Virus record (IMG/VR): IMGVR_UViG_3300042544_003895
Coordinates: 1-28,754 of that record
Source: a virus
Strand: one strand, 5' to 3'
Length of the DNA stretch: 28,754 nucleotides
The position numbers and the translations under genes were made by a program. The notes under the pieces were generated by a model that was not told the origin of the DNA, did not search any database, and saw only the letters and a program-made list of their open reading frames with translations. Numbering within the stretch: position 1 is the stretch's first letter; every line of letters starts with the position of its first letter. Of this stretch, positions 1 to 28,754 are shown piece by piece.

Positions 1-1
1 G

Positions 2-442
2 TATTTAGATTATTTATTAAAATTTGGTTTTGCCGAATCATTATTTGAATTATTGGAAGAAGATACACCTATTATTAAATTTATGGACCGAGAAATACCT
101 AGAATCCCAAATGTTTCTAAATTTAAAAATTTGGACCAGATAATTATTACTGGTGCTAAATTACAAGAGTTAGACCCTTCTGTTGGTGAGTTAACTAAAT
201 TATCTATGTTAGTGTTAGCAAATAATAAATTAATTTCTTTGCCAAGTGAGATTGGTAGTTTAAAGAATTTAGAGTTTTTAAATTTAAAAGGAAACAATAT
301 TAAATCGATACCTAATGAGATTTCTAATTTAGATAAATCAAAAGGTGGTTCGTTATATCGCATAGTTGTTGATAAAAACGATATAGGAGATGAAAATTAT
401 AAAAAACTAAAAGAGTTGTTACCAACAACTAATTTTAATTAA
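2..442 (+). CDS. Leucine-rich-repeat protein, 5' end cut off by the window
   Basis: The reading frame is open to the first bases of the window, so the true start lies upstream; about 146 residues are visible. The middle shows leucine-rich repeats of the bacterial/plant LPxxI type, for example LSMLVLANNKLISLPSEIG followed by LEFLNLKGNNIKSIP, each with the LxxLxLxxN core and about 23-residue spacing. LRR domains are protein-interaction surfaces; the target here cannot be told. The C-terminal 30 residues are charged and end in KELLPTTNFN. A strong hairpin terminator begins four bases after the stop, so this gene closes a transcription unit. LRR proteins are common in bacteria and less usual in phages. 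A TTG at 53 could be read as a start, but coding sequence clearly continues upstream of it. Confidence 0.8.
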   Translation, partial: YLDYLLKFGFAESLFELLEEDTPIIKFMDREIPRIPNVSKFKNLDQIIITGAKLQELDPSVGELTKLSMLVLANNKLISLPSEIGSLKNLEFLNLKGNNIKSIPNEISNLDKSKGGSLYRIVVDKNDIGDENYKKLKELLPTTNFN

Positions 443-445
443 AAT

Positions 446-480
446 AATAAGGCTCCATTAATGGGGCCTTATTTATTATA
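446..480 (+). terminator. Intrinsic terminator after the LRR gene
   Basis: AATAAGGCTCCA pairs with TGGGGCCTTATT around a TTAA loop (446-473): a 12-bp stem with one T-G wobble, followed by an A/T-rich tail. It separates the LRR gene from the YkuK-like gene. Confidence 0.8.
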
Positions 481-500
481 ACACATAAAAAATAAATGTT

Positions 501-1031
501 ATGGAATGGAAAAGAAATGGCAAGTTAATTGAAGAAAGTTTAGTAGATTACTTGGAAAAATTATTTGACGAACAGTTAGAAAAAAACAAAATGCTTAAAG
601 TTTCAATTGGAACTGATTCACAAAAACTAAGCAAAACACTTTATAAGTTTGCTACCGTTATACTTATTTCAACTAGTGAAGATTTAGGTGGTGGTGTTAT
701 CGTTGGTCGTGGTGGTATGATTATAGCTTCAACTTATACACACGATTTCATGAAAAAAGGTGACGATGCTAGATTAAGAGATAAAGAATTAGTAAACGAA
801 AGAATGGTTTTTGAGGTAGGGAAATCAATTGAAGTAGCAACACAAGTTGCTGAGTTATTAGATTTATATGAAATCCCTTTGGAAATTCACGCGGATATTA
901 ATCCAAACCCAAAACACGACTCAAATAAAGCTTTGCAGTCAGCAGTTGGTTACATTTTAGGTATGGGTTATGAATTTAAAATAAAACCAGAAGCATGGGC
1001 AGCCTCAACAGCGGCTGACAGAAAATGTTAA
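501..1031 (+). CDS. YkuK-like RNase H-fold protein (DUF458 family)
   Basis: The 176-residue product matches my memory of the YkuK/DUF458 ribonuclease-H-like family over its whole length: an early VSIGTDSQ segment (first acidic residue of the RNase H fold), a central region with DARLRDKE, then HADINPNPKHDSNKA and a C-terminal KPEAWAASTAADRKC. The repeated acidic residues (D in GTDSQ, D in HADINP, D near the C-terminus) sit where RNase H-fold nucleases place metal ligands. The biochemical role of YkuK is not settled, so nuclease activity is inference. It starts at an ATG 28 nt after the preceding terminator and ends 61 nt before a small gene with its own promoter-like motif. Family assignment is fairly firm, function is not. 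Confidence 0.75.
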   Translation: MEWKRNGKLIEESLVDYLEKLFDEQLEKNKMLKVSIGTDSQKLSKTLYKFATVILISTSEDLGGGVIVGRGGMIIASTYTHDFMKKGDDARLRDKELVNERMVFEVGKSIEVATQVAELLDLYEIPLEIHADINPNPKHDSNKALQSAVGYILGMGYEFKIKPEAWAASTAADRKC

Positions 1032-1068
1032 ATTTATATTATTATTTGTTTTTTCACATAAATGTTAG

Positions 1069-1076
1069 TATATTTA
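1069..1076 (+). promoter_or_regulatory. Phage-type promoter motif (TATATTTA)
   Basis: TATATTTA followed by CATAAAA lies 16 nt before the ATG at 1093. It is one of about a dozen similar motifs placed 14-19 nt before start codons in this window. Confidence 0.5.
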
Positions 1077-1092
1077 CATAAAAAGAAATCTT

Positions 1093-1254
1093 ATGGCTCG
1101 TTACGCATTAAAAACTAAAAATGGTGAAGTTATTAACACAATTAACGCTGATAACCAAACAACAGCAGCAGAATTATTTGCTGAAATTAAAAAAATTAAC
1201 ACAGAAGATTTGTTAAATATCTATGATGTTGATATTTTTATTGGGGTAAAATAG
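1093..1254 (+). CDS. Small hypothetical protein, 53 aa
   Basis: An ATG-initiated 53-codon frame encodes MARYALKTKNGEVINTI and continues to IYDVDIFIGVK. It is supported by a promoter-like TATATTTA motif just upstream, an A-rich leader, good use of the codons seen in neighbouring genes, and the lack of any competing frame. The alternation of strands and a central helix (TTAAELFAEIKKINTEDLLN) suggests a small alpha/beta fold. No family recognised. It is followed by a T-rich stretch and the next gene's promoter motif. Confidence 0.6.
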   Translation: MARYALKTKNGEVINTINADNQTTAAELFAEIKKINTEDLLNIYDVDIFIGVK

Positions 1255-1272
1255 TTTTTTTTTATTTTTTGA

Positions 1273-1280
1273 TATATTTA
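1273..1280 (+). promoter_or_regulatory. Phage-type promoter motif (TATATTTA)
   Basis: GATATATTTATTAGTAAA lies before the 1316 gene. The distance to the ATG (35 nt) is longer than for the other copies, so the leader would be longer. Confidence 0.45.
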
Positions 1281-1315
1281 TTAGTAAATAAGATTTTATT
1301 TTAAACCAAATAGAC

Positions 1316-1519
1316 ATGTCAAACACTAAAAAAACTGTTAAAATCAAAGAATCTCACCTTGTTGATTTAATCGACAACATTGTTAATGAAGCTGTTGCTG
1401 TAAAAAAACAAGAGTGGATTAATGAACAAGCTAAAAAACAAAGTGAGTCAAGCAAATTAATGGAAGCAAAAATTGCTAAATTAGAAAAAGCTGTTAGAAG
1501 ACTTACTGAAGGTAGATAA
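1316..1519 (+). CDS. Small coiled-coil protein, 67 aa
   Basis: The product is short, highly charged and predicted helical throughout. The N-terminal part, KIKESHLVDLIDNIVNEAV, resembles a short amphipathic helix found at the ends of several virion proteins in large T4-related phages; the C-terminal half (KLMEAKIAKLEKAVRRLTEGR) has heptad spacing of hydrophobic residues and looks like a coiled coil. The IVNEAV segment fits the [ILV]-N-E pattern repeated in the structural proteins of this window. It may be a small virion-internal protein, but that is inference. It has its own upstream promoter-like motif and a strong terminator 30 nt after the stop. Confidence 0.7.
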   Translation: MSNTKKTVKIKESHLVDLIDNIVNEAVAVKKQEWINEQAKKQSESSKLMEAKIAKLEKAVRRLTEGR

Positions 1520-1548
1520 TTAAAAACTATCTAAATTAAAAAAAAATA

Positions 1549-1586
1549 AGACTGGAACATATATGTTCTGGTCTTTTGTTTTTTAT
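1549..1586 (+). terminator. Intrinsic terminator after the small coiled-coil gene
   Basis: AGACTGGAACAT pairs with ATGTTCTGGTCT (1549-1574, two G-T wobbles) and is followed by TTTGTTTTTT. It ends transcription of the 1316 gene just before the next promoter motif. Confidence 0.8.
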
Positions 1587-1595
1587 ACTTATTGA

Positions 1596-1603
1596 TATAT
1601 TTA
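1596..1603 (+). promoter_or_regulatory. Phage-type promoter motif before the ABC ATPase gene
   Basis: GATATATTTATCTTAAAA, with core TATATTTA at 1596-1603, lies 15 nt before the ATG at 1619 and directly after a terminator. Confidence 0.55.
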
Positions 1604-1618
1604 TCTTAAAAAGGTTTT

Positions 1619-2308
1619 ATGCAAAAAGTTATCGAAAAAATGGTAAAAACTCAAACACCATTAACATCATGTGTAATAAGAGATGAATATATTTCAGCTA
1701 GTGAAATTGCTTTTGATTGTATTTTTGATGGTACTTCAAAATTTTATCCATGGGAATTACCTAAAACATTACCAAAAGAATTTAAAATAGGTGTTATCGT
1801 TGGGTCTAGTGGTAGTGGTAAATCAACTATGTTAAAACATTTTGGTTTAGAGCAATCACCAGAATGGAATCCAGAAAAATCAATCATATCACATTTTGAT
1901 TCACCAGAAGACGGTATAAAAAAACTAAGTTCAGTTGGTCTTAATTCTGTACCTTCATGGTATAAACCTTATCATGTTTTATCCAACGGTGAAAAGTTTA
2001 GAGCTGATTTAGCTAGAAAAATAAAATCTAATTCTGTAATTGATGAATACACTAGTGTTGTTGACAGAAATGTTGCTAAGGCTGCTAGCGTATCTTTATC
2101 TAGATATGTTAAGGATAATGGTATCCAGAATGTTGTATTGTCAACGTGTCATAGGGATATATTAGAATGGCTTGAACCTGATTGGGTAATTGATACAGAT
2201 AGTGGTGAGCTAATCGACGGTTTTTTTTTGCCCGACCAGAAATCAAACTTAACGTATATCGCACAAACCATGATAGTTGGAGAATGTTTGGCGACCATCA
2301 CTATTTAG
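1619..2308 (+). CDS. ABC-type ATPase, 5' part of a frameshifted ATPase-acetyltransferase gene
   Basis: This frame encodes a soluble ABC-type ATPase domain: Walker A GSSGSGKST (residues 62-70), ABC signature LSNGE (121-125), Walker B ending D142-E143 in VIDEYTSVVD, and a switch histidine in STCHRD (H178). There are no membrane segments. The domain order matches COG2401, an ABC-type ATPase fused to an acetyltransferase-like domain, which is found in phages and prokaryotes with unknown function. After residue 200 (ELIDG) the frame crosses a run of nine T and then reads about 28 residues that do not look like the family. The family sequence (FARPEIKL...) continues in the next frame up to 2703. 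Adding one T, or a -1 ribosomal shift, would give one 361-residue protein. The last residues of this frame are therefore probably spurious. Confidence 0.8.
   Translation: MQKVIEKMVKTQTPLTSCVIRDEYISASEIAFDCIFDGTSKFYPWELPKTLPKEFKIGVIVGSSGSGKSTMLKHFGLEQSPEWNPEKSIISHFDSPEDGIKKLSSVGLNSVPSWYKPYHVLSNGEKFRADLARKIKSNSVIDEYTSVVDRNVAKAASVSLSRYVKDNGIQNVVLSTCHRDILEWLEPDWVIDTDSGELIDGFFLPDQKSNLTYIAQTMIVGECLATITI
2221..2229 (+). other. Homopolymer frameshift site (nine T) in the ATPase-acetyltransferase gene
   Basis: The upstream frame reads GGT TTT TTT TTG. A tenth T, or a -1 slip, reads GGT TTT TTT TTT GCC CGA CCA GAA and joins the ATPase to the acetyltransferase-like half. It could be a sequencing or assembly deletion in a homopolymer, a real mutation, or programmed slippage. 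Confidence 0.75.
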
Positions 2309-2703
2309 ATTCAAAGGTAAATAAAGCGGCAAGATTTTATGTTGGAATCTGGGATGGAAATGTTGTTGCTTTTGGCGCGGCCATAACTATGCCTAGCGGT
2401 ACAATTAAAAACGCGTGGAGGGGTCATAGGACGGTTGTATTGCCAGATTTTCAAGGGATGGGTATAGGTGTTCGTTTTTCAGATATAATAGCGCAAATCC
2501 ACTTAAATGAAGGTCATAGATATTTTTCTAGAACTGCGCACCCGCGCATGGGAAAATATAGGGAGAAATCACAGCTATGGAAACCTACCAGCAAGAACAA
2601 AAAATTAAGAACCGATGTTAAACATGAGAACGTGTATAACAATCATTTTGCGGATAATAGACGAGTTTGTTATAGTCACGAATATATTGGTTTAAAAACC
2701 TAA
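2284..2703 (+). CDS. GNAT-like acetyltransferase domain, 3' part of the frameshifted gene
   Basis: This frame is open from 2209; the first ATG is 2284, but coding similarity begins upstream with FARPEIKLNVYRTNHDSWRM, so 2284 is probably not a natural start. The visible protein has the COG2401 C-terminal pattern: MFGDHHYLDSKVNKAARFYV, then WDGNVVAFGAA, then a GNAT motif-A-like loop (VLPDFQGMGIGVRFS), then an arginine-rich tail. GNAT domains bind acetyl-CoA through the loop seen here as Q-G-M-G-I-G. The acceptor is unknown. The gene ends convergently with the minus-strand gene at 2692, overlapping it by 12 nt. Confidence 0.75.
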   Translation: MFGDHHYLDSKVNKAARFYVGIWDGNVVAFGAAITMPSGTIKNAWRGHRTVVLPDFQGMGIGVRFSDIIAQIHLNEGHRYFSRTAHPRMGKYREKSQLWKPTSKNKKLRTDVKHENVYNNHFADNRRVCYSHEYIGLKT

Positions 2704-3900
2704 GTTTTCTCTAATAAGTTTTTTAATTAATTTTTTTTGAGACTCGTTCATTTTTATTTCTTCATAAGGTATTACACTTATAGCCCAATCCAAATTATTT
2801 ATTTTACCTCTTTTTATTTCTTTAAATGTTGGGTTTTTAGCTTTTATCGTTTTTAACCTATCATCTAAATTACCAGAATCATCAAACAATAAAGAAATTT
2901 TATGTATCTCAACGTCACCAGTTTTATATGATACTTTATAATTTTTCATATCTACACTAATAGAATTAATATCGACAGAAATGTTTTTTGTTTCGGTATT
3001 TAATTTGTCTCTTAAATTATTAATATCAGTACCAGTAATTTGTTGTAAGTCTTGATTTTTTATTGCATTTTTATCATCAGATGCAACAAAAAAACTTTGT
3101 TTATAAGATATGGTACTACCATATAGTTTAAATGAAATTTCAATTGAATTGCCAACTTGTTTAGCTACACCACCATAATGATTTTCTAATTTATTAATCA
3201 AACCATTTATTTGTTTATCATGTCTTTGAACATAATTAGAACCAATAGAACCTCTAGTTGTAAAATGTGTATAAGCTATCCCATCTACAGATTGGACAAT
3301 GTCGCATGACGCTTTTGTTATGATTTTATCACCTTGTATATATGTTCTTACTTGTATGTTAGCGACATCTGGTTTATTACCGTTTTTTACTTGGTTTTTC
3401 AATTCGTCTTCAACTCTTTTTTCAAAATCGTCTTGTAATCTATTTGAACCTAAGGCGCCATGAACTAAATCTAAATCTGGGTTATCTATTGGTTGAGAGG
3501 ATGCAAAATTTACTTGAGCTAAAACTTTTTGTGTTTGTGTTTGACTGATTGGCGTTATGTCTGCGCCTTTGGTTATTTGGGGGTTGCCCATTAAACTTAA
3601 ACCTAATGAGGCTGCGGCTATAGATTTTTTTATACCTTCATTAGTTTTTTCTTTACCATTTTCCCATTTTTTATTCGCACCTTTTTCCATTTTTTCAAGT
3701 CTATCATAATAGTCTGGAAATTCAGATATATGGTCCATAGCAATTTCTTTTGCTTTTTCTTTATTGTCAGTATGCTCCGATTCAATTTTAACCCCTTTTT
3801 TTAATTGCGCTTGTATTTTTTCAACAGATACATCAAATTTGTTGGCAATGTCTTGTAGTGACATGTTATCTGATTTACCACCTTTGATTGTATTTTTCAT
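2692..3900 (-). CDS. DUF5661-domain protein, probable virion-associated, 402 aa
   Basis: The N-terminal residues 14-72 have the pattern I associate with DUF5661: LQDIANKFDVSVEKIQAQL, GVKIESEHTDNKEKAKEIA and DHISEFPDYYDRLEKME. This small helical module recurs in large phages. Residues 80-135 are low-complexity (G/A/Q/T-rich) and the rest forms a beta-rich, charged domain with no family I recognise. The C-terminus ends in KKLIKKLIRENLGF, a short amphipathic helix with an L-I-R-E motif that also occurs (as LLRE) in the next two genes of the operon. ATG 3900 follows the stop of the upstream gene by 2 nt, so the three are co-transcribed. Virion association is inference from DUF5661 and the shared motif. 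Confidence 0.7.
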   Translation of the reverse strand: MKNTIKGGKSDNMSLQDIANKFDVSVEKIQAQLKKGVKIESEHTDNKEKAKEIAMDHISEFPDYYDRLEKMEKGANKKWENGKEKTNEGIKKSIAAASLGLSLMGNPQITKGADITPISQTQTQKVLAQVNFASSQPIDNPDLDLVHGALGSNRLQDDFEKRVEDELKNQVKNGNKPDVANIQVRTYIQGDKIITKASCDIVQSVDGIAYTHFTTRGSIGSNYVQRHDKQINGLINKLENHYGGVAKQVGNSIEISFKLYGSTISYKQSFFVASDDKNAIKNQDLQQITGTDINNLRDKLNTETKNISVDINSISVDMKNYKVSYKTGDVEIHKISLLFDDSGNLDDRLKTIKAKNPTFKEIKRGKINNLDWAISVIPYEEIKMNESQKKLIKKLIRENLGF

Positions 3901-3902
3901 AA

Positions 3903-4748
3903 TTATGTTTTTTGTAAATTAAATCTTGTTGTTATTGTTTGTACTGTTGGCATTAGTATTTCAGATATTATCAATATAATTTCAGATATTGTAAATATAA
4001 TACCGATACCAGATGTTTCAGTTCCTAAACTAGTGAACCATGCAAATATATTTTCAATACCTAGATTTGATACAGCTGTTTTTATCAAGTCTTTTAGACT
4101 ATTAAATAAATTAACAACACCATCTATTTTTTTTAATCCTTCAGTTATATTGTTTAAAATGACTTCTAACCATTTTCTGTTGACCCAAGTTAATAATACA
4201 GCTAACCCCAACATAGTTAAAAATGGTACCCAACCGTCTTTGTTTAACACATCATTAGAATAAGTTAAAACGTTATTTAAAAACGTTTGTAGTTTATCCG
4301 TAAAATTTTGAATAGTAACTTTTGTGTTGGTTAATATTTTATTTATATTATTTTTAAAATTATTTAATTGTTCGGTTAATGATTTTTTAACATTTTTAAT
4401 TGCTTCATTCATTAATTCAGGGTCCAACAAAATATCTTTAAATAAGATAGCTAATTCTTTTAAATTTTTTACTGATTTTATAAAATTTAAAGATTTTTCT
4501 TTACCCTTTTGTACCAAATTACCCAAATAACCGTTTATCGAATCTAAAAGATTTTCAATAATAATTTGTTGTTCAATTATTAATTTTCTAATACCTAGAG
4601 GATAATTTTCATTTAACGTTGTGTCAATACCCAACACATTTTTAACATATGATGAATTTTGAATCATCATCAAGGAATGTTCTGACAATAACATTTTTTT
4701 ATCGTTTAAAGCGATTTCTTCTCTTAATAATATCTTAGTGTTATACAT
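3903..4748 (-). CDS. Putative membrane protein with two hydrophobic segments, 281 aa
   Basis: The protein starts with MYNTKILLREEI, an LLRE motif shared with its operon neighbours. Residues 60-165 are helical and lysine-rich with long amphipathic stretches (probable coiled coil). Hydrophobic segments lie at about 173-189 (VPFLTMLGLAVLLTWV) and 247-268 (GIGIIFTISEIILIISEILM), each long enough to cross a membrane. The start overlaps the stop of the upstream protease gene by 8 nt (ATGTATAA), a sign of translational coupling. A protein with an N-terminal processing-like motif and membrane segments could be packaged and inserted in the host membrane during infection, but nothing here proves this. 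No family recognised. Confidence 0.65.
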   Translation of the reverse strand: MYNTKILLREEIALNDKKMLLSEHSLMMIQNSSYVKNVLGIDTTLNENYPLGIRKLIIEQQIIIENLLDSINGYLGNLVQKGKEKSLNFIKSVKNLKELAILFKDILLDPELMNEAIKNVKKSLTEQLNNFKNNINKILTNTKVTIQNFTDKLQTFLNNVLTYSNDVLNKDGWVPFLTMLGLAVLLTWVNRKWLEVILNNITEGLKKIDGVVNLFNSLKDLIKTAVSNLGIENIFAWFTSLGTETSGIGIIFTISEIILIISEILMPTVQTITTRFNLQKT

Positions 4749-5508
4749 AATCTTCTGGGTGTAATCTACCCCATTTTCTCATTATTATCCCAGCCAACGA
4801 ATTGGCTTCATTTTCAATTGGACTTCCATCAGCACCATCTTTTTCTGTATCAGTTAAACGGCCATCTAAATTTTGTTTGTGGTGTACAAGCTCGTGAGCG
4901 ATTGAACGCATAATATCTATCTTAGCTCTGTCTTTAACATAAACTTTAACCCTACGGTCACTATTGTGGTAGTAAGCAGTTGTTTTAAGGTCTGGTGTTT
5001 TTTCAAACGCTAACTCAACTTTTACATCATCATCTATACTCAATAACTTCTTAGCAAAGTTAACAAAGTCTGATATGTTTAACACATCATCTTCATCTTT
5101 GGTCATTAAACCTTCTCTAAGAAGGCTTTTAATCATTGGTTTAAAATTTTCTTTCATACCTTCTCTTTTTGGTAAACGAATCATTGTATCACGATACTCA
5201 TAGTTTTTACTATATCCAGTATTCATTTTGAATCTAAATTTTTTATAAAATTGAATGAGTGTGTTCACGTTAACACCATCAATATTATCTGGAGTTAAGG
5301 TTACTATTTTATTATTATCATCCGCGTATTTAACTAAATCGGTCATTACTTTTGTACCAATTTTAAGATTGTTACCGTAATTACTTTTTTGATATCTGTA
5401 TTCTGGTTTAACTTTAATCATAGATAGTTTTAAACTAGTGTTAGTTTCGTATATATCTAATTGGTCTAAGTATTCACCATATTTTTCTAATAATTCTTTT
5501 TCTATCAT
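4741..5508 (-). CDS. GNAT-like domain fused to a zincin metalloprotease, 255 aa
   Basis: I chose the ATG at 5508 rather than an upstream TTG-type start because the extra residues (hydrophobic, from the terminator) do not look coding. Residues 24-100 look like a GNAT acetyltransferase: strand IKVKPEYRY, a helix with LKIGTKVMTDLVKYAD, LTPDN, and a final FYKKFRFKMN. The usual glycine-rich CoA loop is degenerate. Residues 115-140 form a linker with MIKSLLREGLM. Residues 145-255 are a zincin peptidase: HELVH (H205, E206, H209) followed by SPIENEANSLAG, where E232 or E234 is the likely third zinc ligand. The target is unknown. It is the first gene of a three-gene minus-strand operon and follows the clpC terminator; a promoter-like motif lies only 5 nt before the ATG, so the transcript may be nearly leaderless. 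Confidence 0.75.
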   Translation of the reverse strand: MIEKELLEKYGEYLDQLDIYETNTSLKLSMIKVKPEYRYQKSNYGNNLKIGTKVMTDLVKYADDNNKIVTLTPDNIDGVNVNTLIQFYKKFRFKMNTGYSKNYEYRDTMIRLPKREGMKENFKPMIKSLLREGLMTKDEDDVLNISDFVNFAKKLLSIDDDVKVELAFEKTPDLKTTAYYHNSDRRVKVYVKDRAKIDIMRSIAHELVHHKQNLDGRLTDTEKDGADGSPIENEANSLAGIIMRKWGRLHPEDYV

Positions 5509-5513
5509 ACATA

Positions 5514-5521
5514 TAAATATA
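5514..5521 (-). promoter_or_regulatory. Phage-type promoter motif for the minus-strand operon
   Basis: On the minus strand the core reads TATATTTA followed by TATGT; it lies directly after the clpC terminator and 5 nt before the start at 5508. The short spacing is unusual compared with the other copies. Confidence 0.45.
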
Positions 5522-5548
5522 AAAAAAACCCACAAAATTTGTGGGTTT
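5521..5548 (-). terminator. Intrinsic terminator of clpC
   Basis: On the minus strand AAACCCACAAA pairs with TTTGTGGGTTT and runs into further T residues. The hairpin is 9 nt after the clpC stop codon and separates clpC from the downstream operon. Confidence 0.85.
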
Positions 5549-5556
5549 AATTAAAA

Positions 5557-8058
5557 TTACGATTTTTTTGTTTTTTTAGGTTTTTCTATTACAAGACTTT
5601 CTTGTTCTTTAGAATAAACAATCTTGATTGTATCACCTTCCTCAAACACTTCAGTAAGAATTTCATCGGCTACTAAATCTTCAACATAATGTTGAATCGC
5701 TCTGTTTAGTGGTCTAGCCCCATACTCTTCATCATAACCTTCTTTTGCTATAAAATCTAGAGCGCTATCAGAAATATCTAACTTAAATTTCAATTCAGCT
5801 AAACGACTTTCTAAGTGTTTAATCTCAACATTGATAATTTCTCTAATATTTTCTTTTGAAAGAGAATTGAAAATGATAGCTTCGTCTATACGGTTAAGAA
5901 ATTCTGGTTTAAATTTCTTTTTAAGTGCTTTATCAATGATTGCTCTAGATTTAGCTTCTTCATTAAAAGCTGTTGAACCAGTATCAAACCCCATAGTCTT
6001 ACCAAAAGAGTTTGCCTCTTTAACACCGATGTTAGATGTCATAATGATAAGAGCATTTTTAAAGTTAACCTTACGTCCAAGACCATCAGTTAAATGACCT
6101 TCATCAAGTAATTGTAACAATAAGTTAAACACATCATCGTGAGCTTTTTCAATCTCATCAAATAAGATTACACAGTGTGGTTTACGTCTAACTTTTTCAG
6201 TTAACTGACCACCTTGGTCATAACCAACGTAACCTGGTGGTGGACCAACCAATCTAGACACAGAGTGTTTCTCCATGTATTCTGACATATCAACTCTAAC
6301 AAGAGCATCAGCATCACCATAAACATGTTCGGCTAGCAATTTAGCAAGAAGTGTTTTACCAACACCTGTAGGGCCTAAGAAAATAAATGAACCAACAGGT
6401 TTGTTTTTATCTTTGATACCAATTCTATTACGTTTGATTGCCTTAACAACCTTAACAACAGCATCGTCTTGACCGATTACTTTACCACTCAATTCTTTGT
6501 CCATATTCATAAGACGTTTACTTTCTTGAGTTGAAATTTTGTTAAGTGGAATACCAGTCATCATAGAAACAACCTCAGAGATTAAATCAACACCAACTTC
6601 AGTTACTTTAACATCTAGACTTGTTTGCCAATCAACCATAGCTTTTTCTAAACTATCGGTAATTTCTTTTTCTTTGTCGCGAAGTTTTGCAGCTTCTTCA
6701 TATTGTTGTTTTTTTACAACTTCTGCTTTTTTCTCGTTTATAAGTTTTTTCTCTTCCTCAAGTTCTTTAATAGCATCAGGTTTTTCAACTGAAATATTAG
6801 TGGTAGCTCCAGCTTCATCCAAAACATCGATAGCTTTGTCTGGCATTGCTCTATCCATAATGTATCTAGCTGATAATTTAACGCATTCTTCTATTGCTTC
6901 TTCAGTATATTTAACTTTGTGATGTTTTTCATACTTCTCTTTGATGTTCATCAAAATAGTTTTAGTTTGCTCTAAGGTTGGTTCTTCAACTAGAACTTGT
7001 TGAAAACGTCTAGTTAACGCACCGTCTTTTTCAATGTTTTCTCGATATTCATCAAGTGTTGTAGCACCAATGATTTGTATTTCACCTCTAGCCAAAGCTG
7101 GTTTGAAAATATTAGATGCGTCTAAAGAACCGCTTGAGTTTCCAGCGCCTACGATTGTATGTAATTCATCAATGAACAATACAATGTCTGGATTGGCTTT
7201 ACATTCTTCTAATATGGCTTTCATTCTCTCTTCAAATTGTCCACGATATTTTGTACCAGCAACAATTGAAGCTAAATCTAACATGTATATTTTTTTACCT
7301 GTTAATGTTCTTGGAGCGTTACCCTCAAAAATAAGTTGGGCAAGTCCCTCTACTATGGCAGTTTTTCCAACACCAGGTTCACCAATAAGGACTGGATTGT
7401 TTTTCTTTCTTCTAGATAAAATTTGAGATACACGTTTTATCTCAATTTCTCTACCAACCACTGGGTCCACTTGTTCGTTTTCAACAGCCTTAGAGATATC
7501 TCTACAGAAATTATCTAAAACTGGTGTTTTTGTTTTTGAATCTTTGTTTTTAGGTTTTCTAAAAGATTCGTTTTCATCATTTTCATCATTGCTAAAAGCA
7601 CTGTTTTTGTGTTCGAATTTGTCCATATTTGTAACGGTTTTTAAAAATTTGTTGTATGTTATACCAATTTCAGATAACATTTTAATTAACGGTAATTTAG
7701 AGTCTAAAATACTAAGCATTACATGTGTCGTATCTATGTAGGTATCATTTAGTTTATCACAATGTTTGTCTAAGTTTTTGATTATAACTTTCATTTCATC
7801 AGAAAATGGTAGACTTTTTCTGTTTGTACCTATTCTAGGGGTCAAGTCATTTTTTCTAACAAAATCAGATACTTTGTCGTATACATCAAAAGTATCCACA
7901 TTCATAATATTTAACGCTCTAACACATTCGTTATCGTTGTCTATCATCATAGATAGAATCACATGTTCTGGTTTAATTTTATTATCATCATGGTCTTTAG
8001 CTTCTCTAATGGCTTGATTCATGATAATTTTAACTTTTGGGTCTATTCTTCTATCCAT
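5557..8058 (-). CDS. clpC: ClpC-type AAA+ protein unfoldase
   Basis: This 833-residue protein has the full ClpC layout. An N-terminal Clp_N repeat domain (about 1-145) is followed by a lysine-rich linker and the first AAA+ module with Walker A GEPGVGKT (226-233), Walker B FIDE (295-298), GATT sensor (331-334) and RRF arginine finger (350-352). A short middle region carries a UVR-like motif (QQYEEAAKLRDKEKE, 451-465). The second AAA+ module has Walker A GPTGVGKT (562-569), Walker B ILFDE (631-635) and sensor 2 GARPL (780-784). The UVR motif points to ClpC rather than ClpB, whose middle domain is a long coiled coil. MGF at 689-691 sits where ClpA/ClpC carry the hydrophobic-Gly-hydrophobic loop that docks on ClpP, so it may work with the host ClpP; no clpP is in the window. 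It is driven by a host-like promoter and closed by its own terminator. Confidence 0.95.
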   Translation of the reverse strand: MDRRIDPKVKIIMNQAIREAKDHDDNKIKPEHVILSMMIDNDNECVRALNIMNVDTFDVYDKVSDFVRKNDLTPRIGTNRKSLPFSDEMKVIIKNLDKHCDKLNDTYIDTTHVMLSILDSKLPLIKMLSEIGITYNKFLKTVTNMDKFEHKNSAFSNDENDENESFRKPKNKDSKTKTPVLDNFCRDISKAVENEQVDPVVGREIEIKRVSQILSRRKKNNPVLIGEPGVGKTAIVEGLAQLIFEGNAPRTLTGKKIYMLDLASIVAGTKYRGQFEERMKAILEECKANPDIVLFIDELHTIVGAGNSSGSLDASNIFKPALARGEIQIIGATTLDEYRENIEKDGALTRRFQQVLVEEPTLEQTKTILMNIKEKYEKHHKVKYTEEAIEECVKLSARYIMDRAMPDKAIDVLDEAGATTNISVEKPDAIKELEEEKKLINEKKAEVVKKQQYEEAAKLRDKEKEITDSLEKAMVDWQTSLDVKVTEVGVDLISEVVSMMTGIPLNKISTQESKRLMNMDKELSGKVIGQDDAVVKVVKAIKRNRIGIKDKNKPVGSFIFLGPTGVGKTLLAKLLAEHVYGDADALVRVDMSEYMEKHSVSRLVGPPPGYVGYDQGGQLTEKVRRKPHCVILFDEIEKAHDDVFNLLLQLLDEGHLTDGLGRKVNFKNALIIMTSNIGVKEANSFGKTMGFDTGSTAFNEEAKSRAIIDKALKKKFKPEFLNRIDEAIIFNSLSKENIREIINVEIKHLESRLAELKFKLDISDSALDFIAKEGYDEEYGARPLNRAIQHYVEDLVADEILTEVFEEGDTIKIVYSKEQESLVIEKPKKTKKS

Positions 8059-8076
8059 CGGTTATTTCTTTTTTTG

Positions 8077-8106
8077 CAAATATACGAAATTATTTTTAAA
8101 TAGCAA
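8077..8106 (-). promoter_or_regulatory. Bacteroidota-type promoter of clpC
   Basis: On the minus strand TTG (8106-8104), 19 nt and TATATTTG (8084-8077) match the Bacteroidota consensus TTG / TAnnTTTG. The start codon lies 18 nt downstream. The signal is divergent from, and interleaved with, the promoter at 8109-8139. Confidence 0.7.
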
Positions 8107-8108
8107 TA

Positions 8109-8139
8109 TTGATTGTTTAGAAAATTATTAGTATATTTG
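8109..8139 (+). promoter_or_regulatory. Bacteroidota-type promoter of the 8156 gene cluster
   Basis: TTG (8109-8111), 20 nt and TATATTTG (8132-8139) match the host-type consensus. The ATG at 8156 follows after 16 nt. The -33 element lies next to that of the divergent clpC promoter, so the two are probably expressed at the same stage. Confidence 0.7.
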
Positions 8140-8155
8140 TACAAAACAAAAAATT

Positions 8156-8377
8156 ATGATACCTACAGCACCTAAATTTGGAAAAGTTGAATTACTGGTT
8201 AAAACTGGCGGGGATGGTAGAACAAACATTACATTCGATGATTGTGGTCTTATGATTACAGGTGATTATATAATAGTAATCTTAGACGAAAAAGATGAGT
8301 TAAACCACACCCTTACTAGTACTGGCAAAATTTTCCAACTAAAAGATATTGATTCTTATAAAACACATGCAAAATAA
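8156..8377 (+). CDS. Small hypothetical protein, 73 aa
   Basis: This is the first gene of a plus-strand cluster driven by a host-like promoter. The product is probably a small beta-rich fold: strands are suggested by KVELLVKTG, GRTNITFDDCGLMIT and DYIIVILDE, followed by a short C-terminal tail (KIFQLKDIDSYKTHAK). There are no membrane segments or clear motifs. It is followed after 22 nt by the KTSC-domain gene. No family recognised. Expression from a host-type promoter suggests an early function, which is inference. Confidence 0.65.
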   Translation: MIPTAPKFGKVELLVKTGGDGRTNITFDDCGLMITGDYIIVILDEKDELNHTLTSTGKIFQLKDIDSYKTHAK

Positions 8378-8399
8378 CAATTATTAAATAAAACAAATT

Positions 8400-8867
8400 A
8401 TGCTTTTAAAAAAACAAGAAAACAACAATGTAACTAAGGCTATTTATAGTTCTTCTAATATCTGCGCATCGACGTATGATAAAACTTCAAAAGACCTAAC
8501 AATTATTTTTAACAACGGTGGTCAATACAGATACTCAAACGTTTCTGAAACCGACTACACTCGTTTTGAATTAGCAGATAGTCAAGGGGTTATTTTTAAT
8601 TCTCATATTAAAAAACATGACTTTGAAAAAATGGATAAAGTTGACCCTAGTGCAATCTTATTGGAAGTAACCGAATTAAAAGACGCTGAGAAAAAAATAA
8701 AAGTGCAACTTGTTACAAATTCAATGATAACAGCTATCAATGCAGTTTCTGTTTATTACGAAAAAACTGAAAGTATCGACCCAGCGTTGTATGCTAAAAT
8801 GAAGTCAGCTATGGATGACTATGAAAAAATAACAGCATCAGCTGCTGCTTCTATAGTTAACGACTAA
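8400..8867 (+). CDS. KTSC-domain protein, 155 aa
   Basis: Residues about 14-75 fit the KTSC domain (named after Lys-tRNA synthetase C-terminal-like): a serine-containing start (IYSSSNICASTYDKTSKDL), the strand IIFNNGGQYRYSNV, then an aromatic/acidic stretch (DYTRFELADSQGVIFNSHI) and a closing lysine pair. KTSC domains are small, found alone in many phages and bacteria, and thought to bind nucleic acid or protein; the role here is unknown. Residues 85-155 are helical and alanine-rich and look like a separate tail. It is followed by the next gene after 2 nt, so the cluster is an operon. Confidence 0.8.
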   Translation: MLLKKQENNNVTKAIYSSSNICASTYDKTSKDLTIIFNNGGQYRYSNVSETDYTRFELADSQGVIFNSHIKKHDFEKMDKVDPSAILLEVTELKDAEKKIKVQLVTNSMITAINAVSVYYEKTESIDPALYAKMKSAMDDYEKITASAAASIVND

Positions 8868-8869
8868 CT

Positions 8870-9295
8870 ATGGAAATTACAAACCAAACAACAATAAAGG
8901 ATGTCGAAAGATGTCCTTTTATTGGTATTGTAGATTCGCCAATGTTTATGCATTTTGAACTTGATGAAGTTAGTAATTACGACCCATTTTCATTACATAA
9001 AGTTAGTAGAGTTGTGATGAACTCTAAACCCATACAAATATTTACATTTAGAGGTAATTATAGAGATTTAGTTACAAACACTCAAGGTAAGGGCGGTATG
9101 GTTTATTTCTACCCAACAGTTGATGGTAAAATAGTTCATAGAGATTGTGATGGTGAGTATGTACGAATGGCTCAAGTTAAACTAACCAATTATGCTTTCA
9201 ATCGAAAAGTTTATGAAAATGTTAGACAAGTTTTTGAACCAGAAATTGTTGAAAAGTCACAAAAAAATTACAAATACATTTTAATTAGAAGATAA
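8870..9295 (+). CDS. Hypothetical protein, 141 aa
   Basis: The gene starts 2 nt after the KTSC gene and its stop overlaps the next ATG by one base (TAATG). The product is mixed alpha/beta and soluble, with strands PIQIFTFRGNYRDLV, GGMVYFYPTV and NYKYILIRR. It contains two cysteines (ERCPF, HRDCDG) and no recognisable catalytic motif. No family recognised; the tight packing implies co-expression with the host-takeover-type small genes around it. Confidence 0.65.
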   Translation: MEITNQTTIKDVERCPFIGIVDSPMFMHFELDEVSNYDPFSLHKVSRVVMNSKPIQIFTFRGNYRDLVTNTQGKGGMVYFYPTVDGKIVHRDCDGEYVRMAQVKLTNYAFNRKVYENVRQVFEPEIVEKSQKNYKYILIRR

Positions 9296-9843
9296 TGAAA
9301 AACAAAGATTACAAAAGTTTAGGGTTGTTAAATTTTGAGGGTGATGTGCTTAAAGCATATCACATTCCAACAGCTAACATTTTCCTAATAACCGATGACC
9401 ATGGCTTTATAGTTGAGTCCTGTACTAAACAACAATTGATTAATTTTTTTGAAGGTGAGAAAGAAATTACAACTAGCTATGGGAAAACCTATAATTTCGA
9501 AAAAGAACATGAAAACGCTAAACCAAGGCAAGAAGATATTGACGCGTTTTTAAGTTTAGAAACCGATGAATACTATAAAGAATGTGAATATATGGATGAG
9601 GCTATGAATTTTGTATATAAATTTTATGAAGCTGAACATTCTATGGAGACCGCAAGATATATCCACCCAATGTTTTATAATGGTACGTTTAGTAAGAATA
9701 ACGAATGTCAACCACCAAAACCTAAAGAATTATTAACCAAAGAGGAATTTGATAAAAAAATGGTTGAAGACGATGATTTCTCGTCTAAGTGGGATATAGC
9801 ACTAATGATATTATTTCAATATATAAGTAAAAAAAATGAGTAA
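9295..9843 (+). CDS. Hypothetical protein with a ThyA-like EEF..DD.F..KW motif, 182 aa
   Basis: The start codon overlaps the previous stop by one base and the end overlaps the next gene by 8 nt. The N-terminal half is alpha/beta (IFLITDDHGFIVESCT), the middle is rich in acidic and aromatic residues, and the C-terminal 40 residues are helical. The segment ELLTKEEFDKKMVEDDDF followed by KW closely resembles ELLTQEEFINKIKTDDEF followed by KKW in the thymidylate synthase of the same window. That motif is a natural part of many ThyA proteins, so either a helix-turn-helix-like unit is shared by descent or the match is convergent. No overall family recognised. Confidence 0.65.
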   Translation: MKNKDYKSLGLLNFEGDVLKAYHIPTANIFLITDDHGFIVESCTKQQLINFFEGEKEITTSYGKTYNFEKEHENAKPRQEDIDAFLSLETDEYYKECEYMDEAMNFVYKFYEAEHSMETARYIHPMFYNGTFSKNNECQPPKPKELLTKEEFDKKMVEDDDFSSKWDIALMILFQYISKKNE

Positions 9844-10024
9844 AACAGTAACTATTAGCAAGAAAAAATTACAAAAGTTGTTAGACAATTTTTATGAGGT
9901 TTGTTCGTTATGTGATGAAATGGACATATACGAATTTGAGGAAGGTGATGAATCCATGCAAAAAATGAAAAGCTGGGCTAAAGAAAATTTTGGAAGAAAA
10001 ATAGAAAAAGATAACTATGAATAA
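9836..10024 (+). CDS. Small acidic hypothetical protein, 62 aa
   Basis: The ATG overlaps the preceding gene by 8 nt. The N-terminus MSKTVTISKKKLQKLLDNF resembles the short basic helices that open several proteins of large phages, followed by an acidic stretch with two cysteines (VCSLCDE) and a helical end. The last 7 nt overlap the ATGAATAAATTAGAT thyA-start remnant at 10018. It closes the 8156 cluster; no terminator is visible after it. No family recognised. Confidence 0.6.
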   Translation: MSKTVTISKKKLQKLLDNFYEVCSLCDEMDIYEFEEGDESMQKMKSWAKENFGRKIEKDNYE

Positions 10025-10041
10025 ATTAGATAATGGAGTTT
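10018..10041 (+). pseudogene. Remnant of a thyA 5' end (copy A)
   Basis: ATGAATAAATTAGAT (10018-10032) is identical to the first 15 nt of the intact thyA at 11881, and is followed by AATGGAGTT, coding N-G-V as in the conserved ENGV/DNGV of ThyA. The frame (MNKLDNGVF, stop) looks like a thyA start with the part between two TTAGAT copies deleted. It directly precedes the first homing endonuclease gene. Confidence 0.6.
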
Positions 10042-10046
10042 TTTGA

Positions 10047-10054
10047 TATATTTA
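10047..10054 (+). promoter_or_regulatory. Phage-type promoter motif before the first endonuclease gene
   Basis: GATATATTTATCAATAAAA, with core TATATTTA, lies 15 nt before the ATG at 10070. The homing gene therefore carries its own expression signal of the phage class. Confidence 0.6.
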
Positions 10055-10069
10055 TCAATAAAAATAAAA

Positions 10070-10630
10070 ATGATAATATTATATTTAAAAGAATCACCAT
10101 TAGGATTAAAATATTTAGGTAAATGTGTTAATACAGACCCATACAAATATAAAGGTAGTGGTACAGTATGGAAACGACATTTAAACGCCCATAACATTTC
10201 AACATCAGAAATAAAAACAACTATATTATTTGAAACCGATGATAAAGATGAATTAAAAAAAATGGGGCTATATTATTCTGAATTATGGGACGTTGTTAAA
10301 AATAAAGAATTTGCTAATTTAATACCAGAACAAGGTGATGGTGGTAATACTGGTGGTTTTAAGAAAGGTGTTATTTTTAGTGAAGAACACAAGAAAAAAC
10401 TAAGTGTTGCAAGAAGTAATCAAAAAGATTCACCAGCAAGAATACAAAAAAGGGCTAATTCTATTTCAAAAACAAAAAAAGGTGTTCCATTAAGTGAAGA
10501 ACATAAAAAAGCTTTAAAAAAACCAAAAAATAAAGAAACAAATTATTCTACATGTGAAATATGTGGGGTTTATACAACAAAAACAGTTATAACCAGAAAC
10601 CATGGAAAAAATAAATGCGATAAAGGGTAA
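10070..10630 (+). CDS. GIY-YIG-like homing endonuclease with NUMOD3 motifs, 186 aa
   Basis: I chose the ATG at 10070 over an upstream TTG because it follows the promoter motif. The N-terminal domain reads ILYLKESPLGLKYLGKCVNT and YKYKGSGTVWKRHL, the diverged form of GIY-YIG (YL...YLG) seen in many T4-type phage homing enzymes, followed by YYSELWDVV and FANLIPEQGDGG. Two NUMOD3-type DNA-binding motifs follow (FSEEHKKKLSVA at 103-114, LSEEHKKALKKP at 141-152). The C-terminus has a putative zinc finger (C162, C165, H178, C183). Such enzymes cut an allele lacking the insertion and spread by repair. Here the gene sits between pieces of thyA, so a thyA 5' sequence is the probable target. Confidence 0.85.
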   Translation: MIILYLKESPLGLKYLGKCVNTDPYKYKGSGTVWKRHLNAHNISTSEIKTTILFETDDKDELKKMGLYYSELWDVVKNKEFANLIPEQGDGGNTGGFKKGVIFSEEHKKKLSVARSNQKDSPARIQKRANSISKTKKGVPLSEEHKKALKKPKNKETNYSTCEICGVYTTKTVITRNHGKNKCDKG

Positions 10631-10674
10631 CACCTTAGATAAACAATACACAGACCTTCTACAAGATATCTTGG

Positions 10675-10685
10675 ATAACGGAGTA
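10675..10685 (+). repeat. Direct repeat ATAACGGAGTA, left copy
   Basis: ATAACGGAGTA lies inside the thyA-like part of the chimeric ORF (codons for D-N-G-V) and recurs exactly at 10956-10966. Both copies are followed by A-rich runs. The pair brackets the non-thyA part of the ORF. Confidence 0.7.
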
Positions 10686-10955
10686 GAAAAAAAAGACCGT
10701 ACTGGAACGACTTGTAAGATAAAGTTTGTTGATGAAGTTATAGAACGGGAAGTTGTTTTATTAGGTAAAGTTTTATGTACGAAATCTAGAGCAGATATGT
10801 CTTGGGAATTTCAACCAAATACTGAATATAGTTTATATTATCAAATATTTGACGATAAAAATTACATATACATTGTGTTTAACGATTCTTCTGGATGGTA
10901 TGCTACTTATGGTAATTTAGAAAACTTAGTTGATAGCGATTTTACTTTCTTTTTA

Positions 10956-10966
10956 ATAACGGAGTA
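10956..10966 (+). repeat. Direct repeat ATAACGGAGTA, right copy
   Basis: This is the second exact copy of the 11-nt thyA-derived repeat, at the very end of the chimeric ORF (the last codons and part of the stop). Confidence 0.7.
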
Positions 10967-10972
10967 AAAAAA

Positions 10973-11005
10973 TTAGATAATAACTGAGTAGAAAAGTAAA
11001 ACAGT
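10973..11005 (+). pseudogene. Degenerate thyA 5' remnant (copy C)
   Basis: TTAGATAATAACTGAGTAGA followed by AAAGTAAAACAGT aligns with the thyA-like TTGGATAACGGAGTAGA plus A-run of copy B, with a short insertion and stop codons. It lies directly before the promoter motif of the second endonuclease gene, in the same position as copy A before the first. Confidence 0.45.
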
Positions 11006-11006
11006 A

Positions 11007-11014
11007 GATATTTA
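11007..11014 (+). promoter_or_regulatory. Phage-type promoter motif before the second endonuclease gene
   Basis: GATATTTATAATAAAA starts at 11007, 16 nt (from the end of the core) before the ATG at 11031. Confidence 0.55.
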
Positions 11015-11030
11015 TAATAAAACAACAATT

Positions 11031-11888
11031 ATGATTATCTACAAAACAACAAATTTACTTAATGGTAAAATCTATATCGGTCAAGATAGAAATAATAACC
11101 CAAACTATTACGGTAGTGGTAAACTATTAAAATTAGCAATAAAAAAATATGGTAAAGAAAATTTCACAAAAGAAATACTAGAAGAATGTAAAGATGAGTA
11201 TCATCTTAATGAACGTGAGGTTTTTTGGATATTACAGTGTAATAGTATTGATAGAACAATAGGGTATAACATAAGTGATGGGAGTAAAGAAGGTGATAGG
11301 AAAATAGGTCACGATATAGTCAAAAACGGAATTTATAATTACTGGGTTATTAAGTATGGAAAAGAAGATGCCGATAGACGTAAATCTATTCAAATTGAAA
11401 AAATAAGAAGAATAGGTAAGGAAGGTACTAAATTAACAAAAAATGGTCGATATAATATTTGGCTTGAAAAATATGGTAAAGTTGAGGCTGATAAAAGATA
11501 TGAAGAATGGAGATTAAAAATTTCCCAGTATCAACAATATAAATTAGAAAATGGTTGGAAACACACAGAAGAAACTAAAGAAAGAATATCAAAAGCTAGG
11601 ATAGGTAAAAAATTATCAGAAGAAACTAAAGACAAAATGAGAAAACCAAAACCAAAAGGGTTTTCAGAAAAACTATCTCAGATAAAAAAGGGTATATCAA
11701 CAGGACCTTCAAAAAGAAGAAAAGAAGTTAACCAACTTGATTTAGATGGTAATTTTATTAAAACTTGGGAAAGTATTACTAAAGTTGAAAAAGAATTAAA
11801 AATATATAACATAAACGCTGTTTGTAAAGGTAAACAAGAAACTGCTGGTGGATACAAATGGAAATATAAAATTAAAGAAAATGAATAA
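11031..11888 (+). CDS. GIY-YIG homing endonuclease with NUMOD3 and NUMOD1 motifs, 285 aa
   Basis: The N-terminal domain is a classical GIY-YIG nuclease: IYKTTNLLNGKIYIGQ (residues 3-18, with Y4, Y15, G17), NYYGSGKLLKLAIKKYG, and a catalytic-type glutamate in HLNEREVFWI (E61 or E63). The linker contains an internal repeat, YNYWVIKYGKEDADRR (103-117) and YNIWLEKYGKVEADKR (141-156). NUMOD3-like motifs follow (HTEETKERISKARIGKKLSE, about 178-197), and a NUMOD1-type C-terminal domain ends the protein (NQLDLDGNFIKTWESITKVE, about 234-253, to GGYKWKYK). It has its own promoter motif and its last 8 nt overlap the ATG of thyA. Presumably it targets a thyA 5' region. Confidence 0.9.
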   Translation: MIIYKTTNLLNGKIYIGQDRNNNPNYYGSGKLLKLAIKKYGKENFTKEILEECKDEYHLNEREVFWILQCNSIDRTIGYNISDGSKEGDRKIGHDIVKNGIYNYWVIKYGKEDADRRKSIQIEKIRRIGKEGTKLTKNGRYNIWLEKYGKVEADKRYEEWRLKISQYQQYKLENGWKHTEETKERISKARIGKKLSEETKDKMRKPKPKGFSEKLSQIKKGISTGPSKRRKEVNQLDLDGNFIKTWESITKVEKELKIYNINAVCKGKQETAGGYKWKYKIKENE

Positions 11889-13122
11889 ATTAGATTTAGA
11901 TTATCAAAACCTCTTAAAAGATATTTTAGAGAATGGTGTTAAGAAAGAAACAAGAAATGGTGGAACAATCTCAGTATTCGGAAGACAGATACGTCACAAT
12001 ATGAAAGATGGGTTTCCACTCTTGACTACAAAGAAGATGCCATTCAAAACAATCGTAACAGAACTTCTTTGGTTCCTTCGTGGTGATACAAATATTAAGT
12101 ATTTGGTTGATAATAATTGTCACATTTGGGATGGGGACTGCTACAAATTTTATTTGAATAATTGTACTGAAAATTACAAAAACCATAATAAAAATGTTGT
12201 TGAAACAGACATACCAGACCATTGGAAGGATAGTGTCAAATTAGATTTAAGTGAATTATTAACACAAGAAGAATTCATCAACAAAATCAAAACAGATGAT
12301 GAGTTTGCTAAGAAGTGGGGTGAATTAGGTCCAATTTACGGTAAACAATGGAGAAGTTGGGAAGGATATAAACACGGAATGGTATTGGGAGCTGGATTGA
12401 GTAAAGAACATCCAATAGACCAAATCACAAACCTAATCAACGACCTTAAAGCAAATCCAGACTCAAGACGATTAATGGTAAATGCTTGGAATTGTTCGGA
12501 ACTGGACCAAATGGTGCTTCCACCTTGTCATTATGGATTTCAAGTTTATACAAGAGAGTTAAGTGAGAAGGAAAGAATGAAATTAGCTGGTTACGAAGAT
12601 GTTGGTGGTATAGGTCAAAATATAATTAGAGAAACCGTTGATATGGATAATACCATTCCAAGACGAGCAATCTCTTTAATGTGGAATCAACGTTCAGTAG
12701 ATACATTCTTAGGTTTACCATTCAACATTGCTTCTTATGGATTGTTATTGGAAATAATTGCAAAAGAAGTTAACATGGTTCCTGACCAGTTGATTGGAAA
12801 TTTAGGTGATGTTCATTTATATTCAAATCATATCGAACAAGCTAAAGAACAGATTGGTAGAGAATTTACTGAAGAGGAAATATTAGAACATTTACAACAA
12901 TCAGGTATGGATGCTTTAAAGCATGAGCCTAGAATGGAATACATTTCTAAATTACCTAAGCGAACAAGAGAACCCTTTCCGTTGCCAAAATTAGTTATGA
13001 ACCCAATATTTTTAGCAAACTTAGAACATAAAGGATTTGATGAAGCTATAAATGGAGAGGTTAATTTTCAAGTAGAAAATTATCAATCACATCCAACAAT
13101 TAAAGCACCTTTGTCCAACTAG
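11881..13122 (+). CDS. thyA: Thymidylate synthase, 413 aa
   Basis: ThyA converts dUMP and methylenetetrahydrofolate to dTMP and dihydrofolate, supplying thymidine for phage DNA. I chose ATG 11881, which overlaps the endonuclease stop (ATGAATAA). Conserved parts: phosphate-binding arginine in ETRNGGTISVFG (R25), PLLTTKKM, the LLWFLRGDTNIKYLVDN segment, LGPIYGKQWRSW, DSRRLMVNAWN, catalytic cysteine C216 in PPCHYGFQ, RSVDTFLGLPFNIASYG, DVHLYSNHIEQA and the C-terminal HPTIKAP. It is much longer than the about 264-residue E. coli enzyme because of inserts between HIWDGDC and GELGP and after PPCHYGFQVYTRE, both of which I regard as usual for this phage-type subfamily. All catalytic residues are present, so it should be active. 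It appears to be the surviving copy in a locus with several broken thyA 5' ends. Confidence 0.97.
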   Translation: MNKLDLDYQNLLKDILENGVKKETRNGGTISVFGRQIRHNMKDGFPLLTTKKMPFKTIVTELLWFLRGDTNIKYLVDNNCHIWDGDCYKFYLNNCTENYKNHNKNVVETDIPDHWKDSVKLDLSELLTQEEFINKIKTDDEFAKKWGELGPIYGKQWRSWEGYKHGMVLGAGLSKEHPIDQITNLINDLKANPDSRRLMVNAWNCSELDQMVLPPCHYGFQVYTRELSEKERMKLAGYEDVGGIGQNIIRETVDMDNTIPRRAISLMWNQRSVDTFLGLPFNIASYGLLLEIIAKEVNMVPDQLIGNLGDVHLYSNHIEQAKEQIGREFTEEEILEHLQQSGMDALKHEPRMEYISKLPKRTREPFPLPKLVMNPIFLANLEHKGFDEAINGEVNFQVENYQSHPTIKAPLSN

Positions 13123-13125
13123 CAC

Positions 13126-13133
13126 GATATTTA
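13126..13133 (+). promoter_or_regulatory. Phage-type promoter motif
   Basis: GATATTTATTTATAAAA lies 16 nt before the ATG at 13150, immediately after the thyA stop. Confidence 0.5.
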
Positions 13134-13149
13134 TTTATAAAATAGTACC

Positions 13150-13650
13150 ATGTTTGAAGCAATTAAAAATCTTAAACCAGCACATAGATTTCAAGCCTTT
13201 TTGGTTGTTGTAATCTTATCCACATTATCATCAGTTGCAACAGCTTATATGTCAACTGATGATTGTAGTGGATTAGCTAACCAGTATAACGTTTTGATTA
13301 AAAACTATACTGAAACGTTGTCATTGAATAATCAATTGGTTTCTGATAATAACCAGAAACAAAAAGATTTTATGGTGATAAAAAAAATGCTTGATAGTCT
13401 TGATGGGTTGGAGCCAGAGATAGTAAAAAAAACAACTATGAGTTCTAAAACAGAACCTAAAGTTATTAAACAACACCATTCTATTGTGACTAACGATACT
13501 ATAGTTGTTGCAGCTTATAGACCAGAAGTTGTTGAAACACATAAAACTAAAACTATAAATACTGAAACAACGATTACAAAAATGAGCGATAAACACAAAA
13601 AACTCTTAGGTAGTGTTTATAATGTTATAAATAAACATCAAAAACAATAA
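13150..13650 (+). CDS. Single-pass membrane protein, spanin-like layout, 166 aa
   Basis: A short basic N-terminus (MFEAIKNLKPAHRF) is followed by one hydrophobic segment (about 15-33, FQAFLVVVILSTLSSVATA) and then a soluble region of about 130 residues. Residues 40-80 are polar with coiled-coil character, and 90-150 are rich in K, T and V. This inside-anchor-outside layout resembles inner-membrane spanins (Rz-like), which help fuse the two host membranes during lysis, but the usual companion lipoprotein and endolysin genes are not beside it, so spanin is only a candidate. It could equally be a membrane-anchored structural or superinfection protein. It is a monocistronic gene: own promoter motif and a strong terminator. 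Confidence 0.6.
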   Translation: MFEAIKNLKPAHRFQAFLVVVILSTLSSVATAYMSTDDCSGLANQYNVLIKNYTETLSLNNQLVSDNNQKQKDFMVIKKMLDSLDGLEPEIVKKTTMSSKTEPKVIKQHHSIVTNDTIVVAAYRPEVVETHKTKTINTETTITKMSDKHKKLLGSVYNVINKHQKQ

Positions 13651-13653
13651 AAT

Positions 13654-13680
13654 AAAAGCATCTTCGGATGCTTTTTTGTT
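13654..13680 (+). terminator. Intrinsic terminator with a TTCG tetraloop
   Basis: AAAAGCATC pairs with GATGCTTTT around a C(TTCG)G tetraloop, followed by T residues. It is one of the clearest terminators in the window. Confidence 0.92.
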
Positions 13681-13686
13681 TTAAGC

Positions 13687-13694
13687 AATATTTA
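13687..13694 (+). promoter_or_regulatory. Phage-type promoter motif before the fibre cassette
   Basis: CAATATTTATAATAAAAA follows the terminator directly and lies 14 nt before the ATG at 13709. Confidence 0.55.
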
Positions 13695-13708
13695 TAATAA
13701 AAAGTATA

Positions 13709-14071
13709 ATGGCAATAAATAACGATATAAGTAATTTTATAATACCAGCACAATACGCTGGTTTATATGATTTAGTCTATACTAGTGTTGATGGAGGGCC
13801 AACGGGTTGTAATATAAACATAAACGGCGTTAATGTACAAATGGGTAGTGGTTCTACTATTGAAATTTTAGTTAGAACCGTTAGTGGCGGTGCTGGATGT
13901 TATTTATATGGTGATTACCCTGACGTTAGTGGTGGTATTAACACACCTTTTATCTCAAACCCAATTCAAATAATGGTAGACGCGTTTAAAAATAGAGTTT
14001 CTTCAGATGAGGGTACTTTTGAATCAGAGACATGTCTTACAACAATTTTAACAGATTTAAATAATATTTAA
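13709..14071 (+). CDS. Small beta-rich virion-type protein, paralogue of the 15646 protein, 120 aa
   Basis: Residues about 5-75 are beta-rich and glycine-containing: GCNININGVNVQMGSGSTIE, then ILVRTVSGGAGCYLYGDY. The same pattern (GCTATINGISVSVGASSSIT, IRTISGGSGCFLLGDN) makes up most of the product of the gene at 15646, so the two are paralogues with paired cysteines. The C-terminal 45 residues (NPIQIMVDAFKNRVSSDEG) are helical and unique to this copy. Location next to the lectin-type fibre gene suggests a structural or tip-associated role. No named family recognised. Confidence 0.65.
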   Translation: MAINNDISNFIIPAQYAGLYDLVYTSVDGGPTGCNININGVNVQMGSGSTIEILVRTVSGGAGCYLYGDYPDVSGGINTPFISNPIQIMVDAFKNRVSSDEGTFESETCLTTILTDLNNI

Positions 14072-14075
14072 TTAT

Positions 14076-15284
14076 ATGAGCATATTAGATAAAGCAACGT
14101 TGTTATTAACACCTAACGCTTATAAAACATCAAAAATTTATAGTATCATTCCAGAAAATGGTAGTGGTGATTTTAGTTTTACAAGGGCTAGTGGTGCAAC
14201 TAGAATAAATTCTACGGGACAATATGAAATTATGGGTACTAACATACCTAGATTAAACTACGATTTTTCTGGTGGATGTCCAACTATTTTATTAGAACCA
14301 CAAAGAACAAATCTATTTAGAGATTCAGAACCATCTACAACACCAGTAGCAGGTACTATTAGTGGTGTCACTTTTAGTGCAAATGATTGGGGTATTGGTT
14401 TAAATGGTAAAGTAACATTTACTGGTAATTCAATACAAGCAACATATTATAATGCAGCTTCGATTGCCGCTGGTAATTCACTAACTATGAGTTTTATAGC
14501 TAAAAGAACGGACGGTCAAGAAGTTAGGTTTGGTTCTGGTGGTGGCAGCGATATATATGTTAGTATGCAAAATACAGCTGGTATAGCTAGTATTAGCAAA
14601 ACATATTTAGGAAACAATTTATGGTATTGTAGTGCTACTAGAACATCTAATGGAGCTAGTACTAGTTATGGTCCTATTAAACAAACAACAAACGAAGATA
14701 CTGCGGTTGAAGTAAGCGCAATTATGCTGGTAACTAACGGTACTGGTGCCGCTTCTGCAAATACAGTTACATTAAGACCAGAATCTTATATTAAAACTAC
14801 TGGTTCTACTATAACTAAAGCAACTGAATCAATAGTAGATGTTATTAGTGGTTTTACAGGTGGTGCAGCTGGTGGGTCATGGTATTTAAAAATAAATAAT
14901 AACATAGCACAACATAGAGTCGCTACTGGTGGTGCTATTTGGGTTGGAACCAATTCTGGGTCGTCAGCTACTGGTGATTCAATACGTTTTGTAAATGATG
15001 GTACGAGTGCTAGGTTAAGATTAGTTAAAGTTCTAAATAGTACACCAACAACACTATTAACCACAAGCGCCGACACTTTAAGTGCGGTAATGACTTGGGA
15101 TGGTACTAATTTAAATGTGTTTACCAATGGGTCTAAAGTAGTAACTAATTCGGCTTTTTCTGGTTCTACATCATTAAATTATTTAGTTGGTAATGGTACG
15201 GACATTCCTAAATATATAAAAACAATGGCTATATTTCCAATACCATTAACTGATGAAGAAGCAATATCTTTAACAAATATATAA
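14076..15284 (+). CDS. Tail fibre / lectin-like virion protein, 402 aa
   Basis: The N-terminus has the pattern common in Bacteroidota phage fibres: LLLTPNAYKTSKIYSIIPENG, FSFTRASGATRINSTG and PTILLEPQRTNLF. A middle beta-sandwich (residues about 95-250) resembles carbohydrate-binding modules of phage receptor-binding proteins, and the C-terminal part (about 260-402), with GSWYLKINNN, MTWDGTNLNVFTNGSKV and a closing DEEAISLTNI, resembles a concanavalin/laminin-G-type lectin fold. It probably forms part of the adsorption apparatus and binds host-surface glycans. It starts 4 nt after the small paralogue gene and ends 1 nt before the next ATG, so they form a cassette. Confidence 0.8.
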   Translation: MSILDKATLLLTPNAYKTSKIYSIIPENGSGDFSFTRASGATRINSTGQYEIMGTNIPRLNYDFSGGCPTILLEPQRTNLFRDSEPSTTPVAGTISGVTFSANDWGIGLNGKVTFTGNSIQATYYNAASIAAGNSLTMSFIAKRTDGQEVRFGSGGGSDIYVSMQNTAGIASISKTYLGNNLWYCSATRTSNGASTSYGPIKQTTNEDTAVEVSAIMLVTNGTGAASANTVTLRPESYIKTTGSTITKATESIVDVISGFTGGAAGGSWYLKINNNIAQHRVATGGAIWVGTNSGSSATGDSIRFVNDGTSARLRLVKVLNSTPTTLLTTSADTLSAVMTWDGTNLNVFTNGSKVVTNSAFSGSTSLNYLVGNGTDIPKYIKTMAIFPIPLTDEEAISLTNI

Positions 15285-15285
15285 T

Positions 15286-15582
15286 ATGAAAGCATATAAA
15301 TTAAAATATGAAAATAGTGAATCAGCTATGGCTGATTTTATTAACAAGGGTATTTACATTAACACTAATGACGGTTTAGTTTATGGTGAAGGTGTATGTG
15401 CAGTTGTTGCCATTGGTTTAATAACTTTAACTGATGGTGTTTATGATAATGAAGGTAATGAGGTAACACCACCAACATACATTGATGGTTATCATTACGA
15501 TGTGTTAAGCGAAATTGATTTTAATTTTGGTGACACAGAAATATTCCCTAAAAACCCAGTTCATGGTTTTTACGGATTCTAA
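15286..15582 (+). CDS. Small protein downstream of the fibre gene, 98 aa
   Basis: The ATG follows the fibre stop by 1 nt. The protein begins MKAYKLKYENSESAMADFIN, an alpha/beta start like those of small proteins found directly after fibre genes in Bacteroidota phages, and continues with CAVVAIGLITLTDG and an aromatic, acidic C-terminus (DGYHYDVLSEIDFNF). It may be a fibre chaperone or a minor tip protein. Function is not shown by the sequence; position is the main evidence. Confidence 0.6.
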   Translation: MKAYKLKYENSESAMADFINKGIYINTNDGLVYGEGVCAVVAIGLITLTDGVYDNEGNEVTPPTYIDGYHYDVLSEIDFNFGDTEIFPKNPVHGFYGF

Positions 15583-15604
15583 TATATTTTTAATAATATT
15601 AGAA
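15577..15604 (+). terminator. Weak A/T hairpin after the fibre cassette
   Basis: TTCTAATAT pairs with ATATTAGAA around a T-rich loop; the stem includes the stop codon and is nearly all A/T, so termination would be weak. Confidence 0.35.
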
Positions 15605-15620
15605 TAAATGAAAAAATAAT

Positions 15621-15628
15621 TATATTTA
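15621..15628 (+). promoter_or_regulatory. Phage-type promoter motif
   Basis: TATATTTATAAGTAAAA lies 17 nt before the ATG at 15646. Confidence 0.55.
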
Positions 15629-15645
15629 TAAGTAAAAGAAAAATT

Positions 15646-15891
15646 ATGCCAAGAAATAACGATGTATATAGTATAATAGTACCCGCATTATCTGCAAATA
15701 CAACAGCTCACACGTATACTACAATATATGGTGGTTCAGCTGGTTGTACTGCAACAATTAATGGTATTTCTGTTAGTGTTGGGGCGTCATCGTCAATTAC
15801 TATAACAATAAGAACCATAAGTGGTGGTTCTGGTTGTTTTTTATTAGGCGATAATCAGAACGTATATTTAGGTTCGCCTAATTTACCATAA
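15646..15891 (+). CDS. Small beta-rich virion-type protein, paralogue of the 13709 protein, 81 aa
   Basis: Nearly the whole protein aligns with residues 5-75 of the 13709 product: GCTATINGISVSVGASSSIT and ISGGSGCFLLGDNQNVY, with both cysteines conserved. It lacks the helical C-terminal extension of the other copy. It has its own promoter motif, so the two paralogues flank the fibre cassette but are separately expressed. A small decoration, baseplate or neck role is possible. The 39 nt between its stop and the next gene hold only A-rich leader sequence. Confidence 0.65.
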   Translation: MPRNNDVYSIIVPALSANTTAHTYTTIYGGSAGCTATINGISVSVGASSSITITIRTISGGSGCFLLGDNQNVYLGSPNLP

Positions 15892-15930
15892 AAAAAAATA
15901 ATTTAATAAAACAAAAGAAAAAATAAAACT

Positions 15931-17034
15931 ATGGACAAAAATTTTAAAATTAATCCAATAGGTCTTAAAGGTAACGAAATTAACGAACGTATGAGACAAC
16001 TTATGGGTGTTACACCTATTAACGAGGGTTTATCTCGCTCAACAGTTGAGTTAACAAAACTTGGACCAGATGGTAAGTCATACGGTATTGTTAGAGAAAA
16101 TCACGAATATTATATCAAAGTATCTGATAAAACTTCAAATTTAACTGTTGAAGATTTTAAGTATATTGGTGGTTTACAAAATAAAAAACAAGAAGCTTAC
16201 CCATCATACGCTAAAGCTACTAAACATTTAAACTTAAGATTTAACTCTATTTGTGAGTCTTACGATATTGTTAATACATTTAATGTATTTGTTGATGATA
16301 AATTAATATCAGAAGGCGCTGCTAAAGAAGCTACTAAACACATTACCGATACCAAAGGTAAAGATTTAGACTGTAAAGCTAAAGAAGAAGGTGGTGACAA
16401 TGTTGCTGACAAAAAAGCCATAGATGAAATGGAAGAAGTAACTCTTAATGAGTATGAGTTAGCTATTGACGCTATGTTGAATGAAACTGAAGACTTAGAT
16501 GAAGAAGAATCTAAAGATAACCCATGGGCTATCTGTACTGCTAGTGTTGGTCGTAAAGACAAAGAAAAATACGAAGCATGTGTTAGAGACGTTAAAAAAG
16601 AAAAAGGTATCAAAGAAGAATTAAAAGGTAAACAATCAAAAATCGATGCTAACAAAAATGGTAAGATTGATGGTGAAGACTTTAAAATTCTTAAAAAGAA
16701 AAAAACCAACGAAAATTTTGAAGGTGAAGATAATTCAACAGATGAGTTAATGGATAGATTGGATAATATGACAGCAGCTGAATTTATTGAATTATTAGGC
16801 GATGCTGGTAAAGACGTTATGCGATTTGCTAAAAGAAAAATTGAAGCTGGGACTAAATTTATGTTAAATAAAATGGGTCATCCAGTTGATGAAGCTGATG
16901 ATTTTCCAGATTTAACAGGTGATGGTAAAGTAACTAGAGCTGATATCTTAAAAGGTAGAGGTGTTGATTTAGATGAAGAAATGACTATCGAAGAAATTCA
17001 AGAAGCTATTGCTGATTTAAAAAAAAAACTTTAA
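15931..17034 (+). CDS. Modular acidic virion-type protein, 5' part of a frameshifted gene
   Basis: Residues 14-34 (NEINERMRQLMGVTPINEGL) look like a short processing-type or capsid-targeting helix. Residues 40-107 form a compact module (SYGIVRENHEYYIKVSD, DFKYIGGLQNK, SYAKATKHLNLRF) that I associate with large-phage structural proteins. Residues 197-227 hold a two-cysteine motif (NPWAICTASVGRKDKEKYEA then CVRDVK). Two EF-hand-like calcium loops follow: DANKNGKIDGED (239-250) and DLTGDGKVTRAD (327-338). [ILV]-N-E motifs recur between modules. The frame stops at 17034 just after a run of ten A. One more A, or a -1 shift, reads LKKKTLTEGKKYKLKLDNPA and continues into the 17055 frame, giving one protein of 894 residues. 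A role as head or core scaffold or packaged protein is inference. Confidence 0.75.
   Translation: MDKNFKINPIGLKGNEINERMRQLMGVTPINEGLSRSTVELTKLGPDGKSYGIVRENHEYYIKVSDKTSNLTVEDFKYIGGLQNKKQEAYPSYAKATKHLNLRFNSICESYDIVNTFNVFVDDKLISEGAAKEATKHITDTKGKDLDCKAKEEGGDNVADKKAIDEMEEVTLNEYELAIDAMLNETEDLDEEESKDNPWAICTASVGRKDKEKYEACVRDVKKEKGIKEELKGKQSKIDANKNGKIDGEDFKILKKKKTNENFEGEDNSTDELMDRLDNMTAAEFIELLGDAGKDVMRFAKRKIEAGTKFMLNKMGHPVDEADDFPDLTGDGKVTRADILKGRGVDLDEEMTIEEIQEAIADLKKKL
17019..17028 (+). other. Homopolymer frameshift site (ten A)
   Basis: GAT TTA AAA AAA AAA CTT TAA in the upstream frame becomes TTA AAA AAA AAA ACT TTA ACT GAA with an added A or a -1 slip, joining two coding blocks without a gap. The run resembles a classical A-rich slippery site but is also error-prone in sequencing. 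Confidence 0.7.
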
Positions 17035-17054
17035 CTGAAGGTAAAAAATACAAA

Positions 17055-18614
17055 TTGAAGTTGGACAATCCAGCGCCAGCGGCTCCTGCCGTTCCTGCGC
17101 CTGCTCCAGCTGAACCTATGACAGAACCAGCTAATGACGCTGGTTTTGGCGATTTTGGTGGTGAAGAAATGCCAGCAGAAGACCCTATGGGTGGTGCACC
17201 AGCAGAAGACCCATCAAGTGATATGTCATTTGAAAAAGAACCTTTTGATGCTGGTGTTGATGCTGATGAAGAAACAGACCCTAAAAAATTTATTGAGCAA
17301 TTGAGTGGTAAGTTAGGACAATCACTTAGACAATTTGCTAAGGATAATGGTCAACCAGATTTTGAATTAGAAAAATTTGCGATTAATTCAGTTATTTCAG
17401 CAACACATACTGCTCAAATGGATGAGGAGGATAAAAACGATATTATTAAAAAAATAAACAAGTCTGGAGAAGATGAAACACAAGATTTTGATAACAACAA
17501 TCAAGATAATGCCGATGGTGGAGATGATTCTTTCGGTGGAGATGATAACGGGGGTGGTAATGCTGATGAATTTGATTTTTCATCTGATGAAGAACCAGTG
17601 CAAGAAGATAGTTTTAAAATATACGAAAGAGAAGATTTATTTTTAGATAACCCAAAAAAGAATAACATGTTTCAACCAGGTTCAAATGATATATTAGATG
17701 AAATGAACTCATGTTGGAAAGGATATAAACAAGTTGGTATGAAAGAAAAAAACGGAAAAGAAGTTCCAAATTGCGTGCGTGTTAATGAAAACATAGGTGA
17801 ATCAAATAATTACATGTTTTGGCAGAACCTTAAAACGCTTGTTCACGCTGCATCTGAATTATTAAATATGGATAAAAATTCATTAGATGCTTTATTATCA
17901 GATGGTCATGGATGGGCGTTAGACCATATTGCCACATCGGCTGATGATGTTGAAGAAGTTTATCATTTTGCTGAAGGTGCTTTAAATGACAGACATGAAG
18001 ATTCTGGTGAAGAAATGGATTATTCAAAATGGACTCAACCTATGAAATTAAATAAACCTATTGAAGTATCAAAAGACTTGGCTTATCATTTAACAAATGA
18101 AATAGCATTGGGTGAATCTATTTTTAGATATGGTTCAGAAAAATTCCAATCATTGTTAAAAGAAGTTAAAACTTTAAATGAAAAAGGGTTGATTAGTTTA
18201 AACGAAAACGACCAATTTATAGTTGAAGATTATGACAATGGTTTTGTTATGGTTAATGAAGGTAAAGTTAAATTAAACACTATTTTTGAAGACTTTGAAA
18301 TTGAAACAATTAATGAAGCGGAGTATCAAGGTAAAAAAGTAGAGTTAGGTAAACCTAAAAGAGGTGGTTCTAAAAAATTCTTTGTTTATGTTAGAAACCC
18401 TAAGACTGGTAAAGTTAAAAAAGTTTCTTTTGGTGCTAAAGCTGGTGGTGGTAATTTAGCTGTTAAGTTGAAGGACCCTAAAGCAAGAAAAGCGTTTGCT
18501 GACAGACACAACTGTAAAGCTAAAAACGATAAAACAAAACCAGGGTATTGGGCATGTAGATTACCAAGATACGCTAAATTATTAGGTTTATCTGGTGGTG
18601 GTACTTGGTGGTAA
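17055..18614 (+). CDS. Modular acidic virion-type protein, 3' part of the frameshifted gene
   Basis: The first possible start in this frame is a TTG (17055); the first ATG is at 17118. Coding character continues upstream, so it is best read as the continuation of the 15931 gene. A Pro/Ala-rich linker (PAPAAPAVPAPAPAEP) and an acidic Gly/Asp-rich region flank a helical block (about 75-135, FIEQLSGKLGQSLRQFAKDN). Next come a two-cysteine motif (SCWKGYKQVGMKEKNGKEVP then NCV, 219-241), a helical middle with HGWALDHIATSADDVEE, and a C-terminal module (440-519) with KKVSFGAKAGG, AFADRHNCKAKNDKTKPGYW and ACRLPRYAKLLGL. The cysteine-containing modules recur in unrelated proteins of large marine-type phages as I recall them. 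Several [ILV]-N-E motifs separate the modules. Confidence 0.75.
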   Translation: MKLDNPAPAAPAVPAPAPAEPMTEPANDAGFGDFGGEEMPAEDPMGGAPAEDPSSDMSFEKEPFDAGVDADEETDPKKFIEQLSGKLGQSLRQFAKDNGQPDFELEKFAINSVISATHTAQMDEEDKNDIIKKINKSGEDETQDFDNNNQDNADGGDDSFGGDDNGGGNADEFDFSSDEEPVQEDSFKIYEREDLFLDNPKKNNMFQPGSNDILDEMNSCWKGYKQVGMKEKNGKEVPNCVRVNENIGESNNYMFWQNLKTLVHAASELLNMDKNSLDALLSDGHGWALDHIATSADDVEEVYHFAEGALNDRHEDSGEEMDYSKWTQPMKLNKPIEVSKDLAYHLTNEIALGESIFRYGSEKFQSLLKEVKTLNEKGLISLNENDQFIVEDYDNGFVMVNEGKVKLNTIFEDFEIETINEAEYQGKKVELGKPKRGGSKKFFVYVRNPKTGKVKKVSFGAKAGGGNLAVKLKDPKARKAFADRHNCKAKNDKTKPGYWACRLPRYAKLLGLSGGGTWW

Positions 18615-18626
18615 AATATACAAGTC

Positions 18627-19079
18627 ATGGGAAGAATAGAGAAAAACAAAAAACTATTAATTGAAAGAAAAAATAGACAACTTTTGGGTAAACCAGAAAT
18701 GGACTGTCCAGAAGCTACTCAAAATTTAGAGTTAAACACTAATAACAGAGATTCTGCGATAAAAGAAAAACATATACAATATGGTCCATTAAATGTTGAC
18801 GAACCAGCTGATTTTTGGGAAAAAATAGCTGACCATTGGGATACCAGTGTTGAAGCAGCTCAAAAATCAAAATGTGGTAATTGCGTTGCTTTTGATATAT
18901 CACCTAGAATGAATGAATGCATGCCAGGTCCGATATCAGACGATGATGGTAGATTAGGTTATTGTTGGATGCACCACTTCAAATGTCACTCAGCTAGGTC
19001 TTGTAGAACATGGGCTAAGGGTGGACCTATAGAAGAAGATTCTGTATCATATAAATGGCAAGAAAAAAATAAAAAGTAA
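18627..19079 (+). CDS. Cysteine-rich metal-binding-type protein, 150 aa
   Basis: The N-terminal third is basic and polar; the middle is DEPADFWEKIADHWDTSVEA, and the C-terminal part carries seven conserved-looking positions: CGNC, C-x11-C, C-x14-C (the last in GYCWMHHFKC), then SARSCRTWAKGGP. The spacing C-x2-C-x11-C-x14-C is like that of high-potential iron-sulfur proteins, whose last cysteine is also preceded by a G-[WY]-C pattern, but extra cysteines and two histidines also fit zinc binding. It sits between structural-type genes (12 nt after the previous stop, 1 nt before the next start). The number of metal sites cannot be told. A redox role inside a virion would be unusual. Confidence 0.65.
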   Translation: MGRIEKNKKLLIERKNRQLLGKPEMDCPEATQNLELNTNNRDSAIKEKHIQYGPLNVDEPADFWEKIADHWDTSVEAAQKSKCGNCVAFDISPRMNECMPGPISDDDGRLGYCWMHHFKCHSARSCRTWAKGGPIEEDSVSYKWQEKNKK

Positions 19080-19080
19080 T

Positions 19081-21543
19081 ATGAAACCGTATACAGAAAC
19101 AAATAATGGAAATATTATAAGACGCACATTTTCAGATAATATACCTGAGAGTGAATTGGTGTGGCATAGAGACCATGAAGATAGAGTTGTTTTACCACTA
19201 AATGAAAACGATTGGATGGTACAATTTGACAACGAATTACCAACAAAGTTAACCGTTGGTGAAGAATACTTTATACCTAAAGACACTTTTCATAGAGTTA
19301 TCAAGGGTTCTGGTGAATTACAAGTTGAAATTATAAAAACTGATTTTGATGAAGTAATTGAAGAAGGTGAGAAGAAAGCTAAAAGAGACGCTTGTTATCA
19401 CAAGGTTAGAGCTAGATATGATGTATGGCCATCGGCTTATGCATCTGGCGCGCTTGTTAAGTGTCGTAAGGCTGGTGCTGCAAATTGGGGTAACAAATCA
19501 AACGAATCTGTTAATGAAGTTATTACTTCACAAGAACCAAAAGCAGAGGTAGATACATTTTTAACTAGAAGTTTAAATACTTTAAGTAGATTTATTTATG
19601 GTAAAGATGTTATCGATTTTATGAATAAACTAAAAAATATTGCAAGATTTGATAACTTTACTTTAAAACTATCAAAGGGTACTGAAGGTGCTAATCAATT
19701 TATTATTGAAATTTTAGATGGTAATAATAATGTTGGTAAATTTGTTGCTTTTATTTATAAAGACAAAGAAACTGGAAATCAAAATTTACAAATACAAAAA
19801 GTTGAAATATATCCAGAATATAAGGGTAAGGGTATAATGAGAAAATTTTATCAAAATTTTAATGAATGGTTGAAAAACAATTTAAATAATTTTGATAAAT
19901 TCACATCTGATTTTATTTTCTTGTATAACAAAGAAACAGGTAAGTATGATGGTTTTAACATGTGGGAAGATTTGGTTAAAAAGGGTTTAGCTCGCAGGTT
20001 AGGACCAGATAGTGATTATATTCCACCAACAACACCACCAAAAAATGGTATGTGGTCAATAAACTCTGGATATGCTTTAAATGAAGTTATTGAAGAGAAA
20101 TGGTCTAATGATTACAAAAAAACTATTGACTGTAATAACCCTAGGGGTTTTAGCCAAAAGGCTCATTGTGATGCTAGAAAGAAAAGACAAAAAGGTGAAG
20201 AAACCAAGTCTAAACCAGTAAATGAAAACATATCTAAAATCAGTGGTATTGTAAACCAATATATGAAAAACACAGAATATGATATTCAAAATAGTTTAGG
20301 TAATTGTTCATTTTTTACTAGAGATATGTTGAATTGGGCAAAGAAAAATGGTATAAAAGCAGATTATGTTTATATGCCAATGAGTGAACAATATAGAAAA
20401 GAAAATAATATTTCTGATAGTGAATGGGAAGACCATATAGTACCAATGATTAATGGTGTTATTATTGATTTTGCTTACACACCACAAGGTGTTTCTAAGA
20501 ATGTTAGAACTAGTAACACAATACCACCAAAATTGTTTAATTACAATGATAATTTATTTAAACCAAATGGTGTGTATGGTAAATTTGGATATACAAAACC
20601 AGAAATAAATACAGAATACGGTAACCCAAAGAATATAAATTCATTTAATGTTGTTGAGCCTAATAATAAAAAAGAAGATTTAAGTGAATTAAAAATTTAT
20701 GAATCTATAGATAAGATAGCTGGTGTTTGGGACACAAATGAAAAATTTGAAGATGGTAGTGATTTTAAAATAAAATTTAAAGTTAGTGATGTTATTGAAT
20801 TAGCCAAAAATTTACCAGTAAAAAATATAGACCCTAAAAAAATAAATTATGATTTTAGTGGTAGACAAGAAGACCCTACAAAGACAAAAGATAGGGTAAA
20901 TAAAGCAGATTTATCATATCCAATTATTGTTGTAAAAAATGAAAATGGAAAAATATTTGCTATGTTGGATGGAACCCATAGATTGGAAAAAGCTTTAAGT
21001 TTAGGGTTAGATAGTATAGAAGTTAAAATTTTAAATAAAGAAGATTTGATTCAATTTAAAACAGACTCATTAGATGAAGCTAAAAAAACTGATTTCTCAA
21101 AAGAAAAATCACAAGGTCTTCATGGATGGTTTTCTAGAAAAGGTGGTGAAGGTTCTAGTGGTTGGGTTGATTGCAACACATGTAGAAAAAACCCAGATAC
21201 TGGTAGAAAAAAATGTAAACCATGTGGTAGACAAGATGGTGAGAAAAGAAAATACCCAGCGTGTCGCCCAACACCATCATCTTGTGGTACTAGAGGCAAG
21301 GGTGAGAAGTGGGGTAAAAAAAGTACTAGTGAAGGGTTGAATATATCAGAAAATTTTAGTATATTTGATAAAAATGAAATTAAGATGAGATTACACGAAA
21401 CTTTTAACTATGAAGAACCGTTAGTATTACCAGCGGAACCTAAAACAAAACCCAAAGAATCACCTATGATTCAACCGTCTAGACGTAATAAACCTTTCTT
21501 ACCAGAAAGAGAATCACAACCAGACCCAAAAGCTGAAGAATAA
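19081..21543 (+). CDS. Mosaic multidomain protein (cupin, GNAT, papain-like, ParB-like, Cys-rich modules), 820 aa
   Basis: At least six small units lie in a row. (1) 20-90: cupin-like fold with WHRDHEDRVV and FHRVIKG. (2) 100-137: two-cysteine module DACYHKVRARYDVWPSAYAS and ALVKCRKAGAANWG. (3) 195-307: GNAT-like, VEIYPEYKGKGIMRKFYQN. (4) 341-363: IDCNNPRGFSQKAHC, a Cys-x-His-x-Cys-type motif. (5) About 385-500: possible papain/transglutaminase-type domain with C409 (LGNCSFF), H452 (EDHIVPM) and D463 (IIDFAY) in triad order. (6) 552-655: ParB/sulfiredoxin-like, with DGTHRLEKALSLGL (630-643). (7) 680-745: cysteine-rich HGWFSR / DCNTC / KPCGR / YPACRP module. The tail carries ENFSIFDKNEIKMRLHE. 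Junctions hold VNEV (144), LNEV (333), VNEN (380), LDEA (664), similar to L/I-x-E maturation sites. It may be a virion-packaged polyprotein. Alternatives are a scaffold or a single large effector. Confidence 0.75.
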   Translation: MKPYTETNNGNIIRRTFSDNIPESELVWHRDHEDRVVLPLNENDWMVQFDNELPTKLTVGEEYFIPKDTFHRVIKGSGELQVEIIKTDFDEVIEEGEKKAKRDACYHKVRARYDVWPSAYASGALVKCRKAGAANWGNKSNESVNEVITSQEPKAEVDTFLTRSLNTLSRFIYGKDVIDFMNKLKNIARFDNFTLKLSKGTEGANQFIIEILDGNNNVGKFVAFIYKDKETGNQNLQIQKVEIYPEYKGKGIMRKFYQNFNEWLKNNLNNFDKFTSDFIFLYNKETGKYDGFNMWEDLVKKGLARRLGPDSDYIPPTTPPKNGMWSINSGYALNEVIEEKWSNDYKKTIDCNNPRGFSQKAHCDARKKRQKGEETKSKPVNENISKISGIVNQYMKNTEYDIQNSLGNCSFFTRDMLNWAKKNGIKADYVYMPMSEQYRKENNISDSEWEDHIVPMINGVIIDFAYTPQGVSKNVRTSNTIPPKLFNYNDNLFKPNGVYGKFGYTKPEINTEYGNPKNINSFNVVEPNNKKEDLSELKIYESIDKIAGVWDTNEKFEDGSDFKIKFKVSDVIELAKNLPVKNIDPKKINYDFSGRQEDPTKTKDRVNKADLSYPIIVVKNENGKIFAMLDGTHRLEKALSLGLDSIEVKILNKEDLIQFKTDSLDEAKKTDFSKEKSQGLHGWFSRKGGEGSSGWVDCNTCRKNPDTGRKKCKPCGRQDGEKRKYPACRPTPSSCGTRGKGEKWGKKSTSEGLNISENFSIFDKNEIKMRLHETFNYEEPLVLPAEPKTKPKESPMIQPSRRNKPFLPERESQPDPKAEE

Positions 21544-21956
21544 TGGAAGAATTATATTTGATATATGTGAACTATGTGGGTAAAGATTATAAAGGTGATT
21601 ACCTTTATGAATTTATATTTTCTGACACTACAGAAGATATAGATGGTGATGAGTGGGATACATACCCAGCTTCTGGAAGACCACAACCACCGCATGATTC
21701 TTTTATAAAAAAGGTTGGTAGACTTGAATCTGAACTAAAATTAGATGTGATACAAAATAGTGACACATTTGCAGTTTGGGACGCTATTGATGGTGTAGTT
21801 GCTTTGGCTTGGGAAAATATTGACGATTATGACACGTATCCAGAAAAAAGAATTTGTTTTAAATTTGGTGAAGATTTATCTGAAGTTGAAGATAAATTAT
21901 ACGAAAAAGACCTAATATTGAATTATAATATAAACAAACATGAACACAAAAAATAA
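21543..21956 (+). CDS. Conserved-type hypothetical structural-region protein, 137 aa
   Basis: The ATG overlaps the preceding stop by one base (TAATG). The protein reads LYLIYVNYVGKDYKGDYLYE, then FSDTTEDIDGDEWDTYPASG, RPQPPHDSFIKKVGRLESEL, and closes with SDTFAVWDAIDGVVALAWEN and CFKFGEDLSEVEDKLYEKD. This looks like a compact alpha/beta protein with conserved Trp and Pro positions of the kind shared between T4-related phages, but I cannot name the family. It is acidic and has no membrane segment. The next gene starts 17 nt before its stop, a tight operon junction. Confidence 0.65.
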   Translation: MEELYLIYVNYVGKDYKGDYLYEFIFSDTTEDIDGDEWDTYPASGRPQPPHDSFIKKVGRLESELKLDVIQNSDTFAVWDAIDGVVALAWENIDDYDTYPEKRICFKFGEDLSEVEDKLYEKDLILNYNINKHEHKK

Positions 21957-22884
21957 ATTAAAAGAAGCCACATATATTGTCGCATCACCTAATGATGCTC
22001 AGACAATGGCTGGTACTAATAAATTAAAAAAAGACGACACTGTTATTATTGATAAAGCAGCGTCTGCTAAAAGTGCATCTTCAGCTTTGGTTGGTGAAAT
22101 TGACAATGTAATTCAACCTCAAGATAGAGCAACGATAAAGTACTTATCAAATGTAAAAGATGCTGAATCTGGACAAATAGCTCAACCGTTTAACCTTGGT
22201 GATAAAAAATACCAAATGGTAAGAGGTATAACACCAGATAAAAATGTAGTCATGGGTGTTTATTGTTTTGATGAATTAAATGAAGATGGAAGTAACATGA
22301 TTTACCATGTTGATGAATTTGAAAGTAAAATAGCTAGACCAATGCTTGAAATGGAAAAATTAACAACTGAAAGTGAAAATAAAAGCACTGAACCTGAAAG
22401 TCTTAACTTAGGTGAATTTAAACATTTTATTGTAAACGAAAAAACTGGTAAATTTAAAAAATTTAAAACAATTCCAGAATTGGCCGCTACTACTATGCTT
22501 GAAGATGAGAGATATATGGGGTTACATGAATTTAAAAAATTTTTTGAAGGTAGAGTGTTTGGTACACCTAAGAAAAAAGAGTTAAGTGAAGTTGGATTGA
22601 CTGGCCAAGAAAGTGATGAAGAAATGACTATTAAAGCTAAAAAATTAATGGGTCTTATTCAAAAAAGAATTCCAGCAACTATCATAGAGAGTATTAAAAC
22701 AAACAAGTTGGCACAAAGAGAAGTTATCGCTGCATTTGCTGAAATGATTGGAGTTCCTAGAAATGGACTTTCTGGGTTAGTCCAAGGTATCAAAGATTTA
22801 GCTAAAACTGGTTCACAACCACAACAGCAACCAGTTATGGAAAATAGAGTAATAAAAACTATAAAGAAAAAAGACATAAAGTAA
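21940..22884 (+). CDS. Hypothetical virion-region protein, 314 aa
   Basis: The ATG lies 17 nt inside the end of the previous gene. The first part (MNTKNKLKEATYIVASPND) has a short basic helix, then an alpha/beta domain: VIQPQDRATIKYLSNVKDAE, KYQMVRGITPDKNVVMGVYC and NMIYHVDEFESKIARPM. After a polar linker come GEFKHFIVNEKTGKFKKF, a helical domain with HEFKKFFEGRVFG, and a helix-rich region (IQKRIPATIIESIKTNKLAQ) that looks like a nucleic-acid or protein-binding helical bundle. The C-terminus is Q-rich and basic (IKTIKKKDIK). No catalytic motif seen. Location in the block before terminase suggests a head, neck or packaged protein. Confidence 0.6.
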   Translation: MNTKNKLKEATYIVASPNDAQTMAGTNKLKKDDTVIIDKAASAKSASSALVGEIDNVIQPQDRATIKYLSNVKDAESGQIAQPFNLGDKKYQMVRGITPDKNVVMGVYCFDELNEDGSNMIYHVDEFESKIARPMLEMEKLTTESENKSTEPESLNLGEFKHFIVNEKTGKFKKFKTIPELAATTMLEDERYMGLHEFKKFFEGRVFGTPKKKELSEVGLTGQESDEEMTIKAKKLMGLIQKRIPATIIESIKTNKLAQREVIAAFAEMIGVPRNGLSGLVQGIKDLAKTGSQPQQQPVMENRVIKTIKKKDIK

Positions 22885-22887
22885 TAT

Positions 22888-24156
22888 ATGAGCAATTACA
22901 GAAAAATAGCTGAACAAGCATTATTAAAATCACTAAACAGAAACAAATCAAAATTAAATGAAGGTGTTGTTTATGGTGATAATATAACAGAAAGAATGCA
23001 CCCACAGTTAGAACAAGAATTAGCTGAAAGAAAACACTCGTTAGGTAAACACCCAGCTATACCTGAGGGTGATGAAAATAACTTTGAACAAAAGATAATG
23101 GGTAAACGTTTCAGTGAAGTTGTTAACCGTTATAAACGCGCATTTGATGTTGATGAAATTGATAACACTAAATTAATGTCACAAATGATGCCAATGGTTC
23201 ACGAAACAATGGCTTTGGAAACTAAACACAAAAAAAACTTAGAAAAATTGGCTGAGAAAATGATTCGCGATGAGTATGATATGCCAGAAGATATTGTTGA
23301 AATAAGAGCTACTTTGTCACCTAAGATTTCGTTAGAGGGTACTAAAAAACACCCAACACCTAAATCTAATGATTTTCAATTTGAAAGCCATGAAGATATG
23401 GTAAACGCAAAAGGTGAAATTTATAAAAGAAGATTTTTAAACGCAATGATTCAAGGTGCCGCGAAAAAAACAAATCATATGTTTCATATGGTTGATGATG
23501 AATTAACTAACATGGACCCAAGATTATTGAATCGTTATTCAAAGGTTATGTCGGCGGCTGATTATATGTATTATGTTATACCTAAGATGGATAACGGTAC
23601 CAGTGGTGGTGTTGTTAAGGTAACCTTCCCAACCGCTGATAACCCTAAGGCTGTTATTGAAGCTGAAGCTATGATTTTCCCAGTACTTATTCATGAACTA
23701 GTTAAAGGTGTTATGGAATTGTTATCAGCACATGGTTTACCTAAAGATAAAAAGTTAGGTGATTATGTTGTTGATAAGGCAGATTTCTTATCAGCTGAAC
23801 CATGGGATATGAGAATTGGACCAGCATTGTGGGATAGATTTACAGATTGTATTGATGCTGACGATTTTAATTTAAAACATCAATTGTACATGGAGTTAGC
23901 TTCTATGCCAGTAAATGAATTCAATGAAAATATGAGAGAAATTTTAGCTGGTACAAACAAGGGTAAAAAAATGGTAAAAGAAATTATGAGTAGTGTTAAA
24001 CAAGAACTACAAGAAGAAGAATTTGATAACGCTATGAATGAGTTAAATTCTAAAGAAGATAAAGATTATTACACATTAGATGAAATAATGTTTGGTAACG
24101 ATATTGAACTAGATGAGGACGATGATGATGTCTTCAATAGTGATGATTTATTCTAA
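22888..24156 (+). CDS. Hypothetical virion-region protein with acidic tail, 422 aa
   Basis: The N-terminus (YRKIAEQALLKSLNRNKSKL then NEGVV) is a basic helix ending in an L-N-E motif, like a T4 capsid-targeting peptide. A histidine/glutamate-rich helical block follows (HPQLEQELAERKHSLGKHPA, FEQKIMGKRFSEVVNRYKRA, LETKHKKNLEKLAEKMI), then an alpha/beta domain (VVKVTFPTADNPKAVIE, FPVLIHELVKGVMELLSAHG, EPWDMRIGPALWDRF) and a very acidic C-terminus (ELDEDDDDVFNSDDLF). HELVK is not a zinc-protease site because the second histidine is lacking. It is the last gene of a long operon that ends at a strong terminator. I recall similar proteins only as unnamed conserved proteins of large phages. Confidence 0.65.
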   Translation: MSNYRKIAEQALLKSLNRNKSKLNEGVVYGDNITERMHPQLEQELAERKHSLGKHPAIPEGDENNFEQKIMGKRFSEVVNRYKRAFDVDEIDNTKLMSQMMPMVHETMALETKHKKNLEKLAEKMIRDEYDMPEDIVEIRATLSPKISLEGTKKHPTPKSNDFQFESHEDMVNAKGEIYKRRFLNAMIQGAAKKTNHMFHMVDDELTNMDPRLLNRYSKVMSAADYMYYVIPKMDNGTSGGVVKVTFPTADNPKAVIEAEAMIFPVLIHELVKGVMELLSAHGLPKDKKLGDYVVDKADFLSAEPWDMRIGPALWDRFTDCIDADDFNLKHQLYMELASMPVNEFNENMREILAGTNKGKKMVKEIMSSVKQELQEEEFDNAMNELNSKEDKDYYTLDEIMFGNDIELDEDDDDVFNSDDLF

Positions 24157-24157
24157 G

Positions 24158-24186
24158 ATAAGGGGCTTTTAGCCCCTTATTTATTT
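24158..24186 (+). terminator. Intrinsic terminator ending the structural operon
   Basis: ATAAGGGGCT pairs with AGCCCCTTAT around TTT, followed by TTATTTT. It separates the 15931-24156 operon from the terminase gene. Confidence 0.92.
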
Positions 24187-24213
24187 TAAAACCTTTATTT
24201 TACTTGATTTCAG

Positions 24214-24221
24214 CATATTTA
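24214..24221 (+). promoter_or_regulatory. Phage-type promoter motif before terminase
   Basis: GCATATTTATAATATAAAAA lies after the terminator; the CATATTTA core ends 19 nt before the ATG at 24241. Confidence 0.6.
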
Positions 24222-24240
24222 TAATATAAAAAGAAGAAAT

Positions 24241-26016
24241 ATGCTAACAGCACAAGAAATATTTAAAGAGTATTCTAAATGTCTTATGAATCCAGTTTAT
24301 GCGATTGAGAATTATTTAGAAACTTTTGATAAAACACAAGAAGGGTTTGTTCCTTTTAAATTATTTCCTAGACAAAAGGAAATTATAGGCGCATATGAAA
24401 AACATAGATTTAATTTAGTTACTAAACCTCGACAAGCTGGGGTTTCGACTACAACCGCTGCTTATATGGCGATTAAAGTTGGTTGGGCTGATGAAGATAA
24501 CCCAGAAGCTGTTTTGATTATTGCTAATAAGCAAGAATTAGCTTTTGAGTTTTTAGCTAAAATTAAAGACTTTTTATCTCAATTACCTAGATGGGTTTGG
24601 GGTCACGAATACTACGGAAACCCTAAAAATGATGGTAAAACAATTTTCCTTACTGATTCTAAAAAAGAAATTAGATTACCTAATGGTAGTCGTGTTAAAG
24701 CAGTTGCAACATCTAAAGATGCCTTGCGTGGTTTTACACCTACGTTTCTTATTATGGATGAGGCTGCCTATATTGACAATGGTGCCGAAGTATTTGGTGC
24801 CGCTCTTACGGCATTAGGTACTGGGGGTAGAGCAACACTTATTTCTACACCTAACGGAATGGATTCTTTATATTTCAAAACTTACGACCAAGCTAAAACA
24901 AAAAAGAACAACTTTAATATCATTGAAATGAAATGGTATGAGGATTTGCGTTATAATAAAGATTTAAGGTGGGTTAAGGGTGACGATGTAGAAAAAGAAT
25001 TATATTTTTCATTTGAGTCTTACACAGCTAGGATTGAAGATGGGTGGAAACCTACATCTACATGGTACGAGCAAATGTGTATGGGTATGAACAATGATGC
25101 GCGTATGATTGCTCAAGAGCTTGATGTTTCATTTATAGGTTCTGGGGGTAATGTAATTAGTGAAGAATATATAGGTTTTCATGAAAAAAACAATGTGATT
25201 GAACCTAAGATTACTATGGGTCTTGAAAATGAAATATGGATTTGGGAAGAACCACAAGCTGGTCATCAATATATAATGGGTGTCGATGTATCTAGAGGTG
25301 ATGGTGAAGATAGTTCTACGATAGTTATAATTGATTTCACTACTATGGAACAAGTCATGGAATATCAAGGTAAAATACAACCAGATTTATTAGCTCAAAT
25401 AGCAGAAGAATACGGTGAGTTATATGAAGCATATACTGTTGTCGATGTAACTGGAGGTATGGGTGTTTCAACTGTTCTTAAATTGTTGGAATTTAATTAT
25501 AAGCGTTTGCATTATGATGATGCTAGTGGTAAAATATTATCAGCTAGACAAAGAGAGTTAACTAGTTATAATCAAAAGGATAAAATACCAGGGTTCCATG
25601 CCACAAATGTTCGTTTACCTATGATTTCAAATTTAGAATATAAAATTAGAACCAACGCTGTTAAAATTCGTTCTAGTAGACTTGTTTCTGAAATGAAAAC
25701 GTTTATTTATAAAAATGGTAGACCAGACCACATGGAAGGTTATCATGATGATTTACTTATGTCGTTAGCGATGTGTTTATGGGTTATGGAACATTCGTTT
25801 AAAAAATTAGAAAGACTAGAAAAACAAAATAAAGCAATTTTAAATAGTTGGTTGAATGGAGCTACTTCAAGTAGTTCACCTACCGTAACAGAAAGAGACC
25901 AAAATACTGGTGTTGTGACAAAAGTAGTTAACACTAACCACCCAGCTTATAAAAACGTTCAAGACCCTAGAGGTCAATATTCGTGGTTATTTTCTAAACC
26001 AGCAAATATGAGGTAA
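24241..26016 (+). CDS. Large terminase subunit, T4 gp17 type
   Basis: The protein packages DNA into the prohead: an ATPase motor fused to a nuclease that cuts the concatemer. The N-terminal half has a Q-motif (FKLFPRQKEII, 39-49), a Walker A of the phage type KPRQAGVST (62-70), Walker B FLIMDEAA (169-176, D173, E174) and the coupling motif ISTPNG (201-206). The C-terminal RNase-H-like nuclease has its acidic residues at D349 (MGVDVSRGDGED), D402 (VVDVTGG) and D503/D504 (YHDDLLMS). The length of 591 residues is close to T4 gp17 (610). The gene stands alone between a terminator and the portal gene, with its own promoter motif. No small terminase is recognised next to it. Confidence 0.95.
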   Translation: MLTAQEIFKEYSKCLMNPVYAIENYLETFDKTQEGFVPFKLFPRQKEIIGAYEKHRFNLVTKPRQAGVSTTTAAYMAIKVGWADEDNPEAVLIIANKQELAFEFLAKIKDFLSQLPRWVWGHEYYGNPKNDGKTIFLTDSKKEIRLPNGSRVKAVATSKDALRGFTPTFLIMDEAAYIDNGAEVFGAALTALGTGGRATLISTPNGMDSLYFKTYDQAKTKKNNFNIIEMKWYEDLRYNKDLRWVKGDDVEKELYFSFESYTARIEDGWKPTSTWYEQMCMGMNNDARMIAQELDVSFIGSGGNVISEEYIGFHEKNNVIEPKITMGLENEIWIWEEPQAGHQYIMGVDVSRGDGEDSSTIVIIDFTTMEQVMEYQGKIQPDLLAQIAEEYGELYEAYTVVDVTGGMGVSTVLKLLEFNYKRLHYDDASGKILSARQRELTSYNQKDKIPGFHATNVRLPMISNLEYKIRTNAVKIRSSRLVSEMKTFIYKNGRPDHMEGYHDDLLMSLAMCLWVMEHSFKKLERLEKQNKAILNSWLNGATSSSSPTVTERDQNTGVVTKVVNTNHPAYKNVQDPRGQYSWLFSKPANMR

Positions 26017-26044
26017 TAACTATTTAATTTTACAATAAATTTAA

Positions 26045-26052
26045 TATATTAA
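26045..26052 (+). promoter_or_regulatory. Weak promoter-like motif before portal
   Basis: TATATTAA followed by AATAAAAA lies 13 nt before the ATG at 26066; it differs from TATATTTA at one position. Confidence 0.35.
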
Positions 26053-26065
26053 AATAAAAAATACT

Positions 26066-28135
26066 ATGGCAAAAGATAATTTAACAATATTTCAAAAATT
26101 AAACAGAGTTGTTAACCCTGATTATAATCCACCACAAAAACAAACAACACAAAGATTTAATTTGGGTGGTAATGAATTGCTTAAAACTACTAGCAAACAA
26201 GAATATGAAACAGCAAAATTACAAGCTCAACAAAACAAGTATTTACAAAGTACTTGGAAACGTGTTGAAAATGGGTTGTTTCAACAATCTATAAATTACG
26301 AAACTACACGTGTTGGTTCTTACGCTGATTTTGAAGCCATGGAATTTTACCCAACAATCGCAGCCGCTTTAGACGTAATGATGGAAGAATCAACTACTGT
26401 TAATGACAGAGGTAGAGTTCTTAACATTTATTCTGATAGTAAGCGTGTTAAGGGTATCCTTGAAGATTTATTCTTTAACCGTTTGGATTTACATACTACA
26501 TTACCTATGTGGACAAGAAATACTTGTAAATACGGTGATAATTTTGTTTATTTGAATATCAACGATAGACAAGGTATTATTTCCGCAAAACAAATGCCTA
26601 ACTACGAGATAGAACGTAGAGAAGCTGGTTTATATGATTTAGTTAGCGGTAGAGAATATTCTGACGACCAATCTGAAAATAGAGATAGAGTTAAATTTTA
26701 CTGGAGAGGGCGAGACGTTGAATTTAATTCATGGCAAATTGCACATTTTCGTTTGTTAGGTGATGACAGACGTTTACCATACGGTACCAGTGTTTTAGAG
26801 AAAGCTAGACGTATTTGGAAACAACTTATCTTATCTGAAGATTCAATGCTTGTATATCGTGTTACTAGAGCACCAGAAAGACGTGTTTATAAAATATATG
26901 TAGGTAACATTGATGACGCTGATGTTGAACAATATGTAAACGCTATTGCTGATAGATTTAAGCGTATGCCAATTGTTGACCCTCAAACTGGTCAAATTGA
27001 TTTAAGATATAATCAGCTTTCTAATGACCAAGATTTCTTTATCCCAGTTAGGGATGAAAGCGCACCTAACCCAATTGATACGTTGCCTGGAGCTTCAAAC
27101 TTAGACCAAATTGCAGATATTGAATACTTACAGAGAAATTTATTTACAGCGTTGCGAGTACCGAAACCATTTTTAGGTTTCGAAGAAGCAACTGGAGAGG
27201 GTAAAAATCTTGCTTTACAAGATATTCGTTTTTCGAGAACAATTAACCGTATTCAACAATCTATGTTACAAGAACTAAATAAATTAGCAATTATTCATTT
27301 ATTCTTATTAGGTTTTGAAGATGATTTAGATAACTTTACACTTACGTTAAATAACCCATCCACACAAGCTGAAATGCTTAAGGTTGAACATATGCAGGTA
27401 AAAGTTTCACTAGTTAAAGATTCTGTATCTGATATTGGTAACGGATTTGGTGTTATGTCATGGACTAGAGCTCATAGAGATATATTGGGTTGGTCTGACG
27501 ATGAAATTAAACAAGATTTACTAGAACAACGAATGGAAAAAGCAGCATCCGCTGAATTACAAAATACATCAGCTGTTATTAAACATACTGGTATGTTTGA
27601 CGCTGTTGATAAAATATATGGTGATTACCAAGCAGCTCTTAAAGGTGCTCAAGGTGGTGATGAAGCTGGCGCTGAAGGCGGCGGTGGAGGTGGTAGCTTT
27701 GGAGGCGGCGGTGGAGGCGGCTTCGGAGGTGGTGGTCTAGGTGGTGAAGATTTAGACTTTGGAGCAGAAGCTGGTGGTGAAGACGCAGAAGCTGGTGGTG
27801 ATTTAGATTTTGGAGCAGAAGCTGGTGCAGAAGAACCTGCGGCTGGAGCTGAGACAACACCTGATGCTGGTACAACACCTGAAACACCAGAAGCTTTATC
27901 GGAATCATTAAATAAAACACAAAAACTTTTAAGTGAACAAAAAATAAAATTAGAAAATCAATTAAAAGTAAGGGCTGAAAAATATCAAAAAAGATTTGTT
28001 GATGTGTTGGTAGAGTCGGTTAAAAAAAATGACAAAGAACATGATGTTAGAGTTAAAATTTACGATAAAAACGTAAAGATTAACGAAGATGTTAATAATA
28101 TGATAAATGACATAAATAAAATGTTAGATGAATAA
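26066..28135 (+). CDS. Portal protein, T4 gp20 type, with a glycine-rich C-terminal extension
   Basis: The portal forms the ring at one capsid vertex through which DNA passes. The family hallmark YRVTRAPERRVY (264-275) is followed by VGN, and other matching segments are YPTIAAALDVMMEESTT, YGTSVLEKARR, LPGASNLDQIADIEYLQRN and RVPKPFLGFEEATGEGKNLA. The first 510 residues correspond to a gp20-sized portal (T4 gp20 is 524 residues). Residues 530-610 are an unusual low-complexity extension, Gly-rich and then Glu/Ala/Asp-rich with two DLDFGAEAG repeats, followed by a coiled-coil C-terminus with VLVESVKKND and KINEDVNNMI. The tail may contact core or packaged proteins. It lies directly behind terminase. 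Confidence 0.95.
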   Translation: MAKDNLTIFQKLNRVVNPDYNPPQKQTTQRFNLGGNELLKTTSKQEYETAKLQAQQNKYLQSTWKRVENGLFQQSINYETTRVGSYADFEAMEFYPTIAAALDVMMEESTTVNDRGRVLNIYSDSKRVKGILEDLFFNRLDLHTTLPMWTRNTCKYGDNFVYLNINDRQGIISAKQMPNYEIERREAGLYDLVSGREYSDDQSENRDRVKFYWRGRDVEFNSWQIAHFRLLGDDRRLPYGTSVLEKARRIWKQLILSEDSMLVYRVTRAPERRVYKIYVGNIDDADVEQYVNAIADRFKRMPIVDPQTGQIDLRYNQLSNDQDFFIPVRDESAPNPIDTLPGASNLDQIADIEYLQRNLFTALRVPKPFLGFEEATGEGKNLALQDIRFSRTINRIQQSMLQELNKLAIIHLFLLGFEDDLDNFTLTLNNPSTQAEMLKVEHMQVKVSLVKDSVSDIGNGFGVMSWTRAHRDILGWSDDEIKQDLLEQRMEKAASAELQNTSAVIKHTGMFDAVDKIYGDYQAALKGAQGGDEAGAEGGGGGGSFGGGGGGGFGGGGLGGEDLDFGAEAGGEDAEAGGDLDFGAEAGAEEPAAGAETTPDAGTTPETPEALSESLNKTQKLLSEQKIKLENQLKVRAEKYQKRFVDVLVESVKKNDKEHDVRVKIYDKNVKINEDVNNMINDINKMLDE
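27749..27827 (+). repeat. Short direct repeat within the portal gene tail
   Basis: A 28-nt unit coding DLDFGAEAG occurs at 27749-27776 and 27800-27827 with one mismatch, within the Gly/Glu/Ala-rich part of the portal gene. Confidence 0.8.
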
Positions 28136-28154
28136 GCTTTTTGCTTAAATCTAC

Positions 28155-28162
28155 CATATTTA
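28155..28162 (+). promoter_or_regulatory. Phage-type promoter motif before the last gene
   Basis: ACCATATTTATTAATAAAA lies after the portal stop; the CATATTTA core ends 17 nt before the ATG at 28180. Confidence 0.55.
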
Positions 28163-28179
28163 TTAATAAAAAATTAGTT

Positions 28180-28754
28180 ATGCAAAATTTTGGAAAAATA
28201 AAAAACGCTTTTAGTGAAATAATTGCAGAAGGGATAGTTTCAAACGATGAATCTAAAAAGATACTCTTCAAAAAATATATAAAAACACTTAGAGAAAACA
28301 AAGCGTTAAAAACACAATTTTTGGTTTACGAAAATATCGAAAATAAAATTGAATCTAATAGAGAAAAAGCTACAGAATTTGTTAAAGAAAATATAGCTTT
28401 ATTAAACCAATTTTCAAAAAAAGAATTACAAGAAGCTAATTTAAAGTTAGCTAAACCAATTTTATTTGAAGATAATTCTGTGGTTTCTAATGATACTGAA
28501 AAGTTACATGAGGATATTTCTAAATTAATTTTTACTGAAAGAAGTCCTAAGAATATTGATACTATAATTGAAGCTATTTCAGATATTGTTGATTACATTC
28601 TTGCAAATAAAGAAAAAGTGGTAACAGAATCTTATGGTGTTCCAAATAGTATGTTAAGTTCTATTCTTGTTGAAAAATATAATGAGAAATATAGTGAATC
28701 AATAACTGAAACTGAAAAAGAAGTTATTACTGTTTTAATTGAATCTACTGATGA
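28180..28754 (+). CDS. Head-region hypothetical protein, 3' end cut off by the window
   Basis: The frame is open from ATG 28180 to the last base (191 codons). The product begins MQNFGKIKNAFSEIIAEGIV; the short helix ending I-A-E-G resembles the N-terminal capsid-targeting peptides of T4 internal proteins, which are cut after an L/I-x-E. The rest visible is helical, lysine- and glutamate-rich, with KKILFKKYIKTLRENKALK and LFEDNSVVSNDTEKLHEDIS. In T4 the genes after portal encode small core proteins and the prohead protease, so a core or scaffold role is plausible. It is not recognisable as the protease itself in the visible part. Confidence 0.6.
   Translation, partial: MQNFGKIKNAFSEIIAEGIVSNDESKKILFKKYIKTLRENKALKTQFLVYENIENKIESNREKATEFVKENIALLNQFSKKELQEANLKLAKPILFEDNSVVSNDTEKLHEDISKLIFTERSPKNIDTIIEAISDIVDYILANKEKVVTESYGVPNSMLSSILVEKYNEKYSESITETEKEVITVLIESTD

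What the first reader, a model, noticed from the sequence alone, without database searches (positions are those of the whole stretch)
19081..21543. 820-residue mosaic of unrelated small domains: a possible virion-packaged polyprotein
Cupin-like, GNAT-like, papain/transglutaminase-like, ParB-like and several cysteine modules occur in one polypeptide within the structural gene block. No ordinary enzyme has this composition. The units are separated by short V/L-N-E or L-D-E motifs. Known: T4 packages internal proteins and Alt with peptides cleaved by the gp21 protease after L/I-x-E. Inference: this protein is packaged and cut into separate host-acting effectors injected with the DNA.
Basis: partly seen in the sequence, partly recalled or inferred. 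Interest (0 to 1): 0.82.

Follow-up and report, generated by a model that had tools for sequence, protein, structure and literature searches.

The report
Swappable phage effector polyprotein with cut-sites
A T4-like water phage carries, next to its capsid genes, one long protein made of unrelated small enzyme-like domains that are swapped between phages as blocks and joined by short sites of the kind its capsid protease probably cuts, so it may be packed in the virus head and divided into separate host-acting proteins.

Summary
It lies among T4-type head genes; the longer record holding the window encodes a gp21-type protease (S77) and a gp23 capsid protein with a T4-like LTE| site. Relatives keep the ends but gain, lose or exchange middle modules. 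At module starts with unrelated upstream sequence, aliphatic-x-E recurs: 24 of 26, then 24 of 25 new contexts for one module. Seven phages without S77 carry that module alone, starting at Met (an eighth is ambiguous); four of five S77 phages examined carry it after the motif. Best explanation: a head-packaged, polyvalent-type polyprotein cut in trans by the prohead protease into separate effectors. Shown: domains, exchange, motif, protease. Inferred: packaging, cleavage, injection, activity; no virion proteomics could be consulted. New variant of a known kind.

The parts
19081..21543 (+). 820-aa modular protein (P0001)
19081..19353 (+). cupin domain, residues 1-91 (H29, D31, H71)
   Evidence: pLDDT mostly 78-86; Foldseek 2.7e-5, VIA Z 10.9; 419 relatives found in IMG/VR, 80 kept
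19354..19518 (+). basic two-Cys module CYS1, residues 92-146, ending VNE146|
   Evidence: PHROG 727/38880/3477; most of the rows listed among 387 and 375 matching phage records, mainly cyanophages, cover it; net charge +4
19519..20085 (+). GNAT-like module, residues 147-335, ending LNE335|
   Evidence: absent as a block in L008, L005, L010, L014 and others
20086..20226 (+). two-Cys module CYS2, residues 336-382 (net +4), ending VNE382|
20227..20703 (+). papain/transglutaminase-like module, residues 383-541, C409/H452/D463, ending IYE541|
20704..21078 (+). ParB/SbnI-like module, residues 542-666, DGTHR at 630, ending LDE666|
   Evidence: found in 4 other protein contexts, L018, L101, L102, L105
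21079..21351 (+). six-Cys basic module CYS3, residues 667-757 (net +12)
   Evidence: part of the conserved end frame
21352..21540 (+). disordered Pro-rich tail, residues 758-820; predicted lone helix 764-774 (NEIKMRLHE773|TF) resembling the N-terminal tag MKxxIKxLLRE
   Evidence: weak in this protein (p 0.029), stronger in several relatives
17055..18614 (+). neighbouring mosaic protein; its C-terminal AEYQGKK module (18318-18611) follows INE|
15931..17034 (+). neighbouring 367-aa protein rich in LxE (12 vs 5.6 expected, z 3.3), with a dockerin/EF-hand-like stretch
24241..26016 (+). terminase large subunit
   Evidence: phrog_2, 1.3e-45
26066..28135 (+). portal protein
   Evidence: phrog_213, 2.3e-59

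Best explanation
The gene encodes a head-packaged, modular effector polyprotein of a T4-like phage. Late in infection the chain enters the prohead core, perhaps through the helix near its C-terminus that resembles the N-terminal tags of this phage's other presumed internal proteins. The gp21-type prohead protease then cuts after aliphatic-x-E at 146, 335, 382, 541 and 666 (perhaps also 773), releasing a cupin+Cys piece, a GNAT, a papain/transglutaminase-like enzyme, a ParB/SbnI-like domain and small basic Cys modules, which stay with the DNA and enter the next host with it. Different phages plug different modules between the conserved ends, by recombination that includes crossovers inside the conserved Cys modules. 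Shown: domains (GNAT and papain-like with weaker support), exchange of blocks, motif at module starts, protease and capsid site in the same record. Inferred: packaging, cutting at each site, injection, host targets.
For: Module exchange: 27 distinct ORFs (the window's own included; two nearly identical, one cut by the contig end) have both the cupin start and the CYS3 end; by eye they carry at least 12 different middles, from none (L007, L008) to the full set (L002). Codon differences at identical residues are 2% in blocks 125-280 and 527-691 against 16-39% in the other three blocks (window vs L002); dS 0.04 for ParB-like vs 1.06 for cupin. Motif: 251 dereplicated left breakpoints, aliphatic-x-E within 6 residues in 140 vs 87.3 random, z 7.3, with a peak of 40 at one offset against 4-22 at the other 30; left-side controls PhixD -0.6, PhixK 1.6, PhixN/Q 0.6, ExPhi 2.0. 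AEYxGK module: P1 Glu 24/26, P3 L/I/M 24/26, aliphatic at P2 0/26 and P4 7/26; new contexts: P1 25/25, P3 24/25 (17 L/I, 5 V, 2 M), P2 2/25, P4 6/25. ParB-like 4/4, CYS2 10/10, CYS3 11/13 contexts, background 15%. Protease: S77 over cut-off in 12 of 16 records, gp23 in 14 of 16. Of 13 isolates, S77 in 5 of 5 large and 0 of 8 small ones; 7 of those 8 have the AEYxGK module alone, starting at Met. Capsid N-termini: all 13 that the script picked up have aliphatic-x-E where T4 gp23 has FLTE|. N-terminal tag: [LI][RK]E ends exactly at residue 11 in 7/132 and 12/367 ORFs, 0-3 at each other position 5-40. gp21 cutting after L/I-X-E and 10-19-residue targeting peptides are known in T4 (PMC9026906, passages).
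Against: No virion proteomics could be consulted for any carrier. P0001 has no N-terminal targeting tag, and its C-terminal match is weak (p 0.029; 6 of 14 other mosaics scored low too). Motif count in P0001 is not above chance. At left breakpoints PhixxE (z 5.9), other-xE (3.1) and PhiE (2.2) are also enriched; at right breakpoints PhixE has z 6.1 but ExPhi 5.0, PhixxE 4.4 and other-xE 3.7. Recombination change points fall 4-79 residues from predicted sites, so exchange does not itself prove cutting. Two further module signatures, NYMFxxNL and CYS1, have no fixed motif directly before them. CRP-6 lacks S77 but has an LEE near its module, which is fused to an XkdF-type protease. In the re-reading of all 92 loci, 10 of 44 distinct contexts lack the motif at the exact place. 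The S77-less phages are partly close kin, so they are fewer than seven independent cases. The papain-like module might itself be a peptidase; not tested, though chains without it keep the motifs.
Confidence: 0.6

Rival explanations
1. Packaged and injected, but as one (or nearly one) chain: an ordinary polyvalent protein; the protease removes at most the tail and cuts nothing between domains.
For: N4 virion RNAP and some plasmid polyvalent proteins are transferred uncut (PMC5512222, passages); the domain repertoire overlaps (GNAT, ParB-like, ART).
Against: Aliphatic-x-E directly before unrelated modules in unrelated contexts; the AEYxGK module without the motif in 7 of 8 isolates that lack S77.
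Confidence: 0.17
2. Not a virion protein: a late intracellular multidomain protein that grew by recombination in the variable gp16-gp17 region; the motifs are linker composition or part of the module folds.
For: The gp16-gp17 region is a known hot-spot in cyanophages (PMC3037559, passages); no proteomics; several Glu-containing control motifs are also enriched at breakpoints; the motif before one module could be part of its fold.
Against: On the left side the non-Glu controls are flat; the motif precedes four unrelated modules, AEYxGK, ParB-like, CYS2 and CYS3; seven S77-less phages carry the AEYxGK module without it.
Confidence: 0.15
3. A core or scaffold component whose pieces are mostly degraded and lost during maturation, as with T4 gp22 and gp67; the domains are remnants without host activity.
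For: T4 core proteins are cut into several fragments by gp21 and mostly leave the head (PMC9026906, passages).
Against: The C-H-D residues are kept in 6 of 6 sequences and dN/dS is 0.06-0.37 in all eight segments against L002; the middle is missing in close relatives (L007, L008); a separate acidic gp22-like gene exists (by eye).
Confidence: 0.08

Closest known systems
Polyvalent proteins (Iyer et al. 2017, PMC5512222; passages read)
   Same: Many unrelated catalytic domains in one chain, many coded beside portal/terminase genes and predicted to be packaged and injected; GNAT, ParB-like and, in relative L051, an ART-PolyVal-like domain (below Pfam cut-off).
   Different: The paper proposes release by embedded peptidase domains; no family search found one of the described MPTase kind in P0001. 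Here release is predicted in trans by the prohead protease at sites between modules.
T4 internal proteins IPI-III and Alt (PMC9026906; passages read)
   Same: Targeting peptide ending in L/I-x-E, cut by gp21, ejected with DNA.
   Different: Terminal propeptides on one effector per chain, not several modules with sites between them.
phiKZ and SPN3US ejection proteins (PMC9026906, PMC10052503; passages read)
   Same: Head proteins cut by gp21 homologues C-terminal to Glu, some at several sites.
   Different: The passages describe removal of propeptides, not division into several mature domains.
P1 DarA/Hdf and DdrB (PMC12810830, PMC5512222; passages read)
   Same: Head-packaged anti-restriction proteins; DarA loses an N-terminal fragment to the prohead protease.
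   Different: One fragment removed; no array of exchangeable modules described in the passages.
Phage protein fragment shuffling (PMC10684548; start of abstract and a term search only)
   Same: Recent exchange of protein fragments between phages.
   Different: Its text has no occurrence of prohead, protease, cleav or polyvalent.

Membership tests
Polyvalent protein | two or more unrelated domains in one polypeptide of a phage or conjugative element | tested here: met
Polyvalent protein | coded among portal-terminase/virion genes | tested here: met
Polyvalent protein | delivered with the DNA | not testable with these tools
   needs virion proteomics
Polyvalent protein | carries described polyvalent domains (ART-PolyVal, LPD, MPTase, DdrB-like ParB) | tested here: inconclusive
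   Pfam finds none in P0001; ART-PolyVal E 3.2e-4, below cut-off, in relative L051
T4-type internal (gp21-processed) protein | gp21-type protease in the same phage | tested here: met
   S77 E 2.3e-26 in G001, the record containing the window
T4-type internal (gp21-processed) protein | L/I-x-E sites at the places to be cut | tested here: met
   LNE335, IYE541 and LDE666 strict; VNE146 and VNE382 have Val at P3
T4-type internal (gp21-processed) protein | 10-19-residue N-terminal capsid targeting sequence | tested here: not met
   P0001 begins directly with the cupin; a weakly similar helix lies near the C-terminus
T4-type internal (gp21-processed) protein | found cut in the mature head | not testable with these tools
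   no proteomics

The most novel reading that the evidence does not exclude
A plug-in effector cassette: T4-like aquatic phages exchange head-packaged host-acting enzymes through one polyprotein gene, the small basic Cys modules serving as recombination adaptors (and perhaps as DNA-holding or packaging parts) and the prohead protease releasing each module, so that packaging one chain delivers several effectors.
Probability: 0.45. Interest if true: 0.85.

Novelty: new variant of a known kind. Interest (0 to 1): 0.7.

Why it matters
Iyer et al. [quoted passage not shown] If release here is by the capsid protease, the aliphatic-x-E motif at module starts and the N-terminal tag become simple genome signatures by which packaged effectors, otherwise 'hypothetical proteins', can be listed in T4-like phages of cyanobacteria, Flavobacterium, Pelagibacter and others, and tested directly in cultured phages.

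Tried and rejected
Counting LxE motifs per protein: no excess in P0001, not used as support. A first breakpoint run (left z 4.3 with PhixxE 4.9 and ExPhi 3.4; right z 7.9 with ExPhi 5.2) also counted split alignments of terminases and insertion carriers as breaks; the stricter replaced it. One search's printed list was cut, so I saw only part of its 251 rows. In one search the CYS3 and CYS2 signatures were not set exactly at the putative site and were recounted; NYMFxxNL (13 contexts) and CYS1 (6) show no fixed motif directly before them, and CWKGYKQ had one context. In one search, 27 of 92 loci did not match the start signature and were left out; re-read all 92: 78 with the motif at the exact place, 3 within 3 residues, 10 none, 1 at a start codon; of 44 distinct contexts 34 exact, 2 near, 7 none, 1 start. 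The capsid script did not pick up the gp23 genes of G006 and G012.

The whole-chain fold search filled with cupins, so the other domains were not tested by it; GNAT and ParB-like domains were not folded alone. The papain-like model against viral structures: best E 0.002, an uncharacterised phage protein. GNAT by PDB sequence: no credible hit (best E 0.0034 to an rRNA helicase). No Pfam, NCBIfam or PHROG hit gave the Cys modules a function. Pfam of 10 tagged G002 proteins (of 12 with the tag at residue 11, plus none from elsewhere): two with families over cut-off, one tRNA-nucleotidyltransferase-like and one AAA/tRNA-ligase-like. Megablast of window 14000-26100 against isolates: none.

Literature: none of the titles listed (15 of 16; 2 of 2; 12 of 49; 3 of 3) is about an effector polyprotein cut by a prohead protease; this covers the held open-access library and those terms only. 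Passages, not whole texts, were read of PMC5512222, PMC7824862, PMC9503650, PMC9026906, PMC3037559, PMC12810830 and PMC10052503. The S-SM1 virion list is in a supplement that I could not open. S-B43's 'structural protein' label was not traced to an experiment (listing only).

Full report
What is there. Window 19081-21543 codes for an 820-residue protein. The window's sampled stretches lie at one constant offset in a 95,427-base IMG/VR phage record, G001, in which the TerL and portal genes are followed, about 1.4 kb beyond the window end, by a gp21-type Peptidase_S77 (E 2.3e-26), an acidic scaffold-like protein (by eye) and gp23. The chain contains a cupin, a GNAT-like domain (weak sequence support), a papain/transglutaminase-like domain with C409/H452/D463, a ParB/SbnI-like domain and three Cys modules. 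AlphaFold2 with a 21-sequence alignment gives four better-predicted blocks and low confidence elsewhere, mean pLDDT 55.5, pTM 0.27.

Exchange. A scan of IMG/VR gave 19 loci, one of them the record holding the window. Among them the ends (1-143 and 651/666-820) reach 99% identity while the middle comes and goes in blocks: L007 and L008 have no middle, L003 lacks the ParB-like module, L005 and L006 lack GNAT and ParB-like, L009 has another DGxHR module, L010-L013 a short one. Adding the best 80 of 419 loci found with the N-terminal frame (some are the same contigs), 27 distinct ORFs have cupin start and CYS3 end, with at least 12 different middles by eye. L051 carries an ART-PolyVal-like domain (E 3.2e-4, below cut-off); L072 a Peptidase_M23 domain in a related mosaic. 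Synonymous divergence between the window protein and L002 differs about 25-fold between modules (dS 0.04 to 1.06). The change points against L002 at 125, 281, 527 and 692 lie in CYS1, GNAT, the end of the papain-like module and CYS3, so the conserved Cys modules probably serve as homology arms in part. Change points are not at the cut motifs themselves.

The motif. Breakpoint test: 251 dereplicated starts of shared segments, aliphatic-x-E near 140, 87.3 expected, z 7.3; 237 ends, 124 vs 81.0, z 6.1. Left-side controls: PhixD -0.6, PhixK 1.6, PhixN/Q 0.6, ExPhi 2.0, PhiE 2.2, other-xE 3.1, PhixxE 5.9. Right-side: PhixD 1.5, PhixK -1.2, PhixN/Q -4.1, PhiE 2.9, other-xE 3.7, PhixxE 4.4, ExPhi 5.0. 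So Glu itself is enriched at the joints; the sharp peak on the left (40 at one offset, 4-22 at the others) is what singles out PhixE. Module logo: for the AEYxGK module, 24 of 26 distinct upstream contexts have Glu at P1 and 24 of 26 L/I/M at P3, with 0 and 7 of 26 aliphatic at P2 and P4; in 25 further contexts unlike these, 25 and 24 (all 92 loci with the misses). ParB-like 4 of 4, CYS2 10 of 10 and CYS3 11 of 13 contexts have the motif within 5 residues before the module core, background 15%.

Natural control. The AEYxGK module was looked at in isolates. Eight small phages have no S77 hit. In seven (HTVC111P, HTVC112P, HTVC026P, HTVC202P, Aegir, Kolga, CRP-901; several are close kin) it is a solo gene starting at Met; the eighth, CRP-6, has it fused to an XkdF-type protease with an LEE nearby. 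Of five large phages with S77, HTVC008M (LEE|A), C48C1 (LTE|A), immuto (LDE|G) and Melnitz (MME|S) have the motif directly before it; S-B43 was seen to carry other modules of the set.

The protease side. T4 gp21 cuts after L/I-X-E, and IP proteins carry 10-19-residue targeting peptides (PMC9026906, passages). In T4 (AF158101) gp23 reads FLTE|AE at 65 and IPIII begins MKTYQEFIAE|A (the bars follow the literature). All 13 capsid N-termini that the script picked up have aliphatic-x-E at the corresponding place. In G001 and G002, [LI][RK]E ends exactly at residue 11 in 7 of 132 and 12 of 367 ORFs (0-3 at each other position 5-40), mostly in the form MKxxIKxLLRE: probably this phage's own targeting tag. 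A profile built on 21 such G002 starts finds, in 8 of 14 other mosaics tested, a strong internal match, in 6 of these near the C-terminus (NIIKNMLRE|TF in L029); P0001's best match is NEIKMRLHE773|TF, p 0.029 among LxE windows, where AlphaFold2 places a lone helix.

Interpretation. The simplest account is a packaged polyprotein, cut in trans by the prohead protease. It would work like T4 internal proteins and like polyvalent proteins (PMC5512222, passages), in which release by embedded peptidases was proposed. It meets the architectural features of the latter; delivery was not testable. It fails the N-terminal-tag feature of T4 internal proteins. Packaging, cutting, injection and activity remain inferred; hence confidence 0.6.

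Noticed in passing
L017:689-3259, L040:5983-8448, L051:5231-8260: An intein-like insertion sits inside the CYS1 module (after WPSAYA, before SGALVKCR) of three relatives (called intein by eye), a sign that the module is widely shared.
   Followed up: partly
G001 (reverse complement) 26124-78675; G002 14337-61103 and 200514-239483: ORFs on both strands begin MKxxIKxLLRE with [LI][RK]E ending exactly at residue 11 (7 of 132 and 12 of 367), a candidate capsid targeting tag that could list this phage group's packaged proteins.
   Followed up: partly
L277:562-1251 (Roseobacter phage CRP-6): An AEYxGK-type module is fused to an XkdF-type prohead protease (Peptidase_S78_2, 7.2e-18), linking the module to heads in another phage group.
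   Followed up: no
window 10043-13122: Thymidylate synthase region with two GIY-YIG-like ORFs and what looks like a duplicated thyA start (10602-10967 vs 11848); judged by eye.
   Followed up: no
window 5557-8058 (-): 833-aa Clp-type ATPase on the other strand, upstream of the head gene block (by eye).
   Followed up: no
L013:8249-11257, L052:8013-11895, L166:15468-18824: TerL or portal genes of relatives carry large insertions, intein-like by eye.
   Followed up: no
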